Part shown: piece after piece, positions 1-64,000 of the stretch
Layout: each line of letters begins with the position of its first letter
Numbering within the stretch: the first letter of the stretch is position 1
Assembly (NCBI GenBank): GCA_018857735.1
Contig: JABMCL010002018.1
Span: forward strand, 638,501 to 702,500
Direction: 5' to 3'
Length of the DNA stretch: 64,000 bases
From: Alviniconcha marisindica
Lineage: Eukaryota; Mollusca; Gastropoda; Provannidae
Notes under the pieces: model-generated
What the model saw: only the letters and a program-made list of their open reading frames with translations
Database searches by the model: none
What the model was told of the DNA's origin: nothing
Position numbers and translations under genes: made by a program

Positions 1-168
1 CAGATTTTATGTACCTAAAATACACACATGCACTTGAGTGTTTTCAGGATTTAGCACATCCGCACATTTGTGCAGGCTTTCATGTTATGTAGGCAGGTAT
101 ATATGCACACTTCTGCAACTGGTTGGATCACACACACACAAACATAGTTGCATATGAGCATGTGCAAT

Positions 169-227
<59 letters not shown>

Positions 228-591
228 TGTGAAAAGGGAATGATATTTAAAGCATATAATCATGATTTTAGGTCAAAGTGAAAAAAACAAGCAAGTATAG
301 TTAATTGTTGAGGCATTATATTTAGATCTGGAAGACTTTAAACAGACTGAATCTGGTGGAAAAAAGACAGAAAGAAAAATAGGAGAGAGAGAGAGAGGTG
401 ATTTTTTATGGTTGTATACATGTGTGTGTTTTTAAGGAAAACTTTTGTAATTTCAATCATATGTCCAAGTGCCATTTTCTGTGTATGTCAGTAGAATTTA
501 GGAATAAATATAATTAACAGGAATACAAACTTTGAATGTGATGAATTACTCACTATTATATAGTATTAATAAATGTGTGTTTTGTGTCAAG
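1..591. other. Left flank: GPATCH1 intron with AC microsatellite
   Basis: No exon is recognisable here. An (AC)n tract of about 55 bases lies at 171-225. Because the first visible GPATCH1 exon starts with a split codon after an AG acceptor at 590-591, this stretch should be the 3' part of an upstream GPATCH1 intron. Confidence 0.6.
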
Positions 592-754
592 GATGGGTCC
601 CTTCTACGTTTACATCCTCAAGGCAGCAGAAGCAGAGTGCAACAGAACAGCGACCAGAAGATTTTATGGATGAAGATGTAATGTTGACAACTTTTTTCAT
701 TTTTTGCTGTGATTTTTTTCTTCTTCCTTCTCTCTCTCTCTCTCTCTCTCTCTC

Positions 755-793
<39 letters not shown>

Positions 794-3700
794 CTCTCTT
801 TTTTAGGGGGGGGTGTTTGTTTTGTTTTATTTCTTCATTTCAACAAGTTCAGGAGATACAAAATAATTACAAGTCCTGTCTTTCTTAATCCTCTTCAGAT
901 CTCAAGGTTAAACATCAAGTAACTAACAAAGCCCATGCTTTAACAAAATATTTTATTCAGACTGTAGGCCTCCTTCATCCCCTTAGTTTAGTTGTTCATT
1001 CTTCTCTTCATTATTTTCCCATCTGCTCCATGACCCATCACAGTATGTTATAACATAGACCATCCTGATATATAAAAGAAATGATCATTAGTATAGAAAG
1101 ACAAAGAGAATTTCCCCAACTAAAGAAGTAGTGTTTCCGTTAACACAGCTGAATCAAGAATAAAAGTACTACCAATTAAATGCAGCTTCAAAATGTTTTG
1201 AGTTTTCTTACATTCTTATAATGGAATTGATGATAGGTCTAGTTTTATGGTACAAAGGGTGTGTTGCTTCATACTCAACTAAAGAACAAACATGCTGTTT
1301 GACAAAAAATGCCTCACTGTAGCCCAACACAGCAATGGGTAGAAAAGAAAGCTGGTCTTTGATGTTGCTTCACTCAGTGTTTCTTGCTGTACAACATTTT
1401 TGGGTTTTTAAAAGCATCTCTTTGCAGACAATACATGAACTCGTTTGTCTTCAGGATCTGGGGGAGTATGGGATAGCTCCACGTCACTTTGCCACGTCAG
1501 AAGCTTTCTCTTCTGAGGAGCAGAGCCGAAAGCGCAGAGCAGAGGCCATGTTGTCGACAAGAGACTCCATTCTTCCTGCCTCCGCTGCTCTGGCAGAGCT
1601 TATTGTGCCGGAAAGGTGATCACAATGTCATCATTTTCACTCAGCAAAGAAAGTTCCATACTGTTAACCCAGGCACATCGTCTGCCATTGAGCAGTACAA
1701 TGATGCCCCTAATGAAAGACCACCCTGATGAGAAACTACCCCACATTTGAGACTTTTTGGATCATCCTTGCCTTTCATATTTTCTGTTACATCAGAAATG
1801 CTGGAAATCCAGCAAACTGATTTGCGTTCTGACGACTAAATGCTGGAAAATGTCTGTTGAAAATCAAATCAGAATTGAAATCCCTTGACCAGTTCAAGGG
1901 ACAGAAGCGAGGCAAGACTAAGTTCATGTAACCCAACAGAGTTCTTTCCCTTTGGCCGCTGCCTGGTTTCCTTTCCCCCCCCCCCCCCCCCCCCCCCCCT
2001 TTTTTTTCCCGTCTTTTTTTCTTCTTTTCTTTTTCTTACAAGCTTTTTTTCTTACAGTTGTTAATTGATGCATAGCAACAGGGCAAAAGATTGGTGGATT
2101 CAAACTAAACATTCAAACGATGAGATCACATGTTTATTGATGATGAGCTATATCAGCTTCAATTAAGTGAAGGAAGTTAAATCATTTGAATGCTGAATCA
2201 GATTCACACCATCATGCATTCCAACCGTCAACACAGTACCACATGGTGGTCGGATTGAAAGCTTGTGACAATGTCAGGGAAAAGGCGGGGCTTAGAGCTC
2301 AAAGGGGTGGGGCTTAGAGCCAAGTGGGGGTGGGGCTTAGAGCATAGTGCATAACCCTCTTTAAAGATTTCACGTACTGAAATATAATACAGTGAGAACA
2401 AAATAGCATTTCTGAACAGAGAAATCCGTTCAAATGTCAGAGCACTGTGTCTGTGTGTGTGTGTGTGTAAATTATGTAAATTACTAGTTTGTTTAATATG
2501 TAACTTTTGTATTTTCAATAACTGTTCTTTCAGTTTTAAAATATACAATATGTGTTATTGTGTACTGTGATGTAGTTAATGTTCAGCCATGTTTTAATTT
2601 CTCTGATGAGATAATAAAGTAATCTTGAATCTTGAATTTCCTTTCTCAGCCTATATCGCTGAACAAGCATTACTGTTAGCTATTGGTATCATGCCCGTTA
2701 TCAGTGTCAGTTAAAAGGACTGTAATTTTTAGACGGGTTGTTACTGGCATTAGTTAGTGTTTTCTGAATCAACACACAAGGGAGTTAGAAGGCGTACTTC
2801 TGGTGGAGTTTATTTACCCTGTATTTACACACATGCTAGGTGAGAGTTACCGTAGGTGACTCAGGTCTTTGTTGCTGTACTTGCATGACGTCTTTCAAGC
2901 ACTAATTAGCTTCCTTGTGTGTTGATTCTGCATGAGCGCTCTGGGGCACTTTCTGGATTCTGCACAAGCACTCTGAGTGTCGTTCTGTTTCAGTGTTTGC
3001 TGGTTATTTGACTCCAGCATGGGTTAACTGGGTCGTATTCTCAGACTGGCAGTTAGCTTTAGCCAGTATTTGTTGCTTATATCTTGCGAGCATCTGTGTT
3101 AACTGGACTGTATTTTCAGACTGCCAATTGGAATCAAGCTGCTGAGAAAGATGGGATGGAAGGAGGGGCAAGGCATTGGCCCTCGAGTGAAAAAGAAGAA
3201 AAAGAAAAGGAAGGAAAATAAAGGTAGGTGGCTTGGGAGGAGAGGAAATTGCACGGCAAGGGAGGTGGGGGGGGGGGGGGGGTTACTACCCCTAAAGTGA
3301 AAAAGAGACCAAGAGAAGAACAAAGTATTTCAGTATCTGACATGAAAATATATGGTGATTCTGTCCATCTGATAGAGTACAGAAACTTGTAATAGTCTCA
3401 CGTGTGATGGTGTATGATTGTTCAGTCTGATGCAATGTGAAAACTATTTCTGTGTCTTGTATGAAGGTGTGCATTAAAAAACAAAAACAAGTCCTGTTTG
3501 ATGCAGTATGAAAACTCTCAGTGTCTGCTGTGTGGTGATTGTAATATGGAAACATCCTCAGTGTCTAGTGTGTTGTTTGCTTGTGTCTGATGCATTGTTA
3601 CTTTTTGTAAAAACTGTTTCAGTGCCAGGCGTGAAGGTGTATGGTTGTTCCTTCCCTGCTGCATCTGATGTGGAGAGTGAGGTAAGTGATGTCCATCATT

Positions 3701-4862
3701 GTCATCATCTTTTTCATCATCATCTTCTTCTTCCCCTTCCACTTCTTCTTTACTGTCAAATATTATAATAATAATTATTAGGATCTGTAATTAGTTTCAG
3801 TTGTATTTTGAAAATCACACTGGGCTTTTATACAGTTAATCTTATGCTAGAACCACAGCCGCTCAAAAGGGTTAGAACCTTGAAGTTTATCACATAATAA
3901 TCTTAGGCAGGATCTTATTGTGAAGGAACTTTTTTTTTTTTAATGTCATAGTTTTGAGGACAACATTAGTTTGTATCTAGCAGTATTTTATTTCAAAGAA
4001 CTTCTGGCTGACCATTATTGTGGACAGTGATAGCTATTGGGTGGTTCAGGTGGGGTTGTTAACTCCCATGACTTTTGCCTGGCATCGCTTAAGTCCCTTG
4101 GCTGCTTTTATTTCTGGTGTGTACTTTCTTCACAATGGAAGGCAGTGACAGTGAATTTGCAAATTTTACATTATCAACTTTAAAGGCATTCATGGAGCCC
4201 GTAGTCAAAATGTGTCATGGCAACAAGCAATAACTTGTTGCTCGTGCTATAGTATACCCCAAAACACATTTTTCCATGAACTCGCGATCTTCTGGTCAGC
4301 CAAAAATCGATGCAAAGACACCCTCCACCCTCCATCCCCTTTCCCTGGTAATTTTTGCAACAGCAACAGTGGTGGCATTTGTACTGCTTCGCAATTCTAG
4401 GTTCAGCTTCCACTGTTATACACAGCATGAAGCAACACCTATTCAGAAATCGGCCCGGAACTGACGCTGCAACCTCTTGCGACTTCTTGCACAAAAGTTT
4501 ACGATGGGCATTCACTTGTGCAAACCAGCCTCACTGAACCGCCGAGTAGGTTCCTGCATGATGTGCTTATATTAGTCATTGAGGAAGCAGCAAGATGATA
4601 ACTTTTGACAGCACCTTTGACAGCACAGTTGTTGAGTTATAAACTCAAGCAGGAAGGGAGGGTAAACTCTTTTCAAGGATGTTTGTGGGTATATTATTGT
4701 TATAATATCTGTTATTATTTTTAGTGGATGTGTAATAATATGGTTTGTAAAACTAAAGCCATTTCCTGAAAATTCCTGATAAAACGTCAAAGAGGCAAAA
4801 GTTATAGGAATAAAATGTGGTGGGAACTACTGATCAGCCTTTTCTTTCTCTGTGTGTGTGCG

Positions 4863-4893
<31 letters not shown>

Positions 4894-7800
4894 AATGATG
4901 CATGTGAGTGGGCTTTATTATATTCTCAGGTTGTTGTTTTTAAGTGTGTAGGGGGGATGGGGGGGGTTGTATGTGTGTGGGTGTGGGGGGTCTGCCCTGA
5001 AAGGAGGCTAGGGATGTCTGATGCTACTCCCTTGTCTGGAATCTCAGGGCTTTTATTTGTTTCCCCTGTCCTATCCTCTTTAGTTTTTCTGCATAGTCTT
5101 TTTACTCTTTGTCTTTGTCTTGTCATATTTCTGCTAATGGTCCATTCTCCCAACATTTTCCTTATTTTTCGTTAAGAGTTAGGCTTTTGAGTATGGCTCT
5201 TGTTGAGCAGCTAGGAGATGGTAGTTGGTATGTGCAGCTTGCTGACACATAGCATCAGTATTTGCCATTTGTGCATTTACACAACTTTAAAATAAAATTT
5301 TTTTTTTAATCTGCCCATTCCCTTTAAAAAAAAAGAAGGTTTTTCTTTAATCTGGTCTTGATCAATTAGATGAATTGGTCAGTGATACCAGAATGTCCTA
5401 GCCTTGTGTGTTCTTTTAACAGGTGTAATATTCAAGGGATTAACTCTGAAAATTTGTGTTTGATGTTTTTGTAGGATTGTTTTGTTCAGTGTCTGTGTAG
5501 GGGGTTAGTTTTGTGGACTGACTTGAGAAGGGGTTTATGTACATGAGAGTTTTGAAATATGCATTTGCTTATGACAGAGTTCGGTCACCCTGAGATGACC
5601 CTGTGCAGTTGATAGGATGTTAATATCCAATTACTAACTCTTTTTTTTAATTATCTGTCTAGGTTGTCATGTAACAGAAGGAGACCCAAAAAAGTCCATC
5701 AGCTGTAATAGCTCAAATGACATGTTTCTGGTCTGCAGAGTGATGCAAGTGACCTTGACCTGGAGAATGTGACCTTTGCCCCCAAGGATGTGACCCCTGT
5801 GAACCTGACATCCAAGGACAATGTCCATGGTCTTGGCTACCATGGCATTGACCCTAGGTCAGCACTGCCAGGCACACACGTCAATTTGTTTGAAGCTCCT
5901 GCCATCAAGTCATCCAGAACTGGAAAGGGCATTCGGGGACAGGTACTCAGTTATCCATTCAGATTCTGTTTAGTTAATCTTTGGTTGGTTGTCTGTGTGT
6001 GCATTTGATTTCCTGTATATTCCCAAGTAAGCTTTGGCATAGGATCATTAAAAGATGCTTTCAAAGATATTTGTCCCTACACATGAAAAGGTTCAACTAT
6101 ACAATCATGAAAGGGTTTGAGTTTTCATGTTTTTGCATAAGCTTTCAGTGTGGGAGCCACTGATCTAGAAATACATGGAGAGCGGCCATGAAACTGAGTG
6201 GGTGCCATTTTGTTGCATGGCTCAACCGTTGATCTAAAGTGCACACGCACACACACACACATGCACACACACACACACACACACACACATACGTGCACAC
6301 ACACACACTCATACGTGCACACACACTTGCATACATGCACACACACGCATACATGCACACACACGCATGCATGCACACATGCGCGCACACATATGTATGT
6401 ATGCACACACACCCACACTCATACACCACACATGCATGCACACACATACACAGCATTCAGAAGAGTTTAGCTCAGGATCTGAAAGATTTAAAAGGGTTGA
6501 AGTTTATTTGAGGGAGCCTAGGAACATTAGAGAATGATGATGACATGGGAGGGTAAAATGTGTATTTGTGTGGGCTTTCAGCTTAGGGACATTAGAATAT
6601 GATGGTGTGTTTGTTATGCATTATATATGAACGTTTGTCTTGGGATGAGGCCTAAATGCTTCACAGTGGCAGCTGTGTATGCCGTTCTCTGCTTTCTAGC
6701 AGACCCACTGCACTCTAGGTGCATGCAACTCTGAGTGAGTGACTAGACTGCACAGTGTGTGGCTAGTGCCACGTGAAACTGCATGCCACTGTCTTGGTGA
6801 ACAGTCTGTGTACACCATACAACCATGGCCCATGTACCGGATTACATTGTCACTTTATTCAAATCTACATGCATAGGGTGCATGTGTTTTTAGCTGTAGT
6901 TGGGACACCTGCACTTTTGGCAAAATGAATGGGATCTTTTACGTGCTACTGCAGTAAGAAGGGAGTGAAACAGACAGTGAAATAAGAGTCAGCACAGGCA
7001 GTGACCCTGGAGAGGAAAATTCTCCAGCTGCTCCTGCCACAAGTCAAACCAGTGATATACCACTGAGCTATCCCAGCTCCTGCTTGTGACACGAGGGTTA
7101 AAGTTGATATTTGTGTGAAGGACTTAGGAGCATTAACAGAAGATGATGACATGAAAGGGTTTAAGTGTGTATCTGCGTGGGCTTTTGGCTTAGCACTAGA
7201 AGATGATGATGAAGGCACCTACATGTGTTAGCAACAGGAGGGTACTGTCCATACTTAGACATTAAACAGTTCAAGTATTTGTGTTCCTGTGTTGGCTCTT
7301 AGCTCAGGAGATCATGTTGAAAACATCTACGCGTGGACTGTAACTTTAGTGGAAGGGGGTGGATAGACTGAAACCTTAGTCGAAGTGGGTGGATTTGTGT
7401 TCCTCTGTAGGCTTTTGGTGATGGAGCAGTGGAAATTAACCAAGATATCTACACACAGATGCAAAAGGGTTAAGCTACTATTATTTCTTTGGAGGCATTT
7501 GATTTTGGCGTGTTAAAAGATAATAATGTGGAAACCTGCATGGAAAGAGAAGGAAAAAAACTATCTGCACATGCACAGGTCTGGTGGTGTTACACTGGAG
7601 GAGGATGCTGAGTACATGTACTCATGAAGGTATTAATGTGTTTGCATTTCTGCTCCAGGCATTTGGCGTAGGAGCATTGGAAGATGAAGATGAGGATGTC
7701 TACACCACTGACGCCATGAGCAACTATGACCAGACAATGGAGATGGATGACTCGGAGCAGTTCTTTGGCTGGACAGCACCTGGGTCACGCAAGGGGAAAG

Positions 7801-8125
7801 GGAAAAAAGGTCAGTTTTGTGTCTTCTTTTGCTTTTCTCTTTATTCTTTGCATAAACTGTCCACTAGAAATTGAGGTTGCTTTGCCTTTTGTTGGCAAGC
7901 ATGCATACACACATGCTCACAAACAACACAAACAAACAACACATACACACACACACAAACAAACAACATACACACACACACACACACAACACACACACAA
8001 CATCACAACACACACACACACACAACACAACACAACACAACACAACACACAAAACACACACACACACACACACAACACACAAACACACAACACACACAAC
8101 ACACACAACACACACCACACACAAC

Positions 8126-8162
<37 letters not shown>

Positions 8163-8192
8163 CACACACACACAACACACACACACAACACC

Positions 8193-8234
<42 letters not shown>

Positions 8235-8771
8235 ACACCACACACACACACACACACACCCACACACCACACACACCATACAACACACACACACACACAC
8301 CCTCACACACACTGCTAATTTTTGTGGGATGGCAACCAGACAGAAGAACAGCATTACTCAGACCACCATGGGTTGCCTTTTTGTGAAGGTATAATATATC
8401 CATTTATTATTGCCAATATATACAGCACAGTTATCGGCAAAAGATGCACACTTTATATCAGATTCAGTTTCTCTTTGATGGGCTCAGTTCCATTCAGGTC
8501 AAGTGCTTGGGAAAGTGAACACACTGTTGCCACCGTGTGAAATGTGTGCATTGATGGTTTTGATGCTTTTTGAGTGTTTTACTTTTAGTTGTTTCACAAT
8601 TGCTTCTGGAGTGAGGGTAGGGCAGGAGGGGAGGCAGGGAGGGAGAGGGGAGAAAAGGGGGTGGGAGAGAGGGGAGATGGGGAGGGTGGTGGGGGAGGGA
8701 GAGAGGGGGGAAGGATAAAGAAGGAGAGAGAGTATGTGTGGAGAAAAAGAGATACCTGTGAGGGACTCTAT

Positions 8772-8815
<44 letters not shown>

Positions 8816-10962
8816 AGTTACTTTGGTGGGATGGCATTCTGGCATACTGTTTTAGTAAATACCTGTTTTATACTATTGTTATGTGGTATGTATTGTTATG
8901 TGATTACGTTTATGTAAAACTTTGGTAAATTTATGTGATATATGCACATGTAAGTGAACAAGTGTGTTGAGCTCGCTCAGCAGAGAATAGCACCATAAAA
9001 ATGCATGTCTTATTATTATTGTTATTGTTTTTAAGTAGATTTCAAATAGCTGAACTATTTTGTCAGTGTGAAATCAAATGTATTGTTCCTTCCTTCCCTC
9101 TGCCCACAGATACAGCCAAAGTTCCTGTGAACTACGTGGGCAAGCTCCTGGAAGGGTTCACCCTGTCGGCCAAGCCACTCCCCCAGAAGAAAATGTTCCC
9201 GCCTCCTCCCTTGCCCAAAGGATTTCGGCCCTTCCACAAGTTCAAGAAGACAGCTGAGCAGCTGGCCCAGGAAGCTGTTGGGGAGAAGCCGGCAGCCACA
9301 GGGCAGCCTCTCAGTCGGCAAAAGCTGAATGCTGTGGAGAGAGGGATGATGCTGGATGAAAGTCCCATTGCGAGTGAGTGCCTGGGTGTCGGGTGTGAAC
9401 TCCTGCAGGTTTTGATCACTTGCTGGGTGCTGCTGCAGAGAATAAAAGTTGGGGGGAGGGGGTTATTTTTTATTTTTTCATAAGTGACGTGTTAATGTTA
9501 TGCTGTATTTCTTCAGTGTGTAGATTTCTACAGAACTCACTGGGGCGTTTTTTTGTTGTTGGTACATGTGGAGCTCTGTAAGGGAGAGCGGAGGGATGCA
9601 GCCTTAGAGACTGAGCAAGAAAGTGCAATGAACATTTGTGCAGCAAACTGCCAGCACGTTTTGGGCACAGAATGCCAACAAGGTGGGGGGGGGGGGGGCT
9701 ACTCAGACTTGCTTATCATGACTCTTGTGCTTCAAACAAGTTACTGTAACCTTTTTGTATGTGGATGAATGTTAACGTGCATTCTTTGTTCCCTTTCCAG
9801 CATCAGTGTTTGACCTCATCCCCAAAGATGACATCCGGAAGTTGGAGGCAGTCAAAGAGGCTGCAAAGATGGCAGCATCCCGATTTCACTCAGCCGGCAC
9901 GACATCAGAAAACAACAACTGTCCTACTCCAACGCCCACAGAATCATCTGCCACAAACCAGTCATCGTCCAGGGACGATGGGAGACTGGGAATGCTGGCA
10001 CAGGAGAGGACAGAAGAGCCTTCCTTGTTTCCCGGCAGTTTTGCCATGAAGCCTTTCCAGAAAGACCCAGCCAAGCAGGACCGCTATGACAGGTACCTGG
10101 CCTTGGTGAAGGAGGGGGTGAAAGGTGAGTCTGCAGCCAACATGAAGCGTTGATTTAGTTTGTCATTCCCCTATCTAGGTACCGTTAGAATGGCCCACGT
10201 TGGATGAGAAGGTAGCATTGTGTTTTTGTCAAGTGTTCTTTTGCCTGAAACCCTGAGGTTCGCCCAGTGTTAGACGCGACGGTAGCTTGAATATTCTTCT
10301 GCTAAACGTGGGTGTGGGATTCTTCTACCATTCAGCTGTTCACACTGCCTTCAGTGCAGATTCTGCCATGTAAAAATGATTGCCACCAAACAAAAAAATT
10401 GGGAGACATAAAATCAGCATGAACGCTCTGCTGGAGTTGTTCCAAAATAGAAAAGAAACAGACCGCTGCTCTGATGTTCCTGAACCACCCACCCCCACCC
10501 CCACCCCCTTCCATCTCCTCTTTTATTCTGCTCACATCTGCAAACCCCCTCAGAGTGTCTCAACCAAAGTGACTGTGTGTCCTGCAGCCAGAGCATGTCC
10601 TATTATTATAGCTTAAACATCTTTCAAGAAATGGATTTAAATGTTCAGCTGATGGCACCATTGACTAGACATTGCAGCAGTCAGACAGCCAAAGCCACTA
10701 CGTTTCTCGCACATACAATTCAAGATTACTTCATTATCTCAAAGATATTAACTCTGTGGCTAAACTTGTACCTTATCACAAATAAACAAATATGACACAT
10801 AGCATTTTTAAAACCCAGAGAGCAACTGTTGTAAACGCACATAATATTAAAAGGTACACGTTAAACAGTCTTGTAGTATTTACAGTGCCGTTGTACATTT
10901 TACATGAATATGCACACGTATGCATGCATGCACACACACACAAGGACATACACACACAAGCA

Positions 10963-11010
<48 letters not shown>

Positions 11011-13324
11011 CACACACACACACACACACACATGGAGCATCCGTAACCCCAATCAGCATTTGCATTGAAATGTTGCTGACCTGCCATTTGCTTTCAGATC
11101 CCTACGAGGCAGTGGCAGGCGTTCAGATGACAGAATGGGAGCGGCAGCGAGAGCAGGAGGAGTTCAGCAAAGCAGCCAAGATTTACCGCCCACTCTCCTC
11201 CATGATGGCCTCTCGCTTCACCCGGGGTGCTTTCATTGACGACCCTGACCAGCAGTCAACGCTGGTGGACTCTGTGGTTAGTGCTGTACTTGTATTTGTA
11301 TCAACCAGGCTGTGGACACTGTTGTTAGTGCTGTGGTTGTATTTGTATCAGCCAGGCTGGTGGACACTGTGGTTAGTGCTGTAGTTGTATTTGTATCAGC
11401 ATATCTGGTGGACACTGTTGTTAGTGCTGTACTTGTATTTGTATCAGCCAGGCTGTGGACACTGTGTTAGTGCTGTGGTTGTATTTGTATCAGCATGTGG
11501 ACACTGTTGTTAGTGCTGTTGTATTTGTATCAGCCGGGCTGTGGACACTGTTGTTAGTGCTGTAGTTGTATTTGTATCAGCAGCTGTGGACACTGTGGTT
11601 AGTGCTGTACTTGTATTTGTATCAGCCAGGCTGTGGACACTGTTGTTAGTGCTGTGGTTGTATTTGTATCAGCATATCTGGTGGACACTGTGGTTAGTGC
11701 TGTACTTGTATTTGTATCAGCCAGGCTGGTGGACACTGTTGTTAGTGCTGTAGTTGTATTTGTATCAGCGTATCTGGTGGACACTGTTGTTAGTGCTGTA
11801 CTTGTATCAGCGTGTCTGGTGGACACTGTTGTTAGTGCTGTACTTGTATCAACCAGGCTGGTGGACACTGTGGTTAGTGCTGTACTTGTATTTGTATCAG
11901 CCTGTCTGGTGGACACTGTTGTTAGTACTGTAGTTGTATTTGTATCAGCGTGTCTGGTGGACACTGTGGTTAGTGCTGTACTTGTATTTGTATCAGCATG
12001 TCTGGTGGACACTGTGGTTAGTGCTGTACTTGTATTTGTATCAGCCAGGCTGGTGGCCACTGTTGTTAGTGCTGTAGTTGTATTTGTATCAGCATATCTG
12101 GTGGACACTGTGGTTAGTGCTGTACTTGTATTTGTATCAGCGTATCTGGTGGACACTGTTGTTAGTGCTGTACTTGTATTTGTATCAGCCAGGCTGGTGG
12201 ACACTGTGGTTAGTGCTGTAGTTGTATTTGTATCAGCGTGTCTGGTGGACACTGTTGTTAGTGCTGTAGTTGTATTTGTATCAGCATATCTGGTGGACAC
12301 TGTGGTTAGTGCTGTAGTTGTATTTGTATCAGCGTATCTGGTGGACACTGTGGTTAGTGCTGTACTTGTATTTGTATCAGCCAGGCTGGTGGACACTGTG
12401 GTTAGTGCTGTACTTGTATTTGTATCAGCCGGGCTGGTGGACACTGTGGTTGTATATTTATCAGCCAGCAGTCAGGGCTGGTGGACACTGTGGTTGTCTG
12501 TGTATCAGCCAGCAGTCAGGGCTGGTGGACACTGTGGTTAGTGCTGTAGTTCACAGGTCACGGGTCATGACTTATGAATGTGAACAAATGTTTACCTATC
12601 ATGATGGATATATGTATTGGGGAATATGGACTAATGTTGCCATGACAGCAGAAGGAACTGCCCTATGCTTCTCGGAGTTTCAGTCACTGATCAGTCATAT
12701 TTTCCATCCTCTCCTGAGGGACTAGATATTGTCTGGTTTTTACCTGCCAGGCTAGGACTTGTACAGTGATGAGGCACAATGAGCAATGTGTGGGGGAACT
12801 TAGCGTGTGGAACACGTGTGAGTGTCTGTATGAGCCTGTTCCAAATGTTGTGTTACAGAGAGAGAAGAGTGAAGCAGCAAAAGCCGCAGAGATGAAGATG
12901 TATGGACGACTGACGCGAGAAGAGTTTGAGTGGCACCCTCACAATCTGATCTGCAAGCGTTTCAACGTCCCCAACCCCTACCCTGAGTAAGTGGGGGAAG
13001 GCATCCCTGACAGGTTTAAAGGAGCATTCCCGCGATGGCATGTTCACTTTTGTGCAACAATACCTGTGACTGTACTAGACATTTAAAAACTGGTGTGACG
13101 TTCATTAGGTGGCAAAAGTGGTTCGCGGAAACCGATCAGTCATTTTAACCAGTCAGATATACAGCCATCCATACTACTACCAGAGTTCTGCTAGCAAACG
13201 CCCTGCTCCTTTCCCCACCTAGCATGCACACACACAGGCATGCATGCACGCATGTTCACACACATGCACAAACACACTCACACATGCACACACACATGCG
13301 CATGCACACATGCATGCACACGTG

Positions 13325-13355
<31 letters not shown>

Positions 13356-16300
13356 GCATGAACCAGTCACACAAAATATATACAGTTGGTACATCTGACC
13401 ATGTGCTGATTGTTTTTCCCAGCATATCCTGATTTTAACTGGTAAAATACCAGAAATTACTGGTTAACACAAACCTTGAATACAAATAGTTGTTTATTTC
13501 TTTGTTTGTTAGTGTTCCTCAGCTAAAACCTTGAGGTTCACCCGATGTTGGGTGAGAAGGTAGCATGTGTTTCCATTTCCCCACGCCTGTACCTGCCATC
13601 ATGTGAGTTTCGTCTGTGAGTCTGAGGCTTGCCCATTGTTGGGTGAGAAGGTACAGGTTTCCCCACACCTGTACCTGCCATCATGTGAGTTTCGTCCGTG
13701 AGTCTGAGGTTTGTCCATTGTTGGGTGAGAAGGTACAGATTTTCCCACACCTGTACCCGCCTTCATGTGAGTTTCATCTGTGAGTCTGAGGTTTGCCCAT
13801 TGTTGGGTGAGAAGGTACAGGTTTCCCCACACCTGTACATGCTACCACAACAGCAGAGGAAACTTCCCTAAGCTTCTGAGAGTTTCATCTATGAATCTGA
13901 CATTTTCCCACCATTTGGTGAGAAGGTAGCTTATGCTACCATTTCCCCGCACCTGTATGTGCTGCCATGACAGCAGAAGAAACTTCCATTAAACTTCTCT
14001 GAGTTTCGTGTCTGAGTCTGAGGTTTACCCACTACTGGTTGAGAAGGTGGCACATGCTAGCCCACACCTGTCCATGCTGTTGTACATACAAGGGCTCTGC
14101 TGGGTGAGAAGGTGGCATATGCTAGCCCACACCTGTCCATGCTGTTGTACATACAAGGGTGAGAAGGGTGAGAAGGTGGCATATGCTAGCCCACACCTGT
14201 CCATGCTGTTGTACATACAAGGGCGCTGCTGGGTGAGAAGGTGGCATATTCTAGCCCACACCTGTCCATGCTGTTGTACATACAAGGGCAATACTGGGTG
14301 AGAAGGTGGCATATTCTAGCCCACACCTGTCCATGCTGTTGTACATACAAGGGCGCTGCTGGGTGAGAAGGTGGCATATTCTAGCCCACACCTGTCCATG
14401 CTGTTGTACATACAAGGGCAATACTGGGTGAGAAGGTGGCATATTCTAGCCCACACCTGTCCATGCTGTTGTACATACAAGGGCAATACTGGGTGAGAAG
14501 GTGGCATATTCTAGCCCACACCTGTCCATGCAGTTGTACATACAAGGGCAATACTGGGTGAGAAGGTGGCATATGCTACCCCACACCTGTCCATGCTGTT
14601 GTACATACAAGGGCGCTGCTGGGTGAGAAGGTGGCATATGCTAGCCCACACCTGTCCATGCTGTTGTACATACAAGGGCTCTGCTGCCCACTGTGCCAGC
14701 AGCTGCCCTCCGACTTTGGGGATTTCAGTCATGGAGTTTGCCATGTCGTGACGATTACTAGCACTCAGAGTAATTCGGACGTGGAACTCTGCCCTCCAGC
14801 TGTGGGGATTTCAGTCACAGAGTTTGTCATGTCATGAAGATTAATAACACTCAAAGTAATCTGGACATGGAACTCTTCAACACCAACATTCTGCTTTGTC
14901 TGCCTCAGGTCGGACATTGTGGGCGTGCCTGGCTTGAAAAGAGACAAGTTCTCTGTGTTCACCTTTTTGAGTGTGCCCACCCAGGACCCCCATCAGCATG
15001 CCACATCCTCCACAAAGGCCACACCGCAGGCAAAGGAAATGACCAGTAAGTCTGACAAGGCAGATGAGCTTGACCTCTTCTTCCTCTGCATTCCTCTGTT
15101 TACTGAGGTGTTGCACACATTTCGCAAGAGATGAATTGCACATGTTGTTTATCGCTTTTATATCACTTTTACATAGCTCTCGAGCAGACTCACTGCGCTC
15201 ACATGCGATTCTACATGAGTGACTAGCGTGTTTTTGAATACCCACCAAAGTGGTGTACTTACAGCGCTGACGTGGCTGGTGCCACATGAAACTGCTGCTG
15301 TCATGGCGTGTTCTGTGTACACCATACAACCATGCACCATATCACTTCATTCAAAGCCACATACATAAGGTGCATGCGAGTTTAGCCATAACCTGCCGCA
15401 TGTCACTGATTTCAGTTCCTTGCCACTTGGGCAGGGACAGTCTGCCTCCAAGGACTGGCCTAGTGTGTGCTGTAGTTTTGTGTCCAGACAATGATATGGC
15501 TGCCAGTGCCTGGGTGTTCAAACATGTGCACAGATGCTAATGCATGCTATTGCACATGGGGGCTGGGCAAACGCTGAAAGAGTCTGCGCTAAAGGTTGAC
15601 TGAGAAAAGTCCTTTGCTGCACCTGTTAAACGTTAGCTTTTTTATGCGTATGTTTCTGCAGGCTCGTTGACAAGAGAGCTGAACGTGTCCAAGAGAATGA
15701 AAGGGGCCCTGTCCATCTTCAGCGTGCTGGAGGAGGACAAAGACCCCCCCAAAGCTCTCACCGCCTTGCCCCACGCTGCGCACAGTCCCAAGGACCCCAC
15801 AGTGAGTGGTGCACAGTGATAACGGTGACTGTAACCACAGGAGTACATTGTCAGTACAGTGGTACACAGTGATAACGGTGACTGTAACCACAGGAGTACA
15901 TTGTCAGTACAGTGGTACACAGTGATAACGGTGACTGTAACCACAGGAGTACATTGTCAGTACTGTGGTTCACAATAACGGTGACTGTAACCACAGGAGT
16001 ACACTGTCAGTACAGTGGTGCACAGTGATAACGGTGACTGTAACCACAGGAGTACATTGTCAGTACAGTGGTGCACAGTGATAACGGTGACTGTAACCAC
16101 AGGAGTACATTGTCAGTACAGTGGTGCACAGTGATAATGGTGACTGTAACCACAGGAGTACATTGTCAGTACTGTGGTGCACAATAACGGTGACTGTAAC
16201 CACAGGAGCACATTGTCAGTATAGTGGTGCACAACGATAACGGTGACTGTAACCACAGGAGTACATTGTCAGTACTGTGGTTCACAATAATGGTGACTGT

Positions 16301-19300
16301 AACCACAGGAGTACATTGTCAGTACTGTGGTTCACAATAACGGTGACTGTAACCACAGGAGTACATTGTCAGTACTGTGATGCACAATGATAACAGTGAC
16401 TGTAACCACAGGAGTACATTGTCAGTACAGTGGTGCACAATGATAACGGTGACTGTAACCACAGGAGTACACTGTCAGTACAGTGGTGCACAGTGATAAT
16501 GGTGACTGTAACCATTGTCAGTACAGTGGTGCACAATAACAGTGACTGTAACCACAGGAGTACATTGTCAGTACTGTGATGCACACGGATAACAGTGACT
16601 GTAACCACAGGAGTACATTGTCAGTACAGTGGTGCAATGATAACAGTGACTGTAACCACAGGAGTACATTGTCAGTACACTGGTGCACAATGATAACGGT
16701 GGCTGTAACCACAGGAGCACCCATGATATCCGTCATGGAACCCTGTGGACCACCATGATGAGAGATCATCCCTCTTTTCAAGACCACTTTTTCTGAAATC
16801 TTCCCTTCCCATTCCTGTGTAACGTCCTCCTCCAGCATGCTGAAGATGGACACCAAGGACCACCATCCTTTTAAGACCATTTTTTTCAGAACTCTTCCCT
16901 TCCCATTCCCATGCAAATAGACCCCCTGACCCAGGACCAGCCTTCTTTAAGGCCGCTTTTGCGTGATTTATAGGGTGGTCCTGAAAGGGGAACTCCGCTG
17001 TACGGCTTCCCATGAAGATGGTGTCAGTCAGAGAGGCAAGGCAGGAGTGTGTGGTCAGGCACAGTTTTCAAAAGAGCCCATAACACTGTGGGCCTGGAAG
17101 TGGGGAAGTCTGTCTTTCGTGGATGATGCTTAAGATGCAAAGTACCATCCTGCTGTGTTGGGTGCATGTGAGATGCTGAACCTCATCACGACGAATTTTA
17201 GCAGCTTTGCAAAACTGTCCAAGGGTACCTTTCATACTACAGCTATTTAAGGTATTAGGTTCACAATTATTTATTTATTTTCTTCAGATTTGGCTGCTCA
17301 GAATGATTGGCTTTTTGCATGCACCCATGTATTCTTCATGGTCACAGTGGAGAAGTACTTTTATCAGTTGTAATTTCATAATTCTGTCACCACCACCACC
17401 ACCACCTCCACCTCTCCTTTTTTTTCTTCTTCCACAGGGGGCAAGCAACAAGATGCAAGAAGAAGAAGACAAAGCTGACGAAAAGACCAATAAAGATAAG
17501 GATGGCAGTGACAGTGACAATGAGGGCCATCCCCTAGATCTCTTCAGGGCCATCTTCAAGAACTCTGACTCTGAGTCCAGTTCATCCAGTGATAAGTCAG
17601 ATGATGACAAAAGCGATGATGATGATGAAGATAATGCTGAAAAACCAAAGATGGGAGACAAGGACGAGGATCAGTCCTCACCCACGGTTATTATGCCTCC
17701 TGAATCACAGTTGTCGCAAGGTAAGAAGGGGGAGGGAGGTATGTGTTGGGTGTGGTTGTATAGGTGCCCATTTTGTCAAGCAGAAAATGTTATTAGTGTC
17801 ATCATGAGGTCCAGTAGACAAACTGAACAAACATTGCCTGAACACTGGATGAATAAGTATCACAGGTGATGCTGTTGTATTGTCTTATTTTATCTGAGTG
17901 TGCATGATGATCGTTACCTGGTTTTTGTTGTTGTTTGATCCATGTTGGCCTAATCTTGTTTTCAAGTCTTCTTTTGTTAGAAATTGTTCTCATAGCCAGT
18001 ATACAGTATGTGTTGGCCTGATCTTGTTTTCAAGTCTTCTTTTGTTAGAAATTGTTCTCATAGCCAGTATACAGCATGTGTTGGCCTGATCTTGTTTTAA
18101 AGTCTTCTTATGTTAAAAAACGTTCTCATAGCCAGTGTACAGCATGTGTTGGCCTTATCTTGTTTTCAAGTCTTCTTTTGTTAGAAAGTGTTCTCATAGC
18201 CAGTGTACAGCATGTGTTGGCCTTATCTTGTTTTCAAGTCTTCTTATGTTAGAAAACGTTCTCATAACCAGCATACATTATTGATAATCACAGTGCTTGC
18301 TTGTACTTGTCGCACCAATTCTGCATAAGCTGTCAGTGCAAAAGGATGCTTTTAAAGTTCCGGAACTAAACAGACAGTGCGTATGGTTCTTTCATTCAGA
18401 GCAAGAAGAACCACTACCTCAGCAACCAGCACCACCCAGTCAGCAACCTGCAAGGGACAAAACTCCCCCTCCCCCTTCCCCACCCCTGCCACCCCAACCC
18501 CCTCAGTCCACAACATCAGCACAGTCCAGACCCAAGAAGCCCAGCCGCTGGGGAGTGGGGTCCATCTTTGACGTGCTGGACCAGTTGCCACCCAGGCCTT
18601 CGTCACAGTCGGAACAGCAGGAGGAGAGAAGTGCAGGAGAGGCGGAGGAGAGGTTGTCTGGCACTGCAGTTCCCGGGGAAGGTGACAACGCTGAGGTTTC
18701 CGGTGAGATGGATGACGCATACGGCCCTGCTTTGCCCCCTCCTGCATCAGTGGGTAGGTCAGCTGTGTGTGACCCCTGATTTTGCTTATGTAAATTGGAT
18801 GGTCAGATTAAGGATTCTGGGTCAATCCCCACAGTAGAAACTGGTGAGCTTGCTGTTTTCATGGTGAAGAAAAGCTCACTGGCGAAAGTGAAGAATGGCT
18901 GTGACATGAGTACATGTATGAAAGAATGGCTGTGACATGAGTACATGTATGCAATCATGGCTGTGACATGAGTAAATGTACAAAACAATGGCTGTGACAT
19001 GAGTACATAATATGAAATAATGGCTGTGACATGAGTACATGTATGAAATAATGGCTGTGACATGGGTACATATATGAAATCAAGCAACTGTGTAGTAGGG
19101 CTGTATCTGTTCATAGGAACAGTATATATCTGAGTCAGCTGAAAGTTTGCTCTTTTTGTTACACAACTGTTCTAGGTGTTGGCCAGATGTGCTCCGCATT
19201 TCTCAAAGGACACCCTGTAACATTCAGTCGTGTTGTTGGGTTTCATGCAGGATTTGGTCTTTGCAAATATTTCAGTCTTATAAAGTCATTGAATCAACAC

Positions 19301-21364
19301 ACAGGCAACACACAAACAATAACAAAGACCTGAGTGTTTGAAGATATACCTCTGGTGGAGTTTTATGTACTTTGTGTTTACTTGCATGCCAGGAGAGTTA
19401 CCATAGGTGACTCAGGTCTTTGTTGTTGTTGTGTTTGACATCTTTCAAGCGCTAATTAGCTCTCTTGTGTGCTGCTTTGGGCCTCGTTCTGTTTCAGATT
19501 ATGAAGTCATTGTCATGCCTGGCTTAGCTGTTAACTACTCAAGTCACGTGGATGAAGCCCATACACTTGTGGCAGGGAAATAACTTTTATACATGTTGTC
19601 TTTGTTGTGTTTTTTTACTTCAGCCCCCTGTGCTGTGACTGTCGCTGACACATACATCGACTTGACCAGCAGTGGTCATCGCAAGCATAAACACAAACAC
19701 AGAGAGCAGGCCCGGGACTCCTCCAAGCATCGACACAAGAAAGACAAGAAGGTGGGGTGGTTGGTCACAGACAGCAGACCTTCTTTTGCCCCTCTGAGAC
19801 CGCCCTTGACATCTTTTAGCGTTGATTGTTGTTTGCTTTCTCTACTGTCTTTGTTGGTGAGTTGAAGTGTTGCTTTACATCCACATAAACCATAGGCTTG
19901 TTAGGGATGGGAGCCCAGGACGTCCACCTCGACTTTCACACAGCTCCTGAGCTCTGTTGTCTTTGTTCACAATGATTACACCTTTAGAAAAAGAAAAGGA
20001 AAGCTTGAGCCCTGGTGTGGTGTTTGCCAGTCATCTTATCAAGCTCCCGTTTTTATTTAGTTGGGGTGGAGGGGTGGTGTGTTTAGGATGAGAGGGTCCA
20101 AATTTAGCCAAGGCTTCATCCTTTATTACGCTCATGACCGGTATTTTCGGAACCGCTTTAGACTAAAGCGGACGAGTTCAGCAACTGACCTCTTGCTTTT
20201 AGCCAGATGGCTACATTTGCACAAGCGGAGTAAACATGACAATGTGTGGTTGAACTCACATTTCAGATTGCACAGACCTGAGGTGCTCGAGCATCGTTTT
20301 CAAAAACAGTTACTTTGTTTACATTACAGTGGTACTTGGACAGCCCATGGGCTTGTCTAAGGAGCATTTGGGGTAAGCAGACTTTGACTGACTGAGATTA
20401 GTCTGTAAGTCAGCAGGCGGCGAGAAGTTATTTACTATAGGGTTCTGTTTCTGACACCATGAGTCAGTGTTCCATTACTGAGATGTTCATTGGTGTCAGT
20501 ATATATCAGTATTTATACTGAAATTTGTATTTCTGGAGCTGCTGAATATTGGAGTTGTGGTGTGTGTGTTTCTGTTTTGTTTTTTTGTTTTTTAATGTTT
20601 GTTTTGGGTTGTCTTGGACTTTTAGATTTTAAAAAGGATATCTTCTATTATGACCTAAGATTTGCATTTGAAAGTAGAAGGGAGTTGACTGCTACTACCG
20701 TCCAATCACTGCAAGTCACTAAATATCTCGTAAAAGTACCGCAGAGCTTGAGACACTCCAAGGATTGATCAGCTGGAGGAGAGAGACAGAAAAAAACCAG
20801 GGGTCAGTGTTCTACCTTAAAGGGACAACACATAACCATTGTCCATCAGACCAGCATTAGGACTTTTTCAAAGGCAACATCAGGGAAACAGGGTGGAGCA
20901 AATATAGGCTTTCCTGAGTGCAGAGATATCATATACTTGTTTGCTAATGGTTTCTCAGTCCACAAATGGAGCACTAAAGCCATCTGTTCCCTGTATGAAC
21001 ATTTTTAATCCTCACATCCTTGGCCGTTAATGTATACGTCTGTGTGTGTGCATGTGCGTGTGCGTGCATTCATGTTGTATGCGTTGAATTTTGAAAATAT
21101 GTATTTGTAAAGATCATGTAAATGCTTAGGGCCTGTGTGGTTAGGCGCTCTAAGTGTTCATTATTATTATTATACAGTTGTTGAAAAGTCTGACATGGTG
21201 ATCATCTGTGTGCCCTGGTTTTTGTTTTGCAGAAGAAGTCCAAACACAAGAAGGAGAAAAAGAAAAAGGAGAAAAAGAAATCCAAGCGTTCACACGGCGA
21301 CCGACACAGGAATCATCATTCCAGCGGTAGCGAGGCAGACTCGGAGACAGACAGTGACAGTTGA
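592..21364 (+). CDS. GPATCH1: G-patch domain-containing protein 1 (5' partial)
   Basis: Spliceosome-associated nuclear protein; family members pair with the DEAH helicase DHX35. Sixteen exons join in frame with GT-AG borders: 592-677, 1455-1615, 3120-3223, 3623-3681, 5739-5942, 7659-7809, 9110-9373, 9801-10124, 11098-11276, 12859-12986, 14909-15045, 15662-15801, 17438-17720, 18400-18753, 19624-19751, 21233-21364 (stop TGA 21362-21364). They encode about 943 residues, so with about 65 missing N-terminal residues the length is close to the human protein (about 930). Order: end of the DUF1604 region (PEDFMDED), G-patch core ([10 protein letters not shown]), conserved blocks [43 protein letters not shown], then MDLFRAIF-like acidic/serine stretches and a Lys/Arg/His-rich C-terminus. 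The first exon begins with the last two bases of a Gly codon, so coding exons lie upstream. Exon borders are read by eye from reading frame and homology. Confidence 0.95.
729..800. repeat. CT microsatellite in GPATCH1 intron
   Basis: Imperfect (CT)n tract about 50 bases downstream of the donor at 678. It gives a spurious SLSLS reading frame. Confidence 0.9.
1975..1999. repeat. Poly-C tract, 25 bases
   Basis: Uninterrupted C run followed by T-rich sequence in a GPATCH1 intron. Long C or G runs recur at 27668-27691, 30480-30498, 37737-37767, 40928-40950 and 57960-58007. Exact lengths are likely to be unreliable. Confidence 0.85.
2766..2997 (+). repeat. Dispersed repeat R1, copy 1
   Basis: Shares an extended, diverged alignment with 19291-19498: AATCAACACACA, then ACTTCTGGTGGAGTTTA, GAGAGTTACC, TAGGTGACTCAGGTCTTTG, TCTTTCAAGC and CTAATTAGCT occur in the same order and orientation. 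Both copies sit in GPATCH1 introns, and both end near a pyrimidine-rich GTTCTGTTTCAG. No coding capacity or terminal repeats seen; family unknown. Confidence 0.7.
3120..3223 (+). other. GPATCH1: GPATCH1 exon carrying the start of the G-patch
   Basis: This exon carries the glycine-rich G-patch signature ([20 protein letters not shown]), the surface by which G-patch proteins bind and activate DEAH helicases. It runs on into a Lys-rich string and joins the 3623-3681 exon ([10 protein letters not shown]), as in vertebrate GPATCH1. Entry and exit phases are consistent with both neighbours. Confidence 0.93.
3682..5738. other. GPATCH1 intron without recognised gene
   Basis: Two-kilobase intron between exons ending 3681 and starting 5739. 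It holds a (GT)n tract at about 4851-4893, a G-rich stretch at about 4950-4990 and poly-T/poly-A patches. I see no exon or mobile element I can name. Confidence 0.6.
6239..6452. repeat. AC microsatellite (imperfect)
   Basis: Interrupted (AC)n/(ACGC)n/(ATGC)n tract in the intron between 5942 and 7659. It produces His-Thr and Val-Cys reading frames on both strands that are not genes. Confidence 0.9.
6650..7083 (-). repeat. SINE-like element with tRNA-like head, plus shared repeat
   Basis: On the minus strand the right end reads GGGATAGCTCAGTGGTA, a Pol III A-box-like tRNA head (A box at 7060-7070), followed by a weak B-box-like GGTTTGACTT. The left part (about 6660-6890) shares ordered blocks with about 15180-15390, including ATGAAACTGC-like and CTGTGTACACCATACAACCATG. 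Whether head and shared part form one element is inference. Confidence 0.6.
7900..8312. repeat. AC/ACAAC microsatellite
   Basis: About 400 bases of AC-rich simple repeat with ACAAC and ACCAC interruptions in the intron after the 7659-7809 exon. It generates long His-Thr frames on the plus strand and Val-Cys frames on the minus strand; neither is a gene. Confidence 0.95.
8600..9035 (+). mobile_element. LINE 3' tail (CR1/L2-type), 5'-truncated copy
   Basis: A purine-rich GGGAGAG block, a GT tract and then GTGTTGAGCTCGCTCAG, ending in (ATT)n repeats at about 9013-9030. The same order of blocks follows the reverse-transcriptase fragment at 48810-49705, ending at 50240-50295 with GTTGAGCTCGCTCAGCGGGG and (ATT)n. 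I infer this is a 3' UTR-only insertion of that family, in a GPATCH1 intron. Confidence 0.6.
10125..11097. other. GPATCH1 intron with AC microsatellite
   Basis: Contains a diverged relative of the 13519-13835 repeat near 10240-10300 (TGAGGTTCGCCCAGTGTTAG), a C-rich patch at about 10488-10510 and an (AC)n tract at about 10930-11035. Ends in a normal CTTTCAG acceptor. Confidence 0.6.
11265..12545 (+). repeat. 48-bp minisatellite spanning a GPATCH1 splice donor
   Basis: About 26 tandem units, mostly 48 bases. The unit is GGTGGACACTGTGGTTAGTG, then CTGTACTTGTATTTGTATCA and eight variable bases. The first unit overlaps the last 12 exon bases (CTGGTGGACTCTGTG) and the GTTAGT donor at 11277. Because 48 is divisible by 3, stop-free frames of 302 residues (plus) and 281 residues (minus) arise inside it. 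Early units are irregular (about 41-48 bases); later ones are more uniform. Confidence 0.9.
13223..13362. repeat. AC-rich microsatellite
   Basis: Mixed (AC)n and (ATGC)n simple repeat in the intron between 12986 and 14909. Confidence 0.85.
13519..13835 (+). repeat. 82-bp tandem repeat
   Basis: Three to four units with period 82 (ATGTGAGTTTC recurs at 13601, 13683 and about 13765). Each contains TTGGGTGAGAAGGTA and CCCACACCTGTAC, blocks also present in the 65-bp array just downstream, so the two arrays share ancestry. Confidence 0.85.
14038..14690 (+). repeat. 65-bp minisatellite, about 10 units
   Basis: Near-identical tandem units of GGGTGAGAAGGTGGCATAT, CTAGCCCACACCTGTCCATG, CTGTTGTACATACAAGGGC and a short variable end. 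Units differ in a few positions (TATGCTAG versus TATTCTAG). No conserved-repeat/variable-spacer pattern, so it is not a CRISPR array. Confidence 0.95.
15440..15615 (-). repeat. SINE-family fragment shared with 32.8 and 45.0 kb
   Basis: Blocks such as TGGCTGCCAGTGCCTGGGTG and TGTGCACAGATG recur at 45050-45185 in the same orientation and, reversed, near 32970-33030 (CACTGTGTGGCAGCCATACC). The tRNA-like head is visible at the other two copies, which gives the orientation. Confidence 0.55.
15808..16715 (+). repeat. 53-bp minisatellite starting six bases after a splice donor
   Basis: About 17 tandem units of GTGGTGCACAGTGATAACGG, TGACTGTAACCACAGGAGTA and CATTGTCAGTACA. The array starts at 15808, directly after the donor GTGAGT at 15802-15807 of the GPATCH1 exon 15662-15801. 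Some units lack the GTGATAAC segment. Confidence 0.92.
17943..18285 (+). repeat. 68-bp tandem repeat, five units
   Basis: TGTTGGCCTGATCTTGTTTT recurs at 17943, 18011, 18079, 18147 and 18215, each followed by CAAGTCTTCTTTTGTTAGAA and TTCTCATAGCCAG. Located in the intron between exons 17438-17720 and 18400-18753. Confidence 0.93.
18893..19085 (+). repeat. 31-bp tandem repeat, about six units
   Basis: AATGGCTGTGACATGAGTAC plus ATGTATGAAA repeated about every 31 bases in the intron after the 18400-18753 exon. Confidence 0.92.
19291..19498 (+). repeat. Dispersed repeat R1, copy 2
   Basis: Second copy of the repeat at 2766-2997, same orientation, with small indels. It precedes the 19624-19751 exon by 125 bases. 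Confidence 0.7.
19890..19985 (-). repeat. Dispersed repeat R2 (minus copy)
   Basis: Reverse complement matches 57402-57495: GAGCTCAGGAGCTGTGTGAA, AGTCGAGGTGGACGTCCTGG and GCTCCC. The family tail (TCCCTAATA followed by TCTGTGGACGTAAAGCAA) recurs near 30497-30540, 57450-57490 and 62018-62065, and reversed near 28665-28800. Possibly a SINE 3' part. Confidence 0.6.
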
Positions 21365-24300
21365 TGGAGTGCGTGTTTGACAATACGCCCGTTTTGCTGC
21401 GAGATGTGTGTGAGTGGATGGTTTATGTGCTAACTGTGTTGGTCAGTGCTCAGCACTGTGGATTTTTTTCTCTTTTTTTAGGCATAATTTGCCTGCATTT
21501 GAAAATATTGTACAGGTCAGCACCAACACTGCTATGGCTGAGCTTTGTGAAATGAGATTGTGCAGTATGCATTTCAGTAGTGAAAGCTTGCTTGGAAAAT
21601 GGAGATTTCAGCAGGGGGGCCTACATTAACAAAAACTGATATATATATAGAGAGAGAGAGAGAGAGATATATAGATAGATATAGGAACATATTATGCATT
21701 AGAAATGAAATTTGTCTTTTGTGCCACCCAAGGGAAATCACTCACAAAAATGGGGATCAGACAAGACATAAAATCACTTCTCTCTGTGTGTACACAGTAG
21801 TGTCAACATCACCAGGCATTTCACAAAAAAAGAAGCATTTATCCATCAGTCTGTGATTATAGAAATCTGCAAATTGCACAATAACCAAAACTGTTAAGAC
21901 AAAATCAGTGGAGGGATTTGCACTGTCCAACTGACATCACTTCCACACATACCATAAGAGCCTGTCCTATGATCATTTGTACAATGCAGCATGACCAGCA
22001 CAGAAAGTATTCAAACAAAATATTGGTTACCATACAATTCTTGGCACTCAGACAGCTTTCCTTGTAATGTGCCAAGCAAGCACTTGAACACATCCAGCAT
22101 GGACCATTCTAAGAACATTCATGAAGGTCACATCAGGTGATAAAAGCAGGAGTGGGCACAGAACTGACCTGGAGTCGTTCTTATAGAGCTAGGTCATGAA
22201 ATCAACAGCAAGGCTAGAATGTGTGAAAATGGCAATCCAGCCTCACTTTCAATCTCATGACCTGCTGTGGCCTAGCTCACCAAGAATGAGCTCCAGGTCA
22301 ACTGTGCCCAGTTTTGCTGCAGTTTAATGACCCACAATGGCCTATTGTTAAGAATGGTCCACAGGTTCAGCTGTGGGTTAAGGAGGGTGAGGGACTTTCT
22401 CAGTTCTCAGTCAGTGCTTGTCAGTTCCTGCACTGCCTTCAGGGGCACGGTACTGTAGGCACTAAGACTGTCGCAAGTGTTCAAGAAAGACCCCCTGACA
22501 TGTTCACTTTTTAAAGGAGCTAGCCATCTCAAAATGTGTTTTGTCTACAGTCCAGGGAGGCAGGCCCACTCCAACAGGCAAAAGGGGTCAAAATGAAAAT
22601 GTGAAATTGGAGATTTTGTTTCAAAAAGCACTGTTGATTTTGCTTTCAGTATACAAAGCAGTATTGTATATTGCATCTGTATGCATCTTGCTTCAGTACA
22701 TGACCTTGCATCAGTGGCAGTCATGTATTGTCAGCTGACACAGCTGGCTGCCTGCAGCCTCTTTGATCTGGTTCCTCAGGTGATGCGAAGACACAATTTT
22801 CATGCTGGAAATCAGAGGTGGGGCCTGCACTGCGGGTGAGCTTTGATGCTTGCCATTGTTGTGTACATCAAGTTCCTTTAATCATCACTAACAAATTGAG
22901 GCTTAGAAATCTGAATCAGAGGAACGTTTTAAAGCAAAATCCCTTTATTTTATTTTATCTCTTCTGTCTGTGTGGATCAAGTTCCTTTGTTCATCACTAA
23001 TAAAACAAGGCTTAGAAATCCAAAGGAACGTTTAAAGCAAAATCCCTTTATTTTGATCTCTTCTGCCTGCCGGACAAACTTGTAATAAAAGGTCAGTAGT
23101 ACAGAAATGCATATCATAGTAGCATTACAGACTGATGAGTGTGGCTGCTTCCAGAGGAAAGAGAACCATGTGATAACACAGGCAAGTTGTTTGCTTGGTC
23201 CTTTCAGTATTGTATCAGCTACGCATACCAGTTTTAATTAAAACTAATCAATTGAAGTTTCACAATTAATGCCTTGGTTGCAGTGGCTGATTCTGAAGTA
23301 TCTAATACAGAGGGCATAGCTGTATGATGTGTGTGCGCAAGCTGTGTGTGTGCAACTGTGTTCTATGTATTGTGTGTGTGCATGTGTGCAACAGTGCTTG
23401 AAAGTACAATTCATTGCAAACAATGAAGTTGTTGCTGTACAACTATGCCACACCCACTGCATGTGATATTAAAATAAAAATACTGAATGTGTCACGCACT
23501 GGTTGTGATTGAAGCTGTGTGTTGAATATGTATTTAATGCCTCTTCCCATTTATTTTGGTACATCTTATTAAAGATTATTGGATGTACACTGTGCATCTT
23601 TGTTGTACTTTGCTGTCATCCTTGGAGAATATGGGGTGACTGCTGTTCTGTGACACCATTACTAAGGAGACTGCAAATTATCACAACAGCAGCTCAAAAA
23701 GAGCTGTTGACACCAGTAGTGAGGAGAATGCAAATTACCACAACAGCAGCTCAGAAAGAGCTATTAGGCTGAAGATCGGAGAGGGAGACACTTTAAGCAA
23801 GTTAGCATATCACCTGAACAAGGGCAACAAGTTTATGATAAAAATTATTACCATTATCTGAAACCAAAACACTTCAAACTTTCTTGGTGAAGGAGAATTT
23901 TTGAAGGCACCAGAACAAGTTACCTTCTCAGAACAAGTTACATCCAACAGGTAGAAGGCATCAAAATGAAAACTTGAAATCAAAGATTTTCTTTTAAAAT
24001 GTTCCACTGATTTTGGCGGTGACAACATTTGGCCTACACATGCCATCCTCCTCACTGATTCAATGAGCTTGCTAAAGATTACGGCCAATGAAATAGACAG
24101 GCAGGCAAAGCAACCCTCACAAGTGACTTGTTTCTTGGAAGAGCTTAAGTGTTGAGGAGCTTGAGACACTACCTGCAGGTACAAAGCCAAGGAAATCACA
24201 CCATTGATCACCTGGTGGAGAGAGGCACTCAACAATCTTCCTTGAAGTGACAAGAGAGGGCCATCGTCAATCAGACGAAACACTGGAACCGTTTCAAAGG

Positions 24301-26053
24301 CAACATTGGGGAAACTTCTGAGAGATGGGGTGGAGCGCATATGGGCTTTTCTGAGTGCACACATACCATCTTGAACTGAACTGTCTAAAATTAGTTTCGT
24401 TACTGACAGACAAAAGGACTGAATTGGCTGCACATAATAGTGACATAATAGTGAGCTCACCGATGTTACATGCACTGCCTTTTGGTATCAGGCACAAAAA
24501 CTGCATACGTGTATTGCAAGAGAAACAAGACCAAACAGACTGCAGGTAACTGTTTGGCCAACTGTGACAACTGACAGCATTTTCCACAGCCAGTCCTGCT
24601 AGCTAACAGTCACTGATGCACATTGGATAGCAAATTAAAATTAAAATCAAGCAGGGCATTTTGAAGCAAAACCCTCAACTTCCACTTTTTATCTTAATCT
24701 TTTTCTGCCTGCTGGAGAAAAGTGGACCTCCTTGGACAAAACCTGTTGTGAGAGGACTACCTAGTTCCTTTAAAGGTAAAACCCAGATTTCACTGGATTT
24801 ATTCAACCAACATTTTGCATCTTTCACACGCAGTCAAATTCAAGCCAAAATTGCTGAGTATATTAAAGAATATTTATTCTATCAAAAAAAGAAAGACAAT
24901 GTAGGGGATAACAATACAGGATTCTGAGATAACTTACTGATTACGAAGCTTGTACACTGGTTCGTTATCGCAACTTATGAGTCTCGACATCCACAACCTG
25001 TGAGTGTGAAAAACATCTGAGCTTCCCATCATTTATAGTTCTAAATAGAATCATTTATGGTCAGTGTTTACTGTATATGACAACATAGTAATTGGATTTA
25101 AATGCCCCATCAACTGCAAATGGTTGTCTCAGGACAACTGCATATGACAAGAAAACTACCACATGTATACATGCCCAATACACTTGATCCTCTAATGAGA
25201 TACAAACACGGTAGTAAATTAGTGCACGTCCAGAGCCTTGTAAAACGAAATTAATCTCACTGATGTTGGTAAGCTAAAATCGTTCAGGGTTGCTCCTGGG
25301 TAGTGAAATTCAGTGCCCTCTGTGCATAAAGAATTTAAAGCACTTGATGGTCTGAAATATTTTTAATTTGCACAAACCCATTTTCACATAACTGGCAAGA
25401 AATTCAAAGACTGCGTTGCTGATATACATTTGTATTGATGCGTAATGGTCACATTACATAATCTTAACGACTGACATCAAAGTATGAGTTATTGCATTAA
25501 AACGGAGAAAAGTGTATCTACAAATGATAAGGATCGCAGACAATAGCTATGTATGAGTTTGCAGGGGATTTGGTTACATATCAAAAATGCACGCAGACTA
25601 GTTCACAACACAAACGTAATCAAAATGAAACTTGATATATATTTGCAACTTTGTTGCAATAATATATATCCAGTCAACTAAATACTACAACAACTTGGTA
25701 CATTTATTTCAGGAATGACACACACACACTCACACTGAAAAACAGAGACAAAATATGACTAAGATCATTCAGAGGTCAACCTGCGGCTATTTCTTCCCCA
25801 TAAATTGCGTTAAGAAAAATGACTGTTTCCGGGACGACAAGTACAGTGTTATCAGAGTATCTCCCTAAAGTTGAAAGGCCCAGAAGAATCAGTTTTATGC
25901 ATTTGGAATTGACCAAGACCAAATAGAAGCCTAATTTTTTTAACACTGTAACAATGCTGTTTTGCTAGAAATGAGGCACAGCAAAACTACCAAGCTACAA
26001 ACAAAAAAAAAGGCTAGGTGGAATGACTGGTGGATTCCATAAGGCGGCAACTA
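21365..26053. other. Convergent intergenic region between GPATCH1 and HSBP1
   Basis: Holds the GPATCH1 3' UTR on the left and, on the minus strand, the HSBP1 3' UTR on the right. AATAAA hexamers on the plus strand at about 22999 and 23084 and TTTATT (minus-strand AATAAA) at 25703-25708 are candidate polyadenylation signals, none decisive. The middle (about 22300-24900) is made of diverged repeats, including a near-duplicate about 113 bases apart at about 22868-23065 and a 60-bp duplicated unit at about 23640-23768. A related sequence recurs near 53200-53345. No gene recognised. Confidence 0.5.
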
Positions 26054-29000
26054 TTAGACACGTCCATCGTCAACACCAGCTTGCGTCATCAGGTCAGCAA
26101 TGTTCTTCTCAAGGTCATCAATGCGCCCACCCATGTCATCAAGTAAGAGGAGTCAAGGAAAATGTAATGACACAAAAGAGTATTTATAAGTTGCTGACAC
26201 TTAATGGGAGCCTGAAGGACACAAAACAACAGGGTGGACAAAATATAAACAGACCAATAACACAATGAACCCTACTAAGTACATTATACATAAACAAACC
26301 ACAACACTTCATTCGACGTCTTTCTCATCACTTCCAACACACACACACACACAAAACAAGGGCACACAAGCGCTTGCACACACAGGCAACGCATTCAGAG
26401 TCCAGAGGAGAAAAGATGGTTCTTGAGGACAGAGTTAAATGATGCTATGGAAGAAGAGAGTTGAACAGTTAACAAAATGTATCATAATGCCAAACCAATG
26501 AAAATTCCACTTGTAATCTGTTAGGCCCATTTCTGTTTCAGAGAGGCCATCAATAACTTCCGCTGCGTACTAGCGCAAACATGTTTCGGTCAAAAACTGG
26601 TCCACGTTTTCTATTCAATTACGCACATGGTCAAAAATCTGGAGCACAGTCTTTGTTCTGAACACTTAGACAGTTGCAGTAAGAAAATCACACTTATTCA
26701 AGTGTACATACACTTCCCCTCATTAAAAATAATACATCAATTTAAGCAGGTACACTAGCTAACAAGAAGAGCAATTATGCACAGACAACTTGCATTCAAA
26801 CACAAAATTGGGGAAACAAGTAGCAATTATCTCCCTTAAACACATGCCACAATCACACAAAGCATATTGTACATAATCGTTTTCATGTTTGTAGCAACCA
26901 TACAATATTTAAACTACAGATGTATAGTCACCACTAATACTATAATAGTGGACAAGAATGAAAAATAGTAGAACCACAATTTAGACTGTTTCTGACTAAA
27001 CAAGGTCAAAGTAAAGCCTGGTATGAATCTGTAATGCCCAAGCAAGATTAAATCATACAAAGTCAAAACAATGTCCTCCAAAACACAATAGTTCTAGATT
27101 TTTGTTAAATCAGGCAAGACATCAATTATCTCCCTTGAACACATGGGGAAAGTCAAAAATACTCATAATACTCATATACATCCATGATCCAGTTGACATA
27201 ATTTAACAATCATGCAGAATTTCAACTTTAATCAGACAAGGACATAATTGTTTTCAAGTAAAACTGTTTGACACTACTGTGACCTTGAAATATCAGAAAC
27301 ACCATAAAGCCCAGTGAGTAGTGCAAAGTTTCACATTCATTACTTTAAAATTAATGGTGTTGAAGAAAAATGCAACATTAATGCTTTTGATGCTCATCAC
27401 ACTTTTTATGCAAGTCAACAAATGGAAGGCTGCCATCAAGCATCTGTCCCAATCTTTCATTGGGCTACTTACTGCTTATTACTAAATTTCATGACATTAC
27501 ATGATTACTGCCACATTTTTATCATCATTATTTTGTTGACACAAACTTGGTGCTGCATCAAATCTGAATACCACCTATCAGTAACAAAGCAACTGTTTCA
27601 TAAATCTCCTCTTCATTGTTTTGTGCATGGAATGTCCAGTTGCGTAATTTATTAAACTCAAAGCTGACCCCCCCCCCCCCCCCCCCCCCCCGTGCTTCTT
27701 TTTTTTATCATGTCTGTGCAACTGTGGTATTTATAATTCTACACAACCACACACCACACAAAGGATATTCCTTGAGATAATCTGGTCTGACATGGTCTGG
27801 AACTTGTCCTGCATCTGCTGCAACAGGTTCTGAACCTGAAACACAAATCAAACATTGTTTAACAGTACAACTACAAGTATTATATGATTTCATTAGCTTG
27901 GTGTTCTCCTCTAAGATCATTTCTGAAACAGTTCCAGTGTTGCACTGTTCAAATCAATTTCTACTGTCACACAATCTTTACCTTTTTCCCAGATGGATTT
28001 TGCCCATTAAAAAGATTTTAAATTGTTTTGCCATTATTGGTAGCAGTTTGGTTGGTTGGTGGGTTAATGAACTTAATCTTGCTTAATTCCAAGCTGTCTC
28101 AGAAGTTGCCTCGCCCATACTGGCGGGGACCAACTTTATGATTGGCGTGTGCATGTGAATGGCTCATCTTTGGTAACTGAATTACATTGGTGTTATACTC
28201 GTAGTGATGATGCATGAACAAACCAACATTTCCATGTGCATTTAGTTTTATTTATCTCGGTGATAATATTATGTCTTTTGGTACCTTGTGATTTTTATTT
28301 TTTCATTATTTGTTATTATCCATTTTTTTTACCCTGACGCAGTCCCTGTGATAACACCCCCCCCCCCCCCCAAAAAAAATGCTGGTTAGAGCAGGTTACA
28401 ATTACACTTTACATGCATTTAAAAATCAACAATCTTTAATTGACAGTATATTAAAATGTCTCAGTTTCCCAAAACATGGGGAACATTAGAGTCTGGGATA
28501 CACCACTGTCTCAATCAATACCAAGATCAACTTTCAGCTATTCAAGGCTTCTTATGGCCCTTATAATATAAGGGGCTTAATGAATGTTCTCAGATGTATT
28601 GTCATGCTGACATATTTGGGACACACATCTAGGCCTAAATGAACAAATGAATTGACTTTGTAGGGCTTAAAGTTAACATCCACAGAGGCAACATGCAGTA
28701 AATATATTTATTACAGATGGGCTTTCAAGGCTATCAAGGCTTTCTTTCTTCTTTCGTGTTGCTTAACCGTTAACGTCCACAGAAGCCACATACAGTTTAT
28801 GATTGGCCATCACGGCTTTCCCAGACAATTAATAATATGTCCACTCAGCAAATAACAGTTACTGGGGAGTGGTCTTATTCTTAAGACCTGAATGTTACTC
28901 TGTACCGACTTTTAAACTAATAATTTAGTATAGTGCTTTTTTGGACATCAAAGGTAATATCCATCACTCGAATGAATTACCATATTGTTGTTAAATACCA

Positions 29001-29486
29001 AAACAGAGATTGCACCTTTTTTGTGCACCAATAGGCAAAAAATTAAGTGAGGCTGAAATATCGGTCTGGTGACTGCGACCATGAAGATAACTCCCAGTTT
29101 CTAGTTCTACGCTGTTAGTGTTACAACTTGCATCAAACTATTTTCAGAAGAAACTTTCTCCCGCAGGGAATGGACAAGTTTAATTCCACCAACAACAAAT
29201 TACAAATTATTATGTCATTCACAGCTATTGAAGACTCAAAGGCATGCCGCGTTTCCCGGGGTATGTTTCAAATCAAGTTCCAACTTGCACTTTCAGGATG
29301 AGGAAGTCTGCAAGTGCATACCACAACTGCACTTCAGCCTCGTGAAATAATCAACAAATCATTATTTGAGCTGTTGAAAGCAAAATATATTTCCAATACC
29401 AATAAAAGCAAACTTACAAATGTGGTCAGATCCTGAATGTTCTTAGGATCAGCAGAATTTCCCAGATCTTTCCCAACATCGGCCAT
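26054..29486 (-). CDS. HSBP1: Heat shock factor-binding protein 1
   Basis: Small coiled-coil protein that binds the trimerisation domain of HSF1 and dampens the heat-shock response. Three coding exons on the minus strand: 29486-29418 (ATG at 29486-29484), 27835-27769 and 26142-26054 (stop TAA 26056-26054). The product is 74 residues against 76 in human, starting [20 protein letters not shown] and containing [17 protein letters not shown] and [17 protein letters not shown], the family's heptad-repeat core. Exon phases are 0 and 1, and all frames join. Intron 1 is GT-AG; intron 2 is a U12-type AT-AC intron. The A at -3 and G at +4 give a strong start context. The gene is divergent from EIF2S2. 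Confidence 0.97.
26143..27768 (-). other. HSBP1: U12-type AT-AC intron of HSBP1
   Basis: On the minus strand the intron begins ATATCCTTT at 27768 and ends TTAC at 26143, so its termini are AT and AC. TTCCTTGAC, a perfect U12 branch-site match, lies at 26160-26152, with the branch A about 11 bases before the acceptor. Only this junction keeps the frame, joining SDQIISR to IDDMGGRID, which matches HSBP1 proteins. No GT donor near 27769 preserves the protein. Confidence 0.95.
27836..29417. other. HSBP1: HSBP1 intron 1 with repeats
   Basis: Contains a C run at about 28359-28372 and two reversed fragments of the R2 tail family (GTTAACATCCACAGAGGCAA at about 28673 and GTTAACGTCCACAGAAGCCA at about 28770). 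No exon seen. Confidence 0.55.
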
Positions 29487-29525
29487 TTTCGCAGGTCAAT
29501 TGTATCGTCACCTAAACAAACTCGA

Positions 29526-29537
29526 CGCGCATGCGCG
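29526..29537. promoter_or_regulatory. NRF1-like palindrome upstream of HSBP1
   Basis: CGCGCATGCGCG, a perfect 12-base palindrome 40 bases upstream of the HSBP1 start codon, matches the animal NRF1 core GCGCATGCGC. Its position fits a core promoter or 5' UTR of a broadly expressed gene. Assignment rests on motif and position only. Confidence 0.5.
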
Positions 29538-31235
29538 TACTTGGGCGAAGGCAATTTGGGGATCAGGGGCCGTAACTATGAATCGGGCCTCTAAAGCCGT
29601 AGGGTTAGAAGTAGGTTTTACGAAAACAAAAGCAACAAAAAGATACAGTATAGTAAAAGTTACAAAATATACTTGTGTTATGTTACATCTTATTATGGTC
29701 TTATTTCGGTCTGTGAAATTTCTTTTTCGTGAGTGACTCGAACGGTAAGGCCGAAAAAGTTGTCTTAGTAATGAAAATGGAATAAACCCCAATCCGGTAT
29801 ATTCCCATATAGTGATGACTGATTTATCTGTAATAATACTAAAAAATAATAATGTACTCTTTCATGTGCTATTTCTCCAAATTGGAGCACATAGCGAAGA
29901 ACAAAAACACAGTTAAAACCGACTTTGTTATTGACATGCTAGGCAGGCTTTGCGCCCGCCTGACTGGATTTCCGTCCGGAGCCAAATTCCGGCGGCTGTG
30001 CACTGACTCGGACTACTGACACGACTGAAAGTCCTTCGGATGACCGTATAGTTAAACCGAGGTCCCCTGTGTGTATTCGCATGCAAAAAGATCACATACA
30101 CACTTCAGTTAGTCCGTGTCAGAGTTCGCGGGCAAATTAGCGGAAACACGGAATAACCCAGTATGGTCAGTGTATCAGTGCCGGGTTGTACTGACACAGA
30201 ACGCGCCGAGACGGCAGCAGTTTCATCTGTGACCGGCACTGCCTGCAAGTACACCATTTCGGTGGATATTCAAAAGCGCGCTATAAAAAGCTTCTTCTTC
30301 TTCTGCAGGTCATGCTTGTCCTCGGATGTCGGCTGACACTTGATATTAGGGACAAGCTGAGACCCGCAATGTGTGAGGCATGTGTACACTGATATTGTCG
30401 CTTTATGTCCGCCGACAGTGTCAGTAGCGATGATATTCATAATCTCCGTCCCTCTTCTCCCACCTCTGTACCAGCCCTCCCCCCCCCCCCCCCCCCCCGT
30501 CCCTGATAAGCCTTATGGTTTCTGTGGACGCTAAGCACCATGTTTACTTATCATACTGAACAGAGTCCAGGCGCGAGATCAAGAGGAGGGAGATGCGGCC
30601 GCCGGCCAGTGAGCTGGACTCTCACGAAGAAGCTAGCCCAGAAGAGCTCAAGACTGAGCAGGGAGGCGGCGGTGATGCTGGGCTGGAGCGGAGTTGGACT
30701 TCTTTTGCTTCAATTGTTTCCCAATGGCGGAATTACGGACATTGTCTTACTGTTCAGCACTGACACGGCAGTTGGGACAGGAATTGCGGCGTGGTGCGGT
30801 GGTCGCTGTGCCGAATGCCGGACGCGGCGGGACGTAATTATGAAGAAAGAAAACTTTGATAAAAGCATGTTAAATAATACAGCCATGTAGATAAAATAAC
30901 AGTGAAGGCGATGCAGCATTTGAACATGAACGCTGCTTATTGTACAAATTCCCACTCGGGCCTTTTCAATACGAGTAACTGTTCTACAAATTGGCCGCTA
31001 TTCGGGGCAGTATTAGTCTGTTAAACTGGCCCTGACTCCGAATGGGCGCAGATCCTAGCTCTCCTGTGTAAGAGTCAAAAAGTGGCGCTAAATCTTACGC
31101 AGCTGATGCAAGAAGAAACCAAGTCATCGTTCCATTTATATCCCTTATCAGCCTGAAGCTGGTCGTTGAGATTTCAGATCACTTGCAGTTTTACTGTGTG
31201 TAGACAGCGTTTGTTTCACAACTTCTACCTTCAAC
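29538..31235. other. Divergent intergenic region HSBP1/EIF2S2
   Basis: Likely holds both promoters. It also holds a probable SINE at about 29935-30370 (GTTAAACCGAGGTCCCCTGTG, then AAAAGATCACATACAC and CGCGCTATAAAAAG), a poly-C run at 30480-30498 and an R2 tail at about 30497-30540. The block TGTCCTCGGATGTC at about 30319 recurs at 42926. Stretches around 30540-30890 have open frames but no recognisable protein. Confidence 0.5.
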
Positions 31236-34200
31236 ATGGCAGATGATGAACTGGTAAGTGTACTGCCCAGCTTTCCAACAAGTGTAGTTTTCAATATGGC
31301 GTCGCCTATCCTTCACAAATAACACACGTGTGTGAAAACCGAACAAGTTCATATGTAACTGTCGTTATCCCAATATAAGTGCAACATATTTTTTGTATTG
31401 TGTTTGGGTGTGTGTGTTTTTGTCTTACGGAGGGTACTGATTTAAATTCGAAGTGACTCACTGACTGATGCGTATTATACACCGATTCTCTCAAAGTCAC
31501 ACTCGCAGTTTACTCGTAAAATAACACGTAGTTTAATGAGCCCGAATTACGGTCGAGTGTGACCGGTTGCAGTTGAGATATGCAACTTGAAACATGTTGA
31601 GGAGGATTTTCTTTCTCTCCCACCTCATCAGCATTCAGACGTCTCCCACCTGCCGTGTAGGGCAAGTAGAACAAGTACAGTAGAACTAGAAGGGAAAGAA
31701 ACAACGTGCAGAATACTTTGCTCGGCACCATTAACGTGATTAACTTTTAGTGAACCATCTTGGCCTTCCCACTACGTGCTTTTGAATCCATAAGTCAAAA
31801 ATAAGAATTATGAAAACAAACCGGGGGGTGGGGGCAGTATTGATGATTTGGATCCGTATTCAGTGAATTCTTAATTTCTTCACACACAAACAAATGTAAT
31901 TATAAATTATCATAATGTGATTTATAGAACTTATACAACTTTAGAAGACATAATATGTAATGTTTGAATTTTTGTAATGTTTATATTTTGTCATTTGATT
32001 CCTTTTTTCTTCTTCAAGTTCAATAATTTGTGACTTTGAGTTTGTGTCAGTTGAACTGGTAACTGCTTGTAGTTGTAACCCATTTTTACATGGGCTGATC
32101 AGCAGTCACAAAGTATGTTCTTCTCAGTCTGATGCACTGTGACTAACTGAGCTGGGGCCTGGTGCACTAACTTCCATTGTTTCAACCTTTTTGTCACACC
32201 CATACACCTGCAATTTGACCAAGGCACCCACAAACTTTACAGTACATGTTACAGTTACACTTACAATGCTGGTCAGTGCATCAATTGCATGGTTGTGTCA
32301 GTGTTGCAGACTCTCATTCTCACAGTCATCAGTTTCATCTTGTGCATGGGTGGGGGGTAGTTGTTTACATGCATGTCAGATGTCAAATGATATAAATTAT
32401 AAATGTATATAATTAAAGATTCCTGTGCTGTTGAAAGCACTTGACTCTTTGAAGTTGCACTGTGATACTCACTCTTCAGGAGCCAAGTGCATACCAGAAC
32501 AGATTCCCTAAACTGCTTGGAGTGTGAGTAACAATAAGAGATAACACTGCAAAGCAAAGACAATTGGTGAAAGAAGAGAATGGCTGACCAGCCCCATCTC
32601 ACCACATCATGTCTCCTTTCATCTCCCATTGAAAAGATTTACCTCTAGACCAGCAGAGGGGTGTATACTGTATACAGTATAGTCTATGTTTGTTGTGGGG
32701 ACAGTTTAATTCAAGCTTGAGATAATGAGTAAAGGTGTTGACAAATGCAGTTGCCGGTATTTTGCAAAGGAGAAAGGGGTGGGGATAGCTCAGTTGGTAG
32801 AGAGTGCAATTGAAAAGCTGGGCGCAGTGCTGATGTGAGTTAAGGTCCCCGGTGTGGCAAAGGATTGTGCTCACACTAGTCCCAGAGTCAGCTTCCAGTG
32901 CAGACTATAGTCTTATGGTGTCTATACAGGCCCCATGTGCAATCTCATGCATCAGCGTCTGTGCGCACATTAACAATCCCAAACACTGGCACTGTGTGGC
33001 AGCCATACCATTGTTTGAACACCTGAAAATTCTGCACACACTGATAGGAATGGGTAGCACTGCATTTCTGGCTGCTGTGCTTTACCCAGGTAAGGTGACC
33101 TGTATTTCCTGCAAGGTACAATAAAGTACTAGAAAAATTAATAAGAAGTAATTTATATAAACGATGCATGCTTTGTGACTGTGAGACAGAGTTATTATCC
33201 TTGATCACTTCTATTTGGTTTACTGTGCTATTCTCCACTCTTGAGCAGTTATGACCCTGAGCACAAAATGGCAAAGTGTTCTTCATCAGTTTATGAAATT
33301 CTAAATTTAGAGGGGAAAATATCACACTGATAATAATTTCTGCATAGCTGGTGAATTTTCATATAATCTGGGCCAGTGAACATGTTGAACTTCTGCAGGC
33401 CTGCTACAATGCTGGTAAAAATATAACCTGTGTAGTTTTCCTTTTCTTTTAGTGTTATTGTTCACTACAGGTATAGGCAATGTTACTGTTAGGCAGTCAG
33501 TGAGCCACCTTGACTTATTGGTTATGAATATATTTGCAACATGAAAAAAAAACACCCAGAAATTCAGAGGATGATTCTTGCTGTTCCAGATCCCCATGGA
33601 CCTGACCAAGAAGAAAAAGAAAAAGAAGAAGACTCCCTTTGATCTGGATGCAGCACTAAATGAAGATGGAGCAGCAGATGGCAGCCCTTCCCAAGCGCCA
33701 GAACCAGAAGAAACGCCAGCTCCAGCTGTGGAGGAAGGTAACTATTAACTATTGCCAGGACAGCATTCACGTTGTACTATATGTCAAAGGATAAAATGCA
33801 CCAGTACTCATTGTTTTACCATTCTTCTTCCATATATTATCCAACTTTCAGCATTTTTAAGATTGACACTTTTAGTTTTACACCTTAGTATATACTTTGG
33901 GAACTTTGGTTTGTAGCAGGGATGTACTTTGGCAGTGAATATTGAGTTGTTGACCAATTTACAGCCAAAAATATCACATTACTTATTGCAGGAGGCGGAC
34001 AAAATATGAAAATAATGTTCAACTTCAATTGATTTCTGTTTCAAGTGGTCAGTGTTTGTTTAATACTAATGTTGTTTTACCCTCACACATCCTTATATGT
34101 CTTTACCCCAGACCCACACTTCCAGCAGGGGATGATGGTAGTCATTATGTTTTCTTCCTCTGTCAAGACATAACAGTTAACGCTGTCATGGACATTATGT

Positions 34201-35234
34201 GGTGTGTGTCTATGTGTTTTCTTAATTCATGGTAGGTGATTGCAGGTGTTACTTTTGTTGCCTTCGTGTGGACTGGTTATTATTATACCATTGACAATAA
34301 CTTCTTTGTTCGTTATTCATTGCAAATTAGTCTTTATCTCTTTACAGCTAAAAAGAATCTGACTGCATGTGCTTTGAAATTGATCAGTGTTTCCCCTGGG
34401 TTTCATCAGTGTGGAGAATTGCATCATGTTCAATCTGTATGGCATAAGCTTCTATTTATAACATCTGCAGTGTGCAGGTTGCATCAGATTTTGGTTGTAC
34501 TTCTGCTTTTTGGTCACCAAAACTTGTTTTAAAGCATACAAAATGTTATTAAATTCAGCTTTTAAAAGAGGAGTGCTCTTTGAGTTCTGTTAATCAAGTT
34601 AGGTAACCTATAAGAATGAAGACAGGTATGAACATGTCTAACACTGTGACAGCGATATTGATGATGGGAACAAGATACAACATTGCAAGTGACCACTGCT
34701 TGGTCAGACTCAAGGGATCCACACTGTCTTTTTCTCTGCTCATATAAAAATTAGATATATAAACAATCCCAATGTATTTACAGTTTATGTGGGGTTTGTT
34801 TCTGGGTCAGTAGTTGAAGTATTGATTTTGGACTTCTGCTGTTGTGCAGATATTTCCTTGGACCTTGACTTTGGTGGAATGAAGAAGAAGAAGAAAAAGA
34901 AAAAGGCTTTTGACATGGATGATGTGGGGGAGGCTCTGCCGGTGAGTGTCAGTATATATGTCCTAAATCTGTTGGAATAACGTATCATTCAAACTATGCA
35001 TGATTTGACAATCTGCTGATGTTGAGCTTTACGTTAAAGTGGACAGGATCATAGTTCAAGGCCACAGCCTGTCAGAAGGATATTTCTTTAATACATTTTT
35101 GTTTTATTTAATTAAAATCTATGATGGAGATTGTAGTGGATATGATTATGAATGATTTTAGTTTTAGTAACTTTAATTTGACTTATTTTCTCAGTATCTG
35201 CCTTGACAAAAAACATAATGTTGGAGCTTTTTTT

Positions 35235-35312
<78 letters not shown>

Positions 35313-37162
35313 ATTTAGCTCTGATATTAAACTCCATCAAACCTTACGTATGCATACCAGCTTTAAAGTTTAATAACCTGAACCCGTGTCCAAGGTCAGA
35401 CAAGAGTTTGAAGAGAAAAGTCATATTTTCCCATTTTGGCTGAGTGAATGACTGAGCATTTTGCCATTTTTGTTTGGAATCCAATAAGTTGTCTGAAAAA
35501 TGTGGTGTTTGGATACAAATTTGGCCTTATGAATACATGATTTTAACCATTTCACTGCCAGCAATAATGCCTTTATTTTGGTGCTGCTTCCTTCCAAGAA
35601 AGGTTAAACTGACCAAAATTGCTTTTTCAGAAAACTTTGTTTCACATAGGAATTTGGGAGAAGCAGGAAATTGTACAGCATCCTCTAAGCAGATGGAAAA
35701 CAATTGGTCATGGGCCTCATATGGTGTCCTGTGGCCAGTGAAAGGGTTAATGACAACTAGTGTATTACAGCATGTTTACACAGGACATTGTTTGTTTTGT
35801 AGGAGGCCGACACAAATCAGACAGAGGGTGGAGACACTGGATTTGTGCTGGAAGATGAATTCTCTCTCGACCTAACGAAAAGAAAGAAGAAGAAGAAGAA
35901 AACGGAACGTCTTGACGATGGTGATGAGGACATCGATAAAGATGATTTTGGTAAGGAAGTTTGGAGTTCTGGAGTTTTAGCATCCCACCAATAACATAGG
36001 GTCACCTCATGGTGATGCTGATGAAAAGATGAGCAAAAGTGTTGCCTGTGTCAACGGAAGGGACAGGTGGTGGCTTTTCCTGCAGACATCAGAGGTGATC
36101 CCTTCAGATTAGGAGAAAGAAGGCACTGACTGGGACCCCAGATGACTTCAACATGGAATACAACTTCTTTAAAGCAAGTTTCTACGAAAAATTGGAAAGT
36201 AGTGACTGGGTTCCTGTGAAGGTTTTGTGTGTGTGTGTGTGATTTTGTTGTTTAGTGAGTATGGATGACCACCATTCACTCCCCTGGCAGCAAGGGAGTT
36301 TGAGGTCCTGACATGGTCGTTATGCCTCTGATGGTGCTGTTTCAGATGACCAGAACGATGCAGTGGATGGGTCAGGCACAAGGGCATGGAGTTCCTCCGA
36401 CAGAGACTACACGTATGATGAGGTCTGTCACCAGCTGGATCTGCGTAGTCATAACCTTAATGACAATACACATCCCTGCATAAAATCCAGTGCTTTCATT
36501 TACAAGGCTTCTTTGAGGCCAGTCTCACTCTTATTACTACTTGTTCCTCTTAAAACAAGGACTGAATGAATGCCTTTGTTAAAGAAAAAAAGGTAAATCT
36601 ACCAATGTGATGCGAAGGAAGTAGGTGAGGGGAGAAAGGAAAAAAGATTTTCGGTGAATGATCAAAATAAGGACACAAATGAAGCTCTGGTAAGAATCCA
36701 AGTAATTTGTGTTGGTAGGTAAGTCAGTGTGTGTGTTCAGCATAATAATTATGAGAAGAAAACTTTTTTCCAATTTTGTTACCGTTATCTGTGTTAATCA
36801 TGTCTGTGAATTCCATAGTGTACATGTGATTGTTCTTCATCTGAGTCTGACACTGTTGGTGCATCACTGACAAGTTTGCTTGTATTATCACAGCTGCTGT
36901 CTCGGGTGTTTGACATCATGCGGGAAAAGAACCCGGAGATGATCGCTGGCGACAAGAAACGTTTCGTCATGAGACCTCCCCAGGTGTTGAGAGTGGGAAC
37001 CAGGAAAACATCCTTTGCCAATTTCGCTGACATCTGCAGGCTGTAAGCACCTCCATCTTTTGAACTGTTCATCACACCACCTCAGTCACTGATTGCAATG
37101 ACTGGTTTCAATCTTTGTTCAACATGTTTTTCCCTGATGTGACTGACAAGGTTGACTCAGAC

Positions 37163-37255
<93 letters not shown>

Positions 37256-37735
37256 CTCTTAAAAGATTGGGATCTTCAGCATGTAGTTGTAAATGGCAAC
37301 CCTTCTGCTGTCTGGTCTGGTCATATATTATAAGATGAATTCTGCTGGTTGGTGTTCTAGGTACATAACACCAGGTAAAGTTGAATGTTCCATGAGCCTT
37401 CTAGTGTTCTGTGTGTTAAAACTAGTCATAGGACCAGAATAAGATATCTGCCTTTATATATTTCAATGTTCTGTGTGTTAAAACTAGTCGTAGGACCAGA
37501 ATAAAAAATATCTGCCTTTGGGTGTTTCAATGTTCTGGGTGTTAAAGCTAGTCATAGGACCAGAATAAAATATCTACCTTTGGGTGTTTCATTTTGATAT
37601 TGCCTCTTCTGTTTTTAGTTTTTCAATATTGCATTTGGACCGTAATCACTTGTCTCCATTTTCAGATTGCATCGCCAGCCAAAGCATGTGCTGGCTTTCC
37701 TTCTGGCAGAGTTGGGTACTAGGTAAGAGCCTGAT

Positions 37736-37770
<35 letters not shown>

Positions 37771-39242
37771 TTATTATGTGGTGTTAATCTTTTACTGTTG
37801 TAAATCGAAAAGGTGACTGAAATAAAATAAATTCAAAATAAAGATATCTAGCAGTGTATTTTTATGTGTGAGTGAAGCTGATGCCTCACTTTATCATAGT
37901 TTATGCAATTACTTCCTTCATGTGAGAGTTGACTTCCTCTGAAGATGAGGGTTCATGTAGCTGTACAGCATTGTCAATTTATACAGCTCTTCATCCAAGG
38001 CATGCTTTTGTAATACTTAAGTAATGCATCTCTATAGATGTATTCTCTAATATTATGCATAATCAGTTTCCAGATTAAGAAGGGATAGAGCTTGCTATGT
38101 TTCAGTGAATTAATACAAAATAAAGTTATAAAATGCAAGATGTTTGCTGCCAGTGTATGTTGTAGAGAAATTAGGTCCATTCCAGGAGCAACATCTTGGA
38201 GTGAGTCTAACATGAAAGCTCTTTTCTGCTTGCAGTGGTTCTGTTGACGGCAACAACCAGCTCTTGATCCGTGGCAAGTACACGCAGAAACAGATTGAGA
38301 ATGTTCTAAGGAGATATATCAGTAAGTGCACACAGTCTGTTTGTTACACATTTCGTGTCATTTTATTTGCTCTGCCCTGCTGTCCTGTTAATTACGTTTT
38401 AGATTTTGTTGTGTTGTTTTGGGGAGTCAGAGAAAATCATATCCAGGCACAGGTTTTGTTTGTAGTAAAAAGGAAGATGAAAGTTTGGTTTCACAGACCA
38501 GTGAAGAACATTCCTACAGTTCTTTTACAATGCCTTAGCTTGGCTGTTTGCTCAATTTAACCTCCAGTTGAGATCATTTTATTACACAGTAATGCATGCC
38601 ATGTTGGTCCTGAGATACTGCCCTGCAGAAGTGAGGTTAGAGGTGTGTGGTTGATCTCATTGCAGTAGAACATGTGACATTTCACATGTGTCGGTCGCAT
38701 CGCAACATCCTGCAGAAGAAAGATTCACTCATTCAAAATGCAGAAAAAATTACCCCAGGGAATTGTGTAAACACAGCATTTTAACCCAGAACGTTAATTA
38801 TCACTGTGTGATCATCAGCCAGGTGCTCTCTGCCGGCAACCCTGCACTGATGCGACATGTCGCTTGTCACAGAAAACTCCCAGTGAGGTCAGATTTGCTT
38901 GATCTCGCTGCAGAGGAGTATGTGGCATGTCAAGGAATATAAGACATAACATGCATCTTAGTCCCACAATTAATACCTCCCTGCCGAGCTAAGATGAAAT
39001 ATGTGTAGCTGACACACATGACAAGACCCCACAGAAGTCAAGCTAATGTGTTGGATCTCTTTGCAGAGGAGTACGTGACATGTCACACATGTCGGTCCCG
39101 TGACACCATCCTGCAGAAGGACACAAGACTGTTCTTCCTCCAGTGCGAGACCTGTGGCTCACGCTGCTCCGTCACCTCCATCAAGACCGGTTTCCAGGCC
39201 GTCACTGGGAAACGTGCTGCCATTCGAGCCAAAACCGCTTAA
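31236..39242 (+). CDS. EIF2S2: Eukaryotic translation initiation factor 2 subunit beta
   Basis: Beta subunit of eIF2, which brings Met-tRNAi and GTP to the 40S ribosome. Nine exons join in frame: 31236-31253, 33590-33737, 34850-34941, 35803-35950, 36346-36422, 36894-37042, 37666-37722, 38236-38321, 39067-39242 (stop TAA 39240-39242). The 316-residue product compares with 333 in human. Three Lys boxes lie at about residues 13-20, 67-74 and 112-119; these contact eIF5 and eIF2B epsilon. The conserved C-terminal half has [39 protein letters not shown] and [12 protein letters not shown], and ends in the C2-C2 zinc ribbon with Cys 264, 267, 285 and 288. All splice sites are GT-AG. The first exon codes only six residues (MADDEL). 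Confidence 0.97.
32774..33050 (+). repeat. tRNA-derived SINE in EIF2S2 intron 1
   Basis: Starts GGGGATAGCTCAGTTGGTAG, a clear tRNA-type A box, with a weak B-box region at about 32837-32853. The body CAATCTCATGCATCAGCG, TGTGCGCACATTAACAATCC recurs diverged near 51975-52045, and CACTGTGTGGCAGCCATACC relates it to the copies at 15440 and 45040. Confidence 0.75.
33738..34849. other. EIF2S2: EIF2S2 intron 2
   Basis: No repeat array, mobile element or exon recognised in this 1.1-kb intron. Confidence 0.5.
35238..35311. repeat. CT microsatellite in EIF2S2 intron
   Basis: Near-perfect (CT)n of about 70 bases in the intron between 34941 and 35803. Confidence 0.95.
37164..37259. repeat. CT/CTAT microsatellite in EIF2S2 intron
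   Basis: (CT)n followed by (CTAT)n, about 95 bases, between the exons ending 37042 and starting 37666. Confidence 0.95.
37386..37592 (+). repeat. About 62-bp tandem repeat, three units
   Basis: TGTTCTGTGTGTTAAAACTA, GTCATAGGACCAGAATAA and ATCTGCCTTTG repeat three times at about 62-63-base spacing, ending 74 bases before the EIF2S2 exon at 37666. Confidence 0.88.
37737..37767. repeat. Poly-C tract, about 31 bases
   Basis: Starts 15 bases after the end of the EIF2S2 exon 37666-37722, immediately downstream of the GTAAGA donor region. Confidence 0.85.
38655..38720 (+). pseudogene. Decayed copy 1 of EIF2S2 last-exon start
   Basis: TTGATCTCATTGCAG followed by TAGAACATGTGACATTTCAC, ATGTGTCGGTCGCATCGCAA and CATCCTGCAGAAG aligns to the true acceptor and exon start at 39052-39118 (GATCTCTTTGCAG, GAGTACGTGACATGTCACAC, CATCCTGCAGAAGG). 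An in-frame TAG replaces the first codons, so it cannot serve as an exon. Confidence 0.8.
38882..38942 (+). pseudogene. Decayed copy 2 of EIF2S2 last-exon start
   Basis: GTCAGATTTGCTTGATCTCG, CTGCAGAGGAGTATGTGGCA and TGTCAAGGAATATAA match the intron end and first codons of the real last exon (GCAGAGGAGTACGTGACATG). The frame runs into TAA after about nine codons and the first zinc Cys pair is incomplete. Confidence 0.78.
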
Positions 39243-41600
39243 ACCACACGCACACACTTCGATTATCTTCTCTATCCTTTCTTTTAGTGTCATTTTTCTT
39301 GACTCATTGGGAAAAAATGGGGGTCTGTGTAATGATGCGTTGGGTTGGCTGGCCAGTTGAGTGGCTGGCTTCTAAAAAACTTCAACGTTGTATTTTCTTG
39401 GGCACTGTAACTGTGATAGATGTCAAACTTTGCATCAGGGTTAGAGTTGTTGAGCTTTTCCTGGCTGTGCAGACCACTGTTGATGACCTTGACCTTGTTC
39501 AGGGTCACAGCAGTCAAATAATTTTAGGCGAACAGTTTATGTTCTAACTTGTGTGATTACATTGACTGGCTCATGAATATACCACTATTTTTGTGTTGTG
39601 CACATTTTGAAGGGAGATAAGTGATGTTTCATGATTTAACAAAAATTGAACATTGGCTTTTTCTTAGGCATCATCTAAGGGAGGTCTTTCAAACTTTCCA
39701 AAATTACGTCTTTGCATGGGGTTTACTGATGCACACCAGGTTTGATCACATTGACCTTATTTCAATGTCACGTGTGTCAGAAACACAAACTGTAAAATGT
39801 GTTTTTTAGGTTCTTCTCAAGTGTAGTTTAAATGCTACATAGTCACTGTATACGTTGCAAAAGTATGCTTTGCATGACTGGTGTGTATTCAAGGAAGATG
39901 ATCAGATAAATTTTGCATTTGAATGTGAGTCATCTCAGTGTAATTGCTCTGCTTGTTTCAGTGCTCTGTAATGCCACCTCACTGTTTGTGTGTGTGTGTG
40001 GTCCTTACACTGTGCTTGGTTATCAAACTGTTCTTCTGCTGCATGTTCATTTGTTAAGATGGTACATGTCAGTTGTTTCCATGGCACACAGCCACTTACA
40101 AAGTGAGATATACATAGCCTATGAAACGTTTTTGTTTACAGCACATATTCCTTCCAGCATGATCTCTTAGCACTGAGAAAGCAGACTATGTCATGAGTTA
40201 TTGTATCAAGTGATTTCAACATGATTTCCTTTTCTAAACATTTTGCTTGTGCCAGTGTGAAGTTTTAGGATTGCTAAGTTTTGGTTTCGTGTTGTTTATG
40301 AATTACTGAACACAAAGTGTAGTCTGGAAAGGGTGGAGAAGCCAGATACCTGATGCGGGTGTGCTGAAGGCAAGCACCGCCTGCTGGTGTTTCTATCTTT
40401 AGGGTTTAAAGTGTGCATGCGCATGCAGTGGGAAAAGAGTGTAGCCAGGAAAAATCTCTTAAGGGCAGTTGGCAACATTATGTAATGTGTGAAACATTAT
40501 GTAAGATTCTCTTGAACATTGAAATTGTGGCAGAGGGAAAGAGAGTGTAAAAATGTGTGTATATGTATGTGGGAGTCTTTCTTGCTGCTGCTGCTACTGC
40601 TCTGTCTTTTGATAGACAAGCAGTTTTCTTTTTTGTATTTTAATGAGTTCTTCTCCTAGTCCTTCATGCTGAAGTGTATGTATTATTCCTATATTTCAGT
40701 ACTGTTTTTGTTTTGTTTTCCCCTCCAATATAAATTATAAGTGGAGAGTTCCATCCTTTGGTTTGACAAATTGTGCCAGAGCACTTTGTCATCAGGATTC
40801 TTTCAAAAGTTCATTGCTGTTTAAGAGCAATTTACAGTGGAACCCCTCTGAAATGACATCTGGATAGAAAACGATCTACAACAAAAAATACAAGGAAAAT
40901 GTACAGCATGGATTTTAAGGTTGATTTGGGGGGGGGGGGGGGGGGGGGGGCAGTCCACAGTGCGATGTGTTGCTACACTGCTTTCAGTGAACTGTTGTCG
41001 TTGCAAAACTGTTTCAGTTTTTGTGTTTCAAAAAAACATCTGTTGTGGGAATCAGCATACTGGTACATTGTTTTCATTTGGATTTGAAAAGTATGGTTCG
41101 GTGGGTTTTTTCTTCCAGTGGTGTTCATGCAGATGTTCACATTGGGTACTGATGGTAGCACCCAGAACTGCAAATAATTTTGATTCTAAGTTCATCATTC
41201 CATGTTCAGGAGTTGGGTATCTTTAATTCATCTACTAGACAGTTCTAAATTGCAATCAGATGTACTGTGTGTGATTCTATGGTACATTTCTGGTTTGGGC
41301 TCATATGGCATTTGTGAAAATTTAGTTTGATTCAGAAAGAACTATGCTATTACTAGTATTAGTTCCCAACATGCGCAGTCCTGTCTGCACCCATTCATGA
41401 TTTGCATCAAAGCTTTCTTCTGTAGCTTGTACTTGGAAAATGTTGAGCAGTTTTGTTGTGTTTGTATGTTGGTGTTTGAGTGGTGGTGAGCGTCGGTGAC
41501 TAGCTGTGAGCATGACGGCTGAATGAATGAGTGATGAGGTGTGCCTGCAGTGGTTGAGCTCTCTGTGATGTTCACATCAAATAAACTGAATGAACGAATG
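39243..41600 (+). other. EIF2S2: EIF2S2 3' UTR and poly(A) signal
   Basis: No further coding sequence is seen for 2.3 kb after the stop. An AATAAA at 41580-41585 is followed by T/GT-rich sequence, a plausible poly(A) site. Includes a G run at 40928-40950. An earlier polyadenylation site cannot be excluded. Confidence 0.55.
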
Positions 41601-42512
41601 GATACTTCTGGCTTCTTGCTTCCTCTATGTTTGTAATTGTGAGTTTTAGAGTGTGTTTTTTTACATTCCATTTCTCCTGAGGCTTACAAACCAAAGTAGA
41701 CCACCCTTTAGTGCCATGAAACCTACCAGCCAAACTAACAGATTTTCTGTGGATGCCTGAGCCAAATTAAGTATGGCTGTCTTCAAGGAAAAACTTGACT
41801 GATGCATTGTCCTTATCGATGGCTGCATGAGCCAAATTAATTACTGGTGTCCTCAAGGAAAAACTTGATTGATACATTGTACTTGTTGATCAGTTCAATG
41901 GCAGCGTGTTACGACAGTCTGTCACACACAAACATGCTGTATGTGAGAGCATGTTTCAACTGATTTCTTCTTCATTGCAGTTTTGGTAGTAAAAGCAGAA
42001 TGCCCCGACCCTCCAAAAGAACCAATGGTTTTTACTAAGCATATGAAATACTATATATATATAAAAAGACTGTAAGGTGTATATACTTTCACAGGTACAG
42101 GTAAAAGCTCACAAGTCTGGGTAAAAACGTGACAGCAATAAAGGTCTAGCAGTTCTGCAGTGTGTTGTGACCATTATTAATAACATTCAGATTCAATTGC
42201 AAGCTGAAGCCTACTCACTGGTTAAAAGGTAACAGTGGATACAGATATATAAATGGGCATGACCATGATGACGTTAATTTGATATATATTTTAATTGGGC
42301 TTAATAATGTCGCCCTTACCTCAGACCCCCGGTCTCGCACAGTTTTCTGTCACAGACCTATGTTGTGGGTGAACTAGTTTTGCAAAACAATTTTTCCCAT
42401 GCACACGATCAAAATAATGGCTGAAGTAGTTCATATTGAGTCATTCTCCCTCTCAAATGTGTTTTTCCGTCTGTGTGTGTGTGTTATTCTAATCTAATGG
42501 TTCTTGCATGTT

Positions 42513-42513
42513 T

Positions 42514-42585
<72 letters not shown>

Positions 42586-42590
42586 TCACA
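42513..42590. repeat. CT microsatellite
   Basis: Near-perfect (CT)n of about 78 bases, followed by a short (CA)n, in the region between EIF2S2 and the first CARD gene. Confidence 0.95.
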
Positions 42591-42765
42591 CACACAAACA
42601 CACACACAAGCTGCAACTGAGTGCTCAACTGATGATCAGTTCACTGTTTTGATGACAAAGGACTGGGATGGTCTGCCACACTAAACTGAAGCTTCTTCTT
42701 TTTTTCTCCCCCCTACCCCCACCTTTTCTTCTTCTTTTTTTCTAAACTTTTTCTTTCTCCCCCCC

Positions 42766-42895
42766 ACAAAGTCACAAGACAGTGTCCACAAACCACAACC
42801 TTTTTGAAGAGAAAGGAGAGCCGAAGCGGTATCGAACCGAGGTCCTTCCGCTTACCAGCCTAACGCCTTACCGCTCGGCCAAACTGGCTCAGAAC
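42766..42895 (-). repeat. tRNA-derived SINE (Leu/Ser-like head)
   Basis: On the minus strand, TTTGGCCGAGCGGTAAGGCG (A box, 42871-42881) and GGTTCGATACC (B box, 42828-42838) form a good tRNA-like head, followed by a body ending CACTGTCTTGTGACTTTGTG. A diverged second copy lies at 50461-50570 in the same orientation. A body shared between copies argues against a functional tRNA gene. Confidence 0.75.
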
Positions 42896-43275
42896 GAGTC
42901 TACATTACTACTACTTGGTTCTTAATGTCCTCGGATGTCAGATGACATATTAGGGACAAGATATACGAAGCTCTTAATCATCTAAAGTTAATATAATCCG
43001 TTTGTCTGTATAATGAATTATTATTACATAAAATTTCTTACTTTGAATCTATGATATATTTACTCGGGTCTAGTGGTCCTTTCGGGGATGAGGTTAAAAA
43101 CATATTTTACATATTTACATTATTTACAAGTCTGCTCGCTTTACGAACAGGTTAAAAATGTATATATTTACAGTTTGATAGGTTAAAACATTGTCTGAAA
43201 TAGAAACATGCAAACTGCAGTCCTGTCATGCATTCATGGATACATAATTCATTGAAAAAGTTAAGTCATTGTTAA

Positions 43276-44335
43276 GTTAGTGTTAAAAGCCCCAACTCCG
43301 TTCCGATAACGGTCGGGAGTGGGGTGGGGGTGGTGGGGGGTTGTTGACGGGCGATCCGAGCACCCCCTTCACGTCCGGGGACAGGCCCGTACGGTTGGGG
43401 GGCGTGGTTCAGCGCCGACACACTGGGGTTGAGACAGGTTAAAAACATTGTATTATTGTGCACTGTGTAGATGGGGGCTCCTCCGTCCCCGGGGGTCAAC
43501 CCGGGTACTGGGGGAGCCCGGGACGTCCTAGGGCATCCCGCACATTTACAGGTAGGCTGCCACCGGGCAGCTGTAGACGAGTTTGGCTGCGGCACGGAGC
43601 AGGCTCCAGCTCTGCTGGTGCCGCAGCGCCAGGCTTCGGACGCACAGTGGGCGTCCCAGACTGGTTAGACGACTGGTGCGAAGTGGGCCGAGCACTCTCT
43701 GCAGTTAAATTAGACATGGTGGAAGGATATCGTTCCTCCGCATACACAAGGCTTGGGCACAAACATGGTCCGCCAGCAGTCCACGCGTAGCCGGTACATG
43801 ATTCGGGCGAGGTATGTGTGGGTACTCCGGGGAAGAAGACTCCGTCTCTGCTAGGAGGGGAGGGATCGAGCCACTCTTTGGCCGTGGCCTGGGCTTGAAA
43901 GTCTTCTTCCCGTTTCCTCCACACCCAGAGTCTACATAAGCCATGGACCTATATATATATAGGTCCGTGACATAAGCTGCGAGTTCTATTAGCAAACAGT
44001 TCCGTCATCTTCGAAAGGACAAGTTTTCTCTGGGAAGGGAGGTAATTCACCTGGCTGCTTTCGTTGCGGTGTCTATATATACTCCGGGGAAGAAGACTCC
44101 GTCTCTGCTAGGAGGGGAGGGATCGAGCCACTCTTTGGCCGTGGCCTGGGCTTGAAAGTCTTCTTCCCGTTTCCTCCACACCCAGAGTCACATAAGCCAT
44201 GGACCTATATATATATAGGTCCGTGACATAAGCTGCGAGTTCTATTAGCAAACAGTTCCGTCATCTTCGAAAGGACAAGTTTTCTCTGGGAAGGGGGGTA
44301 ATTCACCTGGCTGCTTTCGTTGCGGTGTCTGGCTA
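43276..44335. repeat. GC-rich unrecognised element with 257-bp tandem duplication
   Basis: Markedly more GC- and CpG-rich than its surroundings. The segment 43824-44074 is repeated almost exactly at 44081-44330 (period 257, with only a few differences), joined by TATATAT. Each copy contains a hairpin GGACCTATATATATATAGGT at about 43946 and 44203. Open frames on both strands (for example minus 43924-43496, Pro/Ser-rich) match nothing I recognise. It could be a mobile-element fragment or a CpG-rich promoter. Confidence 0.7.
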
Positions 44336-45039
44336 ACATTTTATGCTGTTGTCACTAGGAAACTCTTCGTATTTGATTTATTTAGAATGATGGGTGTATA
44401 TATTATCTGGGTTATCGGTAAAAATTCGGGGATCGTTTACACTGATAAGATCACTAAACTCGAACTGCATTGCCAGATTACCCGAACTCCTACTTTCGTT
44501 TTTGCTATCTTATTAAAAGCAAATGGGATTTTCCACTTTCATACACGTAGTGACAAGAGTTTCCCCCACAGCCTCGGTATTGGATGCCTCTGCTTTGGAC
44601 TGGTGTCGTCGACAGCTTTACAGACTCAATAGTTGTTGTTTTTATTGGAGAGGGGGTCGTTTCACAGAAGAAAATCAATAATCGTGCAGGTGTTAGTGGC
44701 TGGAAGACCTGAATCAGGTTTGTACAAGTAAGCCAGCTCAGCTGACCAACTGGTTTTTGAAATATCTGGACATTGTGAAAGAACAATATAATTATGCTCT
44801 GTCGATGCTGATTTGTTTTGCTTGGATCACACTATTTACAGAGTTAATAAAATGACAGAAAAACACTTAAGAAACCGTCAAACTAGCAATGGTCGATCCG
44901 AAAATCCAGACCACTCAGCTGTGCTGTCTACAAAGTCCATTCCATGTCAACCTTGGCAATTATCCACCCACAGTATGCATAATAACTAACATTGCTTTCA
45001 TCTTTTTTATGCAGGTAGTAAATTCCATCTTTGAGGGAT

Positions 45040-45310
45040 GACCTAGTGAGCGGTGTATTTGTGTCTAAACAGTGGTGCAGCTGCCAGTGCTTGGGGTGTG
45101 CACAGATGTTAAATTATGTGATTGTGCATGTGGGCTCTACAAATGACCTAAGAGGGTTTGCTCTAAAAAGTGACTGGGACTGGGAGTGACTTTTCTCCCA
45201 GTAACGTTTCAGAGCAAAGTCCATATTTTGCATTCAAACCTGTGTCATCAGTGCACTGGACCTGATTCATCACTCAACTGGCTGAGCTACATCCCTGGCC
45301 CACATTGCTT
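45040..45310 (-). repeat. SINE with tRNA-like head
   Basis: The minus-strand start GGCCAGGGATGTAGCTCAGC at about 45280-45300 resembles a tRNA A-box region. The body at 45050-45185 shares CAGCTGCCAGTGCTTGGGG- and GTGTGCACAGATG-type blocks with 15480-15540. Confidence 0.6.
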
Positions 45311-45658
45311 TCCATGGGCCTCCCCCCCCCAGCCCCCCACCCCCACCACCGCACCCCTTTTTTTCTTTTCTTTTTTCTTCTGTCCTTCATTTTTGCAGAG
45401 TAAATAATCCGTTCAGGTTTGCTAGGAACTGAGTCTTACTGACAGTGACACTTATATTCCAAAATCAAATGTGTAACTACTGTAAGCTGTGCCATTCATA
45501 CTGCCATAAAGCTAATTTGTTTCATATTTGAATTTGGAGAATAATCCTTTCACTCTTGTGAAACTGGCTTTTCTGTCCAGTTGATTCACTACAGCACCCT
45601 CTACTGAGATCTCAGTCATCTTGTTGGCCTTGGAGAAGGAGAGAACGGCACCAGGAAC

Positions 45659-48600
45659 ATGTCAACTAAGATAAAGCAGACAGCTACACGCAGTGTGGAA
45701 GATGTGGACACGTGGGATGACCACCTGGAAAAGTTAATAGGTCAGATTGTGATGTCAAGTAAACTGTGCATTATACAGATATTATGTAAACAAATCTGAA
45801 ACAGAATGACTGCTAGCATTCTGAAACAAGATCCAAACAAAAAAACATAAGTATTTTTCTCATTTTTATCCGTTTAACTCTTGTTTACGTGCTATTTTCT
45901 CGCTTGAGGAAAGGGGTTTCCCTGAAAATTTGCATATTGTGTTTCTGTGTCATAATAATTAAGCGTTCTTTTGAGCCTTCTTGTGTTTGGATCTTATTAT
46001 ACATGTATGTATACTACACATGTACTATTATGCCTTCTTTGTTTGTTGTGCATTTTTTGTTTTTGAGTGTTGCCGGAAGCCAGTGCGGCAACCAAGTCAC
46101 GCTACCCAGTTTAACTAATCCTGGCCTAATTGTGTGCATCTTTTGCATAGTTATGCCTACATTATGTGTTCGCTTTTTTTAATACATATATTCATTGCCG
46201 ATAACATTTCCATCTCAATGTACATTATGTGTGTTATACTATGCTTGTTCAGCGCCTTGAGCCGCAGGGAAGGCACTTTACAAATTTCCATTATTATTGT
46301 GAGCAAGTGCTCTTTGTATACGTTTTTACAATAATCCCGCCCCGGTTATCAGATCTATGCAATTTCATTACTGTACTGTTAGTAACCTGGGAACCAGAGC
46401 AGACGACGCTTTTGTTTTGAAGTGCTGCGTGTTGCATAACGCCACATGGCCTTCTCACAGCCGACCGGCAATAGCCGCCGGTGCGCGCCATTTTCAAATC
46501 GTTTTCTCCCTTAATATTTTGACCGCCTTGTTTGTTTATCTACTCTTTGTTCACCTAGTCCTTTTTATGCACTAAGCCATGTGTAATATAATTTGGCAGC
46601 TTAGAATGTTTATTTAGATCTTATTTTTTAAGTAGACACAGGATCGAGCTTAATCAGTAGCCGATGCCTCTCTGGGTCCATTTTTTTTATAGCCGTCGTC
46701 TGCATGGCGCGTTCTCTGTTTAGTACTAGTAAATAGTAGTGCATCATTGTTTTGACTCGATTAAAGTAATTCTGTGTCGATCAATGCTTTGTCGTATAGT
46801 ATTTTGCTTAGCTGACTTCATGTTTAGTGTTTATTTTGGGTTGAAATTAACTTATTGAGTATTGTGTACTGTAGAAGCTAAGTTGTATTCATAGACTACT
46901 TGGTATCACTATCAGCGCTGTTGTGACTAAGATAACGCGCCCCAGGCGAAAGTTCACACCGATTATTTTAGTGCTAGTCTTTGAGTGTGTCTTGCTTCTC
47001 TTACAGAGCGTTGTATTGTAATTGTTATGTACCATTTTAACCGTGGGAGCGTGCACTTTATTCTGATGTAAGTTTTATGGACAGTTATATTTTGTACATT
47101 GTATTAGTTGTGATTTAGTTGTACGAATCTGCTTATAGACAGGTGCAAGCCACGCTTCCCACTCTTGTTGTAAATAAAATAAGTCATGTGTGTACATTTT
47201 GTTTATACGGTTTAAAAGGTTGTAATTGTAGCTTTCATTTGATGTTTTTCATGTTTTAATTAGTTTAGTTATTGTTGAGGAAACTGTATTTGTGCGGGCC
47301 AAGGAAACACAATTGTCAGCCATTTTGTGGTCCAGAGGGCCAATTTTATTGTAGCGATATCATGTGTTCCTTGCGGCCCGCGCCGTTCTCTTATCTATGC
47401 GTGCACGTGAGGATTTTGTGTGTGCTGAAAATTGTGTGCTGCTGAGCAAATAAAGTCTGATTGCTGCCGTCCGCCTGCTGTGGTCTCCATTTCAACAGAC
47501 TCTGATGCCTGTGTCCTGTCCTTCTACCACTCCACACCATTACATTATTATTAATTGATTAGGGCTGCTTTTTCCAGTGTTAATTATTCAATAAACTGGT
47601 CTACATCTTAAACTGCAAGCGTGCATGTGTTGCATCAGTGTGTATGATTTGTCAATATGTTGCTCTGTATCTTCCGTAAACCTCAGTATTAGTTTTAAAA
47701 CATGCAGGAGTTTAGCTGTGTACGCAGGAAACGGAGCTTCCGTCATCTATGTGGATATATTTTCTTTTGCTTCTGTACCTATGTTTGTTATATTTACAGA
47801 TGTATTCAAACCTTTCTTGTTGGAGAAGCTGAGGGTTTCCCACCTCCTCTGCCTCATTCACCTCAAGGTAATACTGTTGATGGGTGTTTTTTTCTTCTTC
47901 TTCTTCCTATAATCGTTTTCTGGGTATTACGTCGTGCTTTATAAGCAGGTGTGTGCAATACATGGGTGTGGATGTTTATCGATCTGTGTGTGCATTTGCA
48001 TATGCATAGAATCTAACAAGTTTATCTGTCTGTGTGTGTGTGTGTGCGCACGCGACCGTTTAGTCTATGTTGGGTTATTTTGGTGTTTCCGTAGTCCAAA
48101 CTCTGACATGGACAGCAGGATCTTTAACATGCATCTGTGATCTTCTTGCATGTGTATGCACACTGGGGATCTCAGTTTATAGTCTCATTCAAAGGACTTG
48201 TGTGTGTGTGTGTGTGTGTGTGTGCGTGCATGCATGTGTGCGTGTGTGTGTGTGATTGAGGGTGTTTGCGTTGCAATTAGTAATACCCCCTGACAATAAG
48301 TTTGATGTCATTAAACAGGAGGTGAAGGATGTGGCTGCCATGATACACCGGAAAGAGAACAGTGGTAACTATCAGGAGGCATCCAGTGACTTGCTGGAAG
48401 CCATTATGAGGTCTGATGAGAGGGGAAAATGGCAGATGTTCATTGATGCACTAAAAGAGGTTTGTGTCTAGTTAATATGTGAATATATGTATTCTGTACC
48501 CACTTGTTAAATTATTGTGTGCGACATGTCATCAAGCAGATTAAAGAAGAAAAAGGGCATCAGCTTACAGTTTTTAACTTGAAAGCTCTGTGAGACTTGA

Positions 48601-51600
48601 GAATCATTCATAAGCCTGCCCACGTCAGAAAGACCACACACATTTAATCAATTTTTTTGTAACCATTTCCACCCCAACAGAACAGAACAGAACAATCGCT
48701 GTGATGGTCTGCAGTAGATACGTCATGCCTCAGTGACGCATATGCACTTGTTCGTTTCTGCATTTTTGCAGTAGACCAATGAGAACACTCCAGCCACCCC
48801 TTGATCATTTATCAGCCAATGTACTTTCAGCCCCTCTCTGACTTGATATGTCGCCACGAGTGTGATTATCACAAATACGCTGATGATACCCAGTTGTCAA
48901 AGGGGACTCCTCCCGATCAATTTCAGTCTCTTCTCTGTGATATCCAAACCTGCGTTGAAAGTCTTGTCGGCTGGATGTACAGCAACAAGCTCAAACTGAA
49001 GTTCTTCCCGTTGCATCTACCTCCCGCCTTAGTTTGGTTGGCAGAGATAGCGTAGACATAGGTGGCAAGCACATACCATTCAGATCTTCAGTCAGGAACC
49101 TAGTTCATCTCGATCAGACACTGTCTATGCAGCAACACATCAGCAGTGTATGCCGTGCAGCATACCTAGAACTTAGAAGAATAGCTTCAATCCAACCATG
49201 CTTGACTCAGAGTGCAACTGCCCAACTCGTTTCATCTGCCATAACATCCCGGCTTGACTACTGCAATTCCATCCTTGCAGGATTACCCTTGAAGCAGATT
49301 TCACGCTTACAGAGAGTCCAAAACAACGCTGCGAAACTTGTTCTTAGAAAGTCCAAATACGATCATGTGACACCACTCCTGCAAGAACTGCATTGGCTTC
49401 AGATTAAATTCCCACCACAGTACAAAATAGCCACTTTTGTCTACCGCTTTTCTGACGGCTCTCTACCAGGTTATCTTTCTCAGACTCTATGTGCATATGA
49501 ACCAACACGAAACCTTCGCTCATCGTGTGAGAAGTTCCTCAATGTCCCAAAGCGCAACACCAAAACGTTTGGAGAGCATTCCTTCAGCTTTCTTGCACCT
49601 TCTGTCTGGAACTCTCTGCCATCCGATCTCAGAAATTCTTCTACCCTTCCGCTGTTTAAATCCAGACTCAAAACTCACTTGTTCGCGACAGCTTTCTGCC
49701 AGTAGGATCTCTGCAGTCTTCAGCGCCCCCCCCCCCCCCCCCCTCCCCCTGCTCCCCCCCTGCTCCCCCCCCCCCCCACCCCTTCCCCCCCCCCCCCCAC
49801 ACCCCCCACCCCGACCCATGAATGTGCTTCCAGAGTGTTTTAGTTGCTTCATGGTCATTAAGAGAGCGAGAGTGAGAGTGACAGAGAGTGCAGGGAGCGG
49901 GAGAGATGGTGGGTGAGGAGAGAGAGAGTATGTGTGCATGTGAGACAAAGAGAAGGGCAGAGAGAGAGTGGGGGGAGGGAGAGGTGCATGTGTGTGTGTG
50001 TGTGTGTGTTTTAGCGTAGTAATAATACTAATTACTTAGAACACAGCTTTATAATTATGTACCTGTTTTAAATTATTGTAACGTCTCTATGTTTGAGGAC
50101 AGTTATTTTATGCGCCATTTTACAAGCACTTGTTTTATATTAGTGTAATTTATTAAGTACGTATTATGAGATGGCTTGTATGTGATATGTTAGTAAATGT
50201 AAATCGTATATATCATGCACATGCATGTGAACAAGCGCGTTGAGCTCGCTCAGCGGGGACTAGCGCTATAGAAAATGTACGTATTATTATTATTGTTTAT
50301 CATGCTTGTTCAACGCAGAGAGGTACAAGCAGGGACTGATGTCCCAGGAGGTGGGGGGAGGGGGAACTATACTTGACACCACCCTGTCCCCACCACAGTC
50401 ATTTCTACATTAATATGGGCAGCAATGAGAGACATTTCAGTGCCCCATTAACCTGCGAGGGGCAAAGTCACAAGACAGCGTCCATAAACCATAATAAGCT
50501 TTGAAGAGACAGGAGAGCCTAAGTGGGGAAGCACACTGAGGAATTGACCGTTAGGCCAAACCGGCTTGCAAACTGACACACCACTGCCACCACCACCTTT
50601 TATGTAGCCGCATCGCCGTCCAACAGATGCAGCGACCAAGACACATCAGTGTGTATATATATATATATATATATATATGCATGTATCAACTGGATCTGTT
50701 ACCATCAACTGAAATCTGATTGCCATCGTCATCATTTGTTGTCACCAGCTTAAAATTTGTTATCACCAACTGAGATCTTGTTGCTGTTATAACCAGCAGA
50801 GATTTTGTTGTAATTATCTACAGCTATATTTTTATGCCACCTTTGATCTTGTTGCTATTATATATGTTATTACTAGCTGAGATTCAGTTGTTGTTATTTT
50901 TTGGTCTGTATTTTTCCTTCCTCACCATTGACTTAGACCTTGTTGCTATTTTCTGTTGTCATCAGTTAAGATCATGCTGCTGTCACCATCAGTTATCACC
51001 TGCAATCAGACTGACACACTGATCTTGATTGTTGTGTTACACACAGGTGAAGAACACTGTTATACTTCAGACTCTACTGGACGAGAAGTCGGATGACCTC
51101 TGGCTGGATGACCAAGGCAACCGCAAGCTGATAGAGCTGTTCAGCCAAGACATTGAAAGAAGCCTGATGCTAGGGCCCCTGCTGGGCAAGATGCTGCAAA
51201 AGGAGTTAATCAGTCACGAAGACATGATAAATCTCCGTGCCTTGATTCGTGACGGAAAGGAGCGGGAGGCCATTGCAGTTCTTATTCTGCTCATGCACCG
51301 CAACTCCACCACCTGGTTCTCCGATTTCCTGACCATTCTTTACGAGGAGGATGAACACCACATGGAGCTGGCCAAGCTTATTGACCCAGGCTTCTGCGAA
51401 AAGAAGCAGGAGCAAAAGAAGCTGTTGGCCGCAATGGGTAAACAAAGCTCAGCAGCAGAGCATGGAGCAGGAGATGTCCCAACCCAAACACCCAGCATGG
51501 TCAGTAACTCCGGAGGCGGGGAGAAAGACCTCGGGGACAAGTCTCTCCCACAGGCACAACAGCCTCACCACGCAGGATACGAAGGGCAGACAACGCCGGC

Positions 51601-51739
51601 GGGTAGAACAGGGGAGGCAACCTGTACTTGCCAGTGTTGTGCTAAAGTGCTGGCCGAAGTCGCCTCCCTTAGATCAGAGCTGGCCGAACTGAAGAGTCTA
51701 ATCGGACGTTTTGTCGCCAATGGCAAGCAACACACTTGA
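45659..51739 (+). CDS. Tandem-CARD protein A with C-terminal CxCxCC coiled coil
   Basis: Predicted 327-residue cytosolic protein with two CARDs of the RIG-I/MDA5 type and no helicase. Exons 45659-45740, 47800-47867, 48319-48459 and 51047-51739 (stop TGA) join in frame at phases 1, 0 and 0. The ATG has an in-frame TGA 54 bases upstream. CARD1, about residues 17-105: HLEKLIDVFKPFLLEKL, then EASSDLLEAIMRSDERGKW and FIDALKE. CARD2, about 120-205: ELISHEDMINLRALIRDG, TTWFSDFLTIL and HMELAKLID, resembling the MDA5 second-CARD pattern (ENWFSAFLNVL). Residues 206-285 are a Gln/Ser/Gly-rich linker; 286-327 hold GEATCTCQCCAK and a heptad-like helix (LRSELAELKSLIGRFV). A role in RLR/MAVS-type antiviral signalling is inference. 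Introns hold a possible LTR and a LINE fragment. The paralogue lies 10 kb downstream. Confidence 0.85.
46067..47540 (+). mobile_element. Possible solo LTR in CARD gene A intron 1
   Basis: Non-coding block with an AATAAA at 47449-47454 followed by GTCTGATTGCTGCCGTCCGC and a pyrimidine-rich end, a layout like an R-U5 region. The left edge near TGTTGCCGGAAGCC (about 46067) is a guess, no target-site duplication is convincing, and no gag or pol is present. A second 3' tail-like block (CGCCTTGAGCCGCAGGGAAG then ATTATTATT) lies at about 46250-46300. Confidence 0.3.
48805..50295 (+). mobile_element. CR1/L2-type LINE fragment (reverse transcriptase C-terminus)
   Basis: 5'-truncated non-LTR retrotransposon in the last intron of CARD gene A. 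The catalytic-loop motif YADDTQL is at about 48877-48897. After a frame break near 49000-49040, the frame 49034-49705 gives the usual C-terminal blocks (SRLDYCNSILAGLP, RLQRVQNNAAKLV, LHWLQIKF, PSVWNSLPSDLRN, FKSRLKTHLF) and a stop. Poly-C/G-rich sequence and a 3' tail GTTGAGCTCGCTCAGCGGGG ending in (ATT)n follow. Same transcriptional orientation as the host gene. Not intact: endonuclease and most of the RT are missing. Confidence 0.85.
49727..49815. repeat. C-rich low-complexity tract
   Basis: Several runs of 7-19 C broken by T, G or A, within the 3' part of the LINE fragment at 48805-50295. Run lengths are probably uncertain. Confidence 0.85.
50461..50570 (-). repeat. Diverged copy of the Leu/Ser-headed SINE
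   Basis: GGCAAAGTCACAAGACAGCG, TCCATAAACC and TTGAAGAGACAGGAGAGCC match the body of the element at 42766-42895, followed by a degraded tRNA-like head (GACCGTTAGGCCAAACCGGC on the plus strand). Confidence 0.7.
51047..51739 (+). other. Last exon of CARD gene A: CARD2, linker, CxCxCC, coiled coil
   Basis: Single 693-nt exon after an ACACAG acceptor. CARD2 spans about 51113-51370. The Cys motif and helix occupy 51611-51739, with Cys residues 290, 292, 294 and 295. The paralogue keeps CARD2, linker and tail together in one exon in the same way (62120-62851). Confidence 0.9.
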
Positions 51740-51869
51740 TTGTAGCCGTTGGATATGACGATTGATACAGTGATGCCAAACTGTGAAATTGTCCGTTTTG
51801 TGTGCGTGATGGTGAATGCTGACTTGTAGCACACACAGCTTTCTGTGTTTCCAATAGCGTTCTTGTGGT

Positions 51870-52140
51870 CACAGGAGTTTGTGGTCAGTGCCTAAGACGC
51901 TGGGGTGCCATTCCAGACTCCAGACCATGACAGGGTGGAGAAAATAAAATTCAGTTCTTATGAGTCCACACTTGTGCAAACTCATCAGTGCCCGTCTCAC
52001 CTTTAGGTGCAAAATACACACTAAGATCGTTGTGCATGTTAAAGATCCCATGACCATTTTTAATTTTTTTTAATTTGTCACATCAAGCCTAACTGCTGAT
52101 GGCATTGGAAACACACTGATAGCACATAACAACAGAAGAA
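51870..52140. repeat. SINE-body fragment downstream of CARD gene A
   Basis: The block TGTGCAAACTCATCAGTGCC, TTAGGTGCAAAATACACAC and GTTAAAGATCCCATGACC resembles the body of the 32774 SINE. The AATAAA at 51943-51948 lies inside it and could serve as the poly(A) signal of CARD gene A. Confidence 0.5.
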
Positions 52141-52264
52141 GAATTAAAACGATCATTGTGACTACTTAGAATAAAAGAAGAAGAATATGCTCAGGTGTAT
52201 GTGTGTGGGTGAGGTGACTTAAATTTTAAAACACATATTACCCGCTGTGTCTGTGTTATCATGC

Positions 52265-52990
52265 ATTGTTTTCATTTACCAAGCAAGTACATAACTAATA
52301 TGTTTGAAGTGAGCATTTTTATTAATTTTGGGGGTGGTTTAATTATACACTGTGTATGATTTGCAGCACTGTTCTGTATCTTTTGGAGTTTAGAAAGAAG
52401 ATACTTAGGGCAGCCAGCTAAAAGCGAACTGCAATAATCTGGTCTTGAAAGAACAAATAAACGCAAATTTTTTTTGTTTGTTTGTTTTTTGTGACATCTT
52501 TGGACAGATAGTGGTGTATTGCACTAATCTGATGAAGCTCCAGATAGTATATACGACAAACAGAGGAGATTTGCTGTTGGAAAGAGAAAGTAGGATCAAG
52601 ACAGACACCTAGGTTGCAAACTGTGTTGACAAGTTTGATGTCAGAACCCTCCAGGTTTATGGACTCTGAAACAGAGTCAGAGTTGAGAGTCGTCTTCGAA
52701 GCCAACACAGTCATCTCTGTTTTATCATTGTTTAAATGCAGTTGATTATTTGTTATCCAAGCTTTTACATCAGAAATACGAGACTGATTTGAATGAAATG
52801 ATTTCAGGAAGTTGAGAAACGTTGCCAGATTTGTACAGTTGGTTGTCATCAGAAAAACTGTGATGTAAAAGAGAGTGATAGGATACAATTTCAGAAATAG
52901 GATGAATGTAAAGGACAAAGAAAATGAGAAAATGCTCCCTTGATTGTATATTCAATTTGTAAACTGTTCCATGCATGAATGCTTGGAGGA
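52265..52990 (-). mobile_element. Second CR1/L2-type LINE fragment (decayed)
   Basis: On the minus strand, a catalytic-loop remnant SFSDDNQLYKSGN near 52885, then NNDKTEMTVLASK, NLGVCLDPTFSFQQQISS and, in another frame, LSRPDYCSSLLAGCPKYLLSK and LQKIQNSAAN near 52380. Frame changes and a changed first catalytic-loop residue mark it as dead. Its orientation is opposite to CARD gene A, and it is a different lineage from the fragment at 48805. Confidence 0.8.
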
Positions 52991-53554
52991 TTGGCTGTAC
53001 AACACAGTAACAAGTGTCCTAACTGGTTCATGTTCCAAACACTGCCTCTTTGGTATTGGGCACCGGCATGAGAGGTCTGTGCTTCTGTCTTCTGAAGACC
53101 ATGGTCAAAGGGAGGGGCAATGACATTAGCCTAGGTCAGTGATGACTAGTGATGCTGTTTTCTACAGCCAATTCACTCTAGCACATGCTAACAAACATAT
53201 TGGAAATGACAAATAAAATCAGCAGAACATTTGAAAACAAAATTTTCGACTGAGCTTCTATTTTTAACTCTAATGCTTGGAGAAGGTCTGGCTGTTTGGG
53301 ACAAACGTTTTGAGAGGGCCAGTTCCTTTAAAGGCTGGTGTGTGGCGTGAGTGACCTCTGCACATCCATCAGCTTCCTCTGACTGCTCCTGGACAGCAGA
53401 GGCTGTTGACAGTAACGACACTGGATCATACCTCTGTTATTTTGTCTGATTAAGCTGAATAATCCTGGGAGAAATTAGAAAGACAGAATTCTCTTCAGAA
53501 GGCAACACATGCGGAACTTATCTAGTGAGCCAGGCCCCACTTGACAGTTCTGGA

Positions 53555-54649
53555 ATCACAGCATGAAGTACTTGGTTTCCCACACACATGGTATGCTAGT
53601 GTTGAACTGCGTCATTTTAACGTCTGTCATACTGTGCTCAGTCTTCACACAGTGTTTTATGTATGTTTAAATTCCTTTGATGTACTGTGTTCACTGCCTG
53701 TGAAACCACAGAATTAAAGTTTGGGTCATCAAACATGCTCTTTGTGTTCATATACTGTATACATGTTCGCGTGTATGCGCACACACACACACACACACAC
53801 ATATGCACATGCATGCGCGCGCACGCACACATGCACGCGCACATGCGTGCGCACACACACACACACACATCATTCATTTATTCATTCATGCCCTGTGGCT
53901 GATTAAAATAAACAATGTTTTTTCAGTTATTTTTGGTGGGGAGTGGAGGTTGTGTGGTGTGGTGTGCCATGGCAGGAGTGTGTGTGTGTGTGTGTGCTTA
54001 GTGTGTGTGGTGTGGTAGGGGACGGGGGTAGCTTTTGTTTGCATCACAAAATTACAATCAGAATTTTTCAACTTGTCAAAGCAACAACTGGAGGCATATC
54101 TACCATTTGTGTGACACTTGCAACCTTCGTGTTCAAATAGGTTACTGTCAAAGTGTTACCATGTAAGAAAACAACCACAGACACAAAAAAGATAAAAGTA
54201 TGGAATCACATCATGGAGTACTTGGTTTTTCACACACATGGTACCCTAGTGTTGAACTGCGTCATTTTAAAGTCTGTCATACTGTGCTCAGTCTTCGCAC
54301 AATATTTTATGTATGTTTAAATTCCTTTGATGTACTGTGTTCACTGCCAGTGAAACCACAGAATTAAAGTTTGGGTCATCAAACATGCGCATTGTGTCAG
54401 TATGTATACATGTTCATGTGCATGCGCATACACACACACACACACACACACACATATGCACATCCACACACACACACATGCATGCATGCCCACAACACAC
54501 ACACACACACACACACAACACACACACACACACCACACACACATCATTCATTTATTCATTCATGCCCTGTGGGTGATCAAAATAAACAATGTTTTTTCAG
54601 TTATTTTTGGTGGGGAGTGGAGATTGTGTGGTGTGGTGTGCCATGGCAG

Positions 54650-54717
<68 letters not shown>

Positions 54718-54730
54718 TGTGCATGTGTGT

Positions 54731-54806
<76 letters not shown>

Positions 54807-55012
54807 ATAGTGTATATGTGTGGTGTGGTGGGGGACGCGGGTAGCTTTTGTTTGCATCACAAAATTACAATCAGAATTTTTCAAGTTGTCAAAGCAACAA
54901 CTGGAGGCATATCTACCATTTGTGTGACACTTGCAACCTTCGTGTTCAAACAGGTTACTGTCAAAGTGTTACCATGTAAGAAAACAACCACACACACAAA
55001 AAAGATAAAAGT
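53555..55012 (+). repeat. Large tandem duplication with GT/AC microsatellites
   Basis: The block starting GGAATCACAGCATGAAGTAC (53551) recurs as GGAATCACATCATGGAGTAC (54202) and continues through GTCATCAAACATGC, AC tract, CATTCATTTATTCATTCATG, GGTGGGGAGTGGA, GT tract and GCATCACAAAATTACAATCA. The copies are about 650 and 810 bases; most of the length difference is in the microsatellites (54650-54810 is a long GT tract). No gene inside. Confidence 0.9.
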
Positions 55013-55625
55013 ATTTTTCGCCCAGTACCGCCATCACCCTCACTAGTGAAACTTATTTGACAGAATATATCAATACTGGAACTGACTGCGAGGTGTCACT
55101 TGCCTAGCCGTTACCTGGCCCTGCATAGCCAAACTCGGCTTGGATCTAGATCACATGCTATCGCTTGGTTTGGACTGAGCGTGTTATCAAAACCTGGACA
55201 TTTTTGTTTTAGTCGAGGGCTGCTCATTTGTTTGTGTGTGGGGGGTGGTGGGGTGGGGTGGGGGTGGGGGTGGGAGAATATTATGTATGATATGTTGCCA
55301 TACGCCAAACACTTCCCAGGCCTTGTTGCATGCAGTTGCTGACGTTATTCACAGCGCCAAAAGTAAATACTACTCGAATTCCTGCAACTTACCATGGGTC
55401 CCCAATATTCCTACTTTAGTTTCGTATAAACAGTCTTACTTTCCTTTCGTGTCGGCGTTTTCCTGTTTAAATTCGTACTTTCCTTTCTGTTCGAAACTAA
55501 AAGCAAATCTGGCCATTTTGCAGCATAGCAAATAGGCCAAACGTTCAGGTAAAGGCTGATCTTACAGTTTCGGTGTTAAACAGATCTACACCTGAAAGCA
55601 GGCTGACGCAAATGGGGTTTTCCCA

Positions 55626-55651
55626 CGGACCTATATGTAGGTCCGTGGTTT
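55626..55651. repeat. ACGGACCTATA hairpin, third copy
   Basis: CCACGGACCTATATGTAGGT, then CCGTGG, is a near-perfect inverted repeat. Similar TATA-centred palindromes lie at about 43946 and 44203. This one is about 270 bases upstream of the putative first exon of CARD gene B. Confidence 0.7.
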
Positions 55652-55918
55652 TTCCAGTGCAACAGCCTAATCCTGGCGTGTACTTTCTGTTTCAGTTTAA
55701 TTACTAAGTTATATCTGTCTCAGTCTCTCTCCGTTGTGTCTTAAAATCAAACACAGTTCCTGGTGGCTTAAGGAAACTGCTCTGTAGTGTGTTACCTTAC
55801 TTCGCCAGCATTTTGCGGAGCCACATTTTGACTTGGTCAGTGTTAAGTCGGCCGCGAGACACAAGGCGGTGCGGAGACAGTGGTCACCGGGCAGGGCTTG
55901 GAGTGGCAGTTGGCAAAC

Positions 55919-56020
55919 ATGGCAATACAGCTACGGAGGCCAGACACAGCGTCCCGTTGGGAAGCCGGGCAGCAGCAGGCGCAAGAGCTTGAGAAAAGGG
56001 ATGAACACCAATGGGGGGTT
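55919..56020 (+). other. Putative first exon of CARD gene B
   Basis: ATG at 55919-55921 opens a frame whose length and ending (QELEKR) vaguely resemble exon 1 of gene A (HLEKLI). It lies in a GC-rich stretch similar to a promoter/first exon. The frame runs on into poly-C without a good GT donor, so the 3' border is unknown. An earlier in-frame ATG at 55880 is possible. Confidence 0.3.
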
Positions 56021-56451
56021 TTCCTTTTTCTCCCCCCCCCCCCCCCCCTCCCCCCCCCTTACTTTCTTCTTTCTTTTTTGTTTCGCTTTCCGTGTTTTGT
56101 TTACATTCCCCCATGGTTGATGGGCTTTAAAAAAAGACTATCCAAGCGTGCGTGGTGTCATCGATCGTTTGGGGTTTGGGTTTGGTTGTGGTGTGTGTGT
56201 GGGTGTGTGGGTTTTGTGGTGTGTGTGTTAGTGTGTGTTTTTTGTGGTGTGGTTCGTGTGAGTGTGGTGTGGGGGTGTGTGGTGTGTGTGTGTGTGTGTG
56301 TGTGGTTTTTGGTGCGTCCTGGTGTGGGTTCAGTGGTGTGTCGGGGGTTGTGTGGGGTGTGTGGTGGTGTGTGTGTGTGTGGGCGGGGTTCGTGCTCTTT
56401 TCATTTTTTTTCTTTTTTTGCCCTGGTGGGGGTTTTGGGTGTGTGTGGGGG

Positions 56452-56496
<45 letters not shown>

Positions 56497-57957
56497 TTTT
56501 TACTAGGTTTTGCAAGACACGCACACAAGTCAGTAAATAATCTTCTGTTTCCCTCAAAAACCCCTCGGTGACAGGGGTTTAAAGGAACAATTAGCTTTCA
56601 AAAAGGGGTTTCATCCAAAAGGTCGGAGAAATCAGAATCCCGGAACCTTTAAACCATAGAAAATTTTGTTTTTTTCTTTTCGTTTCTGAACTTGTTTCAA
56701 TAGCGTGGGTTTTATAATGTTTTTTTTTGGGTTCTGTTTTTAAACAGAGTTTTGCATGCCATTCCTGCGGGAAAAACCTGAACATTGCTCACATTTTGGG
56801 TGTGGTTGATTCGGGTGATTTTAGTCACAAACCACACACACCCCCACACACCCACACACCACACACCCACCACCACACACACACACACACACAGAGAACC
56901 CGCGCACACCATCACACCCACTGACTACACCCAAAACAACAAACCACACAACCCCATCACACACCACACACCACACACACACCCACACCACACAACACAC
57001 AAAACACACACTAAAACCCCACACACCCCGGAGCACCACGCCGCACGACCACCAGCACGCACGCACACATACACGTGCTTGTAGCATCTTGCCTTCTGTT
57101 CTGGTTATTAGGAGGTGAATGGTATTGCAAGCCGTTTACTCCAGTACGAAAACGATGGGAAGAGGAAAGAAGCCGTCAGGAACTTCCTGGAAGCCGTGAA
57201 AGACTCGGATCAACCTGGCAAATGGCAGATGATCGTTGACGCTCTTGAACAAGTAGGTGTCTGTGTTGATCGGTTACCTTTAGGGGTGGGTGGAGGCGGG
57301 GGAGGGGGGGGGGGTGTCAGTGTGTAATATCCTGGCAGGATAACTAATACCAATGGATTTTGTTTAGCCTTAAATTCACTGACGTAAACTGTATATATTT
57401 CAGAGCTCAGGAGCTGTGTGAAAGTCGAGGTGGACGTCCTGGGCTCCCGTCCCTAATAAACCTACGGTTTCTGTGGACGTAAAGCAACACTGACTTCTTC
57501 ATCATGTGCCCTATACTTGTCCCCCTTTTATTCCGGTTGACTTTGCCAGCCACTGCAGCCACGTGGTCAGTGTCGTCAGATGCACTGATTCCTCCTAACT
57601 CAGTCTTTCTTTTCCCTGAGGAAGATGTATGACATCCCATTTAGTCCATGTGTGGCCACTTAGCACAACCCGCTTGAGTTCCAATGTTTTGTGTATCCCT
57701 ATGTCTTAACTGAAACTAATGTTTCTGATTTGCTACGAGTCTCGGACTCAAAATGTTTTTGACTGAGACCAGTGATCATGGACAGGAGCTAGACTAACCG
57801 GGAGTACAAATTTCCCGGCAGGGAAAGGGGTAAAGTGCCATTATAATACTAACACCCCTTTTCCAACCCCCCCCTTTTCCTTCCTCTGGTGTGTGGTGTG
57901 TGGTGGTGTGGGGGGTTTGTGTGTTTGTTTTTTTTGTTCTGCTTTTTTTTTTGTTTT

Positions 57958-58008
<51 letters not shown>

Positions 58009-61000
58009 CCTGAAGGAAAAATAGCCTTTTTAAAACCTTTTTCGAAAGAATAGAAGATTCAAAGTAAAAAACTTAACCCCAAGGGCGCCGTTTTAAATTT
58101 TTCCGGGGATTTTAATTTTTTGAAAACTTTTTCTTTCTTTTTTCCCCCTTGGGGGCTTTTACATTAACATGCTCCACCCCTTAAGTAAGTTTCTCTCTTT
58201 CTCTCCCCCTTCTCTCTATTTCCCCTTTCTCTCTCCCCCTCTCTCTCCCCTCTCCCCTCCCTTCTTCTCTCTCTTCTCTCCCCCTTCCCCTCTCTCTCTC
58301 TCTCTCTCTTCTCTCTCTTCTTCCTCTCTCCCTCCTTTCTTCCAAAGGGCTCCAAGAAAAAAAAAAAAAAGAAAAAATGCACACACCAACCCCACACCCC
58401 ACACACCCCCACAACACCCCCACACACCAAAAAAACCCCCACACAACACACACACACACACAAAACCACACCACACACCAACAACACACAAAAAAAAAAG
58501 AAAGAAAAAAGAAAAAAAGACCATGCAATAAATACTTTACAAGATTAAACTCTAAAAAACCTCGTCAAAATTTGATCAGTTTTTGGGTAATACACCTTTC
58601 GGGCTATCTTGTCAATGATCTTTAATTCGCATTATTTTTGTTACATAAAATGTTTTTTTTAAATGGGTTTTGAACGGTGCGCTAAGGTTTTCTTGTTGAT
58701 CTTACAAGTATAAATATAGAACTTTGCACGCAGATTATCAATCAAAAGGGCTTCGATTTAATTGGCTGTATGACCAAAAATACAAAATTTTCGTTAAACG
58801 CTATTGTCCTCGCATTTGACTCCCGGGATTAAATGTGTCTGGAACTGTTTCCCAAAAAAACTTTATGTACACACATCTCCAAAAAATGTGATTGATGATC
58901 TCTTTCCCGCTACAAAAAGAACATTAATGTCATTTTCCCCCTGTGCATTAAAACAATATGGTAGCTAAAATTTTTTTTACAAGTCTTATTGGAACCATTT
59001 TTTTTTTTCTCTTGGATTTTTGATTTTTTTAAAAGGGTTTGCCCAGTATGCTTATTCAACTTTCTTTCCATTTTTCCCCACTTAGGTTTTCTTTACCCTT
59101 CATTTTAAAAAATCCCTTTTTTTTGCTGTAAAAAATCTTAAGCCTTTGTAAACGGTTGAAACCCCTTTCTTCAATGTTAGTCCCGTTTTACAAAGAAAGG
59201 AACCAAAAATTTAACATTAATTCCGTGTTTTTATTTTTAAACAACATTAAGGATGAAATTGGCCCCCAGTTTTTTTTTTAGGTCTTTTGATTTGTCCCCT
59301 TTTGGTATGCATATTATTATTCCTTCTTTGTGTTGATGATAATTCACCTTTTCTAAACCCATTATTTAATGATTTAACAAGAATGCACCCAGCTGTCGCC
59401 AATTTTTTTTAAAAAAAATTCAACAGTAAAACCATCAGAGCCTGGGCTTTTATTGTTTTTCATGTTCTTGAGGCAACGCTTGCTTCATCTAAAGTAATTT
59501 CCCCCTTTGAGTGAGGTCTTTTCTTGCACTGTCAATGTTGGTATATCCTCAACCAAGTCTAAATTTTTTCTAACTGTCTGTCAAAGTATAATCTTTCATA
59601 AAACATTTTGACTTCCTTTATAATGTCCTTAGTTTCATATATTTCCTCACCATTGTTTAAAATAAGCCTAACATTTGTTTACTAAAACGTAATTAGTTTT
59701 TTAAGTGCACAAAAAATTTTTTTTTTTTTTCGCCTTCGGGAACCCTCTTTCCCCCTCATCGAACAGAACCCCTCCATCTTTTTCTCTCTAGGGAAATTTT
59801 GCTCCTGTTTTTTAAAATTTATTTCCCCTTTTTCGTCTTCTGTCAATTTTAAATTTTTGTTTTTAACCCGAATATTGTTCTGCAAATCCCTTTCCTTTTC
59901 CTGATCCACACATTTTTTCTTTTTACTACGAATTGTCTTTATAATTTTCTTAAAATAGTCTAAAAAAGCTGATCGGAAATTACAAATTGAAAGTCAATTT
60001 TTGGGGTAAAGGAAGGTTAGAGAATAGGGGAGAGCGCAATTCTTCAATCACGGTTCTTCTACATCATTTATTTTTGTTTGCAAACAGCTTATTTTTAATG
60101 GGAAATTATTAAATTTTTAAATAGTTATTTCTGGGGTTTTAATTTCCCCAAATAAAGTGATCAGGAAGACTGTCCGGAACCGGGCTTAAGTCTGCTTCTG
60201 TCACGTAAGTGGACACAAATCTGAAAAAGGGAAAAAATCCAAACTACTCGTTAAGGGGTGTTTTCTGCGCCAGAACCGTCCATTTTGGATGAATTTCTCT
60301 CCAAAATTAATAGGTCGAGGTTTATCATTAAATTCTCGACTTGTTCTTGTGCTTTAGCATTATTAAAGTGTTTATAGTTATAATAATCTAATGTGAAATC
60401 CAAGACTAAATTCCAGTCTCCTCCAATAATAAGATTTTCAAAGCCAACTTCGCTGATCCGTTCCTCAAGCTCGGCATAAAACTCCGGATTATCACGGTTT
60501 GGGCCATACAAACTGACGATCACAAAATCTTTATCCATTATTCTGACAGTGACAAATATATCATTTCCAGCAATATCTTTATAAACCTTGTTTACAGAAA
60601 ATTCGAAATTATTATTAAATAATATTGCGACACCCCTCGAACTTGAATTATACGAGGCAAAATAACATTTATAACCCCACTCAGCCCGAATACAGTTCTC
60701 TAGTTTTGGATCAAAGTGGGTATCCTGCATTAGGCATATGGAATATGACTTATCTCTTAAATAGTGAAAAACATCTCTCCTCTTGCGCGGGTCAGCTAGG
60801 CCTTGGCAATTCATTGAGACAACCTTAACTGTATTGGTCATGGTATGCGTGATCTAATCCCACTACAGCCAGGAGACACTATCCAACAAAGCAGAAGCAT
60901 CATGGAAGGAACCACTTTCACGTGCGAACATAGCTCACGAAAATCCGCCACAAATGTCCATACAAACAGTTCAAAACCTACGCCAGTACAGGCACATGAC

Positions 61001-61322
61001 GTACATACGCACAGATCACAACACGCTGAACCCAGCGCTGAATATGCACGTACAAACATAATAAATTCAAAGTCCATGGCCAATATAGTAAAACCCAAAA
61101 AACAGGCAAACGGACAAACAATACAACCAACTAACAGGCATAAACAGGTACACAAAAATTCCACACACACAAAAAGTTACAGTATACTAAGCTGTAGAAG
61201 AAAAGGAAAAGAGTGATTTTCTGGTGAAATCGCTGATCAAGCAGCGCAAAAAGATATCGTTCGACTGTCGAGTGCAGATCAGAAGATATGAACTTAAAGA
61301 AAAAAAGAAGAAAAAAAAGTGG

Positions 61323-61357
<35 letters not shown>

Positions 61358-62851
61358 GAAATAGAGACAGAGAGAGAGAGAGGATAAACTTTCAAATAAA
61401 GAAGAAGAAAAGACAGAGTAGTTCTCCTTCCCTCTCCCTCCAAATCTACCTGGGTCACAAAAAGGAATATAAGGTCTACACAGGCAGACGTATCAAACAT
61501 GTTTGAATACACATGATTTTATCTTGCACTGCAGCACACATCTTTACTTATAAGCATATCGACGGTAGATGTACACCATGTTCTTACGTGAAAAATAAAT
61601 AGACAAAAATGAAATAACAGCCCACTGACTAGAGTTACAAATTTGATAATAGACTCCATAGTTTTGATTGACATAATAAATTAACGTGTAAGGTGTACGA
61701 TGTTGATCAAAACTACTGGTTTATAATAAGTATATACCTGTGTATACAAATGAAGATTATTTTCTAATTTAATGTTGTTTTTCGGGGTTTTTTGTTTTGT
61801 TTTTGTTAGATCATCATCATCATCATCATCATGATTTTGTGACTGTTCCACACAGCAGCTGAGACAGTAACTGCGTAGTAACACTAGTTGCGAGCGGACA
61901 CTGCCTTAACACTTTTAATGTTCTGGCGGCGGTCCACGGCATTCTTGGTCATCCGGGTTGGTGCCTGCTGTTGAGCCTTCATTCTATCTCTCTCTCCCCC
62001 CCCAACCCCTCCCTGTCCCCGTCCCTAATAGGCCATCTCGCCTCTGTGGACGTTAAGCAAAATCATTCCCGATGATGATGACTGCAATCCGGTTTTATCA
62101 CCTGTTCATGTGTCTGCAGGTGCGTGACTCCGTGGTGCTCCATTACCTAATGGGAGGAGACTGCAACGACCCGTGGCTGGACAAATCAGAACATCGAGCA
62201 CTGATCGATGTTTTCAAAAGGCCTCTGAACGAACACTTGAACATCAAGGCCCTGATTCCGGAAATGCTTGAAAAGGACCTTCTGCTGGAAGCTGACGTGA
62301 CCAGGCTCAATGCGATGACCTCAAATGAGGCCGCTCAGCGGTTCCTGATCATTGCAATGCAGGCCCACAACAAAAACTGGTACAGCATATTCATGACCAT
62401 CTTGTACCACGACGATCATCACAGAGAGTTGGCGCTGATGATTGACAAAGAGTTCTGCCAGAAGGTGCTGAAGGATGGTCAGCAAGAAGAAGAAGAAGAG
62501 GAGGAGGAGACGTCTCTCGGTTCGACGACGTCAGATCCGCTCTGCGGCCACGGCCACTCAGTGGATACGGGCCTGCCAAGTTCTGCCTCCAACACGTCAA
62601 GCGAAGGACACAGTAAGGTCCCCACACTCTCCATTCTGTCGGAGCGAGACACCCAAGTGAAGACGGTGTCACAGGCGGAGCGAGCAGCCGAGCGTGGACC
62701 AGGGGAAGCAACCTGCGCGTGCAGGTGCTGTGCAAGACTGCAGGCAGAAGTTACTGCCCTTACATCAATCTCCACCACCCTGCAGGCGGAGCTGGCAGAA
62801 ATCAAAACCCTTCTTGCGAGTCTTGTAGCGAGAAATAAGCGTCAGCTGTGA
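55919..62851 (+). CDS. Tandem-CARD protein B, paralogue of A (5' end unresolved)
   Basis: Two exons are certain: 57112-57252 (141 nt, same length and phase as in A) and 62120-62851 (732 nt, stop TGA). The 141-nt exon ends CARD1 and matches A at about 21 of 47 residues, including GKWQM and DAL. The last exon has CARD2 (LIDVFKRPLNEHL, NKNWYSIFMTIL, HRELALMIDKEF), an acidic run of eight Glu, a Ser/Gly-rich linker, then GEATCACRCCAR and LQAELAEIKTLLASLVARNK. Exon 2 is probably 56748-56814 (FCMPFLRE, then NIAHILGVVD one frame over), needing one-base homopolymer changes in a poor-quality stretch. Exon 1 may start at 55919 (MAIQLRRPDTASRWEAGQQQ) but has no convincing donor. Intron 3 carries an L1. 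It may be a gene with assembly errors or a damaged copy; the clean downstream exons favour a real gene. Confidence 0.7.
56180..56495. repeat. GT-rich simple repeat
   Basis: Irregular GTGT/GGGT sequence ending in a purer (GT)n at about 56452-56491, in an intron of CARD gene B. Likely poorly resolved consensus. Confidence 0.85.
56748..56814 (+). other. Probable exon 2 of CARD gene B with frame break
   Basis: Follows a TTTTTAAACAG acceptor. FCMPFLRE aligns to VFKPFLLE of gene A exon 2, and after the AAAAA run the match continues one frame over (LNIAHILGVVD to LRVSHLLCLIH). Length is 67 against 68 in A. One A too many and an uncertain GGG at the donor would explain the break. Confidence 0.6.
56830..57075. 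repeat. AC-rich simple repeat
   Basis: Irregular ACACCC/CACCAC sequence between probable exon 2 and exon 3 of CARD gene B. Confidence 0.85.
57112..57252 (+). other. Exon 3 of CARD gene B (end of CARD1)
   Basis: 141 nt, phase 0 to 0, TTATTAG acceptor and GTAGGT donor, starting EVNGIASRLLQYEND and ending GKWQMIVDALEQ. It is the exact positional counterpart of 48319-48459 in gene A, so these two exons anchor the paralogy. Confidence 0.92.
57402..57495 (+). repeat. Dispersed repeat R2 (plus copy)
   Basis: GAGCTCAGGAGCTGTGTGAA, AGTCGAGGTGGACGTCCTGG, GTCCCTAATAAACC and TTCTGTGGACGTAAAGCAAC. Inverted relative to the copy at 19890-19985. Confidence 0.65.
57960..58007. repeat. Poly-G tract, 48 bases
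   Basis: The longest homopolymer in the window, flanked by T-rich sequence on the left. In an intron of CARD gene B, next to the low-quality LINE region. Confidence 0.85.
58190..58500. repeat. CT-rich then AC-rich low-complexity block
   Basis: Pyrimidine-rich (CT)n-like sequence to about 58345, an A run, then AC-rich repeat with A homopolymers. It abuts the 3' end of the L1 element. Confidence 0.85.
58510..60841 (-). mobile_element. L1-type LINE, internally deleted and frameshifted
   Basis: Minus-strand element in CARD gene B intron 3. The frame 60841-60251 encodes an intact-looking N-terminal endonuclease of 196 residues (SMNCQGLADPRKRRDVFHYL, LMQDTHFD, VSLYGPN, IIGGDWNLVLD), the APE-type fold of L1 ORF2. 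Further down, broken frames give the RT entry region near 59480-59420 (NNKSPGSDG-like) and 59290-59230 (KNWRPIS-like), then C-terminal blocks near 58925-58860 (HIFW-type) and 58700-58560. The YADD catalytic region is not found, so part of RT appears deleted. The very dense single-base frame changes sit at homopolymers. Confidence 0.8.
60251..60841 (-). CDS. L1-type endonuclease domain (ORF2 N-terminus)
   Basis: 196-residue frame with the exo-endo-phosphatase landmarks of non-LTR ORF2 proteins: an Asn in SMNCQGL, the Glu-position motif replaced by QDTHFD (Asp in place of Glu), the YGPN loop, and GGDWN. It ends at a stop in a stretch rich in substitutions, so the ORF is truncated relative to a complete ORF2. 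Unrelated to the host CARD gene and on the opposite strand. Confidence 0.8.
   Translation of the reverse strand: MTNTVKVVSMNCQGLADPRKRRDVFHYLRDKSYSICLMQDTHFDPKLENCIRAEWGYKCYFASYNSSSRGVAILFNNNFEFSVNKVYKDIAGNDIFVTVRIMDKDFVIVSLYGPNRDNPEFYAELEERISEVGFENLIIGGDWNLVLDFTLDYYNYKHFNNAKAQEQVENLMINLDLLILERNSSKMDGSGAENTP
60842..62119. other. CARD gene B intron, LINE 5' side and repeats
   Basis: Left part probably includes the 5' UTR of the L1 element; no ORF1 protein is recognisable. Contains (GACA)n at 61323-61365, a (ATC)n patch at 61812-61832 and an R2 tail at about 62018-62065. Confidence 0.5.
62120..62851 (+). other. Last exon of CARD gene B: CARD2, linker, CxCxCC, coiled coil
   Basis: Begins after a GTCTGCAG acceptor with VRDSVVLHYLMGG and continues for 243 residues to TGA at 62849-62851. 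CARD2 is at about 62198-62455 and the Cys motif with helix at 62702-62848. An ATTAAA at 62884-62889 is a possible weak poly(A) signal. Confidence 0.9.
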
Positions 62852-63559
62852 TTTTGTCCGCGAGCTCCAGACGTGGAACTTTAATTAAAGAAAGTCACAA
62901 GTCCCCCCCCCCCTCCCCCTCCCCCCCATGTCCCCCGTTTTTTGGGGTGTTTTTTTTCCCCTTTTCTTCCCGTTTTGTTGTTGTACGGTTTTTGTTTATT
63001 TGACGGGGGGGTCTCTGCTCCCACGACATTTTTATTTTACTGCAGAAGTTCGCCACCTGCAAGTTCTTCAAGAATTTGTACTGAGGACAAGGTACAAGCT
63101 GATGTGCTTGAAATAGTGCTGTTTTTCTACTAGAGCAGCACTTGACTTATTTTTATTGTCTTAAATGAGCTTTTTTTTCCTTTCTTTCTTTTCTTTTAAT
63201 CAGTAGAGAAGCATTGACTGGTGTTTATCGTCTCTGCGGGAGCATACTGAGTAGTCTACTGGTATCCTCAGTGAAGTGGTTTTTGTGTTCATTTCGTTGA
63301 TTCTAAATACAAACACTGCTAAACTGTGCTATTCACAGATTATCAAACACTTTAAATAGGTCTACATGGATTCATTGTGAGCTTTTATTGGAGCTGGTGA
63401 GATTTTCGTACTCTTCTGCCTAGTATAGTAGCAGCCACTTTCACATTCTCTGAGAATATGTTTCGTATTCGTTTTTCAGACCCGTGAGTGCGGAATAAAT
63501 TACCGTCTGTATGCTCCAAAACGAAAAAGGTAGCTCTGCTAAAAACAGGTTCCATCCAA

Positions 63560-63560
<1 letters not shown>

Positions 63561-63619
<59 letters not shown>
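63561..63619. repeat. GT microsatellite
   Basis: Uninterrupted (GT)n, about 58 bases, downstream of CARD gene B. Confidence 0.95.
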
Positions 63620-63758
63620 TCTTCATTGACATATTTAATGTATGGGTGTGATGACTGCATGGCCATGGTGTGTCTGGTGTCTGGTGTTTGGGTCCAGCGG
63701 ATGGTTATCACTGACACAGAATAATATGTTTGTGGTGGCTGTGATGTCTTTCAAGTGT

Positions 63759-63760
<2 letters not shown>

Positions 63761-63832
<72 letters not shown>

Positions 63833-63851
63833 ACACACACAGAGTCTAGTC

Positions 63852-63917
<66 letters not shown>

Positions 63918-63923
63918 CTCTTC

Positions 63924-63975
<52 letters not shown>
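63761..63975. repeat. AC then CT compound microsatellite
   Basis: (AC)n at 63761-63841 followed by (CT)n at about 63855-63975 at the right edge of the window. Confidence 0.95.
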
Positions 63976-63980
<5 letters not shown>

Positions 63981-64000
63981 TGTGTAAAACTGGCTTTTAC

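Follow-up and report, generated by a model that had tools for sequence, protein, structure and literature searches.

Do two neighbouring mollusc genes that carry CARDs of the RIG-I-like receptor (RLR) type and stop short of any helicase sense RNA, or do they act on the alarm that RNA sensors raise? The question comes from genes A and B, which lie 11 kb apart on the + strand of a 64,000-nucleotide window (contig C1673:638501-702500; all positions below are window positions unless a contig is named) in a genome of 818 Mb and 2806 contigs. That the genome is a mollusc's agrees with 28 matches to the haemocyanin family PF14830, a marker of molluscs. A sequence-only reading of this window had proposed adjacent same-strand genes encoding a CARD followed by a CxCxCC motif and a helix, and the last exons of A (51047-51739) and B (62120-62851) bear this out. 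Splice sites of both genes were inferred from the DNA letters, and exon ends are therefore given as predicted.

The two last exons share one layout, a CARD, a long and disordered linker, the CxCxCC cluster, a helix and a TGA stop, with a poly(A) signal after it, and in each gene exon 2 would join the last exon in phase 0. In gene A, exon 2 (48319-48459, +, predicted phase-0 ends) encodes the putative C-terminal half of CARD1 (EVKDVAAM...DALKE). Its last exon encodes CARD2 (approximately 51095-51391), the cysteine cluster CTCQCC (51623-51640), which occupies the invariant CxCxCC columns, and a predicted C-terminal helix (51632-51730, residues 196-228 of the exon product), and a likely AATAAA signal lies at 51943-51948. 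Gene B repeats this arrangement on the same strand, with exon 2 at 57112-57252 (EVNGIAS...DALEQ, predicted phase-0 ends), CARD2 at approximately 62165-62458, the cluster CACRCC at 62714-62731, a predicted helix at 62723-62842 (residues 202-241, 7 residues longer than that of A) and a likely ATTAAA signal at 62884-62889.

The surroundings contain unrelated features. The upstream neighbour of the CARD pair is probably GPATCH1, an exon of which matches at 7527-7874 (PDB 9s2f, E 1.1e-9); a Pfam scan of six ORFs around this position gave nothing at 0.01. At 11599-12541 each strand carries a long, repetitive ORF (290 and 312 aa), probably a minisatellite. Retrotransposon-like ORFs are found within and between A and B at 48959-49705 (+), 52418-52951 (-) and 60251-60853 (-). 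The last of these matches Exo_endo_phos in Pfam (9e-7), and the first two resemble reverse-transcriptase remnants by eye only, Pfam returning no family for 48959-49705 and a single weak, unrelated one for 52418-52951.

CARD2 was identified by profile, by sequence-profile comparison and by modelling. In Pfam, the last exon of gene A matched CARD (3.8e-5) and CARD_2 (6.5e-5, under the curated cut-off of that family), and the last exon of gene B matched CARD_2 (1.1e-6) and CARD (3.4e-5). The same profiles run across the genome gave weaker values, 0.0058 (A) and 0.0050 (B) for CARD and 7.7e-5 (B) for CARD_2, which missed A at the 0.001 cut. The best PDB match by sequence-profile comparison was MDA5 (6.1e-5). 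Furthermore, the predicted models of both CARD2s are helical bundles for which the top solved structure is MDA5 CARD2; CARD9 and CARMA1 are also among the structural matches, ranked below MDA5, and death-domain entries fall far below the CARDs. As modelled, CARD2 of A and of B has a CARD fold.

The earlier reading had also described each gene as CARD-CARD. One whole CARD (CARD2) and the second half of CARD1 stand in each gene, and no first half turned up in either, so that a whole first CARD is missing from what we could assemble. Exon 2 of gene A matched CARD_2 at 0.0034, and exon 2 of gene B matched it at just 0.19, ranked after two unrelated families. The two exons are identical at 21 of 47 residues (z 16.8). 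Local alignment placed them on CARD1 of an RLR encoded elsewhere in the same genome, on contig C553 (z 6.0 for A, 3.6 for B), rather than on its CARD2 (z -0.1 and -0.3); aligned globally, B exon 2 and the RLR CARD1 half reached z 2.9, a score that the best of 500 shuffles exceeds. Sequence comparison supports exon 2 of A and, more weakly, of B as the C-terminal half of CARD1.

The proposed start of CARD1 in gene A fared worse. The ORF at 45659-45785 (+), opened by an ATG at 45659 and followed by a possible donor at 45786, carries no CARD signal: adding it to exon 2 left the start of the CARD_2 match at profile position 42, and its likeness to the first half of the RLR CARD1 (z 0.48) was reached by 28.5% of 1000 shuffles. 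Searching the sequence upstream of A and of B for a CARD-like exon gave nothing above background. The first half may sit in a divergent or distant exon, or the genes may start elsewhere; on its own, the second half of CARD1 is unlikely to take up a CARD fold.

The RLR on contig C553 (756324-785716) is canonical, with CARD-CARD-helicase-CTD order, and served as the reference for kinship. Its CARD1 spans two exons and its CARD2 one, the three joined giving CARD_2 at 1.6e-15; its helicase exons were recognised by motif I (APTGSGKT) and motif II (DECH), and its RIG-I_C-RD exons lie at 785477 (9.1e-8) and 782932 (E 0.075, below the cut-off). For the last exons of A and B, the best alignment was with the CARD2 of this RLR (z 10.5 and 9.4), its CARD1 scoring lower (1.4 and 5.8). 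B CARD2 also scored z 6.0 on a CARD of contig C2389, described below, and kinship among these CARDs is accordingly not sharply resolved. Both genes are collinear with the RLR CARDs, the second half of CARD1 preceding CARD2 in A and in B. The two predicted CARD introns of the RLR are in phase 1 and split the codon that is first in exon 2 or exon 3 of A and B, whose introns are in phase 0 and fall immediately before that codon. If these sites are right, intron position is conserved within 1 nt. Because the CARDs are collinear and the introns agree this closely, an RLR CARD module is the most likely ancestor of the gene pair. The assignment of these CARDs to the RLR type therefore holds in sequence, in predicted fold and in exon order.

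What follows the CARDs in an RLR was not seen in A or B. Neither gene showed an RNA-binding domain, both reading frames close with TGA ahead of a poly(A) signal, and by eye we noticed no continuation into a helicase in the readable sequence, nor any helicase-like ORF among those of at least 70 aa between A and B. A genome-wide profile search with RIG-I_C-RD (PF11648) gave at least nine matches on six contigs among the best candidates scored, none of them in the readable part of C1673, which excludes some 12.5 kb directly past the downstream end of the window. These results support the claim that the genes are helicase-less. Of the two outcomes that the sequence-only reading had named against itself, a fold other than a CARD and a helicase into which the exons splice, neither was seen in the models and the sequence read. 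The same searches gave at least four CARD_2 and at least 21 CARD matches among the best candidates scored; of the six RIG-I_C-RD contigs, C553 alone matched CARD_2 and none matched CARD. Further RIG-I_C-RD loci, on C2014, C2005, C988, C658 (two) and C2651, are possibly CARD-less RLRs.

In place of the receptor half, A and B share a C-terminal tail. A search of the genome with the last exon of A returned three places, A itself, B (5.7e-28, 35%) and the CARD2 of C553 (0.029, 29%), so that A and B are the two copies of the CARD2-tail exon found with this query. Ten relatives were found among 5.8 billion proteins. Four are B-like (P0001-P0004; 94, 91, 93 and 53% identity) and five A-like (P0005-P0009; 88, 82, 81, 82 and 52%); P0010, from the 8000 best candidates scored, is 34% identical to B and A-like by eye. 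All ten keep the same tail. All of them start at or near the last exon and are therefore uninformative on exon 1.

All 11 rows of an alignment of A, B and P0001-P0009 have CxCxCC, as does P0010, which was found later and lies outside the alignment. Between A-type and B-type rows, the tail is the best conserved region, with a mean identity of 0.54 against 0.36 for CARD2 and 0.23 for the linker. The helix is 7 residues longer in the five B-type rows than in the six A-type rows, a shared 7-column gap that would keep heptad register; P0006 lacks three more residues further along. Each tail is predicted as one helix in the A and B models. Of the shared CxCxCC/coiled-coil tail proposed earlier, the cysteines and a predicted single helix stand, and the coiled coil did not reach significance, the heptad test alone being weak in five sequences (p 0.094, 0.212, 0.054, 0.123 and 0.068). 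In the proteins scanned with Pfam, the tail lay outside every family matched. No TRAF-type motif is conserved: three of the 11 rows have PxQxT, and A and B are not among them.

Since the CARDs are kept, the RNA-binding half is missing and a cysteine-rich helical tail is conserved, A and B probably relay or tune an antiviral alarm rather than sense RNA. Our leading reading, which we hold tentatively, is that they go back to the tandem-CARD N-terminus of an RLR, without its helicase and RNA-binding domain and clustered by their tails, and that they act as adaptors or amplifiers downstream of the true RNA sensors. The adaptor or dominant regulator suggested by the sequence-only reading would fit. 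The helicase and RNA-binding domain would have been lost from this lineage, or never present in it, with the conserved tail in their stead. The tail may self-associate as a short coiled coil, and its cysteines may bind metal, form disulfides or be acylated, which would hold the protein at a membrane. Several CARD pairs would thereby be kept together without RNA, the tail replacing RNA as the clustering device, and such clusters could nucleate or prop up the CARD filaments of a MAVS-like partner. When overexpressed, isolated RIG-I CARDs are known to signal by themselves.

Equally, free CARD pairs might block signalling. As decoys or brakes, helicase-less A and B would cap or titrate the CARD filaments of RLRs or MAVS, as vertebrate CARD-only inhibitors do. 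A CARD alone would suffice for this, yet the tail is the part best conserved between the types, and this conservation speaks, if weakly, for an adaptor or nucleator rather than a simple decoy. We regard the decoy as rather unlikely, if a serious contender.

More doubtful is that A and B replace MAVS as membrane adaptors, acylated cysteines standing in for a transmembrane segment. The dense, invariant cysteines next to the helix are consistent with such a role, as is the report, in the accessible part of PMC9334734, that Aplysia has helicase-less genes with RIG-I/MAVS-type CARDs and no recognised MAVS. No C-terminal transmembrane segment was seen in A or B, whose helix reads as charged throughout.

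It is very improbable that A and B are incomplete models of RLR genes, in which alternative splicing links the CARD exons to a helicase elsewhere. Two points speak for it: splicing was read from the sequence here, and the roughly 12.5 kb just downstream of the window lies outside what was read. Against it stand the stops and poly(A) signals of both genes, the interval between them, where no helicase-like ORF of at least 70 aa was noticed by eye, the lack of a RIG-I_C-RD match on the contig and the recurrence of the same tail in ten relatives. That A and B are decaying, functionless copies is scarcely credible: a first exon was found for neither, but their last exons are open, 7 of the 10 relatives share 81-94% identity with A or B, and the linker is less conserved than either CARD2 or the tail.

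The reading of A and B as tail-clustered adaptors can be extended, more speculatively and with an unlikely outcome as it stands, to a split relay in molluscs. Pre-oligomerised CARD pairs of RLR type, tethered by the cysteine tail and possibly to a membrane, would serve as RNA-independent nucleators between CARD-less RLRs and CARD effectors. Such a relay, if true, would stand in wherever MAVS is absent or has diverged. RLRs without CARDs occur in Aplysia and Biomphalaria, and how they signal is a question already raised in print (PMC9334734, in the sections available). A and B offer a concrete, testable candidate for this missing link. In their own genome, two separate genes with a conserved tail carry RLR-type CARDs, and five of the six RIG-I_C-RD contigs have no CARD match among the best candidates scored, which would make this a natural example of a receptor encoded apart from its signalling module.

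The idea of helicase-less CARD genes is not new, and to speak of an undescribed system, as the sequence-only reading did, is too strong. The accessible part of PMC9334734 (2022) lists two Aplysia genes, LOC101858480 and LOC101846979, that like A and B have RIG-I/MAVS-type CARDs without helicase or CTD, LOC101858480 with two CARDs. Unlike for A and B, neither a CxCxCC tail nor a tandem pair is mentioned in that part of the article, which also reports that neither MAVS nor STING turned up in Aplysia. A further difference is that the genome of A and B has a CARD-bearing RLR; the CARD-CARD-helicase-CTD gene on C553 is unlike the CARD-less RLRs described there for Aplysia and Biomphalaria. As far as the available text of PMC8998645 goes, the N-terminal domains of lophotrochozoan RLRs are variable, tandem arrays of these receptors are frequent, and helicase-less genes are not treated.

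MAVS, in vertebrates and in the oyster (CgMAVS, PMC5557890, as far as seen in part), resembles A and B in having a CARD and no RNA-binding domain, and is an adaptor. MAVS has a single CARD, and in A and B a putative CARD1 half-exon precedes CARD2. Its C-terminus is a transmembrane segment, that of A and B a helix with charged residues throughout; the same portion of PMC5557890 gives CgMAVS a Death domain as well. For RIG-I, tandem-CARD oligomers with polyubiquitin are discussed as possible nuclei of MAVS filaments (PMC3932521, portion available). A possible MAVS-like gene lies at C2389:1022382-1023716 (-), where a CARD spans two exons (CARD_2 1.7e-9 when joined) and one CARD was seen; a crude scan found no transmembrane segment within 20 kb downstream.

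ICEBERG and its kin are CARD-only inhibitors, and like A and B they are small CARD proteins without an effector domain; A and B differ in having more than one CARD, as counted with the CARD1 half, and the conserved CxCxCC-helix tail. Proteins of the CARD9/CARMA/BCL10 type share with A and B a CARD followed by a helix, but the linker of A and B is long and disordered, the helix short and the best matches are to MDA5. Single-exon genes for a CARD with a long, coil-like stretch were observed elsewhere in this genome, at C614:44163-44432 (476 aa frame) and C117:69484 (304 aa frame). Compared with the RIG-I-like receptors themselves (MDA5/IFIH1, RIG-I and the RLR on C553), A and B showed no helicase or RIG-I_C-RD, carry the CxCxCC-helix tail and have introns predicted in phase 0 rather than phase 1; what they have in common with these receptors is the fold and sequence of CARD2, the order of CARD1 second half and CARD2, and the predicted exon boundaries, which agree within 1 nt.
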